Shown here piece by piece: positions 1-64,000 of a stretch of 64,000 bases of DNA. The notes below the pieces were generated by a model. That model had not been told where the DNA came from. It saw only the letters and a list, made by a program, of their open reading frames with translations, and made no database searches. Where the stretch lies: contig NZ_CP084061.1 in assembly GCF_020215665.1 (NCBI RefSeq), positions 4,803,001-4,867,000 on the forward strand, in the 5' to 3' direction. The position numbers and the translations under genes are program-made. How positions within the stretch are numbered: position 1 is the stretch's first letter; the number at the start of each line of letters is the position of its first letter. Source of the DNA: Blautia parvula (GTDB lineage Bacteria > Bacillota > Clostridia > Lachnospirales > Lachnospiraceae).

Positions 1-150
1 GCTTTGGAGAATGACCACGATTACCTGACAGCAGGCGGTGTCTTCCCTCAGCGTCTCATTGATATCTGGCTGGAAAGGAAGAGGAAGGAGCTGCAGGAGA
101 TCGAGCAGATTCCAAGCCCTTCAGAATTTAAATATTATTATGATCTGTAA
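1..150 (+). CDS. glnA: Glutamine synthetase type I, C-terminal fragment
   Basis: Only the last 49 codons are in the window; the gene enters from the left edge in frame 1 and stops with TAA at 148-150. The fragment reads ALENDHDYLTAGGVF, then FPQRLIDIWLERKRKEL, and ends in EFKYYYDL. This matches the C-terminal end of GlnA enzymes (ATP-dependent glutamate plus ammonia to glutamine), where LxxDHxFLxxGGVF and a final EFxxYY/D are usual. The catalytic part lies outside, so activity and subclass cannot be judged. A perfect hairpin follows at 160-196. Confidence 0.85.
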   Translation, partial: ALENDHDYLTAGGVFPQRLIDIWLERKRKELQEIEQIPSPSEFKYYYDL

Positions 151-159
151 ATAGACAAC

Positions 160-196
160 ATCACAGGCGGGATCCCGTTAAAATCCCGCCTGTGAT
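160..196 (+). terminator. Hairpin after glnA
   Basis: A perfect 14-bp stem (ATCACAGGCGGGAT at 160-173 with ATCCCGCCTGTGAT at 183-196) has a 9-nt loop and starts ten bases after the glnA stop. No T-tract follows: it runs directly into the ribosome site of the next gene. It may be a weak terminator or an RNA-stabilising or processing hairpin between glnA and the small CxxC gene. Confidence 0.5.
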
Positions 197-216
197 AAAG
201 GAGACGGAGGTACAGC

Positions 217-489
217 ATGGAGAACACGGGTAACCAGCCCAGGCGCTTCTGCAGAAAATGCCTTCTTCAGGACATGGATGAAGGACAGTATTTTGATGAC
301 ATGCGCAGATACATAGATAATCTGGATGAAGATCTGAAGGTATCTTCACAGCTCTATGATGAGCGGCTTGCCTTCTGCAGAAAATGTGATAACTTAATAA
401 GCGGAATGTGCAGAGTCTGCGGCTGTTTTGTGGAGATGCGCGCTGTTATGAAGAAGAACGGTTGTCCGGGGATTCCGAAGAAATGGTGA
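217..489 (+). CDS. Small cysteine-rich protein, DUF6171-like
   Basis: A 90-aa protein with four cysteine clusters: C12/C15, C54/C57, C65/C68/C70 and C83, within the motifs RFCRKCLL, FCRKCDNL and MCRVCGCFVEMR. The pattern suggests a zinc-ribbon-like or other metal-binding fold. It resembles the DUF6171 family that I recall from Lachnospiraceae (from memory, not searched). Start ATG 217 has GGAG/GGAGG upstream (202-212). It lies 15 bp before the 505 gene and probably shares a transcript with it. Function unknown; a nucleic-acid or metal-handling role would be a guess. Confidence 0.7.
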   Translation: MENTGNQPRRFCRKCLLQDMDEGQYFDDMRRYIDNLDEDLKVSSQLYDERLAFCRKCDNLISGMCRVCGCFVEMRAVMKKNGCPGIPKKW

Positions 490-504
490 GAAGGAGGAGC
501 CAGC

Positions 505-888
505 ATGAAGTTTGAAGAAGATTATGTCATGAGAATGATAAAGGATATGGTGAAAGCATTGGCCAGTGTTGTTTTCGGAAAGAGATTTACGGAATATGAA
601 GTGGAGGAGGAAAAAGCCGACGACACGGATTTTCTCTACCGTGACATTATTGAGATGGCAGACAGGGGAAAGATCAACGAGGCGGAAAACATACTTCTCA
701 CGGATATGGACCGGACGGACAAAAGATACATGGAAATGGCCATGAGCTTTTATCTTCATATCAACAAATACACAGATGAGTTTCTGTCAGCCAACGGCTA
801 CAGCCGCCAGGAAATCCTGGACGGGGTGGAGGCATTGGCTGAGGCAAATGGCATCATAGGACTGGACGGACTGTCTGACGGATTATAA
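505..888 (+). CDS. DUF6483-like cytosolic protein
   Basis: A 127-aa, acidic, predicted all-helical protein without signal peptide or membrane segment. The N-terminus MKFEEDYVMRMIKDM followed by a helical hairpin-like repeat (INEAENILL...YMEMAMSFYLHIN) fits the family I know as DUF6483, common in Lachnospiraceae; the assignment is from memory. The ribosome site AAGGAGGAG is at 491-499. It follows the CxxC gene directly and its stop codon lies inside the stem of a factor-independent terminator (864-909), so this pair ends here. No function can be inferred. Confidence 0.6.
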   Translation: MKFEEDYVMRMIKDMVKALASVVFGKRFTEYEVEEEKADDTDFLYRDIIEMADRGKINEAENILLTDMDRTDKRYMEMAMSFYLHINKYTDEFLSANGYSRQEILDGVEALAEANGIIGLDGLSDGL

Positions 889-909
889 GTCAGATCGTCC
901 GTTTTTTTT
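864..909 (+). terminator. Rho-independent terminator
   Basis: The arms ACGGACTGTCTGAC (867-880) and GTCAGATCGTCCGT (889-902) pair with two mismatches and are followed by a run of eight T (902-909). The left arm is part of the coding sequence of the 505 gene. Confidence 0.8.
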
Positions 910-922
910 GTGCATATACCCC

Positions 923-956
923 TTGACACATTATACTATGTAATGTATAGTATAAT
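923..956 (+). promoter_or_regulatory. padR promoter with palindromic operator
   Basis: TTGACA at 923-928 and TATAGT at 946-951 are 17 bp apart. Between and over them lies a perfect 10-bp inverted repeat, ATTATACTAT (930-939) and ATAGTATAAT (947-956), with a 7-bp spacer. The ATACT/AGTAT half-sites are like those bound by PadR-family repressors. The dyad covers the -10 box, so autorepression by the gene just downstream is likely (inference). Confidence 0.75.
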
Positions 957-974
957 GCATAAGGAGGCGATACC

Positions 975-1298
975 ATGGACACACAGCTAAAAAAAGGTTT
1001 TCTGGAATTTTGTGTTCTTGCTGCACTATACAGATCGGATTCCTACGGATACCAGATCATAAAAGACATATCCGTTTGTATTGAGATATCAGAATCGACG
1101 CTGTATCCCATATTAAAGCGTCTGGAGGCAAACGGATGCCTGGAGACATATTCTGTGGAGCACAACAGCCGACTGCGCAAGTATTACAGGATAACAGAGA
1201 CAGGGAAAGAACATATCCAGGAGTTTTTAAATGACTGGCAGCAAGTGACAGACATATATGAATTTGTGAAGGGAGCGGTTGAACATGAAGAAGGATGA
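975..1298 (+). CDS. PadR family transcriptional regulator
   Basis: A 107-aa winged-helix protein. Residues 10-90 carry the PadR fold: SYGYQIIKDI, then STLYPILKRLEANGCL (recognition helix and wing) and KYYRITETGK. It is of the short PadR class with one C-terminal dimerisation helix. Start ATG 975 has AAGGAGG at 960-966. The next gene begins 14 bp before its stop, so the two are translationally coupled; PadR-DUF1700 pairs are common in Firmicutes and usually respond to envelope or antimicrobial stress. The operator at 930-956 suggests negative autoregulation. Confidence 0.9.
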   Translation: MDTQLKKGFLEFCVLAALYRSDSYGYQIIKDISVCIEISESTLYPILKRLEANGCLETYSVEHNSRLRKYYRITETGKEHIQEFLNDWQQVTDIYEFVKGAVEHEEG

Positions 1299-1896
1299 AT
1301 TTTTAAGCAGTCTCGAACGGCTGCTGCGGAGCTTGAAAAGGGAGGAACGGAACAGATTCCTGTCCTACTACGCGGAAATGATCGAGGATTACATGGAGGA
1401 CGGATGTGAGGAGGAGGATGCCGTACAGCGGATCGGAAGTCCCGGTGAGATTGCACAGGAAATCCTCTCTGACAGGGAGACGCAGCCGGCACGGCCCACA
1501 CCCACATGGATGAAAATAGGTGTGATCGTTCTGCTGATACTTGGCTCACCTCTCTGGGGAAGCCTGGTCCTGGTTGCTATCTGCTGCGCACTGGCTGTTG
1601 TGATCATGGTAATGAGTGCCTATGTGATTATCTGGTGTATTCCCTTTATATTCGGGGTATTTTCTGTATCCAGTCTGGTACTGGCTGTAGTCAGTACGGT
1701 GGGTTCCGTGATAATAATGTTCCGGGACACAGCCACCGGTACGGTGCAGATGGGAGTCGGAATCCTGCTTGCAGGCATCTTTTTGGTGACAGCACTGCTT
1801 ACCTTGGAACTGGGCAAGAGATTTGTAGGTGTAACGAAAAAATTCAGCAGATGGCTTGCAGGTCTGTATCAGAAAAGGAGAGGTGTCAGAGCATGA
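1285..1896 (+). CDS. DUF1700 (HAAS domain) membrane protein
   Basis: A 203-aa protein. Residues 1-65 form the helical HAAS/DUF1700 signature (FLSSLERLLRSLKREER, then YYAEMIEDYMEDG and GSPGEIAQEIL); residues about 75-185 are hydrophobic with four or so membrane spans. The family is thought to be an anti-sigma-like or sensor partner of PadR regulators. ATG 1285 is preferred over the in-frame TTG at 1279 because GGGAG (1271-1275) is nine bases away. It overlaps padR by 14 bp and its TGA overlaps the next ATG (ATGA). Confidence 0.8.
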   Translation: MKKDEFLSSLERLLRSLKREERNRFLSYYAEMIEDYMEDGCEEEDAVQRIGSPGEIAQEILSDRETQPARPTPTWMKIGVIVLLILGSPLWGSLVLVAICCALAVVIMVMSAYVIIWCIPFIFGVFSVSSLVLAVVSTVGSVIIMFRDTATGTVQMGVGILLAGIFLVTALLTLELGKRFVGVTKKFSRWLAGLYQKRRGVRA

Positions 1897-2126
1897 ATAT
1901 AAAATCATTAAAAAGTAAAATCCTTCTGGCCGGCATTATTTTCATGCTGGTCGGTACCACAGTAGGACTGATCGGTCTCGGTATGACCGGATTTGAACCG
2001 GATAGACTGATGAAATGGAAAGAGGGCAGATGGTACCAGACCGTTAATTATACGAACGGGAACTTCTGGATAGGCATCAGGCTCAAGGACGGGCGTTACA
2101 TCACCAGCTTTACCACTTTTGACTGA
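1893..2126 (+). CDS. Small membrane protein, third gene of padR operon
   Basis: A 77-aa protein beginning MNIKSLKSKILLAG, with one strong membrane span (about residues 9-33) and a short polar tail (KWKEGRWYQTVNY...). Its ATG overlaps the stop of the DUF1700 gene, and AAAGGAG is at 1874-1880. In related operons the third gene is usually a longer DUF4097-type protein with the same lipid-proximal N-terminus. This one stops soon after the span, so it may be a truncated relic or a small protein in its own right. The reading frame is open upstream as well, but that part is antisense and out-of-frame shadow. Confidence 0.6.
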   Translation: MNIKSLKSKILLAGIIFMLVGTTVGLIGLGMTGFEPDRLMKWKEGRWYQTVNYTNGNFWIGIRLKDGRYITSFTTFD

Positions 2127-2135
2127 TAAATAGGA

Positions 2136-2762
2136 TCAGTCACCCATATTTTTATAGTAAAACACGGCAAGCTGTGTCCTGTCACGCAGGCTCAGCTTGT
2201 CCAATATCGCACTCAGATAATTCCGCACAGTGCCCTCACTGAGATAGAGGCTCTGTGCGATTTCTTTGTTATTCAGGCCTTTTGCCACCAGCTCTATGAC
2301 ATCCATTTCCCTGTCAAGAATCCCGTATTTGCCAAGATCTGTTCTCTGCGGCTTTCCCATCATTTTAGGGATTTTCGTGACGATCTCGCTGCCGAACACA
2401 CTCTGTCCGGACATGACAGAGCGCAGGGCAGGGGCAATGGTCTCAATATCCTGTTTTATCAGATACCCCTTGGCACCGATACGCAGCGCGCGGATAATAT
2501 ATTCGTCGTCGGAGAAGGTGGTCAGAAAAAGAATCCTGGCATCCGGGTGCTTTTCCAGTATCTCTGCGCCGGCGTCCAGCCCGGAGCAGCTTCCCATCTG
2601 AATGTCCATGAGCAGAATGTCGGGCTGTATTTCTTCATACAGGCGGACTGCCTCCTCTCCGCTGCTGCCGGAGGCGCACACCTCTATGCCCGGTTCTGCC
2701 TGCAGGATCGTTTTCAGCGAAATGCAGACAAAGGGATCGTCGTCAACAATAATAATTCTCAT
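2136..2762 (-). CDS. NarL/LuxR-type response regulator
   Basis: A 208-aa two-component regulator. The receiver domain (1-120) starts MRIIIVDDDP, with phosphoacceptor Asp53 (LLMDIQM) and Lys near the end of beta-5. The C-terminal LuxR helix-turn-helix is LNNKEIAQSLYLSEGTVRNYL. Start ATG 2762 is chosen because GAGGTG lies seven bases upstream; the GTG at 2771 is itself within that ribosome site. It is downstream of and probably co-transcribed with the kinase at 2773. The divergent ABC exporter (4060-7341) is the likely target, as in LnrJK/LnrLMN-type systems. Confidence 0.9.
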   Translation of the reverse strand: MRIIIVDDDPFVCISLKTILQAEPGIEVCASGSSGEEAVRLYEEIQPDILLMDIQMGSCSGLDAGAEILEKHPDARILFLTTFSDDEYIIRALRIGAKGYLIKQDIETIAPALRSVMSGQSVFGSEIVTKIPKMMGKPQRTDLGKYGILDREMDVIELVAKGLNNKEIAQSLYLSEGTVRNYLSAILDKLSLRDRTQLAVFYYKNMGD

Positions 2763-2772
2763 AAATAACACC

Positions 2773-3858
2773 TCACATCTGATTTTTCATGGTATGTCCC
2801 TGTTTGGGGATGGAAATAAATATGCGGAAACCGTTCTGCACCTCTGTCCTGAAAATGCCGTGAAGATCTTCCACCCGCTCCCTCATATTCATAAGCCCGA
2901 TTCCCCCGGACCCTGCCGCTGCCGCCTGTGTTCCGTTATCCCGGATGATAACCTGATAGAATCCGGGATGTTCCAGTACAGACAGAGAGGCCTCCGTAGC
3001 ATTGCTGTGCCGGGAGATATTGGACAGAGCCTCCCGGACAATGGCGATAATGCAGTATTTCAGTTCCTTCCGTTCAATCTCGGCACTGTAATTCAGGGTT
3101 ACAGGACAAAAAGTAAATTCTTCTGCCAGCCGGGTGAGCACCATGCGCAGGTCCACAGATTCCTCATGCAGATTGTGGACGCTGCTGCGCACATTGTTCA
3201 TGGCATCATCCAGTGTGGATTTGACAGCAGTAAGCTGCGCGGCCAGCTCCTTCTGTTCCTTCCATATAACCTGCATGGCACTTATTTGGAAGAGGGAGCG
3301 TGTCAGGAGGTGCCCCACATTGTCATGGATTTCCCGGGCGATCCTGTTTCGCTCTGTCAGAGTCGCAAGCTGGATCTCATACTCCTGCTTTTCCAGAAGC
3401 TCCTTGTTTTTCTGTTCCAGATGCAGAGATTCCTCCCGGGTGCTGTCCTGGGAGAGATGGAACTGTGCCATCATATTTTCATATTCCATGGTCAGCCGGG
3501 ACAGATACAGCGCCAGCACCCCTGTGAACAGAAAGAGGAAAAATGCCGGCAGTGTGAAGTTATGAAAATGATACAGGTATAAAGGCACCCATGCGAACCG
3601 CAGGTACCATTTCCCGGATCTCTCACAGTCGTAGAAAAACAGCGGGAGAAACAATGCCAGTTCAGGAAGGAAGAGGGAGAGCACAAGACACCCGCCGCAG
3701 AGATATTCCAGCGGCCGTTCCCTGTCAAAATAGGAAATGAGGGCAGATACGCTGACGGATAAAAGCAGCAGGGAGATAAGGGAAATATCCACAGGCTGCC
3801 CGATGAGATTCATGGTACAGAATAAGAAAATAAAACACTTGTTCAACAGCTCTCTCAT
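2773..3858 (-). CDS. NarL-family sensor histidine kinase
   Basis: A 361-aa membrane kinase. Residues 1-120 hold about four or five membrane spans with very short loops and no extracellular domain, so the signal is probably sensed in the membrane. A coiled segment (130-165) leads to HisKA_3 with His178 in the motif REIHDNVGH. The ATPase domain has the G1 motif RDNGT and the G2 motif GGIGLMNMRER. Its stop overlaps the ribosome site of the response regulator gene. The order kinase-regulator and divergent ATPase-permease-permease match systems that sense membrane-active compounds (established for B. subtilis LnrJK; inference here). Confidence 0.88.
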   Translation of the reverse strand: MRELLNKCFIFLFCTMNLIGQPVDISLISLLLLSVSVSALISYFDRERPLEYLCGGCLVLSLFLPELALFLPLFFYDCERSGKWYLRFAWVPLYLYHFHNFTLPAFFLFLFTGVLALYLSRLTMEYENMMAQFHLSQDSTREESLHLEQKNKELLEKQEYEIQLATLTERNRIAREIHDNVGHLLTRSLFQISAMQVIWKEQKELAAQLTAVKSTLDDAMNNVRSSVHNLHEESVDLRMVLTRLAEEFTFCPVTLNYSAEIERKELKYCIIAIVREALSNISRHSNATEASLSVLEHPGFYQVIIRDNGTQAAAAGSGGIGLMNMRERVEDLHGIFRTEVQNGFRIFISIPKQGHTMKNQM

Positions 3859-3952
3859 ATATCCCCCTCCTCTTTGCAGACCCGCTCACTTCTGTGCTTG
3901 TATTTAGAGTGTATCACAGGAATGGGCAAAAAGTAAGGTGCAGCAGGAAGAA

Positions 3953-3990
3953 ATGACAAATGTCATGTACAGAGGCCTGTATTCATGACA
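3953..3990. promoter_or_regulatory. Candidate response-regulator operator between kinase and ABC genes
   Basis: In the 201-bp divergent intergenic region there is a dyad ATGACA-AA-TGTCAT (3953-3966) plus a third half-site ATGACA at 3985-3990. NarL/LuxR-type regulators often bind such short inverted repeats. The position, between the sensor-regulator pair and the exporter they probably control, supports a regulatory role; no clear -35/-10 pair could be fixed. Confidence 0.5.
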
Positions 3991-4059
3991 ACGCTCACTG
4001 TCCCCAGCAGCAGATACCTGTTAGAATGAAGTCAGATAAGAAAAAGGGAGGATTAACCT

Positions 4060-4992
4060 ATGATCATAGAAGTGAACAATCTCGTAAAACGATATAAAGA
4101 CCTGGTAGCCCTGGACCATTTTGAGCTTCATGTTGAACAGGGTGAGATATACGGCCTGCTCGGGCCAAACGGCAGCGGCAAGACTACAGCGATCAACTGT
4201 ATGCTGTCTCTGCTGAAATACGACAGAGGGGAGATCCGGCTTTTCGGTGAACCCATGGCACCGGACAACCGGGCAGTAAAGCAGCGGATTGGCGTTGTCA
4301 TGCAAAATGTGGCGGTTTTCAGCGAACTGACTGTATATGAAAATATAGACTATTTCTGCGGCATGTATGTCCCTGAAAAGACAAAGCGGAAAGCCCTGGT
4401 CGAGGAAGCTCTGGAATTTACGGATCTGAAAGACTTCAGAAAGTTTCTGCCCAGAAAGTTAAGCGGCGGTCTTTTAAGGCGTCTGAACATTGCATGCGGC
4501 ATAGCACACAAGCCGGAGCTGATCTTTATGGATGAGCCGACAGTGGCCGTTGACCCCCAGAGCAGAAACAGCATTCTGGAAGGCATCAAAAAGCTGAATA
4601 AGAACGGCGCTACCATTATTTACACCACACATTACATGGAAGAGGTGGAGCAGATATGTTCTCGCATCATGATCATGGATAAGGGCAGGGAAATCGCCTC
4701 CGGCACAAAGGAGGAGCTGAAAGGCCTCATCCGCACAGGGGAGAAGATAACTGTGGAGGTGTCCGAGCTGGCACCGGATATCCTGGAAAAAATCCGGAAA
4801 GCAGAGGGGGTCCTTAACGCGGAATATGAGGGAAATCTTCTTCAGGTACAGTGTGAGAGCGGCGGTCACAGCCTTATTACGCTGCTGGATATCCTCAAAA
4901 AGAATAAAATCTATTTCGGCAGAATATTCTCAGAGCCGCCGACCTTAAATGATGTCTTTCTGGAAATTACGGGAAAAGAGCTGAGGGATTAG
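4060..4992 (+). CDS. ABC exporter ATP-binding protein (LnrL/DrrA-like)
   Basis: A 310-aa ABC ATPase. Walker A GPNGSGKT is at 35-42, Q-loop Gln82 (VVMQNVAVF), signature LSGGLLRR at 134-141 and Walker B with IFMDEP at 155-160, H-loop His191. A C-terminal extension (about 220-310) resembles the DrrA/LnrL type that dimerises or binds the permeases. The signature has LL where MK or QQ is more common. It starts an operon with two ABC-2 permeases 12 bp downstream. Likely exports a lipophilic compound or antimicrobial and so gives resistance; substrate unknown. Confidence 0.9.
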   Translation: MIIEVNNLVKRYKDLVALDHFELHVEQGEIYGLLGPNGSGKTTAINCMLSLLKYDRGEIRLFGEPMAPDNRAVKQRIGVVMQNVAVFSELTVYENIDYFCGMYVPEKTKRKALVEEALEFTDLKDFRKFLPRKLSGGLLRRLNIACGIAHKPELIFMDEPTVAVDPQSRNSILEGIKKLNKNGATIIYTTHYMEEVEQICSRIMIMDKGREIASGTKEELKGLIRTGEKITVEVSELAPDILEKIRKAEGVLNAEYEGNLLQVQCESGGHSLITLLDILKKNKIYFGRIFSEPPTLNDVFLEITGKELRD

Positions 4993-5003
4993 GAGGGATA
5001 TAT

Positions 5004-6143
5004 ATGTTCTGGAATATTTACAGCAAACGTTTACTGAGCTGCTTACGGAACAGAGACCAGCTTATATGGATTTGGGCCTTTCCGCTGATTCTGGCCACTC
5101 TGTTTTATTTTACCCTGTCATCCGTGGGGGAGGCAGATAATCTGAAAGCCATACCCACAGGTGTGGTCACAGACGCGGCATATGAGGCGGACCCCATGTT
5201 CGGCCAGGTGCTTGATCAGGTGGGCAGCGGGGAGGATGCACTTCTTAACATAACGGAATACACCCGGGAGAATGAGGCGGACAGAGACCTGGAGACAGGC
5301 AAGATCGCCGGATATATCCTGCTTCAGGACAATACCCCGAAGCTTATGGTAAAGCAAGACGGAATGAACCAGACCATACTGAAGAGCTTTCTAGACCGCT
5401 ATGTGCAGACAGAGGGAAATATAAAGGCGATTATGGAGAAAAATCCGGACTACAATCTTAACTGGGAGGAGATCATGGGCGGGGCTTCCCTGACAGAGAA
5501 TATGTCACTCTCCTCACAGCCCTATTCCCCCATCCTGAATCCTTACTACGGCCTGATAGCAATGGTATGCATGTACGGTGGGATGCAGGGCCTTATGAGC
5601 ATCACCTATCTGCAGGGGAACCTCTCCCCTCTCGGAGCCAGACGTATGATGGCGCCTCTTAGCAGGATCCGGGTGATCTTCTGTGATATGACAGGAAGCA
5701 TAACCGTGCATATGATGAGCCTGCTGTTTCTTCTGTTTTACATTACAGTGATTCTGAAGGTGGACTTTGGAAACAAGCTGCCGCTTCTTGTTCTGACCTG
5801 TTTTGTTGGCTCCATTCTGGGCGTAGCATTCGGCACGGCGGTCAGTTGTCTGTCAAAGCTGGGAGAGAGCATGAAGGTGGGCATACTGGTATCTGTTACC
5901 ATGCTCTGCTGCTTCGGTGCAGGTATGATGGAATCCAGTATGAAGTACCTGATAGACCAGAAGTTTCCGGTCATCTCCTGGCTGAACCCTGCAGCGAGAA
6001 TTTCGGATGCATTATACTGTCTGTATTATTTTGACGACTATCAGAGATACGGTCAGAATATAGCGGTGATCATGGCTATGTCGGCTGTTCTGCTGCTGTT
6101 GTCAGGCGTATCATTAAGGAGGCAGAGTTATGAGAGTATTTAA
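5004..6143 (+). CDS. ABC-2 type permease, first subunit
   Basis: A 379-aa membrane protein of the ABC-2 family. One span near residues 20-42 is followed by a large extracytoplasmic domain (about 45-175), then five spans to the C-terminus (from FSxxQPYSPILNPYYGLIAMV on). This 1+5 topology is usual for LnrM/LnrN or YhgE-like exporters. AGGAGG stands at 4991-4996. The last 14 bp overlap the next permease gene, so both are made together and probably form a heterodimer with the 4060 ATPase. Confidence 0.88.
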   Translation: MFWNIYSKRLLSCLRNRDQLIWIWAFPLILATLFYFTLSSVGEADNLKAIPTGVVTDAAYEADPMFGQVLDQVGSGEDALLNITEYTRENEADRDLETGKIAGYILLQDNTPKLMVKQDGMNQTILKSFLDRYVQTEGNIKAIMEKNPDYNLNWEEIMGGASLTENMSLSSQPYSPILNPYYGLIAMVCMYGGMQGLMSITYLQGNLSPLGARRMMAPLSRIRVIFCDMTGSITVHMMSLLFLLFYITVILKVDFGNKLPLLVLTCFVGSILGVAFGTAVSCLSKLGESMKVGILVSVTMLCCFGAGMMESSMKYLIDQKFPVISWLNPAARISDALYCLYYFDDYQRYGQNIAVIMAMSAVLLLLSGVSLRRQSYESI

Positions 6144-7341
6144 GGCGTGTCTTTTGGTAATAAAGCGCAGAATGGTTACATTTGCCACCTATTTCGCTAT
6201 ATTTATCGGCCTGTCCATTCTGCTTTCACAGTTTTCTAAGGAGAGCTTTAACAGCGGATTTGAGGAGAACCGTCCGGAATTTACCGTGATAAACAGGGAC
6301 GGGGAAACCCCATACACGGAAAAAATGATGGATTTTCTGAAGGAACACGGAACCTATGTGCCCCTGGAGGATAGTATGGAGGCCCTCAAGGATGCCAGGT
6401 TCAACGACGCAGTCAGTTATATCCTCATTATACCGGAGGGATTCCAGGATGCCCTGCAGAAGGATAAACCCATAAAGCTCCTGGAAAATATGACACAGAA
6501 TTCCGCGTCAGGCTATCAGATGAGTAGTTATGTCAACCAATATTGGAATTATATAAGAACATGGGAAAAAATAGGGGGGAATCCTGACAAAGAGAAGACA
6601 GCAGATAAAGTTCTGGAACTGCTGGGAACCGGCGCTAAGGTGGAAAAACGCCAGTATCTGAAAACGCAGCCCGTATCTGCCGGTTATCAGGCCCAGTATC
6701 AGGTGGCGCCGTATATCATACTTGTCATCTGTGTACTCTGCATCACATCTATTTTTCTCAGTTTCCAGCGCTCAGATATCAGGATGAGAAATATGTGCGG
6801 GCCTTTGAAACCATTCACACGGCTGTGGCAGATGGGGCTGGGATGTGCCAGCGTGGGGATCGTATTTTGGATACTGCTCACCATAGCCGGGTTTATCATA
6901 TATTATGACTCGGTGAAGGAAATGGATATCAGAATAACCGCACTGATCCTTCTGAACAGCTTTGTCATGCTTCTGTTAGCCATGGCGATTTCTGTGCTGG
7001 CTGCGCTCTTTGTGAGAGATGCCAACACCCAGAACGCTGTTGCCAATATACTGGCACTGGGCCTGTCATTTCTTGGAGGAGCCTTTGTGCCTACCAGCAT
7101 TATGGGGGAAAGCGTGCTGAAGTTTGCAAAATGCCTGCCTGTGTACTGGTATGAAGAATGTCTGAACGAGATCAGCGGTCTTACCGGCTTCGGTATGGAG
7201 AACCTGATGCCTGTGTGGAAATGCATGGGGATATTGATGGGATTTACCGCAGCCGTCCTCTGTATCACTTTAGCTGTCAATAAGCAGAAGAGCGGCGCTG
7301 AGGAGTCCTTTGGAAGCAACAAGACGGAAATAGAATTATAG
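6130..7341 (+). CDS. ABC-2 type permease, second subunit
   Basis: A 403-aa protein with the same architecture as its neighbour: span at about residues 16-34, extracytoplasmic domain to about 180, then five spans. It includes the family pattern FLGGAFVPTSIMGESVLKFAK near residue 325, typical of ABC-2 exporters of the LnrN kind. The ribosome site AAGGAGG is inside the previous coding sequence (6116-6122). The operon ends at the hairpin at 7361-7396. It probably pairs with the 5004 protein in one exporter. Confidence 0.88.
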   Translation: MRVFKACLLVIKRRMVTFATYFAIFIGLSILLSQFSKESFNSGFEENRPEFTVINRDGETPYTEKMMDFLKEHGTYVPLEDSMEALKDARFNDAVSYILIIPEGFQDALQKDKPIKLLENMTQNSASGYQMSSYVNQYWNYIRTWEKIGGNPDKEKTADKVLELLGTGAKVEKRQYLKTQPVSAGYQAQYQVAPYIILVICVLCITSIFLSFQRSDIRMRNMCGPLKPFTRLWQMGLGCASVGIVFWILLTIAGFIIYYDSVKEMDIRITALILLNSFVMLLLAMAISVLAALFVRDANTQNAVANILALGLSFLGGAFVPTSIMGESVLKFAKCLPVYWYEECLNEISGLTGFGMENLMPVWKCMGILMGFTAAVLCITLAVNKQKSGAEESFGSNKTEIEL

Positions 7342-7360
7342 CCTCTAAGCGGGCATTTTG

Positions 7361-7396
7361 AAACAGCCGGAGTTCAGCGATGAAGTCCGGCTGTTT
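7361..7396. terminator. Bidirectional hairpin between convergent genes
   Basis: An 11-bp perfect stem (AAACAGCCGGA 7361-7371; TCCGGCTGTTT 7386-7396) separates the exporter operon (+) from the permease gene ending at 7395 (-). Its outer AAA/TTT pairs could serve as short U-tracts in both directions. Confidence 0.65.
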
Positions 7397-8504
7397 AAAG
7401 GATACAGGCAGCCGCCAGAAGAAGGAGCAGCCCGCCCGCATTCAGGGAAAGGAACAGCAGCAGGTAGGATTTTAAATCAGCCTGTTCTGTTTTCAGATAA
7501 AATTTCAGGGATATAAGGCTTGCAAGGGAGGCAATGGGAGTTCCCAGGCCTCCCAGATTTGTTCCCAGAAGGAGGGCCTTCCAGTTCTCCGTGAAAGAGG
7601 ACAACAGTACAGCAGCAGGCACATTGCTGATAACCTGGCTGGAAAGTACAGCAGTCAGCATCCCGTTTTTTTCCATCAGTCCGGACAAAAAGGCACGCAC
7701 TGCCTCCATCCTTCCCAGATTTCCGGAAAAGATAAAAAAGCAGATAAAAGTGGCAAGCAGAAAATAATCCACACTCCGAAACAGATCCCTGGAAAAAAGC
7801 AGCATACATGCAAGCACACACAGGGTCAGAACCTGATAAGACAGAACATGGAAGATGGTCAGCAGACACATAAGGAAAAGTACGGCAAAGACAGCCAGAA
7901 GCCGCGGCTGTTCCAGCGGTGAAGACTCCTTAAAATAAACCCTTATGGGTTCCCTGCGCACAAAGCAGATACAGAACAGAAGCAGCACCAGACTGATAGC
8001 GGCAAAGGGGAGCATGGTAAGGAAAAAGCTGCCCATCCCCAGGTCATATCTGGAACAGAGGTAAAGATTCTGCGGATTACCTGGCGGAGTTGCCATACTT
8101 CCCAGATTGGCGGCAATGGTCTGCAGCACAATGACAGGTGAGGTATACCTGTCCTGTTTTATTATATGCAGCACCAGTATGGTGAACGGGACAAAGGTGA
8201 GGAGCGCCACATCGTTTGTGATCACCATGGAGCTGAAGAAGGGGAGCAGGACCAGAACCAGTGCAAGTCCCCGCATGTGGTTCTGTGCTCCCAGAAGCTT
8301 TTCCGCCATTATACGGAAAATACCGCATTTCTGAAAGCCTGCCGTCACTGCCATGAGACAGAACAGAAGGCAGAGGGTACGAAGGTCTATGTAACCTGCA
8401 TAAGCTTTATCCGGCTTCACGGCAAGCATGGAGAGCAGGGCAAAAAGGAGAGAGATGCAGAATACAGTCTCTCCCCTGATGAGTTTTTGAAAATAAGATT
8501 TCAT
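7395..8504 (-). CDS. SLC13/ArsB-type anion permease
   Basis: A 369-aa protein with about ten membrane spans. Recognisable ion-transporter superfamily motifs are TNDVALLTFVP (about residue 99), SMATPPGNPQNLYL (137-150) and, in the second repeat, ISNVPAAVLL and GTNLGGLGTPIASLASLIS. The two pseudo-symmetric halves with paired P-rich re-entrant motifs are those of the SLC13/CitMHS/ArsB group (citrate, dicarboxylate, arsenite or similar anions). Substrate cannot be told from sequence. Monocistronic or with the TSCPD gene, which starts just upstream; nine bases separate them. Confidence 0.8.
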   Translation of the reverse strand: MKSYFQKLIRGETVFCISLLFALLSMLAVKPDKAYAGYIDLRTLCLLFCLMAVTAGFQKCGIFRIMAEKLLGAQNHMRGLALVLVLLPFFSSMVITNDVALLTFVPFTILVLHIIKQDRYTSPVIVLQTIAANLGSMATPPGNPQNLYLCSRYDLGMGSFFLTMLPFAAISLVLLLFCICFVRREPIRVYFKESSPLEQPRLLAVFAVLFLMCLLTIFHVLSYQVLTLCVLACMLLFSRDLFRSVDYFLLATFICFFIFSGNLGRMEAVRAFLSGLMEKNGMLTAVLSSQVISNVPAAVLLSSFTENWKALLLGTNLGGLGTPIASLASLISLKFYLKTEQADLKSYLLLFLSLNAGGLLLLLAAACIL

Positions 8505-8512
8505 ATTTCAGT

Positions 8513-8764
8513 TTACGCATTCTGTGCCTTGATGGATTCCAGAGCCAGTGCAAGCTGATCCGGGCAGGAAGTGCCGCGTCCGCCGCAGTCGGTTCCTTTC
8601 AGGCGTTCGATGACTTCGTTAACCTTCATTCCCTTTACAAGGCTGGCAATTCCCTTTGTATTGCCATTGCATCCTCCGTTGAATTTTACAGATGCGATGG
8701 TGTCTCCGTCCAGCTCGATCTCGATAGAACGTGAACATACGCCTCTTGTCTTATATACAGTCAT
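8513..8764 (-). CDS. TSCPD domain protein (TIGR03905-like)
   Basis: An 83-aa protein that is essentially one TSCPD domain: GVCSRSIEIELDGDTI, GGCNGNTKGIASLVKGM and DCGGRGTSCPDQLALAL. The conserved cysteines suggest metal binding; this domain is also found at the end of some class II ribonucleotide reductases, but free-standing family members have no known role. Start ATG 8764 is chosen for the GGAGGA just upstream; 26 extra codons in frame upstream lack a ribosome site and conservation. Transcribed in the same direction as the permease gene that follows. Confidence 0.85.
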   Translation of the reverse strand: MTVYKTRGVCSRSIEIELDGDTIASVKFNGGCNGNTKGIASLVKGMKVNEVIERLKGTDCGGRGTSCPDQLALALESIKAQNA

Positions 8765-8894
8765 GATATATTCCTCCATTCGTATTATCTGCGGATAATT
8801 ATAGCAGATATGAGAGGAAAAGAAAATAGGTGATTTTTGCATTGTATTTTCGGCTGTTTTTGGCCGCTTTTGGCTGCGGTTCCCGGATTTTTCG

Positions 8895-8999
8895 TAACAG
8901 TTCAGACAGGTCTGTGCATTTATTGCACTGACCGTCAGCCCATCGCGAAGCGATTTTTAATGGCTGGATGCGCAATGGTTCGGCTTGTCTGAACTGTTA
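8895..8999. repeat. Structured inverted-repeat element (MITE/REP-like)
   Basis: Terminal inverted repeats of 14 bp, TAACAGTTCAGACA (8895-8908) and TGTCTGAACTGTTA (8986-8999), enclose 77 bp that contain further hairpins, for example ATCGCGAAGCGAT. A diverged copy of the right half occurs at 9655-9690 (GTTCGGC...GGCTGAATTGTAACG). The pattern of terminal repeats with nested internal hairpins suggests a small non-autonomous element or REP-like sequence; mobility is inferred. Confidence 0.6.
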
Positions 9000-9016
9000 T
9001 GGAATCTTAAGGTATA

Positions 9017-9575
9017 CCTATAATTCTAAGATATTGAATTAAGATAGTAGGTAAAGCAGAAAGAAAATTTGTCCAGGAACTTAAGGGATACTAATAATTT
9101 TAAACTCTTGGATTGAATTATAGGTAAAGCAGAAGGAAAAATTGGTCAGAAACTTAGGAAATACCTATAATTCTAAAATGTTAGAGTTGAATAGTAGGTA
9201 AAACAGGAAGAAAAATTGTCAGAAACTTAGGAAATACCTATAATTCTAAAATGTTAGAGTTGAATAGTAGGTAAAACAGGAAGAAAAATTGGTCAGAAAC
9301 TTAAGAAATGCCTATAATTTTAAAATGTTAGAGTTGAATAGTAGGTAAAGCAGGAAGAAAAATTGGTTAGAAACTTAAGAAATGCCTATAATTTTAAAAT
9401 GTTAGAGTTGAATAGTAGGTAAAGCAGGAAGAAAAATTGGTTAGAAACTTAAGAAATGCCTATAATTCTAAAATGCTAGAAATGAATAGTAGGTAAAGCA
9501 GGAAGAGAATCTGATCAGAATCTCCAGAAATGTTTATAATTCTAAGATATTGGAACGGAATATCAGGTAATCTTT
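9017..9575. repeat. Tandem array of eight 73-74-bp repeats
   Basis: Unit starts (CCTATAATT or variant) lie at 9017, 9091, 9164, 9237, 9311, 9385, 9459 and 9533, i.e. spacings of 74, 73, 73, 74, 74, 74 and 74. Central units are almost identical; outer ones are diverged, as expected for an old array homogenised in the middle. Each unit holds an imperfect hairpin (CCTA..ATTC..TAA / TTA..GAAT..TAGG) followed by a purine-rich part (AGGAAGAAAAATTGG). No spacer variation of CRISPR type and no open frame. Confidence 0.9.
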
Positions 9576-9951
9576 CATAGGCCAAGTCAGACTTACTGGA
9601 AGTGCCGGGGCTTTCTGAATTTTTGCTGTATATCTGCGATAAGCGAGGCTATAGTTCGGCCTTCCGGCTGAATTGTAACGATTTTTCCTAAAATAATAGA
9701 AAAAGGTTATAGAATCTTTATTGACTTTAAATGGTATATCATGTAAGCTTTTAAAAACAGCGGAAATGTTACCGCTTAAATTTATATATTTTCTTATAGC
9801 GCAGAATTTCTCTGCATCACGGCATCTCGCCGTTTATTCCCAATATTTATTTTAAAAAAGTTCGGACAGGAATCGGGGGTGGTATCCATGACGATATTTT
9901 TATGATTGCATGTTAATTATAAATTTGCTAAAATAAAGAGAGGATATGTAT

Positions 9952-10872
9952 ATGAGTGATGTTGCATATCAGAATAAAGATATTGTATCCAAAATACTTA
10001 CAGATGGAATGAAAGAAAAATCTTTCGCGGTCTACGGTGTACCCATGTCAAGGATTAAGGACGTACTTCCGGTTAATCTGCCTGCAATTGAGGCAAACGA
10101 GATGGCCACAGACAACCTGTTTAGGCTGGAGGATGACAGCTATGCGGTTGTGGACTATGAAAGTTCTTTTTCAGAAAAGAGCAAGATAAAATATGTGTGT
10201 CATATTGCGAGAATCCTTAAAAAGTACGGAAGTATTATGAAGCTCAGAATGATAGTCCTATGCACATCCAGCACCTGCCGCATCAATACGGTACTGGATG
10301 CAGGATGCCTTCGCCTCAGCATTGAACCGGGATATCTGTCTTCTATCGAAACGGACAGGGTATTTGAAAATATCAGAAAACAGATAGAGGACGGGAAGAA
10401 GCTCAACGATACAGAAGTCATGCAGATGATTGTCCTTCCGCTGACGGTGAAGAATAGGGAAGAACAGAAGGAATTATTAGAAGAGGTGGTAAACCTGGCA
10501 AAGAATATAAAAGAGGAAGAGCAGCAGATGTTCGTCCTGTCAGGTGTCATTACTTTTGCTGATAAGATCATAGAACCGGATTTCGCAAGAAGGGTAGAGG
10601 AGTGGATAAAGATGACGAAAGTAGGAAGATTATTTGAAGAGGAGAAACTGCAGGCTATGGCAGATGTAAGGCAGTCTATGGAAAAGACTATAGCAGAGAA
10701 AGATATGGCTCTGGCGGTGGCAGAAAAAGAGAAGGCTATAGCTATTGCCGAAAAACAGCATGAGGCATTAAAATTGGCATCGGTCAGACTGCTGTTAAAA
10801 GGCAGTTCTCCTAAGGAAGTATCCAAAACAACAGGTCTGCCGTTAAAAGAAATTGAAGAGTTCTTGAAATGA
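9952..10872 (+). CDS. Rpn-like / PD-(D/E)XK nuclease-family protein
   Basis: A 306-aa protein. The N-terminal third has a possible restriction-nuclease-like core (FRLEDDSYAVVDYESSF, with acidic residues on a beta hairpin), as in the Rpn/YhgA-like transposase-nuclease families of Firmicutes. The centre contains FADKIIEPDFARRVEEW, then a heptad coiled coil with AEKDMALAVAEKEKAIAIAEK, ending in a short helix-turn-helix-like tail (SSPKEVSKTTGLPLKEIEEFLK). ATG 9952 is preferred over 9946 by spacing to GAGAGG. The family assignment is tentative. Its 3' 418 bp are tandemly duplicated just downstream. Confidence 0.6.
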   Translation: MSDVAYQNKDIVSKILTDGMKEKSFAVYGVPMSRIKDVLPVNLPAIEANEMATDNLFRLEDDSYAVVDYESSFSEKSKIKYVCHIARILKKYGSIMKLRMIVLCTSSTCRINTVLDAGCLRLSIEPGYLSSIETDRVFENIRKQIEDGKKLNDTEVMQMIVLPLTVKNREEQKELLEEVVNLAKNIKEEEQQMFVLSGVITFADKIIEPDFARRVEEWIKMTKVGRLFEEEKLQAMADVRQSMEKTIAEKDMALAVAEKEKAIAIAEKQHEALKLASVRLLLKGSSPKEVSKTTGLPLKEIEEFLK

Positions 10873-11329
10873 GTGTGTAATACATACTGCATTATTAGAA
10901 GAGGTGGTAAACCTGGCAAAGAATATAAAAGAGGAAGAGCAGCAGATGTTCGTCCTGTCAGGTGTCATTACCTTTGCTGATAAGATCATAGAACCGGATT
11001 TCGCAAGACGGGTAGAGGAGTGGATAAAGATGACGAAAGTAGGAAGATTATTTGAAGAGGAGAAACTGCAGGCTATGGCAGATGTAAGGCAGTCTATGGA
11101 AAAGACTATAGCAGAGAAAGATATGGCTCTGGCAGAAAAAGATATGGCTTTGGCGGTGGCAGAAAAAGAGAAGGCTATAGCTATCGCCGAAAAACAGCAT
11201 GAGACATTAAGATTAGCATCGGTCAGACTGCTGTTAAAAGGCAGCTCCCCCGAGGAAGTATCCAAAACAACAGGGCTGCCGTTAAAAGAAATTGAAGAGT
11301 TCTTAAAATGAGTGTACAATACATACTAC
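10473..11329 (+). repeat. Tandem duplication of the Rpn-like gene 3' end
   Basis: Copy 1 runs 10473-10890 (418 bp) and copy 2 10891-11329 (439 bp), including the stop codon and 18 bp after it. They differ by a few substitutions and by a 21-bp in-frame insertion in copy 2 that adds one more AEKDMAL heptad to the coiled coil. The near identity means the event is recent. Confidence 0.9.
10904..11311 (+). pseudogene. Duplicated C-terminal fragment of Rpn-like gene
   Basis: Encodes 135 residues equivalent to the last 127 or so of the 9952 protein plus one heptad, ending in the same EIEEFLK. It lacks the N-terminal catalytic part and any proper start: the first usable codon, GTG 10904, sits inside the purine-rich stretch that would have to be its ribosome site. 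It arose by the tandem duplication described above. It could yield a free coiled-coil/tail peptide if translated by re-initiation, but a non-functional remnant is simpler. Confidence 0.75.
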
Positions 11330-11358
11330 ATTATAAAACTTCCTTGTCATAGCACATA

Positions 11359-11404
11359 AAATAAGGTAAAGGTGCTATAAATGTGTCTTTACCTTTTCTT
11401 ATTT
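11359..11404 (+). terminator. Hairpin after duplicated fragment
   Basis: AAATAAGGTAAAG (11359-11371) pairs with CTTTACCTT..TTATTT (11387-11404) with a 5-nt bulge; followed by AT-rich DNA. Probable end of the Rpn-like transcript. Confidence 0.45.
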
Positions 11405-11666
11405 ACGATGCATATAGGAGAGACTATTATCTATTTTAGACACAGGAGCAGTGCAGACAAGCTTGCTGAGGTAATCTCGGATATGCTTGGGATATATTAT
11501 ATATAGAAGAAACAGGTATGAATGAAAGATACGCTGACCTCATCAGATTATTTCTGTATAGTTTTTCTGTGCAGTTCGCCAGAAGGTAAGTAATTGAGGA
11601 ATATAATTGTTTTTTAAAATTATGTAAACTAATAATGGGGGCTTAATAAAATATTAAGAATATTAG

Positions 11667-11701
11667 AAATGGGCATTTTCGGCGTAAAATGCCCATTTTT
11701 T
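11667..11701 (+). terminator. Rho-independent terminator
   Basis: A perfect 13-bp stem, AAATGGGCATTTT (11667-11679) and AAAATGCCCATTT (11686-11698), with a 6-nt loop and a T-run to 11701. It insulates the prepilin promoter from upstream transcription. Confidence 0.75.
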
Positions 11702-11724
11702 GCATGATATGTACATATAAATGA

Positions 11725-11754
11725 TTGACAGAGACAAACCTTTAGTAATATGAT
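11725..11754 (+). promoter_or_regulatory. Promoter of prepilin-like gene
   Basis: TTGACA at 11725-11730 and TATGAT at 11749-11754 are separated by 18 bp, about 55 bp upstream of the preferred start codon. No GTAATG triplet of the kind seen at 14648 and 28196 is present, so this gene may not belong to the same regulon. Confidence 0.6.
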
Positions 11755-11810
11755 GGGAATATAAAAAATATTGGCAAATTATGCCCGTAAAAGGAAAGGC
11801 TGAAAATAAA

Positions 11811-12614
11811 ATGCTGCAAAAGAAAAAGAAGAATCAGGGATTTACCCTGGTGGAATTAATTGTAGTAATTGTAATTATTTTGATACTTGCCGCAGTGGCA
11901 GTGCCTTCCATTACACGTTACGTGCAGAAGTCCAAGATCGCCAAATGTGCGAATCAGAGACATGAACTGGCGACGCAGTTTCAGATTATGGGGACGGATG
12001 TACCGGAGCTGGCGCTTTGTACCTTAGAAGGTGAAGTTGAGAATATCTTAAAAAAAGATGTTCTGAATTATATGATTGAGAATGGGTATTGTTCTCAAGA
12101 TATTACAGTTTGCCCGGTATATAATGAGAAATATGAACTGGAGATATCTGTAGAGAATGGCCAGCAGCATGTGGAGTTTGTTTGTCAATGTGTTGACAGT
12201 GTTAAAGGATATGTTTCTACATGCTCAAAATATTATAATGAAATCATCAAAAATGGAAATGAAAATCCTGATAGAAAGGATTTACTTTCTAAGGTGGCTG
12301 ACGAGAAAGGATTTATGAAAGTCTCTGATTCTATAAAGAGTAGTACTTTATTTAAAGATAAACCTTTATACTGGAAACCTTATTTTCTGGCAGACGGTAC
12401 AATGGCATTATATGGAACAACAAATTCTGAAGGAGAGAATGCCTGGTCTAACTGGAATGCGTACCTTATATATTATAATGGACAAGTTTACCAAAGTACT
12501 AAGAAGAATGGTACAAAACCGACTAATGGTAATATAGCAAGTATGAATGGTATTAAAAAAGAGACAATGGAAGAATACCTTAAAAATCATGATTTCGAGA
12601 AGGTAGAAAAATAG
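11811..12614 (+). CDS. Type IV prepilin-like protein
   Basis: A 267-aa protein with a textbook class A prepilin N-terminus: short basic leader MLQKKKKNQG, cleavage before F11 in GFTLVELIVV with Glu+5, then a hydrophobic helix to about residue 33 (VIVIILILAAVAVPSITRYVQKS). The remainder is a polar globular domain with cysteines that could form disulfides. ATG 11811 is chosen because AAGGAAAGG (11791-11799) precedes it; ATG 11781 lacks a ribosome site. No prepilin peptidase, ATPase or platform gene is nearby, so it must be processed by machinery elsewhere. It lies directly upstream of the BTAD regulator and fibre island. Confidence 0.85.
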   Translation: MLQKKKKNQGFTLVELIVVIVIILILAAVAVPSITRYVQKSKIAKCANQRHELATQFQIMGTDVPELALCTLEGEVENILKKDVLNYMIENGYCSQDITVCPVYNEKYELEISVENGQQHVEFVCQCVDSVKGYVSTCSKYYNEIIKNGNENPDRKDLLSKVADEKGFMKVSDSIKSSTLFKDKPLYWKPYFLADGTMALYGTTNSEGENAWSNWNAYLIYYNGQVYQSTKKNGTKPTNGNIASMNGIKKETMEEYLKNHDFEKVEK

Positions 12615-12660
12615 TATAGATTTTGAATATTGACAGTGTCCGATAAGTTATCCACACAAT

Positions 12661-12732
12661 GTTTAATGGCGTCTAAACTGCAGTTTTGTCGACGCATAAA
12701 CCATTGACAAAAGATAGTACAAACTTTAGAAT
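12661..12732 (+). promoter_or_regulatory. Promoter and upstream dyad of BTAD regulator gene
   Basis: TTGACA (12704-12709) and TAGAAT (12727-12732) are 17 bp apart. Just upstream lies a nested dyad: outer arms GTTTAATGGCGTC (12661-12673) and GACGCATAAAC (12691-12701), inner palindrome AAACTGCAGTTT (12675-12686). This is a likely binding site for whatever controls the regulator; no GTAATG repeats are present here. Confidence 0.65.
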
Positions 12733-12783
12733 TAAAAATAATGATATGATAGGGCAATAAAACGAGCGGAGGCGTGCAGACAA

Positions 12784-14046
12784 ATGGGAGAGAGTATGAT
12801 AGAAGAAAAATTACCGGTGTTAAAAGTGCACATGTTGGGAGGCTTCTCCATGGAATATGGCGGCAAGCCCATATCCTTCCGCAGGAATACAGCAACCAAG
12901 TCCATGAAGCTGCTTCAGATACTGCTCCACTGCGGTGATGAAGGAATAGCGAGAAGCAAACTGCTGGAAAACTTATATGGAAGAGAAGAACTGGCGGATG
13001 TAGCCAACAATTTAAGAGTGACTTCCCACCGCCTCAAGAAAATGCTGGTGGATGCAGGCCTTCCCGAATATGATTATATCCAGATAAAGTCAGGCATATA
13101 CCGCTGGTCAGGCCCAATGGAAGTTGAAGTGGATGCCCTGGTATTTTCCAACCTTGTGGATTTAAGTGAAAAGGAAGACAACGAAGATAAAAAAATCCAG
13201 CTTTTAAAAGATGCGTGTGAAGTATACCACGGAGAATTCCTTCCGGGCCTGTCCGGTGAGGATTGGGTACTTCTTGAAAGCGTTCAGTATAAAAAGAAAT
13301 ACACACAGGCTTTGGGACAAATATGCGATACCCTCATGAAACAGCGTGAATATGAAACGGTACTGGATTTATGTGAAAAGGCAAGTGAGCTGTATCCTTT
13401 CGATGAATGGCAGTCTGTTCAGGTAGACTGTCTCATGGCTCTGAACAGATATAAAGAAGCAATTCAGCTCTATGAAGATACTGCGAAACTGTTTTTTGAA
13501 GAGCTGGGAATCAGTCCTTCAGAAAAAATGATGAACCAGTTTAAAGAAATGAGCGCCAAGATGAGCCACAAACCACAGGCACTCAATGAGATCAAGGGCG
13601 GCCTGAAAGAAGAAGAGGAAGAGGAAGGGGCATTTTACTGCAACCTGCCGAGTTTCCGGGATGGCTATCGTCTGGTAAGGCGAATCATTGAGCGGAGCGG
13701 CCAGTCAGTGTACCTTATGCTGTGCACAGTAACAGACGGAAAAGGACATCCAATGGAAAATAAAGAGAAATTGGCTGCTATGACCGATGAACTGTATGAC
13801 GCGATCAAACACTGCCTGCGCAGGGGGGATTCCTTTACAAAATATAGTCCCACACAGTTTTTGATTCTGCTGGTAGGCACGAATCAGGAAAACTGTTCTA
13901 TGATTTTTGACCGCATTTCCCGCTATTTTGCCAGAGAACATAAATCATGGGAACAATATCTGGAATACTATGTATCATCTATAGCTGATGTGGAGAATGA
14001 TAATTCCAGAATAAGTTTCCGAAGCAACGGGTTCCACTGGGATTAA
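12784..14046 (+). CDS. BTAD (SARP-like) transcriptional regulator with degenerate GGDEF-like tail
   Basis: A 420-aa regulator. Residues about 12-100 are an OmpR-type winged helix (VHMLGGFSMEYGG, then SKLLENLYG and NNLRVTSHRLKKML). Residues about 105-255 form the bacterial transcriptional activation domain, TPR-like, with VLDLCEKASELYPFDEW and LFFEELGISPSEKM. Residues about 295-400 (RGDSFTKYSPTQFLILL) look like a GGDEF-fold domain without the GGDEF signature. SARP-type proteins activate promoters with direct repeats close to the -10 box, which is what is found at 14648-14690 and 28196-28238. ATG 12784 has GGAGG about 11 bases upstream; ATG 12796 is an alternative. It is the likely activator of the fibre island. 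Confidence 0.85.
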   Translation: MGESMIEEKLPVLKVHMLGGFSMEYGGKPISFRRNTATKSMKLLQILLHCGDEGIARSKLLENLYGREELADVANNLRVTSHRLKKMLVDAGLPEYDYIQIKSGIYRWSGPMEVEVDALVFSNLVDLSEKEDNEDKKIQLLKDACEVYHGEFLPGLSGEDWVLLESVQYKKKYTQALGQICDTLMKQREYETVLDLCEKASELYPFDEWQSVQVDCLMALNRYKEAIQLYEDTAKLFFEELGISPSEKMMNQFKEMSAKMSHKPQALNEIKGGLKEEEEEEGAFYCNLPSFRDGYRLVRRIIERSGQSVYLMLCTVTDGKGHPMENKEKLAAMTDELYDAIKHCLRRGDSFTKYSPTQFLILLVGTNQENCSMIFDRISRYFAREHKSWEQYLEYYVSSIADVENDNSRISFRSNGFHWD

Positions 14047-14082
14047 CAGAAAAGACCCGGAAATGACTGGAGAGTGTGGACT

Positions 14083-14532
14083 ATGAACAAAGAAGAGGGT
14101 TTAAATATAAATATATCGGCGCCTAACCTGATTAGTGTCTGTGTTGATACCAGTGACCGGGGCGAGTTTTCCGGGCGTCTATACCAGTGCTACAGCGAAG
14201 AGCCATGGTGCTTTGAAAATGTGGTGCAGCTGCTGCATCTCATGGATAAGCTCTATGACTGCATCAGCTACCCCCAGGCTTCCACAGAGAGCCGCAGTTT
14301 TATAAAAAGAGATAAAGAACCAATACTCAAATTACAGAAGAAAATACCTCAGGAAACCATTCTAAAGCAAAAAGGCAGTGTCGCAACCTTTGCCATATAT
14401 GTCCAATACAGGCAGAATGCTACGTGGCAGGGTGATGTACTCTGGATGGAAAGAGGGATAAAACAGCATTTTTACAGTGCATTAGAGCTGATCAAACTCA
14501 TAGACAGTGCACTTGGAGAATATGAAATCTGA
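14083..14532 (+). CDS. ATWQG-module protein, two-module form
   Basis: A 149-aa protein of unknown family. Its last 50 residues (101-146) contain QNATWQGDVLW (111-121), a short linker and HFYSALELIKLIDSAL (129-144). This module recurs in the proteins at 14745 and 28349. Residues 16-62 (FSGRLYQCYSEE, FENVVQLLHLMDKL) have the same pattern G-x-LY/LW ... F-4x-L-x-L-x-D and look like a diverged first copy. No signal peptide: cytosolic. ATG 14083 is preferred because GGAGAG (14069-14074) is eight bases upstream. It lies 37 bp after the BTAD gene and probably shares its transcript, ending at the terminator at 14541. It may act with the regulator, for example as a sensor or anti-activator (inference). 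Confidence 0.75.
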   Translation: MNKEEGLNINISAPNLISVCVDTSDRGEFSGRLYQCYSEEPWCFENVVQLLHLMDKLYDCISYPQASTESRSFIKRDKEPILKLQKKIPQETILKQKGSVATFAIYVQYRQNATWQGDVLWMERGIKQHFYSALELIKLIDSALGEYEI

Positions 14533-14540
14533 CACAATTG

Positions 14541-14569
14541 TGCCGCCGGTAATCCGGCGGTATTTTTTT
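14541..14569 (+). terminator. Rho-independent terminator
   Basis: CCGCCGG (14543-14549), a TAAT loop and CCGGCGG (14554-14560) are followed by a seven-T run (14563-14569). It separates the regulator unit from the fibre operon promoter. Confidence 0.9.
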
Positions 14570-14607
14570 GCCCTTTTTTCATAAACTTCACAGAATCTTT
14601 ATAGAAC

Positions 14608-14690
14608 CATTACACAAGAAGAAACATTGAAAAATATTTTGAAAAAAGTAATGGATGTAATGCTTTGCGTAATGCTCCTTTCAGTACAAT
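14608..14690 (+). promoter_or_regulatory. Fibre operon promoter with triple GTAATG direct repeat
   Basis: Three direct repeats GTAATG start at 14648, 14657 and 14669 (intervals 9 and 12). The last ends exactly 10 bp before the -10 box TACAAT (14685-14690); no -35 hexamer is present, so an activator is needed. An inverted copy CATTAC lies at 14608-14613, 34 bp upstream of the first repeat across an A-rich spacer. The same arrangement is found at 28155-28238. The BTAD regulator at 12784 is the obvious candidate to bind it. Confidence 0.8.
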
Positions 14691-14744
14691 AAGAACAAAG
14701 TTAAGCAAGAGTCGAAAAAATAACCCAAAGGAGGCGAGAATGTT

Positions 14745-14954
14745 GTGAGTGGCAAAACCATTAAGAAAGATAAAGGAACTTTTATAGTAAAGGTTCATGA
14801 ATGTCAGAATGCCACATGGCAGGGCAGTGTCCTGTGGGTAGAAGAACAGCAGGAGCAATATTTTCGCAGTGCATTGGAGTTATTGAAACTGATAGACGGA
14901 GCAATATCCGGAATAGAAGAAAAAATAGTAGAAGGAGGAAGCCATGAAAAGTAA
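14745..14954 (+). CDS. ATWQG-module small protein
   Basis: A 69-aa protein made of one module: GTFIVKVHECQNATWQGSVLW followed after a short gap by YFRSALELLKLIDGAI. No signal peptide. The start is GTG 14745 with AGGAGG ten bases upstream; the ATG at 14740 reads M-L-stop and cannot be used. First gene of the fibre operon, its end overlapping the adhesin start by 11 bp. Being the first product of an operon for exported proteins while itself cytosolic suggests a regulatory or chaperone role (inference). Same module in the proteins at 14083 and 28349. Confidence 0.8.
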   Translation: MSGKTIKKDKGTFIVKVHECQNATWQGSVLWVEEQQEQYFRSALELLKLIDGAISGIEEKIVEGGSHEK

Positions 14955-17900
14955 TATAAAGAAAAGAGTATTAGCAGTTGTACTTTGCATGGTCCTGATG
15001 CTGAGTACTGGCATATCTACTATGGCAGATGGTGAGGTAGCAGCAGGAACTCCCGCACCGGAGAGCGGAGCCAGTCAGGAGCCTGCAGCAGCAAGTGTTG
15101 AGGGAGAAGCAGTTGAAGGAGAAACAGTTGAAGGAGAACAGACACCTGCAGAACAATCTACGGAAACACAGGAAGAGACACCCACTGAACCCAGCGCAGC
15201 AGAAAGCAAAGACGAACCGGCTGCAGACATAAACAGCGTATCTGGTGTAACAGAGCTGGTCGGCAGTAATGGAATTCAGGATGAAGCATCTGAACAGGAA
15301 ACAGATTTGACAGAACAGGAACCTGAACCTGAAGTTGAAATCGTATCAGAGGCAACAGAATTAAAACAAGAGTTCACAGATGAAGCAGGAAATGTTACAC
15401 AGCGTGTAATTGCAAATATACCGGAAGGTGCATTTCAGGCAAACGCTTCTGAAATAACCATGGAAGTTAATTATCTGGACGAAGCTGCAGAAAATCACGT
15501 AAAAGAACTGATGACAGCAGCACTTCCGGAGAACGAAATCCTTGGTGATTACATACTTTATGATATTAAGTTTAAAGTAAACGGAGAAGTAACAGAACCT
15601 CAGAAAGCAATTGCTATTACATTTGAAGGCAGCGGACTTCATATCGAAGACACAAAGAAAGCAAATGTTTTCTACCTCGATCCGGCTGACCCGGAAGTGC
15701 AGGATGATAAGGATGAAATCGTAGAGATCACTCAGAAGAGTGAAATGATTGAAAACCTTCAGAATGCAGGACAGAGCATTGAGAATATTGATGAGTATGA
15801 TCTGTCTGAGATTTCTGTAAAGGAAGATGGGACAGCAGATCAGATTCTGATGGAGGGAAGGATTTCTACAGTTTATGGTTGTTATGTAGAAAATATTAAA
15901 CCAGAAGAAATCACAGAACCGGAAGAAAATGAAAATGTAGAAAACGTAGAGAAGGTAGAAGCGTTATTCTATGAAGATGAAGCTGTAACAGTAACAGTAA
16001 CTGCCGAAAAAGAAGGGGCCATTCCGGAGAATTCAAAACTTCAGGTTATACCTATCTCAAAGACGGATAAAGAAACTGAAGCGCAGTATGAAGAAGTTCA
16101 GAATCAGCTTGATAAAAAAGCTGAGAATGAAGAATATGATATCGCAGGCTTTCTGGCATACGACATTAGTTTTGTAAACGCTGATGGTGAAGAAATAGAA
16201 CCTAACAGTCAAGTGAAAGTAACGATGGAATATAAAAATGATGCTATTCCGGAAGAAGTTAAAAAAGATGATAACCTTGATGTGACCGTTATGCACCTGG
16301 AAGAGAATGAAAATGGCAGTATAAAAGAGGTTGTTGATATAGCGGCTGAAAATGAAAAGGGGGCCATAATAGAAACTACTGATGATGCGAAGATAAAGAA
16401 AGCGGAGTTTGAAACGGATAGTTTTTCTGCATTTATAATAACTTGGCGTACCAGTAGTGGAACAAAAAAAATAAGTGTTAAAATTATTGATGAAACGGGA
16501 TATGAGATTGATGTAGACGAAGATTGTGCTGCATTAGATGGAATTTCGTTAAATTCATACAGCAATGAATTTTTAATGAAAAATATAACGGCATATGGTT
16601 CTGCAAGTCAATTTTATGAAATTAGAGATACTAGAGGACAAAAATATATTTTTAAAACGGCAATAAATGATTGGAACTTTGGAAAAAGTAATGGATTTCC
16701 AAATGGTGGAAGTGAAGTAGTTGGATTAAAGTACGAAGGTTATCAGGTTAAGTGGAAAAGGGCAGGGGAAAGTGGCTATAGAAACCACGATGATAGAGAT
16801 GCTTTTTACTTTATTTATGCTAAAGAAGCTGCACCAATTCAGAAACTAGAAACAGTAGATACCAGGGCGGAAAATATAAACCTTTCTTTGTACAACTACA
16901 ATAGTAAAATTATTAACAATCCGTTAGTAGAGTATGGGTTTAATTTTCATTCAGGATCAAGTGCTGTAGATTCTCCGAACGGATATTCTTATAATAATGA
17001 TAAATATACAAATAGTTCCAATCAAGGAGTGCTTCAAGGGATAGTTAAGCGTAACTTACAGAAAAATAATCTTGTTTTAAATCATAGAAATAATCCAGAC
17101 ATGGGCTTTTTATTTGGAAGTACAAATAATGAGGCTGTAAGAAAATATGAGAATTTGGATGGCTTATTTCAAAAAGATGATAGCGGCTATTTCTATTACG
17201 ACAGTTTGAAGAATGCAGCTGTCCTAAATGGTGATAAAGTTGATGTTTATGATGGGACTGTAAGTTCGGAAAAATTTAAATATGGTAATTTTTTACCGTT
17301 TAATAATCAGTATCTAACTAATAATGCAACAAACGGACTAAACAAGATTAATAGCAAAGATGCCGACATGTGGTTTGGTATGAACGTGGGAATGAGCTTT
17401 TACCAGCCAAAAGATGGAAGAATCAATAACCAGGATATGGTGTTTGAATTTAGGGGAGATGATGATGTATGGGTATTTGTCGATGGGATGCTTGTATTAG
17501 ATATTGGAGGTATTCATGGTAAAAAAAGTGGCTCAATCAATTTTAGAACAGGAGTAGTAGAGGTTGAGGATCAGAAGTCCACTACTCTAGCAAATTGTTT
17601 TAGGGCTGCATATAAAGAATTAAATTTAACAGATACACAGATTGCTGCTAAGTTGAATACATTATTCAATAAAGTAAATGGCAGTTATACAACATTTAAA
17701 AACTACAGTTCTCATGATTTTAAATTTTTCTATATGGAAAGAGGCGGCGGAGCTGCAAACTGTAAAATTAAGTTTAATATGCCTAGAATACCAGAAGGCT
17801 CAGTTATGGTTACAAAAGAAGTCATTAATGATAACGATGAGTCGGTTGATTATTCTGCAGATATTGATTTTAAATTTAATATCAGAAAGAACGATACTGT

Positions 17901-20070
17901 TTTAGCAAACAAAACTTATATGCTTTATGAGAATGATGAAAAAACAGGAGAAGGGACCACAGATGCAGAAGGTAATTTCACATTAAAGCATGGACAGTCA
18001 GCAGTATTTGGAGATTTTCTGGCAACTGATAATTATGAGGTTAAAGAATTAGGTGCATATTTAGATGGGTATGAAGTATCTTATAATGGTGAAATATTAG
18101 TAAAACATACAGAATCAGAAGGTGAAACGACGATTCAATCTGCAACAACAGGGATTTTGAAGGTTGATGAAACATCAAGTGTAGTATTCAGAAATAAGGT
18201 TACGGATACTGCGAAGTTATCAATATCAAAATCGTTGGCTGCTGATAGTGATGAGTTAGTGGGTAAAAGTTTTCCGATTTCTGTAAAAATACAGGGTGAG
18301 GTATATACAGGCTCCTACAGTGTTAACGGAATCCGATATACTACAAATGATGGAATAATAGCTGTTAAAGGCGGTGAAGTGGCACAGATAACAGGGCTTC
18401 CATATGGAACGTCATTTGAAGTTGAAGAAAGATTAGATGGATCTTATATTCCTTCATATAGTATTTCAGGAGAAGCATATGATAAAGTCTTACCAGAGTA
18501 TGATAAAGATGGAATATTACTAAATAATGTGACTTCGGCATCAGGGAAACTTGCAGGAGATAGTTTAGTTAGTATTGAAAACCGTGAAATACCCATCGGA
18601 ACAGGAACAACTTCTGTCAAAGTTATAAAAAAATGGGAGAATTCAGCGCAATATGAAATCCCTGAATATGTTGACGTAACTTTATATGAAGATGTAAATG
18701 CGAATGGTCAGTATGACGAAGGTACTGATATTCCGGTTCAGGGAATGGAAACCAAGCGGTTAAGCGAATCACTTAATAACTGGACAGACGGTTGGGATAA
18801 TCTTCCGGCAGATACTGATTATGTAGTGAAAGAGACATTTCCTGAGGGGTTTGAATTATTTAGAACTACTATTACTAATTCTATTACAGCAGTAGAGCCT
18901 ATTGGAGAGAAGAATTCTCCAAACAGCAGTACAGTTTTCAATTTAGGAAAGAACAATATATTACTTGTAAAAGAGACTGCTAATGCTGGATACTTTTTAT
19001 GGACACCACGTGATTTGGGCTTAACAAAGACAGAGATAGATAAGATAGTTAATATGATTAAACCCTATATTACAGGTGCTGGTAATTTGGGCGATAATGT
19101 CACATATAAATACGGTGACAGCAACAGTGGTGGAATATCATTAGGAAAAAATGATAATGGTTGGACATTAAGTTTTGCAGCTACAAGTACCTGGTCCTTG
19201 TTCTGGAATTTTAGTTATACCAGATTAGAAGAAATTCAACTGGATAATACAATAGACGATAATTTAAAAATCCAGATTCCTGTAGACAAAGAGTGGCAGG
19301 GAGATTCTGAATTAGAGCGTCCAGATAGCATTACAATTCAATTGTATAAAAATGGAGTTGAAGAAGGAGAGCCCGTAGAAATAACCAGAAAAATGTTATG
19401 GAAATATACTTATGAAAATCTGGATTATTATTCTTTTGACTCAGAAACCAATCGTTATATTAAGAATGAGTATGCTATAAAAGAGATAAAGGTTGGCGAT
19501 GATGAAATTGATGAAAACGGGCAAGCGGGCGATTATCAGTCTATTGTCAAAAGAAATGAGGACAACAGTTTTACAATAAGTAATATTAAACAATGGCAAA
19601 TAGTTAAAGTCAGTGACAAATCTGATGATTTAACTCTTCAGGGTGCGATATTTAAGCTTAGTCCTAGTGGAGATTTTGATAAGCCTTTCTATGGCAAATC
19701 AGATAATAATGGTGTGGTTACCTGGTATAAGGACTTAGAATTTAATAAGCCTTTAGATGGCATTTTGCCAGATGGAGTATATACCTTGACTGAGGAAAAA
19801 GCTCCTAGTGGATATGTTAAGAGTGATATATCCTGGAGCATTATAATCAGTAATGGCAGACCAACATCTGTTGAAAGTTCAAAAGGTAAAGTAGAAGAGA
19901 ACAGAAAAGATGGAAAACTGACATATTATTTTGAAAATACTGCTGTATATGCGCTTCCAAGCGCAGGTGGTAATGGGATTTATGGGTATTTGATTAGTGG
20001 TTTACTGCTAATGATGGCAGCAACGCTAATCTTATATAAAAACAAACGCAGGGAGGTGCTGAAGAGTTAA
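14944..20070 (+). CDS. Large LPXTG-like surface adhesin with fibro-slime domain (pilus tip candidate)
   Basis: A 1708-aa exported protein. Signal peptide 1-28; Pro/Glu/Thr-rich linker to about 120; two related beta domains (about 125-300 and 335-490); a fibro-slime/PA14-like domain around 640-960 with FRGDDDVWVFVDG (about 836-848) and DIGGIH; a DUF7601-like domain (about 955-1075); Cna-B-type domains in the last 500 residues, including KVIKKWEN and GAIFKLSP modules. The C-terminus has sorting signal LPSAG at 1671-1675, a hydrophobic span and RREVLKS. Size and position before the major pilin fit a tip adhesin joined by the class C sortases at 21652 and 22555. GGAGG lies just upstream of ATG 14944. 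The segment from about 16.4 kb on is more AT-rich than neighbouring genes. Confidence 0.85.
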   Translation: MKSNIKKRVLAVVLCMVLMLSTGISTMADGEVAAGTPAPESGASQEPAAASVEGEAVEGETVEGEQTPAEQSTETQEETPTEPSAAESKDEPAADINSVSGVTELVGSNGIQDEASEQETDLTEQEPEPEVEIVSEATELKQEFTDEAGNVTQRVIANIPEGAFQANASEITMEVNYLDEAAENHVKELMTAALPENEILGDYILYDIKFKVNGEVTEPQKAIAITFEGSGLHIEDTKKANVFYLDPADPEVQDDKDEIVEITQKSEMIENLQNAGQSIENIDEYDLSEISVKEDGTADQILMEGRISTVYGCYVENIKPEEITEPEENENVENVEKVEALFYEDEAVTVTVTAEKEGAIPENSKLQVIPISKTDKETEAQYEEVQNQLDKKAENEEYDIAGFLAYDISFVNADGEEIEPNSQVKVTMEYKNDAIPEEVKKDDNLDVTVMHLEENENGSIKEVVDIAAENEKGAIIETTDDAKIKKAEFETDSFSAFIITWRTSSGTKKISVKIIDETGYEIDVDEDCAALDGISLNSYSNEFLMKNITAYGSASQFYEIRDTRGQKYIFKTAINDWNFGKSNGFPNGGSEVVGLKYEGYQVKWKRAGESGYRNHDDRDAFYFIYAKEAAPIQKLETVDTRAENINLSLYNYNSKIINNPLVEYGFNFHSGSSAVDSPNGYSYNNDKYTNSSNQGVLQGIVKRNLQKNNLVLNHRNNPDMGFLFGSTNNEAVRKYENLDGLFQKDDSGYFYYDSLKNAAVLNGDKVDVYDGTVSSEKFKYGNFLPFNNQYLTNNATNGLNKINSKDADMWFGMNVGMSFYQPKDGRINNQDMVFEFRGDDDVWVFVDGMLVLDIGGIHGKKSGSINFRTGVVEVEDQKSTTLANCFRAAYKELNLTDTQIAAKLNTLFNKVNGSYTTFKNYSSHDFKFFYMERGGGAANCKIKFNMPRIPEGSVMVTKEVINDNDESVDYSADIDFKFNIRKNDTVLANKTYMLYENDEKTGEGTTDAEGNFTLKHGQSAVFGDFLATDNYEVKELGAYLDGYEVSYNGEILVKHTESEGETTIQSATTGILKVDETSSVVFRNKVTDTAKLSISKSLAADSDELVGKSFPISVKIQGEVYTGSYSVNGIRYTTNDGIIAVKGGEVAQITGLPYGTSFEVEERLDGSYIPSYSISGEAYDKVLPEYDKDGILLNNVTSASGKLAGDSLVSIENREIPIGTGTTSVKVIKKWENSAQYEIPEYVDVTLYEDVNANGQYDEGTDIPVQGMETKRLSESLNNWTDGWDNLPADTDYVVKETFPEGFELFRTTITNSITAVEPIGEKNSPNSSTVFNLGKNNILLVKETANAGYFLWTPRDLGLTKTEIDKIVNMIKPYITGAGNLGDNVTYKYGDSNSGGISLGKNDNGWTLSFAATSTWSLFWNFSYTRLEEIQLDNTIDDNLKIQIPVDKEWQGDSELERPDSITIQLYKNGVEEGEPVEITRKMLWKYTYENLDYYSFDSETNRYIKNEYAIKEIKVGDDEIDENGQAGDYQSIVKRNEDNSFTISNIKQWQIVKVSDKSDDLTLQGAIFKLSPSGDFDKPFYGKSDNNGVVTWYKDLEFNKPLDGILPDGVYTLTEEKAPSGYVKSDISWSIIISNGRPTSVESSKGKVEENRKDGKLTYYFENTAVYALPSAGGNGIYGYLISGLLLMMAATLILYKNKRREVLKS

Positions 20071-20074
20071 GAAA

Positions 20075-20110
20075 TGAAGAAGCTTTTCAGCGGTCCCGGT
20101 ACCGCGAAAA
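20075..20110 (+). other. Short hairpin between adhesin and major pilin
   Basis: GCGGT and ACCGC around a CCCGGT loop (near 20089-20104) form a small stem in the 111-bp gap. Too weak and without T-tract for a terminator; it might mark an RNA processing site that separates pilin message from adhesin message. Confidence 0.3.
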
Positions 20111-20181
20111 TATAACGTATAAAAACAATAATACGGAAATTCAAAATGGGCAGAAGCCAAAAAAGAAAAGGAGACAAAATT

Positions 20182-21540
20182 ATGAAAAAAATTAGAAGGA
20201 TTTTTGCAGTGTTATTATCACTGGCAATGGTGCTTGGAATGAGCATGACAACATTTGCAGCAGGTAGTTCAGAGTCACCGTTTAATAGTAATATTACTAT
20301 TACTAATTTAGCTGTAGATGATAACACAACAGTAAATGTGTTTAAAGCAGTTTATTTAAATGAAGATGAAAATGAATGGGTAGTTGCAGACTGGGCAAAA
20401 GATTACATAACATTAGATGCAACGAATAATAAATACACAATTACGAATCCGGCAGGTCTTGGAACTAATGTTCCCGAAAAACCAGATTATACAGAGAAAA
20501 CAAATGAAACTAGTATAACATTTGAAGGGGTCCCAGTAGGTGCTTACGTAATCATTGCGAGTGGAAACAAAGCAACATATACAACAATGGTAGCAAATAC
20601 GTATAAAGAAGATGCAACATATATGGAATCGAAAGATGTTTCTCTTATTGCAAAACTGGATACTTATAAGGTGGATAAATCTGCGAATGATAACTTTGTT
20701 GCCCGTGGTGAAGAAGTAATATTTACAATAACTACAGTATTTCCTAACTTTTCAGAGAATCCAGACTCTGTAAAGAACACTTATAAAATTGTGGATACAT
20801 CTACAGATTTAAAGATTTTGGGTGTAGAAACAGCGACAGTTGGTGGAGAAAATGTTCTGGAGGAGATAACGGCCTCATATACAGATGAAACTAAGGGAGA
20901 ATATACAATTGATTTGAGTGACCTGATTGGTACGGAAAATATAAATTCTGGTAAACCAGTTATAATCGCTTATAAGGCAGAGGTATTGACGGATGCAGGA
21001 TATCAGAACGCAGTAAATACATTTAAAAATGATACAGTAACAGGTAAAGATGACGAAAAAGGTTATACTGGTGATGTTACACTTACAAAGTATGCAGAAG
21101 ATAAAAAAACTGCTTTATCAGGGGCTGAGTTTAAAGTTGGTAAAAAAGATGGTGAGACAGTCGGTGAGGCATTATATTTTGTAGAAACAAGTAAGGGTAA
21201 CTATAAACTTGCAAAAGCAACAGAAGCAGGAGCAACACAGACAGTAGTTGTTGCAGACGATGGAACCGTGAAATTAACAGGATTAGATGAAGGCACATAT
21301 CACTTCATTGAGACAAAAGCACCAGAAGGATACTCTATCAATAAAGACGGTGTAGATGCAACAATTGAAAAGAATGACGAAGCACATGTTTCTATTAAAG
21401 CAGAGCTGACAGATACCAAACTTTCCTCCCTCCCATCCACAGGTGGAATCGGTACAACAATCTTCACAATCGGCGGATGCCTCATCATGATCGTAGCAGC
21501 AGGCCTGTTCTTCGCAAGCCGCAGAAAATCTGCAAAATAA
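20182..21540 (+). CDS. Major pilin, SpaH/EbpB-like, LPSTG-anchored
   Basis: A 452-aa exported protein. Signal peptide 1-28 (ends TTFAAG), N-terminal pilin domain, a second domain with isopeptide-type Lys and Asp/Glu candidates, then a Cna-B domain with the E-box YHFIETKAPEGYS (Glu377), sorting signal LPSTG at 417-421, membrane span and RRKSAK tail. This order is that of shaft pilins of Gram-positive sortase pili. The linking lysine is probably in the LDTYKVDK segment that follows the first domain; a canonical YPK motif is not present. ATG 20182 has AAAAGGAGA nine bases upstream; the longer frame from 20146 has no ribosome site. A strong hairpin follows. Confidence 0.88.
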   Translation: MKKIRRIFAVLLSLAMVLGMSMTTFAAGSSESPFNSNITITNLAVDDNTTVNVFKAVYLNEDENEWVVADWAKDYITLDATNNKYTITNPAGLGTNVPEKPDYTEKTNETSITFEGVPVGAYVIIASGNKATYTTMVANTYKEDATYMESKDVSLIAKLDTYKVDKSANDNFVARGEEVIFTITTVFPNFSENPDSVKNTYKIVDTSTDLKILGVETATVGGENVLEEITASYTDETKGEYTIDLSDLIGTENINSGKPVIIAYKAEVLTDAGYQNAVNTFKNDTVTGKDDEKGYTGDVTLTKYAEDKKTALSGAEFKVGKKDGETVGEALYFVETSKGNYKLAKATEAGATQTVVVADDGTVKLTGLDEGTYHFIETKAPEGYSINKDGVDATIEKNDEAHVSIKAELTDTKLSSLPSTGGIGTTIFTIGGCLIMIVAAGLFFASRRKSAK

Positions 21541-21543
21541 TTA

Positions 21544-21567
21544 ATGATAATCAATTATAATTATCAT
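21544..21567 (+). other. AT-rich hairpin after major pilin
   Basis: ATGATAAT (21544-21551) and ATTATCAT (21560-21567) form an 8-bp stem four bases after the pilin stop codon. With the GC-rich hairpin at 21590 it makes a double 3' structure that may protect the pilin message. Confidence 0.5.
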
Positions 21568-21589
21568 CAACAATTCTAAGCAACAACTA

Positions 21590-21622
21590 AATGCCGGGGC
21601 GGTCGGCCCGCCCCGGCATTTT
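21590..21622 (+). terminator. Strong hairpin between pilin and sortase genes (attenuator-like)
   Basis: A perfect 13-bp GC-rich stem AATGCCGGGGCGG (21590-21602) and CCGCCCCGGCATT (21608-21620) with a 5-nt loop is followed by only two T. It lies within the operon, upstream of the sortase ribosome site. Likely partial terminator or 3'-end stabiliser that gives more pilin than sortase message. Confidence 0.75.
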
Positions 21623-21651
21623 AGAAAAATACAACAATAAGGAGAGTCCGG

Positions 21652-22554
21652 ATGAAAAAAAGATCGCACATAATCATTGTTTCCCTTCTGTTTTTAGCCG
21701 GTTTGTCCTTGCTGCTGTATCCCCTCGTATCCAATCAATGGAATAACTACAGACAGAGTAAACTGATCAGCAGTTATGAAGAAGTGGTAAATGAAAAAAG
21801 CGCAGCAGGTGAAATCGACTACAAAGCCGAGGCAGACCGCGCGACAGCTTATAACAACGCCCTTCTTCCCAGTATCCTCCCAGACTCCTTTGCCGTAGCA
21901 GAAGCATCCGAGGAGGAAGACGACGAATATATGTCTTGTCTTAACCTCTCCGGTAATGGTATGATGGGATATGTAGAAATTCCTAAAATCAACGTGAAAA
22001 TACCTGTATTTCACACCACGGATGATGAGGTGCTTCAGAAAGCAGCGGGCCATCTGGAAGGAAGTTCACTTCCCATTGGAGGTAAGAGCACACATTCTGT
22101 AATCTCTGCCCACAGAGGACTGCCAAGTGCAACACTGTTTACCGACCTGGACAAAATGAAAGAGGGGGATCACTTCCTTCTGTATATACTGGATGATATC
22201 CTCTGCTATGAAGTGGATAACGTTTCAGTGGTAGAACCCGAGGAGACCGATGGTCTGGCAGTGGAGGAAGGAGAAGATTTAGTTACCCTTCTTACCTGTA
22301 CCCCTTACGGAGTGAACAGCCAGAGACTTCTTGTACGCGGACACCGTGTTCCTTATGAGGAGACAGAGATGGAAGAGACACCAACTTCCCTTCTGACCGG
22401 AGTAAGCATGCACACAAGCTATTTATTCTGGGTGATCGTAGGTCTGGCAGTGACAGCAGCCTTTGTTATATTCCTCTACCTCCGCGAGAAGAAATTAAGG
22501 ACAAAGCTTAATTCTGATGAAAAACAGGAGAATGAGGAGCTGACGGACAAATAA
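21652..22554 (+). CDS. srtC: Class C sortase, first
   Basis: A 300-aa membrane enzyme that joins pilins through lysine to sorting-signal isopeptide bonds. N-terminal span at about 8-26, catalytic beta-barrel with His154 (SAHRG), Cys216 (TLLTCTPYGVN) and Arg229 (LLVRGHR), then a C-terminal span (about 262-280), the two-anchor topology of class C. The motif TCTPYGVN is class C specific. A lid-type DPW/DPF motif before the barrel is not evident. AAGGAG is at 21640-21645. The second sortase starts directly after its stop. Confidence 0.92.
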   Translation: MKKRSHIIIVSLLFLAGLSLLLYPLVSNQWNNYRQSKLISSYEEVVNEKSAAGEIDYKAEADRATAYNNALLPSILPDSFAVAEASEEEDDEYMSCLNLSGNGMMGYVEIPKINVKIPVFHTTDDEVLQKAAGHLEGSSLPIGGKSTHSVISAHRGLPSATLFTDLDKMKEGDHFLLYILDDILCYEVDNVSVVEPEETDGLAVEEGEDLVTLLTCTPYGVNSQRLLVRGHRVPYEETEMEETPTSLLTGVSMHTSYLFWVIVGLAVTAAFVIFLYLREKKLRTKLNSDEKQENEELTDK

Positions 22555-23427
22555 ATGAAGAGAAAAATTTCAACCATTCTGTTCGGATTATTATTTCTGG
22601 CAGGGTTTGGCATCCTGGTTTATCCAACCGTTTCCAACCAATGGAACACATACCGCCAGAGCAAGCTTATAAGCAGCTATGAAGAAGTGATCGGCGATAT
22701 GACGCCCGAAGATTTTACAAAAGAATGGGACGCCGCAAGAGCCTTTGATGCAGCTTTGACACAGAATAACCTGTACGGTGATGTATTCGGCGAAGACAAA
22801 GAAGAACTGCAGAACACAGAATACTGGAAAGTACTTAACGTTAACAAAGACGGCGTGATGGGATATCTTTCCATCCCCAAGATCAACATAAAGGTAGCCA
22901 TCTACCATGGCACCGGAGATGACGTTCTCCAGACAGGAGTAGGGCATCTCAACGGAACCAAATTACCGATCGGAGGCGAGAGTACACACAGTGTACTGGC
23001 AGCCCACAGAGGTCTTCCGAGCGCCAGGCTTTTTACAGATATTGACCAGTTAAAACGCGGAGATTTATTTTACATCCACGTGCTGGATGATACATTAGCT
23101 TATGAGGTCGACCAGATCCTCACTATGATAGACAAGGACGACAGGGAAACCCTGGACGGCGCAATGGCCATTGAAGAGGGCCAGGACTATGTAACATTGT
23201 TTACTTGCACTCCATACGGCGTCAACTCCCACAGACTTTTAGTCCGCGGGCATCGGGTACCGTATACCGGAGAGGAAGAGATAGAGAGCACACCGGTTCA
23301 GTCCATGCTGAAAGCAGTACAGAATTATTACATGTTATATCTGATACTTGGATTGTCGGTGACATTACTGGTGATACTTTTAATGAAATTCCTGTTCAAG
23401 CCACGGAAAAAAAATAAGAAGTCATAA
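22555..23427 (+). CDS. srtC: Class C sortase, second
   Basis: A 290-aa paralogue of the previous gene, with the same N-terminal sequence pattern (NQWNxYRQSKLISSYEEV), catalytic His151, Cys218 and Arg231, and N- and C-terminal spans. Its ATG is adjacent to the preceding TAA and has only a poorly placed GGAG, so it is probably translated by coupling. Two class C sortases beside one shaft pilin suggest a division of labour: polymerising the shaft and adding the adhesin or accessory pilin. Confidence 0.92.
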   Translation: MKRKISTILFGLLFLAGFGILVYPTVSNQWNTYRQSKLISSYEEVIGDMTPEDFTKEWDAARAFDAALTQNNLYGDVFGEDKEELQNTEYWKVLNVNKDGVMGYLSIPKINIKVAIYHGTGDDVLQTGVGHLNGTKLPIGGESTHSVLAAHRGLPSARLFTDIDQLKRGDLFYIHVLDDTLAYEVDQILTMIDKDDRETLDGAMAIEEGQDYVTLFTCTPYGVNSHRLLVRGHRVPYTGEEEIESTPVQSMLKAVQNYYMLYLILGLSVTLLVILLMKFLFKPRKKNKKS

Positions 23428-23467
23428 AGTGGTCAATAGGGAATGAGTTTTCAGAGGAGGGTAAAAT

Positions 23468-24454
23468 GTGAAGATGAAAAAGACAATAAAAAAAGGAAGT
23501 GCATTGGCTCTGGCTCTGGCATTGATGCTTTCCGCAACGATTCTGCCTAAGGTTTATGCAGCCTTTGGTATTGATACAGAGAAAAGCTGTTCCCTGACCT
23601 TTGAACTGGACGGACAGTATGAAGAGCTGAACAGTCTGACCATTCCCATTCATTTATACAGAGTGGCAGATGTAGAGGAAAACGGTGAATACAGAGTATT
23701 GGCCGGATATGAAGATTTGGATCTTGCATCCATAAGCAATAAGACAACAGCCGAAGACTGGGAGAAGCTTGCAGGAAAAGCATCCGAACTGGTAGAAAAG
23801 CTTGCAGCCGCCCCGACTGCTGAGGTACAGATGCAGAAACCTGAGGGCAGCGATAAATCCAAAGGCGTTGCCGGAGACCTCTCCACAGGTATGTATCTGG
23901 TGGTTGCGGAATCTGTACAGTCACCGGAGTATACATATGATTTTACCCCGTATCTGATCTCCCTGCCGAACAACTATTACAGCGAGACAGAGGATGACAC
24001 CTGGGTATATGATGTGACCACCGGATTAAAACCGGCACAGACAGAGCGCTATGGGGATTTAGTCATTGAAAAGACCCTTACTGCATATAACGCCACTTTA
24101 GGCGGAGCAGATTTCATTTTCCGGGTAGAAGCAGAGAGGGATTATGAAGTAGTATACAGCAACGTGGTATCCATCTCCTTTGACGCACCGGGAACAAAAA
24201 GTGTAAAGATAGAACATATTCCGGCAGGTGCTTCTGTTACGGTAACAGAGGTATACAGCGGAGCAAGTTATGAACTGACTTCCGACGGGACACAGCAGAC
24301 AGTGATCACTGCAGATGAATCGGTTGGTGTTTCATTTGAAAATACCTATGACCATCGAAACAACGGCGGCAGCAGTGTAGTCAACCGGTTTACTTACAAT
24401 GAAGGTGACTGGGATTGGGAACAGCAGAAAGATAGTACAGGTGAGCAGGAGTAA
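23468..24454 (+). CDS. Accessory pilin-like exported protein, DUF7601-type domain
   Basis: A 328-aa protein with signal peptide 1-34 (ends KVYAAFG), an N-terminal beta domain with IPIHLYRVADVEENG as in Cna-B/SpaA pilins, and a second domain DLVIEKTLTAYNATLGGADFIF ending in SFENTYDHRNNGG that resembles DUF7601. It lacks a sorting signal and any C-terminal membrane span, so it is either secreted, held by a covalent link at its N-terminal side, or bound non-covalently. The start is GTG 23468 with GGAGG seven bases upstream; the ATG at 23466 is followed at once by TGA. Confidence 0.78.
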   Translation: MKMKKTIKKGSALALALALMLSATILPKVYAAFGIDTEKSCSLTFELDGQYEELNSLTIPIHLYRVADVEENGEYRVLAGYEDLDLASISNKTTAEDWEKLAGKASELVEKLAAAPTAEVQMQKPEGSDKSKGVAGDLSTGMYLVVAESVQSPEYTYDFTPYLISLPNNYYSETEDDTWVYDVTTGLKPAQTERYGDLVIEKTLTAYNATLGGADFIFRVEAERDYEVVYSNVVSISFDAPGTKSVKIEHIPAGASVTVTEVYSGASYELTSDGTQQTVITADESVGVSFENTYDHRNNGGSSVVNRFTYNEGDWDWEQQKDSTGEQE

Positions 24455-24468
24455 AGGAGGATGGAGCG

Positions 24469-24969
24469 ATGAAGAAGAAATTCAATAAGAAAAGCCTTTG
24501 TCTGGCAGCAGCAGCTCTTGCCCTCACCGCAGGTATATCCGTGAACAGCGCCATGGCGTACTTCACCACCTATACAACGGCAGCAGGTGATGTGACCATC
24601 AGTCTTGGTTCCACCGTGACGATTCCGGAGGAGAAGGTCAGCGACTGGACAAAGCATATTGTGATCAAAAATACAGGAGATTATGAGTGCTATGTCCGTG
24701 TGAAAGTATTTGCAGGAGAAAAATATCAGGACGGACTTGTATATCAGGGCAGCCAGAAGTGGTCCCCCGGAGAAGAAGATTACTACTATTACAGTGATAT
24801 TGTTCCGGCAGGCGGTGAAACGGAGGAACTCCAGGTTAAGATTGATTCCAAAGACAGTGAGGAGGAATTTAATATTATCGTGGCCCAGGAGTGTACCCCG
24901 GTATTATATGACGATGAAGGCAAACCCTATGCAGACTGGAATGCAAAACAAGAGGAGGTTGGTGAATAA
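24469..24969 (+). CDS. TasA/camelysin-like protein with SipW-type signal, first
   Basis: A 166-aa exported protein. The signal peptide is SipW-type: positively charged start, hydrophobic core AAAALALTAG and cleavage around AMA/YFTTYTTAAGD, with the typical Y-F/T-D/T-Y segment right after. The mature part has the beta-sandwich features of TasA/CalY proteins: VTISLGSTVTI, KHIVIKNTGDYECYVRVKV and a late SDIVPAGGETEEL. In B. subtilis TasA forms matrix fibres after processing by SipW, and a SipW homologue is at 27589. The 1-bp overlap with the next gene shows co-translation. Confidence 0.82.
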   Translation: MKKKFNKKSLCLAAAALALTAGISVNSAMAYFTTYTTAAGDVTISLGSTVTIPEEKVSDWTKHIVIKNTGDYECYVRVKVFAGEKYQDGLVYQGSQKWSPGEEDYYYYSDIVPAGGETEELQVKIDSKDSEEEFNIIVAQECTPVLYDDEGKPYADWNAKQEEVGE

Positions 24970-25727
24970 TGAAAAAGAAGAAAAAATCCTTTTCTGTGAA
25001 ACCAGTTATCCTTCTCTCAGCAGCAGCCCTGTTATTGCTGGGCAGTACAGTCGGAAGTGCACGTGCGGCACTTACCTATTACAGTGAAAACTATTCTGTG
25101 CAGATGAGCACATCAAACATTGGTGTAAGCCTCATAGAAAATGGTGACAAAATCAGCTACAGGGACTATAATGAAAACGATGAGTGGAATGAGAGCACAG
25201 GAACTCTTTTATCCGATCTGAAGAAAGAGAAGCTGGTACTGGGCAAGACATATGATGAGAAGCTCAGCGTTACGAACAGCGGCTCCATAGACAGCTATGT
25301 GAGGGTTATCCTCTATAAGAGCTGGTCAAAAGGCGAAGGAGAAAATGCAGTCAAAGACACAACGCTTTCCCCCGCACTGATCGACCTGAACCTGACCGGC
25401 AACGGCTGGACCGAAGACAAAAATGCATCCACAAAAGAACGTACGGTTCTGTACTATAACAGCATTCTTCCGGCAGGAGAAACCACTCCCGAGTTCGCAG
25501 ACACACTGCGGATTGACCCGGCGCTTGGCAAGAAGGTCACAGAACATGAGACAATTGATGAAAATGGTTACAAGACCATCACCACGGTTTACGATTATGA
25601 CGGTTACAGTTTCCAGGTGGAAGCCGAAGTGGATGCTGTTCAGACACATAATGCACAGGATGCCATCAAGAGTGCCTGGGGTGTAGATGTAGATGTTGCA
25701 GCAAACGGAGATATCAGCTTACGATAG
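24969..25727 (+). CDS. TasA/camelysin-like protein, second
   Basis: A 252-aa exported protein of the same family as its neighbour: SipW-type signal ending GSARA/ALTYYSENYS, NIGVSLIENGDKISY, the NSGSIDSYVRVILYKSW strand pair, and SILPAGETTPEFADTL. It carries an insert of about 60 residues relative to the first. Its start codon overlaps the stop of the previous gene. It may be the main fibre subunit or a TapA-like partner; the sequence does not decide. Confidence 0.8.
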   Translation: MKKKKKSFSVKPVILLSAAALLLLGSTVGSARAALTYYSENYSVQMSTSNIGVSLIENGDKISYRDYNENDEWNESTGTLLSDLKKEKLVLGKTYDEKLSVTNSGSIDSYVRVILYKSWSKGEGENAVKDTTLSPALIDLNLTGNGWTEDKNASTKERTVLYYNSILPAGETTPEFADTLRIDPALGKKVTEHETIDENGYKTITTVYDYDGYSFQVEAEVDAVQTHNAQDAIKSAWGVDVDVAANGDISLR

Positions 25728-25739
25728 GAGGTACAGAAT

Positions 25740-26531
25740 ATGAAAAAGAAAATTTTGTGCCTTATCATGGCAGCAGTCATGACCGTAGGCACCGCGGCAA
25801 CCGCATATGCAGAAGATTTTAAAAGTGATAAAGACTGGCAGGTTGATTTTGACGGAGACAAGATGAACAGTAATTTCAGTTCTAAGGAAATGGCTGAGGA
25901 GATTTATGGAATCCTCCCCGGCGATACCATGGAACTGCAGGTTAAGATAAAGAATTCCGGAGAGGAACAGACCGACTGGTATATGTCCAATGAAGTTCTG
26001 AAAAGTCTGGAAGAGGGAAGCAAAGCAGAAGGCGGAGCTTACACATATGTTTTGACCTATTATGATCCATCCGGTGCGGAGGCAGTCCTCTATGACAGCG
26101 AAACCGTAGGCGGCGAGGGCACGTCCTATGTTGGCAAAGGTCTGGAACAAGCCACGGATTCCCTGGATGATTTCTTCTATCTGGATAGGCTGGATGCAGG
26201 AAAAGCCGGTTCTGTTCACCTGAAGGTTATCTTAGACGGTGAGACACAGGGCAATGGCTATCAGGATACACTGGCTCGTCTGCAGATGAATTTCGCAGTA
26301 GAGAAAGTAGCTCCTTCCACGGTAACCGTAAAAGGTAAAGACACTGTGGTAAGAAAGACCGTTACAGGCGAATCCAATACAGTGAAGAAGACGATCACCC
26401 GTCCTAAGACAGGAGATACCACCAATATCCTCCTTTTCAGTACAGCGGCATTAGTCAGCGGATTGGTACTGCTGCTTCTGGGAATCGCAGCCATGAAAAA
26501 ACGCCATGAGAAAGGGGAGCTGAAGTCATGA
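25740..26531 (+). CDS. Cell-wall-anchored protein with PKTGD sorting motif
   Basis: A 263-aa protein: signal peptide 1-25 (ends AYAEDF), globular TasA-like beta domain with ILPGDTMELQVKIKNSGEEQTDWYMSN, a Thr/Val-rich stalk (about 200-225), then RPKTGDT, a hydrophobic span and MKKRHEK tail. The motif is a one-residue variant of LPXTG (R for L), probably served by a housekeeping sortase elsewhere. Its NSGEEQTDWY segment resembles that of the TasA-like proteins just upstream, so it may anchor them to the wall (inference). Stop overlaps next start (ATGA). Confidence 0.78.
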   Translation: MKKKILCLIMAAVMTVGTAATAYAEDFKSDKDWQVDFDGDKMNSNFSSKEMAEEIYGILPGDTMELQVKIKNSGEEQTDWYMSNEVLKSLEEGSKAEGGAYTYVLTYYDPSGAEAVLYDSETVGGEGTSYVGKGLEQATDSLDDFFYLDRLDAGKAGSVHLKVILDGETQGNGYQDTLARLQMNFAVEKVAPSTVTVKGKDTVVRKTVTGESNTVKKTITRPKTGDTTNILLFSTAALVSGLVLLLLGIAAMKKRHEKGELKS

Positions 26532-27574
26532 AGAAGTTGAAAATGATTCTGACATCTTTGCTTACTGTCTGCATGCTCTTTGGCTCATCTGTGATCAGCG
26601 TTTTTGCGGCAGATGGAGAATACACCTATACAGCAACCTTCTATGCAGGCAATCAGGGTACATTTTCCGGGATTGACGGATTATCTGTAGTAAGTACAGG
26701 GACACCGGTGATTGATGCACAGGGTGACAGGGTTGTGGTAAGCGGCCTGAAATTAGGTGATAAAGTATCCTTTGATGTACAGAACGGTGATGTTGCACTG
26801 GGAGATTCCAGTAAATATTATGTAAAAGGTGTCCGGATAAGCGGACGTGACAATAATTCCCTTGAGACCTCCGGATTTTATGTAAATGGTGACAGAGATT
26901 TTGTTGTCGCTTACGGAATTCAGGGCGACATGGTTGGTTATACTGTTAATTATCATGATGAAGAAGGAAACGAACTGGCACCGAGCCGTACCTATTACGG
27001 CAATGTGGGAGACAAACCGGTAGTGGCTTACCTGTATGTGGAAGGTTATACACCGCAGGCTCTGGCACTGACCAAGACACTCTCCTCCAATGAAGCACAG
27101 AACGTATTTACTTTCGTATATACACCTGTTACAACAGAGACAGTAACCGTACCCGGCGAGACAACAACCGTCACAACCGTTATACCCGGAACCACCACAA
27201 CAGAGACAACTGTTGTAGAGACCCCGGCAGCAGGTACTCCGGCAGGCACAACAGGAACCACCGGAACGGAGGGAACAGCCGGTACAGAAGGCACCGCAGG
27301 TGAAGCCGGAACAGCCGGTACTGAGGGAACCGAAGGTACGGCAGGAGCCGGAACAGACGAGGGAACTCAGGTTATAGAGCCGAATGAAGTGCCGCAGGGC
27401 AACCAGGAAGTTGTCGATTTAGATGAGGATGAAACACCTCTGGCTGACAATCCGGAAGAGACCAAAGAGAAAGTAAAGAAGGGCCTTCCCCTTGCAGCCG
27501 GCATCGCGATCGGAGTCGGAGCAGTTGCAGCTCTTTCCGCATTAGCAGTATTTCTGATTAGACGACGCAGATGA
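26528..27574 (+). CDS. MucBP-like surface protein with Gly-Thr-rich stalk
   Basis: A 348-aa protein: signal peptide 1-27, an N-terminal beta domain, a MucBP-like repeat (about 135-200, YTVNYHDEEGNELAPSRTYYG), a Thr/Val-rich segment, a low-complexity GTEGTAG-type stalk (about 236-280), an acidic segment with ETPLADNPEE, then a C-terminal span and RRRR. No LPXTG; the ETPLA-like motif before the span recurs in clostridial surface proteins and might be an alternative sorting site. Probably adhesive. It is followed 14 bp later by the SipW gene. Confidence 0.75.
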   Translation: MKKLKMILTSLLTVCMLFGSSVISVFAADGEYTYTATFYAGNQGTFSGIDGLSVVSTGTPVIDAQGDRVVVSGLKLGDKVSFDVQNGDVALGDSSKYYVKGVRISGRDNNSLETSGFYVNGDRDFVVAYGIQGDMVGYTVNYHDEEGNELAPSRTYYGNVGDKPVVAYLYVEGYTPQALALTKTLSSNEAQNVFTFVYTPVTTETVTVPGETTTVTTVIPGTTTTETTVVETPAAGTPAGTTGTTGTEGTAGTEGTAGEAGTAGTEGTEGTAGAGTDEGTQVIEPNEVPQGNQEVVDLDEDETPLADNPEETKEKVKKGLPLAAGIAIGVGAVAALSALAVFLIRRRR

Positions 27575-27588
27575 AAGGATAACTTGAT

Positions 27589-28113
27589 TTGAGCAGAAAG
27601 AAGAAAAAGGATAGGAAAAGCCCAGTGTCTGCAATTTGCAGTGCACTGGGCACTGTTTTATTAGTAAGTCTGGTGCTTGTCTGTCTTCCCATTACAGCAA
27701 CCAGGCTTTTTGGCTATGATGCATATTCCGTGGTAAGCGGAAGCATGGAGCCGGCAATCCCCACAGGAAGCCTGGTGTATGTACAGGAGACAGCACCGGA
27801 GGACATGAAGGAAGATGATGTGATCGCGTTCTATGGAGCAAAGGATTCCAATGCCATTATCACCCACAGGGTAGTGGAGAACAAAGTGGTCATGGGTGAA
27901 TTTATCACCAAAGGCGATGCCAATAAGACGGAGGATATGAACGCAGTCCCCTACAGCAACTTTATAGGGAAAGTGGTATATACCATCCCTGTTTTGGGAA
28001 GGGTCGCCCAGGCCCTGACAAGTACAATGGGAAAGATCATTGCAGGCGGTGTGATTGCGGCAGCACTGGTTTTGGAAATCATAGCATCTGTTATCCGCAG
28101 ACGCGAATCATAA
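27589..28113 (+). CDS. sipW: SipW-type signal peptidase I
   Basis: A 174-aa membrane protease with two spans (about 14-36 and 148-168). Catalytic Ser52 lies in VVSGSMEP and the partner is His93 in ITHRV rather than Lys, the ER/SipW subclass. In Bacilli SipW removes the signals of TasA and TapA; here two TasA-like substrates lie 2-3 kb upstream in the same operon. The start is TTG 27589 with AAAGGA nine bases before; no ATG fits. It is the last gene of the long operon. Confidence 0.9.
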   Translation: MSRKKKKDRKSPVSAICSALGTVLLVSLVLVCLPITATRLFGYDAYSVVSGSMEPAIPTGSLVYVQETAPEDMKEDDVIAFYGAKDSNAIITHRVVENKVVMGEFITKGDANKTEDMNAVPYSNFIGKVVYTIPVLGRVAQALTSTMGKIIAGGVIAAALVLEIIASVIRRRES

Positions 28114-28154
28114 CGGTTTCCGTGGTGTTTTTTGTCCTGTCTGTTATTTTATAC

Positions 28155-28238
28155 CATTACAAAAAACTCCTTTATGAAAATATGATTCAAATAAAGTAAT
28201 GCGTGTAATGCTTTTGGTAATGCCGCTTAAAGTATAAT
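28155..28238 (+). promoter_or_regulatory. Second promoter with triple GTAATG direct repeat
   Basis: GTAATG starts at 28196, 28205 and 28217, the same 9- and 12-bp intervals as at the fibre operon promoter, and the last repeat again ends 10 bp before the -10 box TATAAT (28233-28238). The upstream inverted CATTAC (28155-28160) is 35 bp before the first repeat. No -35 hexamer. Conservation of all spacings while the intervening bases differ strongly suggests one activator for both promoters. Confidence 0.82.
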
Positions 28239-28348
28239 ACGAATAACAGAAGCAGAGACCTGAATGGTTATCGATATTACACAGTGATCCATTTATACAG
28301 CTTGTAACAATACCCATCGGACGAGATAAAACTATAGTGAGGGCTAAA

Positions 28349-28522
28349 ATGGCAAAAGAAGCAGAAACCTTTGTAATTAAAATAGACGGCAGCAGAGATG
28401 CCACATGGCAGGGTGAAGTTACATGGGCAGAAGAAAAGAGTGAAAAGCACTTTCGCAGTGCACTTGAATTAATAAAATATATAGACGGAGCCTTAATACA
28501 GGCAGCGTCAGATAAGAAATAG
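28349..28522 (+). CDS. ATWQG-module small protein, third copy
   Basis: A 57-aa cytosolic protein: ETFVIKIDGSRDATWQGEVTW, then HFRSALELIKYIDGAL. ATG 28349 is chosen over GTG 28337 because GAGGG (28339-28343) stands five bases before it. It is again the first gene after a GTAATG-repeat promoter and is followed by a small exported membrane protein, so the pairing of promoter and module protein occurs twice. Confidence 0.8.
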   Translation: MAKEAETFVIKIDGSRDATWQGEVTWAEEKSEKHFRSALELIKYIDGALIQAASDKK

Positions 28523-28550
28523 TCATAGTGACAGGGGAAAGGGGTGCATT

Positions 28551-28895
28551 ATGGGACATAAAAGATTAGAAAAGGAAATCTTGCCTCTCATATTATGCAT
28601 AGCGATTGCCCTTGGAAATATTACTATTGCTCATGCAGGACAGGACGCGCTCTCGGCTGATTCTGTAAATCGGCAGACGGAAGAGGCAGCCCCTTTGAAA
28701 GACCGGGAGCAGACCGGTCAGGCAGAAGAAGACAGCACCCGAACAGTCATCATCAATGGGGAAGAGGTTCCATTGAGTGAAGGGGAGAATATAACGAAAA
28801 ATGACAATACAGGCCTGATTTATGTAGGCCTTTTTGCAGGCATCCTGGTCCTTGCTGGTGCCGGGGAATATGTAGTCAGAAAACGTATCAAGTAA
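28551..28895 (+). CDS. Small exported membrane protein
   Basis: A 114-aa protein with a signal peptide (1-29, ends ITIAHAG), a polar acidic middle part (30-84) including TRTVIINGEEVPLSEGE, one C-terminal span (about 86-105) and a basic end VVRKRIK. No sorting motif. Ribosome site AAAGGGG. Second and last gene of the unit driven by the 28196 promoter; the terminator at 28928 follows. Function unknown; context suggests a part of the fibre system. Confidence 0.7.
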   Translation: MGHKRLEKEILPLILCIAIALGNITIAHAGQDALSADSVNRQTEEAAPLKDREQTGQAEEDSTRTVIINGEEVPLSEGENITKNDNTGLIYVGLFAGILVLAGAGEYVVRKRIK

Positions 28896-28927
28896 TTTTG
28901 TTAAAATACCTCCTTTATAAAACAAGT

Positions 28928-28973
28928 ACAAAAGCCGCAGGATGAAGAAAATTCTTTGTCCCGCGGCTTTTGT
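28928..28973 (+). terminator. Terminator of fibre island
   Basis: ACAAAAGCCGC (28928-28938) pairs perfectly with GCGGCTTTTGT (28963-28973). The loop is 24 nt and no strong T-run follows except TTTTGT within the stem, so termination may be partial. Confidence 0.6.
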
Positions 28974-29068
28974 GCCGCTGTCACCCAATTAACAGTAGTC
29001 AAACCCTTCAAAAAGTTGTAATATGAAAGCATCAAATAATCTATTAAAGAAGGGATACATAACACACC

Positions 29069-30799
29069 ATGAACCACAAACAAAAAAGCGCCCCCCAGCG
29101 CCTTCTCTGGTCCCAGTTCGACGCCCTGCAGATGGGCTCCGGATGGGATGAGGAGGACATTAAGAAACCTCAGATCCTTCTGGAGGATGTCTTCGGTGAC
29201 AGCCATCCCGGCAGTACCCATCTGTCGGGCCTCATGGAGCAGGCAAAGTACGGAGTCTTCGAGAAAGGCGGCTATCCGGCCCAGTATCACACCACAGATA
29301 TCTGTGACGGATGTGCCCAGGGCCATGACGGGATGAACTACATCCTGGCATCCCGCGAAGCGATCTGTGATATGATAGAAGTACACGGTTCCGTGTACCC
29401 ATGGGACGGCATGATCCTCTCCGCCTCCTGTGACAAATCCATTCCCGCCCAGTTAAAGGCAGCAGCCCGCTTGGACATGCCCACCATCTTTATTCCCGGC
29501 GGCAGCATGCGCCCGGGACCGGATATGACCACATCGCTGGTTGCGGGGGATATTTCTCTGCGCCAAAAGCGTGAGGGCGCAGTGACAGAGCAGGAGATCA
29601 GGGACTATAAGCTCACAGGCTGTCCGTCCTGCGGCGCCTGTACTTTCCTGGGGACTGCCAGTACCATGCAGTGTATGGCAGAAGCCCTGGGCATGTCACT
29701 TCCGGGAACTGCTGTTATGCCGGCCACCATGCGGGATATTTTTGCTTATTCCAGAAAAGCGGGCCGTATGATCATGGAACTGGTTGAGCGTGAGATCACA
29801 GCGGGCAGTATCATGACAAGGGAAGCATTTGAAAATGCCATCATCATTCACAGCGCCATAGGCGGCTCTACCAATGCGACCATCCATCTTCCCTCCATTG
29901 CAAGGGAGCTGGGAATCATATTGGAACCGGAACTTTTTGATGACCTGAACCACAAAGTACCGCATATCGGCAACATCAATCCAAGCGGACAGCACCTGAC
30001 AGAATCCTTCTGGTTTGCCGGAGGAATCCCCATGGTTCAGCTTTATTTAAAGGACATGCTGCATCTGGATGTCATGACCGTTACCGGCAGAACCCTGGGT
30101 GAAAATCTGGAGGAGCTGGAGAAGGACAATTTCTTTGCCCGCAACCTGGGCTATCTGCATAATTACGGCCTGGAACGTGACCAGGTCATCTTCCCTGTGG
30201 AGAAAGCGGAGGAAAAGGGTTCCATAGCTATTTTAAAAGGCAATCTGGCACCGGAAGGCGCAGTTATCAAATACTCCGCCTGTGTGGAATCCATGCGGGA
30301 GCACAAAGGCCCTGCGAAGGTCTACAACCGTGAGGAGGACGCTTACCAGGCCGTCGTAGATGGTGAGGTAGACCCGGGCGATATCCTTGTTATCCGCTAT
30401 GAAGGTCCGAGAGGGACCGGCATGCCGGAAATGCTCATGACCACAGAGGCCATTGTCTGTGATGAGCGTCTGAACGGCACGGTTGCCCTGGTGACAGACG
30501 GACGTTTTTCAGGGGCAACGAGAGGTGCCGCCATCGGCCACGTCTCCCCGGAAGCGGCAGCAGGAGGCCCGCTGGCCTTTATTGAGACGGGGGATATTCT
30601 GGAGTACAGTGTACAGAACAGAAGTCTCGACGTAGTCGGAATTCAGGGACAGGAACTCTCCGGGGAAGAGATCGAGGCTGTTCTGAAAAAACGTTCCGAA
30701 TCCGGCATTCTGCCCCGTCCGAAGAGAAAGGGTTTGTTTGGCCGTTATACAAGCCACGCTATGTCTGCCATGAAGGGTGCAGGATACGAAGAGATATAA
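29069..30799 (+). CDS. IlvD/Edd family dehydratase
   Basis: A 576-aa iron-sulfur dehydratase. Family motifs: GSTHL (48-52), [12 protein letters not shown] (79-90), ASCDKSIP with Cys121 and Lys123, [16 protein letters not shown] with Cys185/188/191, [11 protein letters not shown], and the C-terminal [20 protein letters not shown]. It could be dihydroxy-acid dehydratase, but CDGCAQ where IlvD has DDGIAM-like sequence, and the DapA-type aldolase directly downstream, fit a sugar-acid (aldonate) dehydratase such as the YagF/YjhG group better. Start ATG 29069; no clear AGGAGG, only AAGAAGGGATA about 16 bases upstream. Confidence 0.82.
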
Positions 30800-30855
30800 T
30801 AATGCGGCAGACCGCAACAGGATTAATCAGATAAAAGAGAGGACATAATTAATTT

Positions 30856-31749
30856 ATGAATGCAAAATGGATCACGCCGGCAGTGACGGCATTGGATGAA
30901 AACGGACATATTGACATAGAAGCCAACAAAAGAATCTATGAACATCTGATACAGGGAGGAATTGACGGAATTCTCATCTTCGGCAGCATCGGTGAGTTTT
31001 TTGCCCTGCCCATGGAGGAAAAGCGGAATATGGTGCGTGAGGCTGTGGCGTACATTGCACACAGGGTAACCGTCTATATAGGAACCTGCAGTATGGAATT
31101 TGAGGAATGCGTGGAGTTTTCTAATTTTGCTCTGGAAGCAGGGGCAGACGGGGTTATGGTGATCTCTCCGTATTACTTTAATCTGCCGGACAGTGCAGTG
31201 GAAAACTTCTATGACAGCCTTGCCGACCGTGTGAACGGACCTGTTCTTCTGTATAATTTTCCGGACAGGACAGGATATGATCTGAAGCCCCAGGTGGTAC
31301 TGAACCTGGTACGCAGACATAAAAACATCGTTGGGATCAAAGATACCGTGGGAACCATGGGACACACCCGTGCGCTCATACAGACAGTGAAGAAGGAATT
31401 TCCTGAGTTTTTAATATATTCCGGATTTGATGAATTTTTTGCCCATAACGTACTGAGCGGTGGTGACGGGTGTATTGCAGGCCTGTCAAACTTTGCCCCT
31501 GCTGTTGCTTCCGGCTTCGCAAAAGCAGCAAGGGAGAATGATCTGGAGGCACTTCAGGTTTATCAGCAGAAAATAGATGGACTGATGGCCATCTATGATG
31601 TGGCAGAACAGTTCATACCCATTATAAAAAAGGCAATGGTACTCTGCGGCGTGGATATGAATCCCGGCTGCACAGCGCCTCTGCTGGCCGCTGATGCGTC
31701 TGAAACAGAACGGATAGAGGAAATCCTGAGGAACGCCTCAATCCTTTGA
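30856..31749 (+). CDS. DapA-family aldolase (dihydrodipicolinate synthase-like)
   Basis: A 297-aa TIM-barrel class I aldolase or lyase. Schiff-base Lys162 lies in VGIKDTVGT, Tyr133 in LLYNFPDRTG, and the pyruvate-carboxylate loop is GSIGEFF (43-49) where DapA has GTTGE. Adjacent to the IlvD/Edd dehydratase, 57 bp downstream, it is more likely a 2-keto-3-deoxy-sugar-acid aldolase (YagE/YjhH-like) than a lysine-pathway enzyme. GAGAGGA lies 13 or so bases upstream of ATG 30856. Together the two would turn an aldonate into pyruvate and an aldehyde (inference). Confidence 0.82.
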   Translation: MNAKWITPAVTALDENGHIDIEANKRIYEHLIQGGIDGILIFGSIGEFFALPMEEKRNMVREAVAYIAHRVTVYIGTCSMEFEECVEFSNFALEAGADGVMVISPYYFNLPDSAVENFYDSLADRVNGPVLLYNFPDRTGYDLKPQVVLNLVRRHKNIVGIKDTVGTMGHTRALIQTVKKEFPEFLIYSGFDEFFAHNVLSGGDGCIAGLSNFAPAVASGFAKAARENDLEALQVYQQKIDGLMAIYDVAEQFIPIIKKAMVLCGVDMNPGCTAPLLAADASETERIEEILRNASIL

Positions 31750-31826
31750 AAATGGGGCATATAGAGGCTTACAGAGGGACCGGGTGTACTCCGGCATATA
31801 TAATATCGACAGAAAGGAACTTAGCA

Positions 31827-32525
31827 ATGAGACATATAGGAATCATAGGAGCCATGGAGGAGGAAGTGGCAATCCTGAAAGAGAAGATGACAGATGTAAC
31901 AGTGGAGAAAAAAGCTTCCATGGAGTTTTACAGCGGCAGATTAAACGGTAAGGAGGCAGTGATCGTACGCTCCGGAATTGGCAAGGTAAACGCGGGAATC
32001 TGTACCCAGATCCTGGCGGATGACTTCCATGTGGATGCCGTCATCAACACCGGCGTGGCAGGCTCCCTGCGGGCGGAGATCAACATCGGTGATATTGTCC
32101 TCTCCACAGACACCCTGCAGCATGATATGGACGCCAGGGAGTTCGGCTATCCCATCGGCCAGGTGCCCAGAATGGATACGCTGGCATTCCCGGCAGATGA
32201 GACTCTGCGCAGCCTGGCAGCGGAGGTATGCCGTCAGGTCAATCCCGATATCCAGGTATTTGAGGGCCGTGTAGTGAGCGGTGACCAGTTCGTAGCCAAA
32301 AAAGAGGTGAAAGACCAGATCATAGAGAACACAGACGGATACTGCACAGAGATGGAAGGCGCGGCCATCGGACAGGCGGCATATCTCAATCAAATCCCCT
32401 ATCTGGTGATAAGAGCCATCTCCGACAAGGCTGACGACAGCGCCCATATGGACTATCCCGCCTTTGAAAGAGAGGCGATCCGCCACACGGTAAATCTGGT
32501 GGAGAGCATGGTTAAGAGGCTGTAG
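31827..32525 (+). CDS. mtnN: 5'-methylthioadenosine/S-adenosylhomocysteine nucleosidase
   Basis: A 232-aa nucleoside phosphorylase-fold hydrolase that removes adenine from MTA and SAH, feeding methionine salvage and the AI-2 precursor route. Motifs: IIGAMEEEVA with catalytic Glu near residue 12, GIGKVNAG, NTGVAGSL, VVSGDQFV, EMEGAAIGQAAY and the catalytic Asp in AISDKAD. ATG 31827 with AAAGGAA is the start; the upstream in-frame extension is not conserved. It follows the aldolase gene by 77 bp and may share its transcript. Confidence 0.93.
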   Translation: MRHIGIIGAMEEEVAILKEKMTDVTVEKKASMEFYSGRLNGKEAVIVRSGIGKVNAGICTQILADDFHVDAVINTGVAGSLRAEINIGDIVLSTDTLQHDMDAREFGYPIGQVPRMDTLAFPADETLRSLAAEVCRQVNPDIQVFEGRVVSGDQFVAKKEVKDQIIENTDGYCTEMEGAAIGQAAYLNQIPYLVIRAISDKADDSAHMDYPAFEREAIRHTVNLVESMVKRL

Positions 32526-32563
32526 AAAGGCGCCTTTTGTCACCATTTGACGCACGATTTTTG

Positions 32564-32592
32564 TTTTCAAAACGCCCGGGTTGCTATATAAT
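32564..32592 (+). promoter_or_regulatory. Promoter of the 32647 gene
   Basis: TTTTCA (32564-32569) and TATAAT (32587-32592) are 17 bp apart, 55 bp before the GTG start. Confidence 0.5.
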
Positions 32593-32646
32593 GAATGCCA
32601 TAAAGAGCGTGCTTTCTGCGCGCCGAAATAGTGAGGAGGATTTACT

Positions 32647-33477
32647 GTGCACTTATTTTATTATGGCACCTGGCTGATGGGGTTACTGAGCCTTTTCAGC
32701 GTACTGGCAATCTACGGGAGCAACAGAAGAGTAATCCGGGACCTGAAAAATGTTCCGGCGGTAAAAGACAAATGGCTGCAGCAGTTTCTGCTGGAATATC
32801 AGAGAAACGTAAAAGACGATTCAGCGATACATAACCCCGCTGTGTATCTCACAAGGCGGATGAGAGGACGAAAGATAGGACCGATAACCCTTCGGCAGAT
32901 GAAAGGGGTATCCTGGTGTACTTTTGTCCTCTCTTTTTTAGCCGCGGGAGCAGGGGCGCTGTGGATCAGAAGGACAGGCCTTGAGCGGATCTCTTTTCCG
33001 GTCATCACCAGAGACTTTCCGGCTATGGGGCTTCTGGCGGGCAGCGCGGTGGTTATGGGTATCGCACTTCTTCTGCTGCGTATGGTGATATCCATGGGGT
33101 TCCAGGAGGAGGTCATTGAGACAAACCTGTTGGATTATATGGAAAACCAGAGAGGCGACAGCCAGAAGGTAGTTCAGATAGAACCCGTCCGTCAGAATAC
33201 CGGATCTAAGGCAGCCAAGGCGGCCAAGGCAGGAAAGACAGGCAGAAGGGCAAGGGTAAAGGCAAAAGAGCAGGAACAGCTTCAGCAGGAACAGCGGCTG
33301 AGAGCCCAGAAGGAACGGGCCATGTCAGACCGCAGGGGTCAGGACAAAGATCCGAGGGCCGAGAAGGTGGAAGAGCGCATCCGGGAAGCGGCAGCCACGG
33401 ATGAACGGTACAGCCATCTCCTGAACAAAGAGGAGGAGGCTATCGTCAAAGATGTGATAAAGGAATTTCTAACTTGA
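32647..33477 (+). CDS. Membrane protein with basic coiled-coil tail
   Basis: A 276-aa protein of unknown family. One span at about 5-23, a pair of spans at about 92-110 and 124-148, then a long charged C-terminal region (about 165-250) with KAAKAAKAGKTGRR and Gln/Glu-rich coiled-coil sequence, and a final ERYSHLLNKEEEAIVKDVIKEFL helix. GTG 32647 is the start, with GAGGAGG eight bases upstream. It lies between mtnN and pgi under its own promoter. No function can be assigned. Confidence 0.65.
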   Translation: MHLFYYGTWLMGLLSLFSVLAIYGSNRRVIRDLKNVPAVKDKWLQQFLLEYQRNVKDDSAIHNPAVYLTRRMRGRKIGPITLRQMKGVSWCTFVLSFLAAGAGALWIRRTGLERISFPVITRDFPAMGLLAGSAVVMGIALLLLRMVISMGFQEEVIETNLLDYMENQRGDSQKVVQIEPVRQNTGSKAAKAAKAGKTGRRARVKAKEQEQLQQEQRLRAQKERAMSDRRGQDKDPRAEKVEERIREAAATDERYSHLLNKEEEAIVKDVIKEFLT

Positions 33478-33502
33478 TAAACCTCCCATCATTTGCTAAA
33501 CT
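33474..33502 (+). promoter_or_regulatory. Candidate pgi promoter
   Basis: TTGATA (33474-33479) and TAAACT (33497-33502) are 17 bp apart; the -35 overlaps the stop codon of the preceding gene and leaves about 95 bp of leader before pgi. Confidence 0.4.
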
Positions 33503-33602
33503 ATATTTGTTGAGTGACAACGTTCAAGTTGAGTTGGACATGCTGCCCTGATAAGTGTCAGGTCAGCTTCAGGCAAACGACAGGAAAAAGGAGAAGAGAG
33601 CA

Positions 33603-34952
33603 ATGGGAAACAAAGTTACATTTGATTATTCAAAAGCCGCTGACGTTATCCGCGAAGAAGAAGTAACAGCAATGCAAAAAATGGTGGAAGCGGCCAAAGA
33701 GACCCTGGTATCCAGAAACGGCCTTGGAAATGACTTCCTGGGATGGATCGACCTTCCGGTAGATTATGACAAAGAAGAGTTCGGCCGCATCAAGAAAGCA
33801 GCGGAGAAGATTAAAAATGATTCCGATGTTCTGCTTGTGATCGGTATCGGCGGTTCCTACCTGGGAGCGAGAGCTGCCATCGATTTCCTGAACCATCCAT
33901 TTTATAACAATCTTACAAAAGAAGCCCGTAAAGCTCCGGAGATCTACTATGTAGGCAACAACATCAGCGGCGCATATGTAAAAGGCCTTGCTGAGGTGAT
34001 CGGAGACAGAGACTTCTCCATTAATGTCATTTCAAAATCCGGCACAACAACAGAGCCGGCAATCGCTTTCCGTGTGTTCAAAGAGATGGCAGAGAACAAA
34101 TACGGGAAAGAAGAGGCAGCAAAAAGGATCTATGCTACAACAGATAAAGCCAAGGGCGCATTAAAGACCCTGGCAGCAGAGGAAGGATATGAGACCTTCG
34201 TAGTTCCGGATGACGTGGGAGGACGTTTCTCCGTGCTGACAGCCGTTGGACTTCTGCCTATCGCAGTGAGCGGCGTTTCCATTGATAAGCTCATGGAAGG
34301 TGCAGCATCCGGAAGAGAACTGGCACTGAATACTCCGTATGCGGAAAATGACGCGCTGCAGTATGCGGCAGTCCGCAACATTCTTCATAGAAAAGGCAAA
34401 TCCGTTGAGATTCTGGCTGACTATGAGCCTACCCTGCACTATGTTGCAGAGTGGTGGAAACAGTTATACGGTGAGAGCGAAGGTAAGGATCAGAAGGGCA
34501 TCTACCCGGCATCCGTGGACTTTACCACAGACCTGCACTCCCTGGGACAGTTTATCCAGGATGGCTCCAGAATCATGTTCGAGACTGTTCTTGCCATCGA
34601 AGAGCCGAAAGAAGACCTTGCCATCAAAGAAGCAGAGAATGACTTAGACGGCCTGAACTATCTGGCCGGAAAAGGCATGGACTTCGTAAACAAGAGCGCC
34701 ATGAACGGAACAATCCTTGCCCATACAGACGGTAATACCCCGAACCTGATGGTTAAAATCCCGAGACAGGACGAGTTTTACCTTGGACAGTTGTTCTATT
34801 TCTTTGAATTTGCCTGCGGTATCAGCGGTTACCTGTCAGGTGTGAACCCCTTCAATCAGCCGGGTGTTGAGAGCTACAAGAAGAACATGTTCGCACTCCT
34901 TGGAAAACCGGGATACGAGGACAGAAGAGAAGAGTTACTGAAAAGACTGTAA
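33603..34952 (+). CDS. pgi: Glucose-6-phosphate isomerase
   Basis: A 449-aa glycolytic enzyme interconverting glucose-6-phosphate and fructose-6-phosphate. Signature segments: [17 protein letters not shown] (about 79-95), [18 protein letters not shown] with the phosphate-binding [24 protein letters not shown] (PROSITE-type), [12 protein letters not shown] with the catalytic Glu region, and [16 protein letters not shown]. Length is normal for Firmicutes. ATG 33603 is preceded by AAAAAGGAG. Single gene ended by a strong terminator. Confidence 0.97.
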
Positions 34953-34962
34953 GGAAAGAAAG

Positions 34963-34995
34963 GCCCGCCCGGGAACTTCCGGGCGGGCTGTTTTT
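34963..34995 (+). terminator. Rho-independent terminator after pgi
   Basis: GCCCGCCCGG (34963-34972), loop GAACTT and CCGGGCGGGC (34979-34988), followed by TGTTTTTC. Also lies at the 3' end of the convergent 34997 gene. Confidence 0.92.
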
Positions 34996-34996
34996 C

Positions 34997-35263
34997 TCAT
35001 CCCTCTTCAATGACCTGTATTTCCAGATAATCAAAATCCAGCACTTCGATAAAATTATCCTGGTTGAAGCGCGCCTTTGCATGCTTCTGGAAATCCTTGA
35101 TATTCACATCCAGCCACAGGGGCTTTTCCAAATCGAACTCATAACAGATGGCGTCCAGACAGTGAAATACTTTCTTGGTGCGGTTCATGTCTGTCTCATC
35201 ACATATGACGGTGCTCTTGACCACATGTGTGTCTTTATAAATGGTTCCCATCAATCGAAACAT
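34997..35263 (-). CDS. Conserved 88-aa cytosolic protein
   Basis: An 88-aa protein beginning MFRLMGTIYKDTHVVKSTVI, with KVFHCLDAICYEFDLEKPLWLD in the centre and FDYLEIQVIEEG at the end; a compact alpha/beta fold without signal or membrane segment. I recognise it as a type conserved in Lachnospiraceae beside unrelated genes, but know no function or family name. AAAGGAA stands upstream of ATG 35263. Convergent with pgi. Confidence 0.65.
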   Translation of the reverse strand: MFRLMGTIYKDTHVVKSTVICDETDMNRTKKVFHCLDAICYEFDLEKPLWLDVNIKDFQKHAKARFNQDNFIEVLDFDYLEIQVIEEG

Positions 35264-35608
35264 AGTAAAATTCCTTTCCCTTGCATTTGTCTAATTCGTA
35301 TTATTATAAAAAAGAATGGAGGATATGTAAAGCGATCCTGAAATAATTACTGTTATTTTAGAAAATACCAGAAGTTTCCATTTTGTTAATGCTGTATGGC
35401 TGTGAAACGTTCATTATCTGTATATTTGAAAGGAAATCTTTAAGTTTTTCTTAATTTTCCGGAATTTGCGTTCGTTTTTTACGGTAAATGTCGAAACAAT
35501 GGTATAATAAATCTACAGCAGTGACGCCACGTCCTGAGATGATTCAGGGCACAGGTATCCCGGAAGGATGCCGGTGCTGGATGCAAAATAATGACAAGAG
35601 GTGTTAAC
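35264..35608. other. Divergent intergenic region
   Basis: 345 bp between the divergent 34997 and 35609 genes. Holds the extended -10 promoter of the response regulator (TGGTATAAT at 35500-35508) and an approximately 100-nt leader containing a short hairpin (ATCCCGGAAGGAT, 35557-35569). Nothing else recognised. Confidence 0.5.
35500..35508 (+). promoter_or_regulatory. Extended -10 promoter of two-component operon
   Basis: TGGTATAAT carries the TGn extension and a consensus -10 (35503-35508); the region 17 bp upstream has no -35 match, as is usual for this promoter class. Confidence 0.55.
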
Positions 35609-36304
35609 ATGTTCAGGATACTTGTTTGTGATGATGACAGAGAGATTGTGCATGCCATAGAGCTTTATCTTTCGGAGGAGGGGTATGAGGTACTGTGTGC
35701 CTATGATGGAATGGAGGCTGCGGAAGTGGTGCGCAGGGAGAATGTACACCTGCTGATCGTGGATATCATGATGCCGAAAATGGACGGCATACAGGCAATC
35801 ACACAGATTCGCAGATTTTCAACGATTCCCATCATCTGCCTGACAGCCAAAACAGAGGATGAGGATAAGATAGCCGGGCTCAACGCCGGAGCGGATGATT
35901 ATATGGAGAAGCCATTCAATCCCCTGGAGCTGATCGCACGGGTAAAGTCCCAGCTCAGACGCTATACAGAACTGGGAAATATGCCGAAAGGGCAGGACAA
36001 ACACATTTATTTTTCCGGGGGACTGGTGGTGGATGACGATACCAAAGAGGTGACCCTGGATGGTAAGGGAGTGCGGTTTACTCCCATTGAATATAATATT
36101 CTTCTGTTTCTTTTAAAAAATAAGGGGAAAGTATTTTCTATTGAGCAGATCTATCGTAATATATGGAATGAGGAAGCCATCGGCGCTGACAACACGGTGG
36201 CAGTACATATCCGCCATATCCGGGAGAAGATCGAACTGAATCCGAAGAACCCGAGGTATCTGAAAGTAGTCTGGGGAGTGGGATACAAAATTGAAAATAT
36301 TTAG
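35609..36304 (+). CDS. OmpR/VanR-type response regulator
   Basis: A 231-aa two-component regulator. Receiver: MFRILVCDDDRE, phosphoacceptor Asp52 in LLIVDIMMPKMDG, Thr/Ser at LTAKTEDEDKI, Lys at YMEKPFNPLEL. C-terminal winged helix with VRFTPIEYNILLFLLKNKGKVFS and NTVAVHIRHIREKIE. ATG 35609 is chosen for AGAGGTG six bases upstream. Its last 14 bp overlap the kinase gene, so both are translated together. Sequence is VanR-like; the regulon is not evident. Confidence 0.92.
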   Translation: MFRILVCDDDREIVHAIELYLSEEGYEVLCAYDGMEAAEVVRRENVHLLIVDIMMPKMDGIQAITQIRRFSTIPIICLTAKTEDEDKIAGLNAGADDYMEKPFNPLELIARVKSQLRRYTELGNMPKGQDKHIYFSGGLVVDDDTKEVTLDGKGVRFTPIEYNILLFLLKNKGKVFSIEQIYRNIWNEEAIGADNTVAVHIRHIREKIELNPKNPRYLKVVWGVGYKIENI

Positions 36305-38630
36305 AGGCAGAAAAGAGAAAAAACCCGGCAGGAATAGGCGTCCGTTCTGTTATCCAGGGACCCTGATCCTGCATTTTTTATTTGCAGTGATCGTGATGAT
36401 CTACATTATCATTGCCGACTATTATCAGGTATGGCAGGATCCGGGCTGGCTTGCGGGGGAGACACCTCCTTACTACAAGACCAGGGATTATGCCCAGAAT
36501 GTAAAAAATGAGATGTCAGAGCTTATTGACTATATACGCCTCAGAATGAATTTTGAGACAGACGGGAAGTATGACCCTGACAAGCAGGTAGACATTCTGG
36601 AATATGCCGAGCAGGGAATCATAAGCGGCAGCAACACTAACGGTTTGGCGTACACCCTGCAGCAGCTCTATGACTGGAGTGAGCAGAAGGAGAGCTACAA
36701 GTGGTGGAAATCCTATATCCGGGAAAATGAGAAGAATCTGTACAGTGTAAGTGAGCTGAAGGAGATCAAGGGAACCCTGGATGAACTGTATACGCCTCAG
36801 GGCTATGACAGCATTCTGGAGTTTGTCATGTCGGAGCAGAACCTGAGGCGTGCAAGCGAAGTACACTGCGCCTCCGAACTGGCTGTGTGCCTGTTAAAAA
36901 TTGACGCTGAGATGCCTCAGTATGTAAAGGACAAGGAGAGATTCAAAGCGGAGAACACCAATATTAAGTACAGGTTTGAGAATGTGGAGACCGGCCTGGT
37001 GTACACTAACTGCACCTTGGAAGAAGAGAAGCAGAATTCCGCCAGACTTCTGTTCCAGGGAGATACTTTTTTCCTGGATACAGATGTACCTCTGTCCTAT
37101 GAGATGAAGTATGACATCATAAAAAAGCTCAACGAGGATATTTCGGATACGGAAAATATCACCCTTTCCGTCTGGATTGACAGGACATTTGCAGCAAAGG
37201 ATTATCTGTGGGGCGGCAGCCAGTTTTATCACAAATGGTCCTGGTTCATCCGTACCTTTCCGAAAGGCCTGATTTTTTCCGCTGCCGTTTTCTTCATTTC
37301 CCTTCTGGCACTCTGTGTGATGACAGTGAAAAGGGCAGGGCAGGAAATGCGGCTGAGCAGGTATTTTGACAGGATCTCCATAGAATTTCTGCTGGTACCC
37401 ATGGGTCTGCTTCTGTGTCTGGCGGCAGTGATCGTAAAACGCAGCATGGAGGAGATCCTTCCGCCTCCCCGGGCAACAGGCAATGTAGTGATGCTCTTAT
37501 TTATCTACGTGTTTCTTTTGGTGGGAGTCCTGAGTATTGTGCGCAGGGGGAAAATGGGGACTCTCGGCAGGGGCAGCATAGTATCCCAGATCATCGGCAA
37601 TTACAGGGCCGGCATCCGGGGCGGTAAGAAGGCAGCCTTTGCGCTTGCGGGATTTGTCCTCTATGTGGTGCTGAGCTTTCTGCTGTGCCGCGGAGGGACG
37701 GTGGGAGCTGTAATACTTGTCTTTATGAACCTCTACGCAGGAGGCCATATTCTGAGGGAGATAAGCGCAAGGGAGCAGATGCTGGATGGTGTGCGGAAGA
37801 TTTCCGATGAGGATTTTACATATAAAATACCAACAGAGAACTTAAACCGGATAAACGCGGAGATAGCGGACAACATCAACCGGATCGGCGACAATCTGGA
37901 AAAAGCCGTCCAGGAGAGTGTGCGCAATGAGCGCAGAAAGACGGATCTGATCGCCAATGTCTCCCACGACTTAAAGACACCCCTCACATCCATCATCAGT
38001 TACATCGGCCTTCTGAAGCGGGAGGAGATACAAAATCCCAAGATCGAGGAGTATGTGGATGTGCTGGACAAGAAGACAGAGCGTCTGAAGATCCTAATGG
38101 AGGACCTGGTTGAAGTCTCCAAGATCAACTCCGGCAATTTCCATATCCAGCCCGAGCAGATAGACTTCCGGGAATTCCAGCAGCAGGTACAGGGGGAATT
38201 CTTTGAGCAGCTCCGAAGCCGCGGGCTGCAGACCGTGAACAGCATGCCTGAGGAGCATGTGTATATCTGCGCCGACGGCAGGGCTTTGTGGCGAGTCATG
38301 GATAACCTGTACGGCAATATTGTCAAATACGCCTTTCCGGGAAGCCGGGTATATGCGGACATGAAGGCAGATGAAAAGAAAGTCACCTTTTCCCTGAAGA
38401 ACATATCCAGCCAGCCCCTGAACATCGATGCGGATGAGCTGACCGAACGGTTCATCCAGGGGGATGAGTCCAGGAGCACAGAGGGCAGCGGCCTGGGACT
38501 TTCCATTGCCAAGAACCTGGTAGAGCTTATGAACGGGAGGTTCGAGATCTATCTGGACGGAGACCTTTTCAAGACAACCATCATATTTCCCGTGAAACCC
38601 GCGAACTGCAGGAAAAATATGGAGAAATGA
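36291..38630 (+). CDS. Multi-span VanS-like sensor histidine kinase
   Basis: A 779-aa kinase. First span at about 26-45, then a large extracytoplasmic domain (about 46-320) rich in charged residues, then about five spans (325-490), a HAMP-like linker, HisKA with His559 in NVSHDLKTPLTSIISYIGLL, and an HATPase with DNLYGNIVKYA (N box) and GSGLGLSIAKNL (G2 box). Start is TTG 36291 with GGGGAG upstream, inside the regulator gene. Unusually large sensor part for a VanS-type kinase; a cell-envelope ligand is likely but unknown. Confidence 0.88.
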   Translation: MKIFRGRKEKKPGRNRRPFCYPGTLILHFLFAVIVMIYIIIADYYQVWQDPGWLAGETPPYYKTRDYAQNVKNEMSELIDYIRLRMNFETDGKYDPDKQVDILEYAEQGIISGSNTNGLAYTLQQLYDWSEQKESYKWWKSYIRENEKNLYSVSELKEIKGTLDELYTPQGYDSILEFVMSEQNLRRASEVHCASELAVCLLKIDAEMPQYVKDKERFKAENTNIKYRFENVETGLVYTNCTLEEEKQNSARLLFQGDTFFLDTDVPLSYEMKYDIIKKLNEDISDTENITLSVWIDRTFAAKDYLWGGSQFYHKWSWFIRTFPKGLIFSAAVFFISLLALCVMTVKRAGQEMRLSRYFDRISIEFLLVPMGLLLCLAAVIVKRSMEEILPPPRATGNVVMLLFIYVFLLVGVLSIVRRGKMGTLGRGSIVSQIIGNYRAGIRGGKKAAFALAGFVLYVVLSFLLCRGGTVGAVILVFMNLYAGGHILREISAREQMLDGVRKISDEDFTYKIPTENLNRINAEIADNINRIGDNLEKAVQESVRNERRKTDLIANVSHDLKTPLTSIISYIGLLKREEIQNPKIEEYVDVLDKKTERLKILMEDLVEVSKINSGNFHIQPEQIDFREFQQQVQGEFFEQLRSRGLQTVNSMPEEHVYICADGRALWRVMDNLYGNIVKYAFPGSRVYADMKADEKKVTFSLKNISSQPLNIDADELTERFIQGDESRSTEGSGLGLSIAKNLVELMNGRFEIYLDGDLFKTTIIFPVKPANCRKNMEK

Positions 38631-38827
38631 TATCCATTGTGCAAGTTGTATATTGAAGAAAAGAAAATTCGGTAAATTGCCAATAGGGTGTATTTTCTTA
38701 GAGATGATAACAAAGACTTTATTTAATCTTTGTTTAATTGAACCATGGTAAAAAACCGGGTGTCAGTGTTATACTTGTAACAGTTAATCAAAGCAAAGAG
38801 ACGCGTAACAATTAGGAGGAAATGAAA

Positions 38828-39940
38828 ATGGCAAGCTTATCATTACAGCATATTAACAAAACATATCCAAACGGATTCGAAGCAGTAAAAGATTTTAACC
38901 TTGAAATCGCAGATAAAGAATTCATCATCTTCGTAGGTCCTTCAGGTTGTGGTAAATCTACTACACTTCGTATGATCGCAGGTCTGGAAGAAATTTCAGG
39001 CGGTACATTAAAAATCGGTGACAAGGTTGTAAATGATGTAGAACCTAAAGACAGAGATATTGCAATGGTATTCCAGAACTACGCTCTGTATCCGCATATG
39101 ACCGTATATGATAACATGGCATTCGGTCTGAAACTGAGAAAAGTTCCGAAAGACCAGATTGATAAAATGGTTAAAGAAGCAGCTAAGATCCTTGACCTGG
39201 AGAAACTGTTAGACCGTAAACCGAAAGCTCTTTCCGGTGGTCAGAGACAGCGTGTTGCTATGGGACGTGCTATTGTGCGTGAACCTAAAGTATTCCTGAT
39301 GGACGAACCTCTGTCAAACCTGGATGCTAAACTTCGTGTACAGATGCGTACTGAGATTTCCAAACTGCATGAGAGATTAGGTGCAACCATTATCTACGTA
39401 ACACATGACCAGACAGAGGCTATGACACTTGGTACAAGAATCGTTGTTATGAAAGACGGTATCGTACAGCAGGTTGATACACCTCAGAACTTATACAACG
39501 CTCCGAAGAACCTGTTCGTAGCAGGATTCATCGGTTCTCCTCAGATGAACATGATGGATGCAGTATGCCACGTAAAAGGCAATGAAGTTGAACTGGAAAT
39601 CGGCGGAACTACAATCGCTTTACCTGCTTCCAAGAGAAAACCGCTCATCGACGGCGGCTATGACGGAAAGACAGTTGTTATGGGTATTCGTCCTGAGCAC
39701 GTATACGATGATGAAGCTCGTATTCAGGCATTCCCGGGCAGCGTAATCGAAGGTAAGATCACTGTTTACGAATTACTTGGTGCTGAGGTTTACTTATACT
39801 TTGACACAGAAGGATTCCCGATGACAGCAAGAGTTAATCCGCGTACAACAGCCAGAACAGGCGATGTTGTTAAATTCTCACTGGATCTGGAAAAGATTCA
39901 CGTATTCGACAAAGAAACAGAACAGGTTATCACAAACTAA
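38828..39940 (+). CDS. msmK: MsmK/UgpC-type sugar ABC transporter ATPase
   Basis: A 370-aa ATPase of the CUT1 carbohydrate importer class. Walker A GPSGCGKST (37-45), Q-loop MVFQNYALYPHM, signature LSGGQRQR, Walker B VFLMDEPLSNLDAKL, H-loop THDQTEAM, and a C-terminal TOBE-type regulatory domain with GIRPEHVYDDE. No permease or binding-protein gene adjoins it; such orphan MsmK proteins power several sugar importers. ATG 38828 is preferred (AGGAGG eight bases before) over ATG 38822. Codon use is strongly biased, suggesting high expression. Confidence 0.93.
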   Translation: MASLSLQHINKTYPNGFEAVKDFNLEIADKEFIIFVGPSGCGKSTTLRMIAGLEEISGGTLKIGDKVVNDVEPKDRDIAMVFQNYALYPHMTVYDNMAFGLKLRKVPKDQIDKMVKEAAKILDLEKLLDRKPKALSGGQRQRVAMGRAIVREPKVFLMDEPLSNLDAKLRVQMRTEISKLHERLGATIIYVTHDQTEAMTLGTRIVVMKDGIVQQVDTPQNLYNAPKNLFVAGFIGSPQMNMMDAVCHVKGNEVELEIGGTTIALPASKRKPLIDGGYDGKTVVMGIRPEHVYDDEARIQAFPGSVIEGKITVYELLGAEVYLYFDTEGFPMTARVNPRTTARTGDVVKFSLDLEKIHVFDKETEQVITN

Positions 39941-39958
39941 TTGTTATGAAAAGATACA

Positions 39959-39990
39959 GACTGCCGCGGATTTATCTGCGGCAGTTTTTA
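39959..39990 (+). terminator. Rho-independent terminator
   Basis: ACTGCCGC (39960-39967) pairs with GCGGCAGT (39978-39985), followed by a T-run to 39989. Confidence 0.88.
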
Positions 39991-40010
39991 TATAGGAAAA
40001 GCTGCCAGCC

Positions 40011-40085
40011 TAGAGCGTGTTTGAAAATTGCTTTCGCCAAGCTGTACGTCACAGATTGTCGGAATGAATTTTCAAACAGGCTCTA
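40011..40085. repeat. 75-bp inverted-repeat element (MITE-like)
   Basis: Terminal repeats TAGAGCGTGTTTGAAAATT (40011-40029) and its complement (40067-40085) match at 18 of 19 positions around a 37-bp core. Both ends show TA at the outermost position, as expected from a TA-targeting (Tc1/IS630-like) element. A single similar end, TAGAGCGTGTTTGGAAACTT, is found at 47456. No transposase is encoded. Confidence 0.65.
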
Positions 40086-40179
40086 GTGTACGAAAATAAA
40101 AAATTGAAATTTTGTCGAAAATACGTTATAGTAATTGATATATTAGTATTTTTGATAAGTGTGCAGAAGGAGAATAACT

Positions 40180-41265
40180 ATGATTTCAAGCCAGGTGATA
40201 CAGAAGACATTAGAAGAATTGAGAACCATAACGAGGATAGATCTCTGTGTTATGGATGTGGATGGAAAGGTAAACTCTACTACATTTCCGGTTGAGAATG
40301 AAGATTTCGGTGATGTGTCCGGCTTTGTGGAATCAATGGCGGACAGCCAGGTAATGAAAGGCTACCATTTCTTCAAGATTTATGACGGGCAGTCTGTGGA
40401 GTTTATTCTGATCGCAAAAGGCGGCAATGAGGATGCCTATATGATTGGCCGCGTGGCTGTTGCGGAGATTCAGAATCTGATCGTGGCTTACAAAGAGCGT
40501 TTTGATAAGTCAAATTTTATCCAGAATCTGATTCTCGACAATCTGCTTCTGGTAGATGTATACAACCGTGCAAAAAAACTGCATATCCCGGTGGAAGCCA
40601 GGAGAGTAGTGCTTCTGGTCGAGACCAAAAATGAGAAGGATCAGGATGCCATTGAGATTCTGAAAAACCTGTTTGTGTCCAGAACAAACGATTTCATCAC
40701 AGCGATTGATGAGAAAAATATCATCATTGTTCGGAATCTGGAAGAGACTGACAATTACGAATCCATTGAGAGCATTGCCAAGATGATCGTGGATATGCTC
40801 AATGCTGAGGCTATGTCCCAGGTGCGCGTGTCCTACGGCAATATCATCAATGAGATCAAGGATGTATCACGTTCTTATAAAGAAGCGAAGATGGCTCTTG
40901 ACGTAGGTAAAATATTCTATGTGGAGAAGACCATTGTGGGATACAACAATCTGGGAATCGGCCGTCTGATCTACCAGCTTCCCATGCCTCTGTGTGAAAT
41001 GTTCATGAAAGAGGTATTCGGAGGCAAGCTGCCGGAATCCCTGGATGATGAGACTCTGAACACCATCAACAAATTCTTTGACAATAATCTGAACATTTCA
41101 GAGACATCCCGCCAGCTCTTCCTGCATAGGAATACACTGGTGTACAGACTGGAGAAGATTCAGAAGAGCACAGGACTTGATATCAGGGTGTTTGACGACG
41201 CACTGACATTCAAGATCGCGCTGATGGTTTCCAGCTATATGGAGTTTATGAAAAAACAGGATTAA
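40180..41265 (+). CDS. PucR/CdaR-like transcriptional regulator
   Basis: A 361-aa regulator. N-terminal part (1-130) resembles the sugar-diacid recognition domain of CdaR (QVIQKTLEELRTITRIDLCVMD); a middle GGDEF-like helper domain spans about 135-270; the C-terminal PucR helix-turn-helix is NISETSRQLFLHRNTLVYRLEKIQKSTGLDIR. Start ATG 40180 is chosen for AGAAGGAG; the longer frame from GTG 40159 has no ribosome site. Downstream of the msmK gene and the MITE-like element. Likely controls carbohydrate use in answer to a small organic acid (inference). Confidence 0.87.
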   Translation: MISSQVIQKTLEELRTITRIDLCVMDVDGKVNSTTFPVENEDFGDVSGFVESMADSQVMKGYHFFKIYDGQSVEFILIAKGGNEDAYMIGRVAVAEIQNLIVAYKERFDKSNFIQNLILDNLLLVDVYNRAKKLHIPVEARRVVLLVETKNEKDQDAIEILKNLFVSRTNDFITAIDEKNIIIVRNLEETDNYESIESIAKMIVDMLNAEAMSQVRVSYGNIINEIKDVSRSYKEAKMALDVGKIFYVEKTIVGYNNLGIGRLIYQLPMPLCEMFMKEVFGGKLPESLDDETLNTINKFFDNNLNISETSRQLFLHRNTLVYRLEKIQKSTGLDIRVFDDALTFKIALMVSSYMEFMKKQD

Positions 41266-41429
41266 CGATTCAGCCGGGCCCCGCACTTACTGCCCGGACC
41301 TGATATAAGAGAGCTGCCGCGTGCCGCGCAAGTACGTTCTCTGCCGTAGTCATTTTGTCTATACAGGCCCATGACTGCAGCAGGGAGCAGATTTTGTGGC
41401 ATCCGGCAGCTTTTTTGCTGTTGTGAAGG

Positions 41430-41700
41430 AAAGTACAGATAAATTGGAAGAAACCTTTGGTTTTAGTATGTATATTAAGTAAGTGAGCCTTGGTTTTGGC
41501 TACACTTTACAGATAAAAAGCAGGGAATCTTTGGTATTAGTCTGTAAATTAAGTAAGCGCGCCGTGGTTTTTGTCATACTTTACAGATAAAATGCAGGGA
41601 ATCTTTGGTTTTAATACGTAAACTAAGCAAGTGAGCGGTGGTTTTGGTCACACTTTACAGATAAAATGCAAAGAGCCTTTAGATTTTATACATAACTTAT
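41430..41700. repeat. Tandem array of about four 74-bp repeats
   Basis: ACTTTAC of the ACTTTACAGATAAAA motif recurs at 41504, 41578 and 41652, exactly 74 bp apart, and a diverged form (AAAGTACAGATAAA) starts one unit earlier near 41431. Each unit also has CTTTGGTTTTAGT and AAGTGAGC..TGGTTTTGG. Period equals that of the array at 9017 although the sequences differ. Confidence 0.88.
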
Positions 41701-41886
41701 GGATTTTAACGGCCCATTTATCTGTTCTATATACGATAAGAAAAACTTTTGCGTCCATACGTACATCAGGAAATCTTGCCGGCAGCCTTTTATCTTTACA
41801 GATCATCAAATATTCCGATGTTTTCCTGAGAATGTGCGAACGACAAAGACACTGGAATTAAATAAAGTGATAGAGAGATAAAATGC

Positions 41887-41941
41887 TTGCATTTTAGCGT
41901 GATAATGCGTATAATAGAAAAGAACTGTATAAGTGTATACA
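41887..41941 (+). promoter_or_regulatory. Hydratase promoter with downstream dyad
   Basis: TTGCAT (41887-41892) and TATAAT (41910-41915), 17 bp apart. At about +4 to +20 lies a perfect dyad TGTATA-AGTG-TATACA (41926-41941), a typical GntR-like half-site pattern, well placed to block transcription. Confidence 0.6.
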
Positions 41942-41973
41942 ATGATACAAAACGGTGACAAGGAGGATCAATC

Positions 41974-44262
41974 ATGGTAAAACTTTACGATGGCGGTGTC
42001 TGGTTGGTGAATGGAACTGAGCTTGTGGAAGACGGTCCTGAAGCGGCAGCAGCAGTTGCACAGATGACAGGTGCAGCGTCTCTTGACAAAGAAGAGGCAT
42101 CCAGACAGACAATGGCTTACTCTATCTTGGAAAAGCATAATACATCCGGAAATATGGATGATTTAAAAATTAAATTCGATAAACTGACATCCCACGATAT
42201 TACATTTGTGGGGATCATTCAGACTGCAAGGGCTTCAGGGCTGGAAAAATTCCCAATCCCCTATGTACTGACAAACTGCCACAACTCTCTCTGTGCAGTG
42301 GGCGGAACCATCAATGAGGATGACCACATGTTTGGTCTGACCTGCGCAAAACGCTACGGCGGAATGTATGTGCCGCCCCATCAGGCAGTTATCCATCAGT
42401 TTGCCAGGGAGATGCTGGCAGGCGGCGGAAAAATGATTCTGGGATCGGACAGCCATACCCGATACGGTGCCCTGGGAACCATGGCTATGGGTGAGGGCGG
42501 TCCGGAGCTGGTGAAGCAGCTTCTGGGCAAGACTTATGATATACACAGACCGGAGGTTGTGGGCGTTTATCTGACCGGAAAGCCGATGCCGGGCGTAGGT
42601 CCCCAGGACGTTGCGCTGGCTATCATAGGCGCAGTGTTTGCCAACGGTTATGTTAAGAATAAAGTCATGGAGTTTGTAGGCCCGGGCGTTGCCGGACTCA
42701 GCGCTGATTTCCGTATCGGAATTGATGTTATGACCACAGAAACGACCTGCCTCTCTTCCATCTGGACAACAGACGATACCATTAAGGACTTCTATGAGGT
42801 TCACGGAAGAGCCGGGGAGTATAAAGAGCTGTCTCCCGGTGCAGTGACTTACTATGACGGAATGGTCTATGTGGACTTAAGCCGGGTGAAACCCATGATC
42901 GCCATGCCGTTCCACCCAAGCAACACCTATACAATAGAAGAACTGAATGCGAACCTGATGGATATTCTGGATGACGTGGAGAAAAAGGCACAGGTGAGCC
43001 TGGACGGCAAGATTCCGTTTACCCTGAAGGATAAAGTACATAACGGCAGACTGTATGTGGAACAGGGAATCATCGCCGGATGTGCGGGCGGCGGGTTTGA
43101 AAATATCTGTGATGCCGCTGATATATTAAGAGGTTCCAGCATCGGTGCGGATGCCTTTACTTTAAGTGTATATCCGGCCAGTACACCGATTTACATGGAG
43201 ATCGCCAAGAATGGTGTCCTGGCAGATTTGATGCAGACAGGTGCTGTGGTCAAGACTGCTTTCTGCGGACCGTGCTTCGGCGCCGGGGATACACCTGCCA
43301 ACAATGCCCTCAGTATCCGCCACTCTACCAGAAATTTCCCGAACCGTGAGGGTTCCAAGATCCAGAACGGACAGATTTCTTCCGTTGCACTGATGGATGC
43401 CCGTTCCATAGCAGCCACAGCAGCAAACAGGGGCTATCTGACCTCAGCAGCGGACTTTGATGTTAAATATACAAAACCCCGCTATTTCTTTGACAAAACG
43501 ATTTACGAGAACCGCGTCTTTGACAGCAAAGGCAAAGCCGACCCGGACACAGAGATACAGTTCGGACCGAATATCAAGGACTGGCCTGAAATGCCGGCTC
43601 TCACAGAGAACCTGGTACTGAAGGTGGTTTCTGAGATTCATGATCCGGTTACCACAACAGATGAGCTGATCCCATCAGGTGAAACATCATCCTTCCGCTC
43701 CAATCCTCTGGGACTTGCCGAATTTACCCTCTCCAGAAAAGACCCTGAGTATGTACCGCTTGCCAAGGAAATCCAGGCTGCGGAGAAGGCCAGAGAAGCC
43801 GGAAACTGTCCGCTGGAAGCTGTACCGGAGCTGAAGTCCGTATGGGAGAAGCTGAAAACGGTATGCCCTGACATGGACAGCTCCAATACAGGTATCGGAA
43901 GCACTATCTATGCCGTAAAACCAGGCGACGGTTCGGCCAGGGAACAGGCTGCGTCCTGTCAGAAGGTACTGGGCGGATGGGCCAATATCGCCAATGAATA
44001 TGCCACCAAGCGTTACCGTTCCAACCTGATCAATTGGGGTATGCTCCCCCTTCTGGTCCCGGCTGGCAGCCTGCCGTTTAAAAAAGGCGATTATCTGCTT
44101 CTTCCGGGAATCAGAAAAGCTGTTGAGGAGAAGGCTGAAGAAATCAAGGTTTACGTGGCAGGAGATTCCTGCAGGGAATTCAAAGTGAAAATCGGTGATC
44201 TGACAGATGATGAACGAGAGATCATTCTGAAAGGCTGTCTGATCAACTACTACAGAGGTTAA
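41974..44262 (+). CDS. Aconitase-family hydratase
   Basis: A 762-aa iron-sulfur hydratase of the aconitase superfamily. Seen: [41 protein letters not shown] (substrate and cofactor region), [52 protein letters not shown] (cluster cysteines and active-site Ser/Arg), and swivel-domain motifs near the end ([20 protein letters not shown]). The gene type is a clostridial aconitate hydratase or a related hydratase of about 760 aa; the exact substrate is not settled. AAGGAGGATC precedes ATG 41974. Confidence 0.82.
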
Positions 44263-44269
44263 CATAAAT

Positions 44270-44353
44270 ACCGTGCGGCACAGGATTTATCCGACAAAAC
44301 CAGATATTTCTGGATTGGAGGATAAAATAATGTGTCGCACGGTGTTTTATTTT
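44270..44353 (+). terminator. Terminator of hydratase gene, nested hairpins
   Basis: Outer arms ACCGTGCGGCACA (44270-44282) and TGTGTCGCACGGT (44331-44343) match at 12 of 13 positions; the loop holds GGATTTATCC-type and CCAGATATTTCTGG hairpins; a T-rich tract (GTTTTATTTT) follows. Confidence 0.75.
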
Positions 44354-44488
44354 GGCAATTTTCAATGTTCAGAATTATTATGCTTTTCGTAAATTGTGTA
44401 GTAAATTCATATAAAAACATATAATTTACAGCTTAATAATGTTAAAAATATAACTTATAAAAAAACAAAACTTTTTTCAAAAAATATA

Positions 44489-44517
44489 TTGACAAATAAA
44501 ACAACCCATGGTAATAT
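44489..44517 (+). promoter_or_regulatory. Consensus promoter in AT-rich stretch
   Basis: TTGACA (44489-44494), 17-bp spacer, TAATAT (44512-44517). It is among the best promoter matches in the window, yet no open frame of usual length follows. Confidence 0.65.
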
Positions 44518-45511
44518 ATAACCATCAAAAGAAAACACCAACACATTACTACATAACCAATTCTTAAACATAGAGAAGATAAATCTTTTTTAGGAAGTTG
44601 GCTACAAGGTACAAAAGATAAAACATTATATCTCCTTAAAGTGTATGGAGAATACATAATAGGAATCAGAGTAATGTTAAAACGTACTACATATGAGAGA
44701 TCCATAAAGTACAAAAGAATAACAGTACCAAGGATAAAAAGTAATGTAAAAGGTGTTATTTGAAATATTGATAAGGAGGTATATTCCATTGGAAATAGCG
44801 AATATCAATTATCAATATGAGAGTGGTAAGGCATAGTTCCCTAGAGAAAGACCTAACTACATAAAGACCGAAGAAGAATCCTATTAAGAGGATAAAAAAG
44901 CGGTTAGGTGATATATCAAAAAGTGCCCTCATATTGAACAATTACCACAAAAGTAATAAAAAGGTTTCAAAATATATGTAAAGAAATATATTTTGAAAGA
45001 ACAAAGTATTTATACATCATTCAAAGATATAAAAAATGCAGAAGATATAATAAGTTGTATTCGTTGAGATTAGCCTGTTGTATTTAAAAGTTCTTGAAAA
45101 AGAAGTAAATTATTTTATATCCCGAAGAAATGTATAAAGAAATGTTTTGAAAACAAAATAGCCCGAACTATTTGTTTAGAAGCTTTTTATTATCCATAAT
45201 AGATTTGATATGAACTTTCAATAAATCTTATCAAACACCGGAATTTAAATATCCAAGAAGAGTGAAGACCATTTCAGAGAAGGCTTTATCAGAGTCCATA
45301 AAGGGATTTGGGTAGAACATTCAGATAAGAAATGAAAGGAAGCTCAAAGAGATTACGAATTCAGAGTGAAAGATTTATAAATAGGGAATGAGAAGATTAA
45401 AAGGAAGTATAGAAGAATAAGGAAAGAACAAAATAACAGTATTCATTCCGGATTTTTTATCAATACTAAGAAAAAGAAAGGAATAAAAAAATTGAATAAC
45501 GCAGATCATTA

Positions 45512-45560
45512 GAACAACCGTTGTATCCGATAATAGAAGATATGACGGTTGTTCATTTTT
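45512..45560 (+). terminator. Rho-independent terminator of AT-rich stretch
   Basis: GAACAACCGT (45512-45521) pairs with ACGGTTGTTC (45545-45554), followed by ATTTTTG. Confidence 0.8.
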
Positions 45561-45685
45561 GCCCATCCATGCTATAATACTCCCAGGCAAGTTATCCCTC
45601 TCCACCCACGCCCCGGCCCCGCTGCCCTGCATTCCCCGTCCCTTCAGCCAACAAAATAAATTTAGAAAAAGGAATTTAAACAACC

Positions 45686-46360
45686 ATGAAAACACCCCCC
45701 ATCTCCCAAATTATCCTACACGAAGACCCCCACATCCTAATCTGCCACAAACCTCCCGGTCTCCCTGTCCAATCAAAAAAAATCAACACCCCGGACCTGG
45801 AATCCTCCCTCCTCACCTACCTCATCTCAAAAGGCGAGCCTCCTTATTTGGCTGTTATCCACCGCCTCGACCAGCCCGTAGAGGGTATCCTGGTCTTTGC
45901 AAAAAACAAAGCCGCAGCCAAAGACCTAAACGCTCAGGTCCAGAACGGAAGTATGGAAAAATACTACCTTGCCGCTGTCAGCGGCATACCGACGAAAAAA
46001 GAATCCCGTCTTGAGAACGAACTTATAAAAGATGCTAACACCAACACCTCCAGGGTGACAAAACAAAAAACACCACAAAGTAAAAAAGCCATTCTGGAAT
46101 ACCGCGTATTAAAAGAAGCAGAGGATTGTTCTCTTCTCGAGATCCATCTTCTGACAGGCCGTCATCACCAGATCCGTGTCCAGATGGCATACGCCGGCCA
46201 TCCTCTGCTGGGGGATACCAAGTACAATCCTCAGGCAGGAAAAGAAAAGGAATGGCAGTACATCGCGCTGTGCGCATATAAATTAATTTTTACCCATCCA
46301 AAGACAAAGAAAAAAATGGAATTCCAGGTAAAGCCCTCTGGAAATTTTCCTATAGTATAG
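45686..46360 (+). CDS. RluA-family pseudouridine synthase
   Basis: A 224-aa enzyme that isomerises uridine to pseudouridine in rRNA or tRNA. Catalytic Asp62 lies in IHRLDQPVEGILVFAK; the other family motif is LLTGRHHQIRVQMAYAGHPLLGD. No S4 domain, so a short RluA/YlyB-type form; target site unknown. The first 150 bp and the sequence before it are unusually C-rich, with runs such as CACCCCCC, unlike the A/G-rich coding strands around it. Start ATG 45686 has AAAAAGGAA about 9 bases upstream. Confidence 0.9.
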   Translation: MKTPPISQIILHEDPHILICHKPPGLPVQSKKINTPDLESSLLTYLISKGEPPYLAVIHRLDQPVEGILVFAKNKAAAKDLNAQVQNGSMEKYYLAAVSGIPTKKESRLENELIKDANTNTSRVTKQKTPQSKKAILEYRVLKEAEDCSLLEIHLLTGRHHQIRVQMAYAGHPLLGDTKYNPQAGKEKEWQYIALCAYKLIFTHPKTKKKMEFQVKPSGNFPIV

Positions 46361-46423
46361 GTAAGAAAAGTTCACACATACTGTTAGAGGAGAACGAAAA
46401 AGATAAGGTATGGTGAGCAGAAG

Positions 46424-47458
46424 ATGAGATGGAAGAAAGCGGGTATAACAGTGGGAGTCATTGCAGGTGTATTTCTGGTCATGAAATACGCGGTACCTGT
46501 GATGCTCCCATTTCTTTTAGGCTGGCTTCTGGCACTCGCCATACTTCCGGCAGCCAGGTGGCTGGCACGGCAGAAACTCTGCAGAAAACTGCATTTTACA
46601 GAAGGCGGTGTGGGCGCAGTGCTGATTCTGCTTCTCTCCGTGGGAGGCATTCTTGGGGTTATGTGGCTTCTCCAGGCTCTGTCTGCACAGATCAGCAGGC
46701 TGATAGCGTTCTATCCGGTAATAAAGAGAGAATTCTGCCAGATCATAGGCCAATGCTGCAGACAGGTGGAATACACGGTGGGAATTCCGGCCCGGGAGAG
46801 CAGCCAGTATATTTATATGCAGCTCAGTAATATCAGCAGTTCCTTTTTAGATGGCAGTCAGTCCATGGAGGCTGCGGTCGGCTCCATGAAAAAGTGCGTG
46901 GTCCTGGTGGGAGGCCTGATTCTGTGCGTAGTATCCGCGGTTTTGATTCTGCAGGAGCACGGGGAGTGGAAAGAACGGTTTTCCGCCTGGCCTGTGTTTG
47001 TTAAGGCGAAAGCCCTTTTCAAGGACTTAAAGAGCGGAATTGCGGAATATTTCAAAGCACAGATCAAAATTATGGGAATCATTATCCTCCTCTGTATTGC
47101 CGGATTGTTCTTATTGGGAACGCCTCATTTTATCACTGCCGGGCTGGCGCTGGGACTTCTGGACGCACTACCCGTTCTGGGAACAGGTACATTTCTTGTC
47201 CCCGCGGCGCTTGTCCTTGCCTTAAGAGGAGACGCGGCCGGTGCAGTCGGCTGTATTGCCCTTTATCTTGTCACAAGCTGCGTCAGGCAGTTTCTGGAGC
47301 CCCGTCTGATAGGAAAGAAGGTGGGGGTATCGCCTCTCCTTGTCCTGTTATCGGTATATCTGGGGCTGTTTTTGTACGGAGGAGCCGGTTTTTTGCTGGG
47401 ACCGCTCTCTGCTCTGGTAATATACGGGATTTTACGTGAATGGAATCTTCTTGATTAG
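46424..47458 (+). CDS. AI-2E family / YtvI-type membrane permease
   Basis: A 344-aa membrane protein with about seven or eight spans, in the usual PerM/AI-2E order: paired N-terminal spans (7-45), span near 65-85, a long soluble segment (90-155), then spans from about 160 to the end, with GLLDALPVLGTGTFLVPAAL and FLEPRLIGKKVGVSPLLVLLSVYLG as the conserved core. Members include the sporulation protein YtvI and transporters of unclear substrate. The TAG stop codon is the first triplet of a MITE-like end (47456). Ribosome site upstream is weak (GGTGAGCAG). Confidence 0.85.
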   Translation: MRWKKAGITVGVIAGVFLVMKYAVPVMLPFLLGWLLALAILPAARWLARQKLCRKLHFTEGGVGAVLILLLSVGGILGVMWLLQALSAQISRLIAFYPVIKREFCQIIGQCCRQVEYTVGIPARESSQYIYMQLSNISSSFLDGSQSMEAAVGSMKKCVVLVGGLILCVVSAVLILQEHGEWKERFSAWPVFVKAKALFKDLKSGIAEYFKAQIKIMGIIILLCIAGLFLLGTPHFITAGLALGLLDALPVLGTGTFLVPAALVLALRGDAAGAVGCIALYLVTSCVRQFLEPRLIGKKVGVSPLLVLLSVYLGLFLYGGAGFLLGPLSALVIYGILREWNLLD

Positions 47459-47475
47459 AGCGTGTTTGGAAACTT
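47456..47475. repeat. Solo end related to the 40011 MITE-like element
   Basis: TAGAGCGTGTTTGGAAACTT shares its first 13 bases with the terminal repeat at 40011-40029. The opposite end is not seen, and the match supplies the stop codon of the permease gene. Confidence 0.4.
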
Positions 47476-47649
47476 TATAGATAATATGAATAGAAAAGTT
47501 CCTGAAATTTTTACGAAATTATTACAAAAAGCATATGGACTAATAAGTAGTTTCGTGTATAATGGAAACGTAGTTAATAGGAAGAGAAATGCATGTAAAA
47601 ATCTGGTAAAGCCGTACACAGGTATGGCGTGAACCTTGGAGGAGAGGGC

Positions 47650-48891
47650 ATGAAACGTACAATGGTTGCTTTATTATGCATCGCGCTGGCAGCGGGTTCC
47701 CTGGCAGGATGCGGTGGTAATAAGGATAAAAAAGAAGTACCCGTAAACACAGAGGCAAAGGCGGAAGACAAGCCGGAAGTGGGCAGCAAGGGGGACCCTC
47801 AGAAAGAAGAAGATACAGAAGAGGAACAGAAGGAAGAGGAAAAAGATAATACAGAAGTTTCCGGTGAGAATGAGAACAGCCAGGACGCAGAGGAAGAGAA
47901 CGAGGCAGACATGTCTGAGGACCTGACTATGACCACTCTGAAAAGCAGTGCCGGAACCATTGATTATACATCCCTGGAAGGTCTGGAGCTGGAGGCCGGC
48001 GGTCATATAGCAGTGGTGGTTAAGAGCACAAAGACAGGCTACTGGGTCACTGTAAAAAAAGGCATGGAAGCAGCCGTCAAAGATTTAAATAAAAAACTGG
48101 AATATAAAGGTGACGATAAGATAAAACTATCCTTTGAAGGGCCGTCCGATGAGACTGATGTGGAGAGCCAGATCAATATTATCGACGCGGTTCTGGCTGA
48201 GAATCCAAATGTTCTCTGTCTGGCAGCCATAGATATGGAATCCTGTCAGGCCCAGCTTGAAACAGCAGAGGAAAACGGAATCCCCGTGGTTGTGCTGGAT
48301 TCCGGTGTGGTGACCGGCACCGTAGATTCCGTGTGCTCCACAGACAACAAGGCAGCAGGCGCTGACGCAGCGAAAAAACTTGCGGAAGCTGTGGGCAGCA
48401 GCGGAGAGATCGCTGTTATGGCCCATATCGAAAGCTCTGAAAGCAGCCAGGACAGAGTCAAGGGATTTACAGATGAGCTCACAGCCAATTACCCGGATAT
48501 TAAGATTGTTAATCTCTCCTATGAAAATGAGGAGACACCGGTCAGGGAGATGGCAGCAAAAGTGCTGGAGGATAATCCGAATCTGAAAGGATACTTCTGT
48601 ACCAATCAGGTCACTGCGGATGATGTTCTGGAAGCGCTGAAAGAAGCAGAGAGAGAAGAAATTGCCGTAGTGGGGTTTGATGCCGGCAAGACCCAGAAAG
48701 AAGCGATCAAGGACGGAAGAGAGGCCGGAGTTATCGCACAGAATCCGTATGGCATGGGATATGCCACCGCAGTAGCAGCAGCCAGGGCTTGGCTGGGGCT
48801 GGAAAATGATTCCTTTATCAATCCGGGATATCAGTGGATCGATGCTGCCAGCCTGGATGATGAGAAGCTGAAGAACTACTTATACGAGTAA
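47650..48891 (+). CDS. Ribose-type sugar-binding lipoprotein (orphan)
   Basis: A 413-aa lipoprotein. Lipobox LAGC with Cys21; a very acidic, Lys/Glu-rich linker (about 25-95); then a periplasmic-binding-protein type I fold with IAVVVKSTKTGYWVTVKKGMEAAV, DVESQINIIDAVLAENPNVLCLAAID, IPVVVLDSG and GVIAQNPYGMGYATAVAAARAW, typical of RbsB/AlsB proteins. No ATPase or permease gene lies next to it, so it may serve a distant importer or act as a sensor. ATG 47650 with GGAGGAGAGG. Own terminator follows. Confidence 0.88.
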   Translation: MKRTMVALLCIALAAGSLAGCGGNKDKKEVPVNTEAKAEDKPEVGSKGDPQKEEDTEEEQKEEEKDNTEVSGENENSQDAEEENEADMSEDLTMTTLKSSAGTIDYTSLEGLELEAGGHIAVVVKSTKTGYWVTVKKGMEAAVKDLNKKLEYKGDDKIKLSFEGPSDETDVESQINIIDAVLAENPNVLCLAAIDMESCQAQLETAEENGIPVVVLDSGVVTGTVDSVCSTDNKAAGADAAKKLAEAVGSSGEIAVMAHIESSESSQDRVKGFTDELTANYPDIKIVNLSYENEETPVREMAAKVLEDNPNLKGYFCTNQVTADDVLEALKEAEREEIAVVGFDAGKTQKEAIKDGREAGVIAQNPYGMGYATAVAAARAWLGLENDSFINPGYQWIDAASLDDEKLKNYLYE

Positions 48892-48920
48892 GATAAAGTC
48901 AAATTAAACAAAGACATTCG

Positions 48921-48958
48921 GGGAGATTGTGTAAATTCTATACAATCTCTCTTTTTTT
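48921..48958 (+). terminator. Rho-independent terminator
   Basis: GAGATTGT (48923-48930) and ACAATCTC (48942-48949) are followed by a seven-T run (48952-48958). Confidence 0.92.
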
Positions 48959-49022
48959 GTCGGGATTACCAAAATAAGGCAACTTTTTTTCGTGTAATTC
49001 GGTTAAAAATATTGTGAACAAA

Positions 49023-49051
49023 TTGACAAATTGCATAATTCATAGTAATAT
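49023..49051 (+). promoter_or_regulatory. V-ATPase operon promoter
   Basis: TTGACA (49023-49028) and TAATAT (49046-49051) with a 17-bp spacer, 27 bp before the first start codon. Confidence 0.75.
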
Positions 49052-49077
49052 TTAAACTATGTGAAGGTGGTGATACT

Positions 49078-49386
49078 GTGATAGAAGGAACAATCAAAGA
49101 AATCCGGGATGCGGAGCAGGAGGCAGCAAACATCGTTGCGGATGCAAAGCGCCAGAGTGAAAAGATTTCTGAGGAGGCAAAACTGGCTTCCGAAAAATTG
49201 TATTCCGATATGATTTCCGAAGCGCAGCAGAAGGCGAAAAAATTAAGAGACTCTGCTGAAACATTTGGAAAACAGCAGACGGACGAGGCCCTTTTGGCGG
49301 CTGGAAAAGAAATCGAAAAGCTGAAGAGCGCGGCAAAAAGCCGGGAAAAAGAAGCGGTTGATTTGATTATTTCCGAATTAATCTGA
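49078..49386 (+). CDS. V-type ATPase subunit H/G (peripheral stalk)
   Basis: A 102-aa, almost wholly coiled-coil protein (IKEIRDAEQEAANIVADAKRQSEKISEEAKL...), the form of AhaH/NtpF-type peripheral stalk subunits that pair with subunit E. GTG 49078 has AAGGTGGTGA before it. It opens the operon whose gene order is H-I-K-E-C-F-A-B-D. Confidence 0.82.
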   Translation: MIEGTIKEIRDAEQEAANIVADAKRQSEKISEEAKLASEKLYSDMISEAQQKAKKLRDSAETFGKQQTDEALLAAGKEIEKLKSAAKSREKEAVDLIISELI

Positions 49387-49426
49387 GAGGAAGAAAAAGA
49401 AAACGAGTTAAAGGAGGGATGAGAGT

Positions 49427-51936
<2,510 letters not shown>

Positions 51937-52012
51937 TTAAAATATGGAGAGAAGTCCCGGCATGGGACAGAAATTACAGGACAGAATAGAAATAGTAAAG
52001 GAGAGCTAAAGA

Positions 52013-52606
52013 ATGACTGGATTAGAAAAAATGAAAAGCCAGATTCTGGATGAAGCAAAAAGCTCCGCGAATGATATCATCGACCGTGCGCAGAAGAGCG
52101 CAGAAGCAGTTAAGCAGGAGATGAGAGACAAAGCGGAAGCAGAATGCGGACGTATCTCCCAAAAAGCGGATGCTGATGTTGAGAATATCAAGGAACGTGC
52201 CCTTTCCTCCTGCGACCTGCAGAAGAGAAAAGCACTTCTGGAGGCAAAGCAGGAAGTGATCTCTGATGTACTGGAGAAAGCTTACGATACACTGCTTACA
52301 GCAGACGACGAGACATATTTCAACATGCTCCGCAAAATGCTGGACAAATTCGTTCTGGCTCAGGAAGGGGAAATCTGTTTCTCACCTGAAGATTTGAAGA
52401 GAATGCCGCAGGGTTATGAAAAAGAAATTTCGGACATAGCTGAGAAAAAAGGCGGAAAACTGGTTCTTTCCAAAGAACACAGAAATATCCGCGGAGGCTT
52501 TGTCCTGATATATGGTGGAATCGAAGAAAACTGTACCTTTAAGGCCATGTTTGATTCCAAGAGAGGTGAACTTTCCGACAAAGTTCATGCATTATTATTT
52601 TTGTAA
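52013..52606 (+). CDS. ntpE: V-type ATPase subunit E
   Basis: A 197-aa peripheral stalk protein: long N-terminal coiled coil (about 1-90; ILDEAKSSANDIIDRAQKSAEAVKQEM) and a globular C-terminal domain (about 100-197) ending GELSDKVHALLFL. Length and order are as in clostridial and E. hirae operons. AAGGAGAGC before ATG 52013; 76 bp separate it from subunit K. Confidence 0.9.
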   Translation: MTGLEKMKSQILDEAKSSANDIIDRAQKSAEAVKQEMRDKAEAECGRISQKADADVENIKERALSSCDLQKRKALLEAKQEVISDVLEKAYDTLLTADDETYFNMLRKMLDKFVLAQEGEICFSPEDLKRMPQGYEKEISDIAEKKGGKLVLSKEHRNIRGGFVLIYGGIEENCTFKAMFDSKRGELSDKVHALLFL

Positions 52607-52634
52607 GCGATAACCGCAAGAAGGAGGAATTATC

Positions 52635-53612
52635 TTGATTGATACAAAATATACCTATGCGGTTGCGCGAATCCGTGCGCTTGAGACGGCGTTATTCACT
52701 TCTGCCACTCTTGACCAGCTCATGGCCTGCCAGACAGAGGAGCAGTGCCTGCAGCTTATACAGGAAAAGGGTTGGGGCGGCGCGGATACGCCGGTGAATG
52801 CAGAGGCAATATTGACCAGGGAGCAGGAGAAAATCTGGGAGAATATCAGGGATCTGGGTGTTGATATGTCCGTCTTTGATGTACTTTCCTATCCCAATAT
52901 GTTCCACAATCTGAAGGCAGCCATCAAGGATGTGTGCACGGAGGAGAACGGCAAGTCAATGAACATCTACTATGATGACACTGCCATCTCCCCGGATGAA
53001 ATGCTGGAGATCGTGCGGAGCAAGGATTTTTCCAGACTTCCCAAATATATGGCTGGCGCTGCAAAAGAGGCTTATGAGACACTGCTTCACACAAGGGACG
53101 GACAGCTCTGCGACGTCATTGTGGACAAGGCAGCCCTTGAGGCGATCTATGCAGCAGGCAAGGAAGCAAAGGACAGCATTATCAAGGATTATGCGGAGTC
53201 TACCGTTGCCATAGCTGATATTAAAATCGCTGTGCGTTCACAGAAAACCGCAAAAAATCTGGATTTTATGAAGCGCGCGATGGCGGAATGTGAGTCACTT
53301 AGTGTGGCACAGCTTTCCAAGGCGGCAGTGAGCGGCATTGATGCCATTGTGGAGTATTTGTCGGGAACTGCTTATGCGGAGGGCGGTAAGGCCATTGCAG
53401 AGTCCATGTCCGCGTTTGAACGCTGGTGTGACAACCGCATGATGCAGACCATGCAGCCTCAGAAATATCAGTCATTTTCAGTGGGACCTCTGGTTGCCTA
53501 TGTGCTTGCCAGGGAGAACGAGATCAAAACGGTACGAATCATTTTGTCCGGCAAACGCAGCGGGCTTTCGGATGATTCTATCCGGGAAAGGGTAAGGGAA
53601 ATGTATGTATAA
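52635..53612 (+). CDS. ntpC: V-type ATPase subunit C (central stalk to ring connector)
   Basis: A 325-aa, helical protein of the V0 d/C family; it links the rotor ring to the central stalk. Typical start: YTYAVARIRALETALF; typical late part: SVGPLVAYVLARENEIKTVRIILSGKRSGLSDDSIRERVREMYV. The initiation codon is TTG 52635 with AAGGAGGAATTATC. It overlaps the F gene by eight bases. Confidence 0.93.
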   Translation: MIDTKYTYAVARIRALETALFTSATLDQLMACQTEEQCLQLIQEKGWGGADTPVNAEAILTREQEKIWENIRDLGVDMSVFDVLSYPNMFHNLKAAIKDVCTEENGKSMNIYYDDTAISPDEMLEIVRSKDFSRLPKYMAGAAKEAYETLLHTRDGQLCDVIVDKAALEAIYAAGKEAKDSIIKDYAESTVAIADIKIAVRSQKTAKNLDFMKRAMAECESLSVAQLSKAAVSGIDAIVEYLSGTAYAEGGKAIAESMSAFERWCDNRMMQTMQPQKYQSFSVGPLVAYVLARENEIKTVRIILSGKRSGLSDDSIRERVREMYV

Positions 53613-53925
53613 GATTGCAGTTGTGGGCGATTACGACAGTATTTACGGGTTTGCTACACTGGGTCTGGATATATTCCCGGTAACATCCCGAAAAGAAGCT
53701 GAAGAAAAACTGGAGCATCTGGCAGCCAGCAAATATGGGATCATCTATATCACAGAAGCGCTGGCAGCAGAGTGCAAAAAGACGATTGATAAATTTCAGG
53801 AACAACTGCTTCCCGCCATTATCCTGATCCCCGGTGTTTTCGGAAACACGGGTGAAGGTGTGCAGGGAGTGAAATTATCCGTGGAGAAGGCTGTTGGCTC
53901 GGATATTCTTTTCAGCAATAATTAA
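53605..53925 (+). CDS. ntpG: V-type ATPase subunit F
   Basis: A 106-aa Rossmann-like central stalk protein: MYKIAVVGDYDSIYGFATLGLDIFPV, then YGIIYITEALA and a C-terminal GVQGVKLSVEKAVGSDILF. Start ATG 53605 lies within the end of the C gene. The gap to subunit A holds a small hairpin (TGCGGC/GCCGCA, 53937-53953). Confidence 0.92.
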   Translation: MYKIAVVGDYDSIYGFATLGLDIFPVTSRKEAEEKLEHLAASKYGIIYITEALAAECKKTIDKFQEQLLPAIILIPGVFGNTGEGVQGVKLSVEKAVGSDILFSNN

Positions 53926-54021
53926 AAGGTCCGGTATGCGGCAGCACGCCGCAGCACCCGGAATTTGAGCGGTAAAATACCGCAGATACGAACTAATTTA
54001 GAAAGCAGGTGATTCGTTCCG

Positions 54022-55788
54022 ATGAGCAAAGGTACGATTAAAAAAGTTGCAGGACCGCTGGTTATCGCGGAAGGCATGAGAGACTCGAATATGTTCGACG
54101 TTGTCCGTGTCAGTAACCAGCGTCTGATTGGTGAGATCATCGAGATGCACGGTGATGAAGCCAGTGTTCAGGTATACGAGGAGACATCAGGTCTTGGACC
54201 GGGCGAGCCGGTTGAGTCCATGAATGCGCCTCTTTCCGTAGAACTTGGACCAGGTCTGATCACAAGTATTTACGATGGTATCCAGCGACCGCTGGATGAG
54301 ATTATGAAAGTGTCCGGCACCAACTTAAAGCGTGGTGTTGAGGTTCCTTCCCTTAAGAGAGATAAGAAATGGAACTTTGTTCCTACTGTTAAAGTGGGGG
54401 ACGAGGTACAAAACGGTGATATTATCGGTACGGTACAGGAGACCATCGTTGTTAATCACAAGATCATGGTTCCTTACGGGATAAACGGTAAAGTAAAAGA
54501 AATAAAAGCCGGTGAATTTACGGTGGAAGAAATCGTTGCCGTTATCGAGACTGCGGATGGTGACAAAGAAGTTGGTATGATGCAGACATGGCCGGTTCGT
54601 AAAGGCCGTCCGTATCTGAAAAAGCTGCCGCCGGAGATGCCTCTGGTAACAGGACAGCGAGTTGTTGATACTTTCTTCCCCATCGCCAAAGGCGGTGTTG
54701 CAGCCGTTCCGGGACCTTTCGGAAGCGGCAAGACAGTGATCCAGCATCAGCTTGCAAAATGGGCTGAGGCTGACATCGTGGTTTACATCGGATGCGGCGA
54801 GCGTGGAAATGAGATGACAGACGTTCTGAACGAGTTCCCGGAACTGAAGGACCCGAAGACAGGACAGTCTCTGATGGAACGTACCGTTCTGATCGCCAAT
54901 ACCTCCGATATGCCTGTTGCGGCACGTGAGGCTTCTATCTATACAGGTATCACCATCGCGGAATATTTCCGTGATATGGGTTACTCCGTAGCCCTGATGG
55001 CAGACTCCACATCACGCTGGGCCGAGGCTCTTCGTGAGATGTCAGGACGTCTGGAAGAGATGCCCGGTGAGGAGGGTTACCCTGCATACCTGGGTTCCCG
55101 TCTGGCACAGTTCTATGAGAGAGCCGGACACGTGGTTTCTCTCGGCAGTGACCACAGAGAAGGCGCGCTTTCCGTTATCGGTGCTGTATCTCCTCCGGGT
55201 GGTGATATTTCCGAGCCGGTATCCCAGGCAACCCTGCGTATCGTTAAGGTATTCTGGGGTCTGGATTCCGCACTTGCTTACAAGCGTCATTTCCCGGCGA
55301 TCAACTGGCTGACCAGTTACTCTCTGTATCTGGACAATATGGCTGACTGGTTCAATGAGAAGGTTGCTCCTGACTGGATGGAAGACCGTCAGAAGATGAT
55401 GAGCCTTCTGCAGGATGAGGCTGAACTGGAAGAAATCGTTAAGATGGTAGGTATGGATGCGCTCTCTGCAGGCGACCGTCTGAAAATGGAGGCTGCGCGC
55501 TCCATCCGTGAGGACTTCCTGCATCAGAACTCCTTCCATGAAGTAGATACCTACAGTTCTCTGCAGAAACAGTATCTGCTGATGAAACTGGTTATCGCAT
55601 TTTATGAGCAGTCCAAGGAAGCGCTTGACAAGGGTGCTAATATCCAGGGGCTGATCAAGATGGATGTCCGCGAAAAGATCGGACGTTTCAAATATGTGAC
55701 AGAAGACAAACTGGACAAAGAATATAAGGCAACAATGGACGAACTTGCTGCTGACATTGCCAATGTATTTGGGAAGGAGGACTTCTAA
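54022..55788 (+). CDS. ntpA: V-type ATPase catalytic subunit A
   Basis: A 588-aa catalytic subunit. Beta-barrel domain 1-70, the non-homologous bulge (about 115-185) typical of V/A-type ATPases, Walker [10 protein letters not shown] at 231-239, Walker B region [39 protein letters not shown], and the helical C-terminal domain. It couples ATP hydrolysis or synthesis to rotation. Start ATG 54022 with AGGTGAT; the stop overlaps the start of subunit B by one base. Confidence 0.97.
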
Positions 55789-57161
55789 TGCCGAAAGAGT
55801 ATAGAACCATACAGGAAGTTGCCGGCCCTCTGATGTTGGTGCGCGGTGTTGAAAATGTACATTTTGATGAATTAGGTGAGATTGAGCTGGCAAGCGGTGA
55901 GACACGCCGCTGCCGTGTACTTGAGATCAACGGAAGTGATGCCCTGGTACAGCTTTTTGAGAGCTCCACAGGTATCAACCTGTCAGACAGTAAGGTGCGT
56001 TTCCTGGGACGAAGCATGGAGCTGGGTGTGTCTGAGGACATGTTAGGCCGTGTATTCGACGGTATGGGACGCCCGATTGATGATGGTCCTGAAATCCTTC
56101 CGGATGAGAGACGTGATATCAACGGTCTGCCTATGAATCCGGCTGCCAGAATGTACCCGGAAGAGTTTATTCAGACAGGTGTATCCGCAATTGACGGTCT
56201 GAACACACTGGTACGTGGTCAGAAGCTGCCTATCTTCTCCGCATCAGGTCTTCCTCATGCGCAGCTGGCCGCTCAGATCGCAAGACAGGCTAAGGTTCGC
56301 GGTACCGGTGAGAACTTCGCCGTTGTATTTGCCGCTCTTGGTATTACCTTTGAGGAGTCCAACTTCTTTATTGAGAGCTTTAAGGAGACAGGTGCCATCG
56401 ACAGAACCGTTCTGTTCATCAACCTGGCAAATGACCCGGCTGTAGAGCGTATCGCAACACCTAAGATGGCGCTTACCGCAGCAGAGTATCTTGCATTTGA
56501 AAAAGACATGCACGTACTGGTAATCCTGACAGATATCACAAACTACGCAGATGCCCTGCGTGAGGTTTCCGCAGCCCGTAAAGAGGTTCCCGGACGCCGT
56601 GGATATCCCGGTTACATGTACACAGACCTTGCAACCATGTATGAAAGAGCAGGACGTAAGAAAGGAAGTAATGGTTCCATTACCATGATTCCGATCCTTA
56701 CCATGCCTGAGGATGATAAAACCCATCCGATCCCTGACCTTACCGGATATATCACAGAGGGTCAGATCATTCTGAGCCGTGAGCTTTACAGAAAAGGTGT
56801 AACACCGCCCATCGATGTTCTGCCGTCCCTGTCACGACTGAAAGATAAAGGTATCGGTGAAGGCAAGACACGTGCTGACCATGCGAACACCATGAACCAG
56901 CTTTTCGCCGCTTATGCCCGTGGTAAAGAGGCAAAAGAGCTGATGACCATCCTTGGTGAGGCAGCACTTTCTGATATTGACCTTATCTATGCAAAATTCG
57001 CGGATGCTTTTGAGGCGGAATACGTTTCACAGGGTTATACCAGCAACCGTGATATTGAGGAGACACTGCGTATCGGCTGGAAGCTGCTCTCTATTTTACC
57101 GAGGAGTGAGCTGAAACGTATTGATGATAAGTTCCTTGATGAATATTACGGTAAACAATAA
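55788..57161 (+). CDS. ntpB: V-type ATPase regulatory subunit B
   Basis: A 457-aa nucleotide-binding subunit without a working Walker A ([18 protein letters not shown] at the position of the P-loop), as is normal for B subunits. Other family landmarks: [52 protein letters not shown] with catalytic-site Arg, and the end [21 protein letters not shown] lies inside subunit A. Confidence 0.97.
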
Positions 57162-57229
57162 TGCCGGCCGGCAGCAGGCTTAAGATGCCTGCTGTCCCTT
57201 TAGAAAATGCATAGAAAGAGGTGATTGTC

Positions 57230-57913
57230 TTGGCATCTACCCAGGTAAATCCTACCAGAATGGAACTTACCAAGCAGAAGAAAAAGCTGGTCACAGCCAT
57301 CAAAGGCCACAAGCTTTTGAAGGACAAACGTGATGAGCTTATGCGTCAGTTCCTGGATCTGGCAAGAGAAAATATGGCTCTGCGCCTGAAAGTGGAAGAG
57401 GGTATTAAAGAGGCTAACAAGAACTTCGTGATCGCAAAAGCCGGCATGTCCGAACAGACACTGAACACAGCGCTGATGGCACCGAAACAGGAAGTATATC
57501 TGGATGCCGGCAAGAAGAATGTCATGAGTGTTGACATTCCTGTCTTCCAGTCCCAGACCAGAACCGCAGATGCAAATGACATCTATTCCTACGGTTTTGC
57601 CTTTACTTCCGGTGACCTGGACGGCGCGGTGAAATCTCTGGCAGACATCCTGCCGGATATGCTGAAGCTTGCGGAGATTGAGAAGTCCTGCCAGCTTATG
57701 GCTTCCGAGATTGAGAAGACCCGACGCAGAGTAAATGCTCTGGAACACGTTATTATTCCGGAGACACAGCAGAATATTAAATATATTACCATGAAGCTGG
57801 ACGAGAGCGAGAGAAGTACGCAGATTCGTCTGATGAAGGTAAAGGATATGATGCTTGAAGAAGCACATCATTATAAGGAAAAGGACAGAGAACGCGCATA
57901 CGGCGCGGGCTGA
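57230..57913 (+). CDS. ntpD: V-type ATPase subunit D (central rotor shaft)
   Basis: A 227-aa protein with long N- and C-terminal coiled-coil helices: NPTRMELTKQKKKLVTAIKGHKLLKDKRDEL at the start and NALEHVIIPETQQNIKYITMKLDESER near the end. The initiation codon is TTG 57230 (MASTQVNPTR), with AGAGGTGA six bases upstream; GTG 57221 is inside that ribosome site. Last gene of the operon; terminator at 57929. Confidence 0.95.
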   Translation: MASTQVNPTRMELTKQKKKLVTAIKGHKLLKDKRDELMRQFLDLARENMALRLKVEEGIKEANKNFVIAKAGMSEQTLNTALMAPKQEVYLDAGKKNVMSVDIPVFQSQTRTADANDIYSYGFAFTSGDLDGAVKSLADILPDMLKLAEIEKSCQLMASEIEKTRRRVNALEHVIIPETQQNIKYITMKLDESERSTQIRLMKVKDMMLEEAHHYKEKDRERAYGAG

Positions 57914-57928
57914 TATGTCTGATGGAAG

Positions 57929-57987
57929 AATCCTGTTTCCCGGGAGAACTGACACATGGTCAGTCCGCTGGGAGACAGGATTTTTTT
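57929..57987 (+). terminator. Terminator of V-ATPase operon
   Basis: AATCCTGTTTCCC (57929-57941) pairs with GGGAGACAGGATT (57970-57982) with a two-base mismatch; an inner ACTGAC/GTCAGT hairpin fills the loop; a seven-T run ends at 57987. Confidence 0.88.
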
Positions 57988-58031
57988 AATTTACTGGAAA
58001 AATTTTACATTACTTGAAAGAAGGAATTAAT

Positions 58032-58844
58032 TTGGAGAAGAGATATTCGATAGGGGAAATAAGTCACATAACAGGTGTTTCCAAAGATACGCTGCGCTAT
58101 TACGACAGAATTGGTGTCTTTAAGCCGGAATATGTAGATCCTGATAATCAGTACCGATATTATACATACAGCCAGTTTTGGTATCTGGACATTATCACAT
58201 GCTGCCGAAGGCTGCAGATACCGTTGGAACGCGTGAAGTCAGTTTTGGATCTGCATGATAACGAAAAGATTGTGGAGATGCTCAAGGAACAGAGGCAGGA
58301 GGCACAGAGGCAGAGTGAGTATTACGCCAGAGTGGTGGATGATATAGACTGGTACACAGAACAGAATAAACGGCTTAGAGAGATGGGGAAGGATAAGGAA
58401 ATCAGAGTAAAGCATCTGCAGCAGAGACGTGTTATTTATGGGAGAAATAAGGAAGATGAAGCAGCTTATCATATTAAATTACAGGAGGCGTGCAGAGACG
58501 AGATTTCGCATATGGAATCAATTAAAAGAAACTACGGATATGTGTTGAATGGCAGTAAAATTCGTGAAAATGTGTTTCATCAAATGGGAGAATATATTGA
58601 TATCCGTGTGGATGAATACCGTTTTGCGTCCAAAGAAAATATTCTTACAATTCCGGAAGGGGAGTATGCTTGCTTTACTACAGAAGTCAGAGGGAATTTT
58701 GCGGATTTCGGAATACTTGTAAACTGGCTTGACAAGTATGGGTATTCCCCTGATTTTGTCATAGCCGACGAGGCAGGGCTCCAGCTTTTTGCGTATAATC
58801 AATATTTTTACCCGTGTGAGATAAAGGTTTTACTTTCCTCTTGA
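58032..58844 (+). CDS. MerR-family regulator with GyrI-like effector domain
   Basis: A 270-aa regulator of the BmrR type. MerR helix-turn-helix and wing at 3-72 (YSIGEISHITGVSKDTLRYYDRIGVFKP); dimerisation coiled coil about 80-120; C-terminal about 125-270 has the pattern of GyrI/SOUL effector-binding domains, which bind hydrophobic or cationic drugs. Start is TTG 58032 with AAGAAGGAA six bases before. The MFS permease gene 150 bp downstream is the likely target. Confidence 0.85.
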   Translation: MEKRYSIGEISHITGVSKDTLRYYDRIGVFKPEYVDPDNQYRYYTYSQFWYLDIITCCRRLQIPLERVKSVLDLHDNEKIVEMLKEQRQEAQRQSEYYARVVDDIDWYTEQNKRLREMGKDKEIRVKHLQQRRVIYGRNKEDEAAYHIKLQEACRDEISHMESIKRNYGYVLNGSKIRENVFHQMGEYIDIRVDEYRFASKENILTIPEGEYACFTTEVRGNFADFGILVNWLDKYGYSPDFVIADEAGLQLFAYNQYFYPCEIKVLLSS

Positions 58845-58994
58845 CCTTGGAGCGGCTCAAAGGTTTATGCTGAGTATAACAAAAAGGATATATAGTGCCG
58901 GCTGAAAAAAAGCTATAGTATCCGGTTAAATGAAGAAAAGAAGTTTTGATATAGGTATGGGTTCTTTATGAACCGGTGAAAGGGGGACTTTTTT

Positions 58995-60275
58995 ATGGAT
59001 GTAGCCAATCTCACACCAAAACAAAGACGGGTGAAACAAATATGGGGAATGCTGGCGCTGTGTATCTGCGGTGCAGCAGTTTATGAACTGCCATATCTGA
59101 GTTGGTCTTATTATGATGCAGCAGTAGAATTTTATAGGGTTAGTAATGCACAGATGGGGTACTTAATGACGATGTACGGTTTGGCATGCGTTATTTCTTA
59201 TCTGCCTGCAGGATGGGTTGCAGATAAATTCCAGGCACGGCATTTGATCGCAACAGCGCTGGTATCAACAGGTATTTTTGGCTTGATTCTTACATTCAGG
59301 CCGCCATATGTTGTGTTGATGATCTGTTATGTCTGTTATGGATTTACCACAACTATTCCGCTATGGAGTGCTATGATGAAGGCCACTAGAGAGCTGGGGG
59401 ATAGTTCCGAGATGGGGCGGCTTTATGGATTTCTGGAAGGGGGAAGAGGTTTTGTACCCGTTTTGTATGGTGCTGTCATCATTCCCATTTTCTCCTATCT
59501 GGGAGAGGGGGCAGGAGGATTCAGGGCGATATTGATATATTTTGTTATTCTGGATTTTGTCTGTGCTTTCTTCGCGCTTGGGGCGATCCGTAAACTGCGT
59601 CCGGATGAAGAAGAAACACAGGAAACCGAGACAAAGCATAAGCATTCTTTTGCCGAGTATCTGGATATGATGAAAAATAAAAATCTATGGCTGCTTACAC
59701 TCTTGATGTTCTGTTGTTTTATGATATATGAGAGCTACAGTTATATTACTCCATATCTTACTAACTTTTTTGGTGTGAGTGAATCCCTTGGGGCAATGAT
59801 AAGTCTGATCAAATCCTACGGACTGGCCGTTTTTGGGGGAATTGCGGCCGGATTTGTGGCAGATAAGATTCATTCCAATCCAAAGGTGATCGGAATCGGA
59901 TTTTCACTTATGGTGATCGGAATCGCTACTTTCTTTGTAGTACCGGCAGAGCCGAAGCTGCTTGGAATTGCAGCGGTCACAATTCTCGTTATCAGTCTGG
60001 GTTTGTTTATGGTCAGGGCATTGTATTTTGCTGTTATTGATGAGATAAAGATTCCGCTGAAATATACGGGTATGGCGGTAGGATTTGCCTCTGTAATAGG
60101 TTGTCTTCCTCAGATATTTATATACTCTATCACAGGAAACCTTTTGGACGCATTTCCGGGGATTCGGGGATACAGATATATGTTTGCATATGAATTTGCA
60201 GCTGCGCTGATAGGGGCAGTACTGGCATTTACTCTATATAGAAATATAAAAAAAGAAAACAGCAAAAACGCCTGA
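58995..60275 (+). CDS. Major facilitator superfamily permease
   Basis: A 426-aa protein with 12 predicted spans and a central loop (about 200-220) rich in charge (RPDEEETQETETKHKH). The loop between spans 2 and 3 reads GWVADKFQARH, a G-x-x-x-D-x-x-x-R type A motif, repeated in the second half as GFVADKIHSNPK. It follows the MerR regulator, and a ribosome site AAAGGGGG precedes ATG 58995. Drug or metabolite export or uptake; substrate unknown. Confidence 0.87.
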   Translation: MDVANLTPKQRRVKQIWGMLALCICGAAVYELPYLSWSYYDAAVEFYRVSNAQMGYLMTMYGLACVISYLPAGWVADKFQARHLIATALVSTGIFGLILTFRPPYVVLMICYVCYGFTTTIPLWSAMMKATRELGDSSEMGRLYGFLEGGRGFVPVLYGAVIIPIFSYLGEGAGGFRAILIYFVILDFVCAFFALGAIRKLRPDEEETQETETKHKHSFAEYLDMMKNKNLWLLTLLMFCCFMIYESYSYITPYLTNFFGVSESLGAMISLIKSYGLAVFGGIAAGFVADKIHSNPKVIGIGFSLMVIGIATFFVVPAEPKLLGIAAVTILVISLGLFMVRALYFAVIDEIKIPLKYTGMAVGFASVIGCLPQIFIYSITGNLLDAFPGIRGYRYMFAYEFAAALIGAVLAFTLYRNIKKENSKNA

Positions 60276-60307
60276 GAGCGCTGTATGCAGCAGAAAGGAG
60301 TATGGGT

Positions 60308-61114
60308 ATGGATAACCATATAATGACAGAGTTAATAATTAACAAGGCGATTGCATTTGGAGCAGCAGCAGCAGGTATTGCTAATATTCGGGATTTAAAA
60401 ACAGCGCCTGCATTTTTAATGATGCCGCAGAGACCTCATATTGACCGGGTGGGGGCAGTAGAGAATACAACGGGCCTTCCGGAAGGGGTTGTGGACTGGA
60501 AAGATGAAATGCATTCTGTTTTAGTGATCGCCTATGAACACCCGGAGGAGAAACCGTATCTGGACTGTTGGCTGGATGGCAAAAATCCGCCTGGAAATCT
60601 GGAACTTATCAAAATTAATAAAAAGTTAAAGGAATACATAGAGTGTGAAATGCCGGAAGTCACAGCGAGACCTCTGAACTATTATGTGGAAAAGGGCGGT
60701 GTCTGGCTTAAAGACTCCGCAGTTGTGGCAGGACTGGGCGTAGTAGGAAAAAATAATCTGCTTATTACAAAAGAGTATGGGCCGAGAGTACGGCTTAGAG
60801 CTATGTTTTTGAGCGCTGACCTGCCATCTACCGGTCCTATTGACTGGGACCCATGTGACGGATGTGATATGCCGTGCAGAAAAAGCTGCCCCCAGAATGC
60901 TTTTGGTTCTGTTATTTATAAGGCCGGTGAATACGGTGGGCTGACAAAACTGCCGGGGCGGGATGGCAGTTACAGTTTGCTTACTTGCGACAGGCAGATG
61001 GCAGAGGATGAAGATAATGAGATAAAGACACCTACTGAGGTGCCGGATTACGGAACAGCAGATTCCATAATTAAATATTGCAGAGAATGTGAGCTGAACT
61101 GCCGGATTAAATAA
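60308..61114 (+). CDS. QueG-like 4Fe-4S protein
   Basis: A 268-aa protein with a corrinoid/epoxyqueuosine reductase-like N-terminal domain (WLKDSAVVAGLGVVGKNNLLITKEYGPRVRLRAMFL) and a cysteine cluster CDGCDMPCRKSCP plus a late CRECELNC, enough for one or two [4Fe-4S] centres. True QueG is longer and has a HEAT-like tail that is missing here; the ending is short. Such QueG-like proteins in anaerobes have no settled role. ATG 60308 is preferred (AAAGGAG seven bases away) over ATG 60302. Follows the MFS gene by 32 bp, so probably one operon. Confidence 0.78.
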   Translation: MDNHIMTELIINKAIAFGAAAAGIANIRDLKTAPAFLMMPQRPHIDRVGAVENTTGLPEGVVDWKDEMHSVLVIAYEHPEEKPYLDCWLDGKNPPGNLELIKINKKLKEYIECEMPEVTARPLNYYVEKGGVWLKDSAVVAGLGVVGKNNLLITKEYGPRVRLRAMFLSADLPSTGPIDWDPCDGCDMPCRKSCPQNAFGSVIYKAGEYGGLTKLPGRDGSYSLLTCDRQMAEDEDNEIKTPTEVPDYGTADSIIKYCRECELNCRIK

Positions 61115-61116
61115 TG

Positions 61117-62319
61117 TTAAAAGGCGTCCCTGTACTGTCTGGGCGTCATGCCCGTATATTTTTTAAAGACAGAAATATAATGGCTCTGGCTGGAAAAAGA
61201 CAGTATCATGCTGATCTCTGAAATAGAATACTGAAACACAGTCAGCAGGGACTTTGAGGTCTCCACCCGTTTCCGGTTCAGGTATTCCATAGGGCTCATG
61301 CCCATTTCCTCCCGAAAGAGGTGGGAGAAGCGGTCCCTGCTCAGACCGGCGGCACAGGCAATGTCAGAGAGGTATACTTTTTCCTGCTGATGGTCATTCA
61401 TGTAATTGATGGCTCTGCGGATGGCAGGGGAATGACTGGTCAGGCCTCTGGCCTTTGCCGCGGCAGCCGTAAATTCTCCGGTGGCCTGGTCCCGCAGGGA
61501 GAGAAGGCGTGTGACAGAGGTGCATTTTTCAGATGCCTGGATATAACTGTCACTCATAGCATAAGCCATATCTTCCTCCACTCCTGCCTCCATTGCGGCT
61601 CTGGTGATCTGAGTAATGTGAGCGATGAAAAGATTCTGGGCATGGCGCAGCGGGTTGAGGGAAAGGATTCCCGGTTTTCCTGTGAGGCTTAACTCGTTCA
61701 TACATTCTTTTGCACGTATAACATCTCCTGAGCGCACCGCGTCCAGGAGATTTTTTTCGTATGAATAGGGTGTATGAAATGCGGCGGATTCTCTTCTGTG
61801 AAACAGGGTCTTCTGAACCGCTGCGGGAATAGGGGCAGACATTTTCAGATGATTTGCCTCCAGAATCTCTTCGGTATGAACTTTTTCCCGGAAGAACAGG
61901 CTGCAGGCCAGGGAAAGGAAATTGTAAAAGTATTCCTGTTCCATGACAGGCAGCGCTGACATGAGAGGAAAACGCATGTCAGGAGGCAGCGCGGAGAAAT
62001 CCGGAAAGCTCTGTTTAAACTCCCTGTCGGAGAGCCGGGAAAAGAGGCAGGGGCCGAAATAAAGGGTAAAATTTCTGTCGATCAATGCAAGGGGAAGAGC
62101 TGCACTGTAATATGCGTTGTTTTCCATGAAGAGAACAGGCAGGGGTACTGTATTTTTATGGGGCAGACTTTCCGGCAGCAGGGGGAAAGGGAAACGCTCC
62201 ATGCCCTCCAGGTGCGGGAAGGTAAAACATATGCTGCTGTCAGGTGACAGGCAGCGTATGGGAATCTGTGTTAAATGATAAAGCAGACGGCAGTTATGGC
62301 GGATGCTCCGGATGTCCAT
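61117..62319 (-). CDS. AraC-family transcriptional regulator
   Basis: A 400-aa regulator with a long N-terminal sensing region (1-295) and a C-terminal double helix-turn-helix: VYLSDIACAAGLSRDRFSHLFREEMGMSPMEYL and ISEISMILSFSSQSHYISVFKKYTGMTPRQYR. ATG 62319 is chosen because AAGGAG lies eight bases upstream; the longer frame starting at 62337 would begin upstream of that site. It is divergent from the GH3 gene at 62514 and is the likely regulator of it; convergent with the QueG-like gene with two bases between. Confidence 0.9.
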   Translation of the reverse strand: MDIRSIRHNCRLLYHLTQIPIRCLSPDSSICFTFPHLEGMERFPFPLLPESLPHKNTVPLPVLFMENNAYYSAALPLALIDRNFTLYFGPCLFSRLSDREFKQSFPDFSALPPDMRFPLMSALPVMEQEYFYNFLSLACSLFFREKVHTEEILEANHLKMSAPIPAAVQKTLFHRRESAAFHTPYSYEKNLLDAVRSGDVIRAKECMNELSLTGKPGILSLNPLRHAQNLFIAHITQITRAAMEAGVEEDMAYAMSDSYIQASEKCTSVTRLLSLRDQATGEFTAAAAKARGLTSHSPAIRRAINYMNDHQQEKVYLSDIACAAGLSRDRFSHLFREEMGMSPMEYLNRKRVETSKSLLTVFQYSISEISMILSFSSQSHYISVFKKYTGMTPRQYRDAF

Positions 62320-62454
62320 TTTAAGTTCTCCTTCCATGGCAGCAGACAGTTTTTTTCAGTATACCAGAAAAAGAAAGTAGTGACAAGAAATTGATATAAA
62401 CAGCATGATTTTGATATTCTCCGGAGCATATACGTGGTATTTTAAGGGTATAGC

Positions 62455-62489
62455 TCATCATGCGGCACAGCCGTTGGAGAGCATGATGA
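62455..62489. promoter_or_regulatory. Inverted repeat upstream of the GH3 gene
   Basis: TCATCATGC (62455-62463) and GCATGATGA (62481-62489) form a perfect 9-bp dyad with a 17-bp spacer, just before the ribosome site AAAGGAG (62498). Could be an operator or an RNA hairpin; no clear promoter boxes were found in the 194-bp divergent region. Confidence 0.45.
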
Positions 62490-62513
62490 ATTTATGCAAA
62501 GGAGCGAATAAGC

Positions 62514-64000
62514 ATGAAACGTGATGTGAAAGCAATTGTAAAACAGATGACACTGGAAGAGAAGGCGGGGATGTGTTCCGGTAAGGATTTCTGGCATTTG
62601 AAAAGTGTGGAAAGGCTGGGGATTCCTGAGGTGATGGTCAGCGACGGACCTCACGGACTCAGAAAGCAGGATAAGGAGGCAGACCATCTCGGAGCAAATG
62701 AGAGTATCAAAGCCGTGTGTTTTCCTACTGCCTGTGCGACTGCCTGTTCATTTGACCGGGAGCTTTTAGAGACTTTAGGTGAGACGCTGGGAGACGAATG
62801 TCAGGCGGAGAATCTGTCTGTCATTTTAGGCCCGGCAGTAAATATTAAGAGGTCACCGCTGTGCGGAAGGAACTTTGAATATTTTTCAGAAGACCCGTAT
62901 CTGGCTTCACAGATGGCTGCAGCGCATATAAAGGGTGTGCAGTCGAAAAATGTGGGAACATCCATCAAACATTTTGCGGCAAATAATCAGGAGCACAGAA
63001 GAATGTCATGTTCCTCTGAAATAGATGAGAGAACTTTCCGGGAGATTTATCTGGCAGCTTTTGAGGCCGCAGTGAAGGAGAGCAGACCCGATACCGTGAT
63101 GTGCTCTTATAATAAGATCAACGGAACATTTGCGTCTGAGAACCACAGACTGCTCACGGAAATTCTGAGAGATGAGTGGGGATTTGAAGGATACGTTATG
63201 TCTGACTGGGGTGCAGTGAACGACAGGGTAAAAGGACTGGAAGCAGGTCTTGACCTGGAAATGCCGGCAAGCGGCGGACATACAGATGCGGAGATTGTGG
63301 AAGCTGTGAAAACAGGTGTGCTTGATGAAGCGGTTCTGGATACAGCGGTTGAGAGAATCCTAAATATTATCTTCAAATTCTCAGATAACCGTCAGCCCGG
63401 CAAATTTGATAAGGAAGCAGATCACAATCTGGCAGCCAGAATCGCGAGAGAGTCCATGGTGCTTTTGAAAAATGATGGAATCCTGCCTCTGAAGGGAGAA
63501 GGACAGAAGATTGCGTTTATCGGAAAATTTGCAGAGAAGCCCCGGTTCCAGGGAGGCGGAAGTTCTCATATCAACTCCTTTAAGGTGACAAGCGCGCTGG
63601 ATGCAGTCAAGAAATACGCGGATGTGTCTTATGCACAGGGATATGACGTGAAAGAGGACAAAGTGGATGAAGCCATGTTTGCTGAGGCAGTGGAGACGGC
63701 TGAACATGCGGATATCGCTGTGGTATTTGCAGGTCTTCCGGATGCGTTTGAGTCTGAGGGGTATGACAGGGAGCATATGAGAATGCCGGAGTGCCAGAAC
63801 AGGCTAATCGCGGAAATCGTAAAAGTACAGCCGAATACAGTGGTGGTTCTTCACAATGGTTCCCCTGTGGAAATGCCGTGGGCAGATGATGTGAGAGGAA
63901 TCCTGGAGTCTTATCTCTGTGGACAGGCGGTGGGAGAGGCCCAGGCGGATATTCTCTTCGGCAGAGCCAATCCATGCGGTAAGCTGGCAGAGACCGTTCC
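62514..64000 (+). CDS. Glycoside hydrolase family 3 (beta-glucosidase-like), N-terminal part
   Basis: The gene runs off the right edge; 495 complete codons are visible with no stop. The (beta/alpha)8 domain holds [57 protein letters not shown] and the nucleophile Asp231 in VMSDWGAV. The second domain begins [19 protein letters not shown] and continues with [22 protein letters not shown]. Typical of cytosolic clostridial beta-glucosidases (no signal peptide). The divergent AraC regulator suggests induction by a plant or dietary glycoside. Confidence 0.93.

Follow-up and report, generated by a model that had tools for sequence, protein, structure and literature searches.

Spaced heptamer repeats upstream of surface-fibre genes in Blautia parvula and a proposed SARP-type regulator

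Gene content and repeat-bearing promoters of the locus

The window, a 64,000-nucleotide stretch of the Blautia parvula genome, contains a BTAD regulator gene, genes for small ATWQG proteins, and two promoters with spaced GTAATG repeats (Table 1), for which a BTAD/SARP regulon controlling surface fibres had been proposed. The genes between the promoters fit the reference to surface fibres, as they encode LPXTG/SpaA proteins, sortases, proteins with weak similarity to SipW-dependent matrix proteins and a SipW-like signal peptidase. This is the content of a sortase/SipW-type fibre operon, with the TIGR04090 and SipW models themselves scoring below cut-off. The gene for the 114-aa protein is probably the final gene of the second unit, ahead of an ilvD-like gene, the operon extents being inferred. 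A third predicted site in this genome, which the initial annotation did not include, lies 5′ of an exopolysaccharide operon.

Table 1. Coordinates of genes and promoter features within the window
Feature	Position	Strand	Remark
BTAD regulator gene, 420 aa	12784..14046	+	Pfam BTAD E 5.3e-15
Two-domain ATWQG protein gene	14083..14532 (ORF from 14074)	+	directly 3′ of BTAD gene
Intrinsic-terminator-like hairpin	14540..14563	+	separates BTAD unit from promoter 1
Inverted GTAATG (CATTAC on +)	14608..14613	-	N34 from promoter 1 repeat 1
Promoter 1 upstream (third) half-site GTAATG	14648..14653	+	distance to core differs among species
Promoter 1 distal core heptamer TGTAATG	14656..14662	+	
Promoter 1 proximal core heptamer CGTAATG	14668..14674	+	12 bp after distal
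Promoter 1 −10 box TACAAT	14685..14690	+	
Small ATWQG gene 1, 69 aa, GTG start	14745..14954	+	
Large LPXTG surface protein (Cna_B, SpaA, fibro-slime domain)	14944..20070	+	
LPXTG SpaA-type pilin-like protein	20146..21540	+	
Two sortase genes	21652-22554, 22555-23427	+	
Protein with DUF5979	23468..24454	+	
Two genes weakly like SipW-dependent biofilm matrix proteins	24469..25727	+	TIGR04090 E 2.6e-5 and 1.3e-6, below cut-off
Two more genes, probably for surface proteins (MucBP/collagen-like stretches in one)	25740..27574	+	
SipW-like signal peptidase I	27589..28113	+	sigpep_I_arch above, SipW model below cut-off
Inverted GTAATG (CATTAC on +)	28155..28160	-	N35 from promoter 2 repeat 1
Promoter 2 upstream (third) half-site GTAATG	28196..28201	+	
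Promoter 2 distal core heptamer TGTAATG	28204..28210	+	
Promoter 2 proximal core heptamer GGTAATG	28216..28222	+	12 bp after distal
Promoter 2 −10 box TATAAT	28233..28238	+	
Small ATWQG gene 2, 57 aa	28349..28522	+	
114-aa protein, signal-peptide-like start, C-terminal hydrophobic segment	28551..28895	+	sequence reading

Within each promoter GTAATG occurs three times at intervals of 9 and 12 bp (starting at 14648, 14657 and 14669, and at 28196, 28205 and 28217), the last repeat ends 10 bp before the −10 box, and the full pattern reads GTAATG-N3-GTAATG-N6-GTAATG-N10-TAYAAT. The initial annotation had every one of these coordinates right, together with the inverted CATTAC 34 and 35 bp 5′ of the first repeat and the missing −35 element: a search for sigma-70 −35/−10 pairs finds none at either promoter. 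This absence is by itself weak evidence, because shuffled sequence yields just 0.6 and 1.2. An RNA element was considered and rejected: Rfam gave no family at gathering score in the window, and there is no tRNA.

The exact spaced triple occurs only twice in the 6.25-Mb genome, at these two promoters. Genome-wide there are none at one or two mismatches and seven more at three, and a reversed control triple has 10 matches at three mismatches or fewer. Single GTAATG words are not enriched in the window (35 observed, 29.9 expected); the spaced triple is, with two exact occurrences against 0.09 expected at up to three mismatches. The intervening bases had been said to differ, yet not all of them do: GTAATGCTTT is common to both promoters, which on their own thus provide no independent evidence that spacing is conserved.

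The BTAD protein and its degenerate GGDEF domain

The regulator comprises an OmpR-type winged helix (residues 38–103), a BTAD domain (116–250) and a C-terminal degenerate GGDEF domain (about 270–400), and so has the winged helix followed by BTAD that characterizes the SARP/BTAD family. Its Trans_reg_C match (E 1e-4) is below cut-off, AfsR matches it at E 3.2e-5, and its AlphaFold model (pLDDT 90) retrieves EmbR/AfsR and GGDEF structures with Foldseek. The Streptomyces SARPs AfsR, ActII-ORF4, DnrI and PimR have the same winged helix and BTAD fold, and R83 of the window protein, an arginine in 51 of 60 and 65 of 81 relatives, aligns with AfsR R92, a residue in contact with a conserved T. They differ in their C-terminal parts, which are missing or of NOD/TPR/LAL type, and in the small ATWQG partner genes present here. 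EmbR of Mycobacterium tuberculosis shares the N-terminal architecture (Foldseek E 8.6e-12) and is likewise a single-chain SARP with an extra C-terminal domain, which is FHA according to PMC10936776 and GGDEF-like here. The account of the SARP-LAL regulator PimR in PMC5930380 gives three heptamers with 4-bp spacers preferred, and describes half of the protein as guanylate-cyclase/LAL-like, not GGDEF; its targets also differ from those in the window.

Membership of the C-terminal domain in the GGDEF family, in sequence and in fold, is supported by profile, Pfam and Foldseek comparisons. The Pfam GGDEF match of the window protein (E 0.001) is below cut-off, 34 of 46 C-terminal domains of relatives match at E 0.01 or better, and a profile of 46 relatives finds solved GGDEF structures with a best E of 4e-9. 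The domain does not qualify as an active diguanylate cyclase, as the GG(D/E)EF motif is absent from all 60 aligned and all 81 full-length BTAD matches; its position reads SPTQF and similar, with Q358 invariant. What an I-site receptor would need, an RxxD and further I-site arginines, is present in the window protein as RxxD at 346–349 plus R377, and among the 81 proteins R346 is kept in 80, D349 in 81, R377 in 80 and R300 in 78. By equal spacing R346, D349, R377 and R300 correspond to R359, D362, R390 and R313 of PleD, which PMC7288161 gives as I-site residues. The 81 proteins were selected for a near full-length match, so that chains without a GGDEF-like domain would have been missed. As the catalytic motif is lost and the same-chain I-site residues are kept, the domain probably senses c-di-GMP, an inference from sequence made without binding data. 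GGDEF matches in this genome number 42.

Receptors with degenerate GGDEF domains offer a comparison. PelD has lost the catalytic GGDEF motif. As in the window protein, the RxxD I-site of such receptors is retained, their outputs are of biofilm type, and PelD appears among the I-site c-di-GMP receptors in PMC7288161. Unlike them, the window domain would be part of a DNA-binding SARP, if it does bind c-di-GMP.

The sensor reading may nonetheless be wrong, and the GGDEF-like domain may be a dimerisation or partner-binding module, for ATWQG proteins for example, without any c-di-GMP binding. Degenerate GGDEF domains can have other roles, none of the 81 proteins retains the catalytic motif, and one relative (G237) has BTAD and an ATWQG domain fused in a single ORF, the latter after the C-terminal region. 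Ordinary GGDEF domains, too, often have RxxD, found in 11 of 23 here, with the R377 equivalent in 2 of 23 by a fixed offset without alignment. Against this, the four residues are kept at the spacing seen in PleD despite a mean column identity of 37% in the 60-sequence alignment. We consider a module without c-di-GMP a serious possibility, though not the favoured one, and keep c-di-GMP sensing as our working interpretation.

The two-domain ATWQG protein is modelled as bbba-bbba (pLDDT 90.7). For ATWQG proteins the fold search returned no solved structure at E <0.001, the best profile match reached only E 0.027, and Pfam gave no consistent family; their role remains inferred, probably as partners or modulators acting with the BTAD protein.

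In the open-access papers searched nothing was found that joins BTAD with Blautia, or a degenerate GGDEF domain with BTAD, and among the matches listed for BTAD and Lachnospiraceae none was on this subject, judging by title and the start of the abstract. A 2004 survey matches BTAD with GGDEF, and a review matches Lachnospiraceae with SipW and TasA.

A two-geometry promoter code and the BTAD lineage

Of the fixed geometry originally claimed, the 12-bp interval and the 10-bp gap are conserved, and the 9-bp interval is not. Judged from sequence alone, the conserved unit is the downstream heptamer pair (TGTAATG), 12 bp apart and ending 10 bp 5′ of the −10 box. Upstream of this core, the position of the first repeat varies among relatives (8, 9, 10, 19 or 20 bp): G008 and G009 have an 8-bp interval in their orthologues of the second promoter, and in other genomes a variant first repeat stands 10, 19 or 20 bp upstream. 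Other species and genera retain the site 5′ of the orthologous genes, as a regulon would require. The idea of a motif that can be searched for genome-wide survives for the 12-bp (or 11-bp) pair plus −10 box and fails for the triple. The bare triple (first gap 2 or 3) was discarded as a search key after giving 64 matches in 60 stretches among 84,980 species, mostly in unrelated groups and one with a −10 box; records very near the window's genome were possibly left out of that search. At two mismatches, 28 of 61 related genomes match the triple, mostly by scattered single matches outside G000, G004, G008 and G009.

Predicted sites in hundreds of related genomes follow two geometries, in which TGTRAY direct repeats are either 11 bp apart with a gap of 9 bp to the −10 box or 12 bp apart with a gap of 10. 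Interval and gap covary (11/9 in 25, 12/10 in 17 and crossed in 4, of 46 sites; 4 more have other gaps). With a −10 box required, GTRAY pairs number 27 at 11 bp and 34 at 12 bp, and 0–3 at each remaining interval between 7 and 18 bp. A further 40 stretches, collected once the rule had been formed, have 13 TGTRAY pairs at 11 bp, 5 at 12 bp and 0–4 elsewhere; a motif-free count there, which accepted a repeat of any 6-mer ahead of a −10 box, gave 16 at 11, 17 at 12, 13 at 9 and 10 at 15 bp, so the signal in these later stretches depends on the TGTRAY word. Two controls proved unfair: the hexamer GTTRYA (10 at gap 6; another control gave 2) includes TGTAAC in reverse complement and recounts true sites, and the "unrelated loci" (14 at gap 3, 7 at gap 6) had been chosen for a spaced GTAATG triple.

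The predicted sites lie near BTAD regulator genes, often directly 5′ of small ATWQG or secreted-protein genes; in 9 of 108 motif rows an ATWQG domain follows 84–156 bp downstream in the same orientation. Of 60 distinct stand-alone ATWQG promoters, 27 contain some exact 6-mer twice at a 12-bp interval, compared with 0–9 at every other interval from 6 to 39, and 18 of the 27 have GTRA/TAAYG-type words while 9 resemble background, so that a clear 12-bp GTRAY-type repeat is present in only about 18 of the 60. Family-wide, the exact pair plus −10 box is no commoner than its reversed control (28 versus about 40, counted by hand), leaving only the distribution and placement of sites as informative. 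That the inverted pair CATTAC-N34/35-KTAATG recurs is also new in this analysis, and its spacing of about four helical turns may point to a loop or to another dimer on the DNA. For the TGTGAC class, inverted operators (GTCACA-N-TGTGAC) were rejected for want of a preferred spacing.

The published SARP layout (PMC10936776) has repeats 11 or 22 bp apart, the 3′ repeat 8 bp from the −10 box and the afs box at −40 to −19; the geometry found here falls within one or two bases of this AfsR arrangement. Streptomyces SARP sites likewise have heptamer repeats about one turn apart, the upstream one over a poor −35 and the proximal one near the −10 box, as in this code, where the heptamer ends 9 or 10 bp before it and the two window promoters show no −35/−10 pair, and some have three repeats, as in the window. 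The window interval is 12 bp, theirs 11, and the window site is accordingly a variant of the SARP arrangement; the 11-bp interval itself is found in the TGTGAC/TGTAACC class of relatives (27 sites).

Co-occurrence of the exact GTAAYG pair and −10 box with BTAD genes, which the regulon proposal implied, was observed: 13 of the 17 genomes with a site have a BTAD match, compared with 119 of 397 overall. Among 33 BTAD genes, recognition helix and repeat agree for K-N with TGTGAC (7/7), K-T with TGTAAC (5/5) and R-V with GTAAY at 12 bp (14/15). Exceptions to the lineage rule are G161 and G334 (11 bp with R-A/R-I helices), G123 (a weak site), G090 (12 bp with a gap of 9) and G069, discussed below. 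No core pair was among the sites found for the close-BTAD genomes G012, G016, G137, G160 and G217, some of which have short contigs, nor among those in the 18-kb region (L354) that contains this genome's second BTAD gene.

These data bear on whether the TGTRAY repeats are read by a different DNA-binding protein, such as an OmpR-family response regulator, with the BTAD gene merely a co-inherited neighbour. OmpR/PhoB-type winged helices generally bind direct repeats about one turn apart. One published AfsR site is shared with the response regulator PhoP, which binds it too (PMC10972967); G069 breaks the helix rule (R-V helix with TGTGAC at 11 bp); and repeat type cannot be linked to the recognition helix independently of lineage, since an independent-pairs test of helix against interval had only 2 pairs and no power. 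However, repeat type and interval follow BTAD lineage, the interval class changing 4 times on the BTAD tree versus 11.4 when shuffled (0 of 500 shuffles as low), and in G295 and G435, each with two BTAD types, the matching site type lies beside each gene. Exact sites also concentrate in genomes with the closest BTAD (10 of 17 fall among 26 of 397, the cut-off of about E 1e-95 having been chosen after the table was inspected), and the geometry to the −10 box is close to that of SARPs. A different reader is therefore improbable. That promoter 2 is a paralogous copy, duplicated with its ATWQG gene and keeping its geometry by descent without function, would account for GTAATGCTTT and for an ATWQG gene behind both promoters, but is very hard to reconcile with a geometry kept across genera with differing spacers and heptamers (TGTAACG, TGTGATA, TGTGAC) and also found 5′ of secreted-protein and polysaccharide genes that lack ATWQG. 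The BTAD/SARP regulon is thus supported by conservation, co-occurrence, lineage-matched repeat type and SARP-like geometry, with BTAD binding still an inference.

Proposed mechanism and its significance

We think it likely that both promoters are targeted by the SARP-type activator encoded upstream, driving fibre and matrix genes and carrying a C-terminal domain that probably senses c-di-GMP. The site, its conservation and geometry, the BTAD co-occurrence and the domain make-up are computed; activation, like binding, is inferred. Two BTAD protomers would lie side by side on the core heptamers, with the upstream protomer covering the place of the missing −35 element and its downstream neighbour adjoining the −10 box, and would recruit RNA polymerase. 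Unit 1 would then be switched on, with its small ATWQG gene, LPXTG/SpaA fibre, sortase and SipW-type matrix genes, as would unit 2, with the second ATWQG gene and the small exported protein; the third site would add the exopolysaccharide operon to the regulon. Sensing of c-di-GMP by the degenerate GGDEF domain would couple surface-fibre expression to the messenger, and ATWQG proteins are probably partners or modulators of the BTAD protein. The wider proposal, that SARPs with a dead GGDEF domain serving as c-di-GMP receptor are widespread and act with ATWQG proteins through a lineage-matched two-geometry code on fibres, matrix and exopolysaccharide, is tentative, and we would put it a little short of an even call.

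SARPs are known as activators of antibiotic genes in actinomycetes. Here the host is distant and the targets are surface fibres instead of antibiotic genes, and a SARP-like code extends across many genera of one family, tied to surface fibres, matrix proteins, exopolysaccharide and a fused GGDEF-type domain. The promoter rule finds regulon candidates by sequence, among them the exopolysaccharide operon and several secreted-protein genes. If the c-di-GMP step is true, it would show the geometry of SARP sites and their regulator changing together, and would provide a direct, testable path from messenger to cell surface in common gut bacteria.

Repeats at the window promoters and in the genus

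At both GTAATG promoters of the window the hexamer occurs three times, with starts 9 and 12 bp apart, and is followed after 10 bp by TACAAT or TATAAT, while CATTAC lies 34 or 35 bp upstream of the repeats, as the initial annotation had described. The genome-wide scan it called for has been run and restricts the exact triple in G000, the window's genome (chromosome of 6.25 Mb, with the window at G000:C1:4803001-4867000), to these two promoters; in keeping with the reported lack of a -35 hexamer, no sigma-70 -35/-10 pair is detected at either. That the intervening bases differ holds only in part, since both promoters contain GTAATGCTTT.

Coordinates of the features discussed (window positions unless a contig is named)
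Feature	Position	Strand	Remark
Type IV pilin-like gene (N_methyl + PilJ_C)	11781-12614		directly upstream of the BTAD gene
BTAD gene	12784..14046	+	SARP-type regulator, 420 aa
Terminator-like hairpin	14540-14563		between BTAD unit and promoter 1
Promoter 1, -10 box	14685-14690		TACAAT
Promoter 2, -10 box	28233-28238		TATAAT
Third site	G000:C1:2786447-2786480	minus	outside the window (L350, L373)

The same-genus sample comprises 20 genomes, the window's own counted. Retention at orthologous genes is borne out in G008 and G009 (BTAD protein identity 94% and 89%, respectively), where the site stands ahead of the orthologous first ATWQG gene with the 9/12 spacing. Of the fixed geometry that had been proposed the 12-bp interval is kept, but the 9-bp interval is not, as the second ATWQG promoters of both genomes are spaced 8/12; G004 carries the variant ATAATG-N3-GTAATG-N6-GTAATG. 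These spacings indicate that the 12-bp pair and the -10 box are firm and that the first repeat is mobile.

The distance from CATTAC to the mobile upstream repeat is constant at 34-35 bp, and both elements are displaced as a unit, by roughly one turn of the helix, with respect to the core pair. Spacings of YRTTAC-N-KTAATG peak at N35 (16) and N34 (7), with 17 of these 23 pairs at the promoters under discussion and the other six chance-like or unclear; minor peaks at N43, N45 and N55 should represent CATTAC against the other repeats, although individual cases were uninspected. CRTTAC occurs within 120 bp upstream at 15 of 30 sites (1.4 in shuffles), and several same-genus ATWQG promoters (G012, G014, G016, G019) keep the inverted pair without the core pair. 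The inverted pair is a second conserved element. Five same-genus ATWQG promoter loci (L062, L063, L064, L066 and L069) that keep YRTTAC-N35-KTAATG and lack the core pair have downstream a palindrome of the type CACATAAT-N-ATTATGT, perhaps another operator.

A third site of the genome, an exact GTAATG-N6-GTAATG-N10-TAGAAT, has TTAATG upstream and no CATTAC upstream, and some 40 bp downstream of it is the probable ATG that opens an exopolysaccharide-type gene set encoding Alg14, glycosyltransferase 28, sugar transferase and polysaccharide-synthesis domains.

Two spacing classes of promoters

Among 60 different promoters taken from stand-alone ATWQG genes without a motif assumption, 27 contain an exact 6-mer twice at an interval of 12 bp, compared with 0-9 at the other intervals from 6 to 39. 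GTRA/TAAYG-type words account for 18 of the 27, and the remaining nine look like background, one simple repeat included. Once GTAATGCTTT promoters are removed, 16/45 have the repeat at 12 bp and 7/45 at 11 bp. The half-sites read from these promoters are TGTAATG, TGTAACG and TGTGATA in the 12-bp class and TGTGACY and TGTAACC in the 11-bp class, summarised for both as TGTRAY. A set of 152 loci (718 kb) has 17 TGTRAY pairs spaced by 11 bp and 19 spaced by 12 bp, other intervals giving 0-6; 40 later stretches around BTAD genes (444 kb), several from genomes already seen through other stretches, hold 13 and 5 (others 0-4). If every 6-mer repeat ahead of a -10 box is counted in the same 40 stretches, whatever its sequence, 11 bp gives 16 and 12 bp gives 17, but counts are also high elsewhere (13 at 9 bp, 10 at 15 bp). 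With a -10 box as a further requirement, the loci examined have 27 GTRAY pairs with the 11-bp interval and 34 with the 12-bp interval, and 0-3 with any other.

Sites of the 11-bp class leave 9 bp between heptamer end and -10 box (25/26), those of the 12-bp class 10 bp (17/20); these fractions count gap-9 or gap-10 sites only, and four further sites have a gap of 8 or 11. With the -10 box set by convention at -12 to -7, the heptamers occupy -28 to -22 and -39 to -33 in the 11-bp class, and -29 to -23 and -41 to -35 in the 12-bp class. One report places the two 11-bp repeats of the afs box at -40 to -19, the upstream one covering the -35 element, and gives 8 bp between 3' repeat and -10 for SARP sites generally (PMC10936776). 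In another, heptamer plus 4 bp is the classical SARP layout and three heptamers are the optimum for PimR (PMC5930380).

Sites, regulators and their co-occurrence

Across 397 genomes of the family the ATWQG domain is found in 72 and BTAD protein matches in 119 (E 1e-10). In a scan for GTAATGCTTTNNGTAATG with at most one mismatch, at least 9 of the 108 motif matches listed, counted by hand, lie 84-156 bp ahead of a same-strand ATWQG domain, where about 0.002 are expected. Five of the nine exact matches precede ATWQG genes; the remaining exact ones in G266 are near contig ends (two) or ahead of a secreted protein gene (one), and that at G144:C1:2609944 looks like chance. The exact pattern GTAAYG-N6-GTAAYG-N10-TANNNT occurs 28 times in 17 of the 397 genomes; with about 40 matches counted by hand for the reversed control, the pattern itself shows no enrichment. 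The suggested co-occurrence with BTAD genes does hold, 13 of the 17 genomes having a BTAD match (Fisher 7e-5) and 10 belonging to the 26 with the closest BTAD (3e-9), a cut-off of about E 1e-95 or better that was chosen after the table was seen. BTAD is present in each of the five genomes that have two or more pattern matches. As we read the 24 matches in BTAD-positive genomes, 15 precede ATWQG genes or genes with signal-peptide-like starts and one precedes polysaccharide genes, the rest being at contig ends, ahead of other genes or within open frames (G031, G091, G123); of the four in BTAD-negative genomes, two (G036, G398) fall within long open frames and two (G188, G399) outside such frames. 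One contig (L204, G144:C3) carries two BTAD-ATWQG module stretches in opposite orientation, with ATWQG frames apparently disturbed, and the BTAD matches of G274, G197, G389 and G351 have stop codons in the matched stretches or frames, which may be real or lie at the match edge.

Taking the nearest site within 3 kb of each of 33 BTAD genes, recognition-helix residues K-N go with TGTGAC (7/7), K-T with TGTAAC (5/5) and R-V with GTAAT/GTAAC at 12 bp (14/15); G069, G161, G334, G123 and G090 are exceptions. G069 (L153) breaks the rule with TGTGACC repeats spaced by 11 bp at a distance of about 160 bp from an LRV-type BTAD gene; these repeats are perhaps under the control of another BTAD of that genome. 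Window residue 79, the variable position, corresponds in the alignment to AfsR T88, and R83, which is mostly constant, to AfsR R92; both AfsR residues contact bases in the published complex (PMC10936776). On a BTAD tree made without the winged helix, interval class changes 4 times, compared with 11.4 for shuffled labels (0/500 shuffles as low). Helix and lineage remain inseparable because an independent-pairs comparison on this tree offers only two pairs. In each of two genomes with two BTAD types, either type has a matching site beside it: in G295, TGTAACC at 11 bp beside LKT and AGTAACG at 12 bp beside LRA; in G435, GTAATG at 12 bp beside LRVT and TGTGAC at 11 bp beside LKN. Against such a link between site and regulator, among the matches listed there is no core pair for the close BTAD proteins of G012, G016, G137, G160 and G217, nor around the second BTAD gene of G000.

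The BTAD and ATWQG proteins

Residues 270-400 of the BTAD protein give a weak GGDEF match (E 0.001, below cut-off), and a profile of 46 relatives reaches solved GGDEF structures with a best E of 4e-9. The AlphaFold model (pLDDT 90, 60 sequences) has matches to EmbR and AfsR as well as to GGDEF proteins. GG(D/E)EF is present in none of 81 non-redundant full-length BTAD proteins. R346, D349 and R377 are invariant in an alignment of 60 (mean column identity 37%), and the 81 keep R346 in 80, D349 in 81, R377 in 80 and R300 in 78; the sole replacement of R346, by E, is in L301 (G314). The I-site residues of PleD, as listed in PMC7288161, are R313, R359, D362 and R390, with the same mutual spacing as R300, R346, D349 and R377. 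G000 has 42 GGDEF matches. A pattern search of 30 of its loci picks out 23 canonical GGDEF domains, of which 11 carry RxxD and 2 carry R at +18, by fixed offset. That the BTAD protein senses c-di-GMP is an inference, without binding data.

The ATWQG domain has 47 residues, with W-Q-G invariant in the alignments made, and is single, or pseudo-duplicate in the gene following BTAD. The two-domain model (pLDDT 90.7) folds as bbba twice and has no clear relative among known structures. G237 (L138/L171) has a single open frame of some 612 codons that encodes BTAD, the C-terminal domain and, joined to the end of that protein, an ATWQG domain, a fusion suggesting that BTAD and ATWQG proteins act together.
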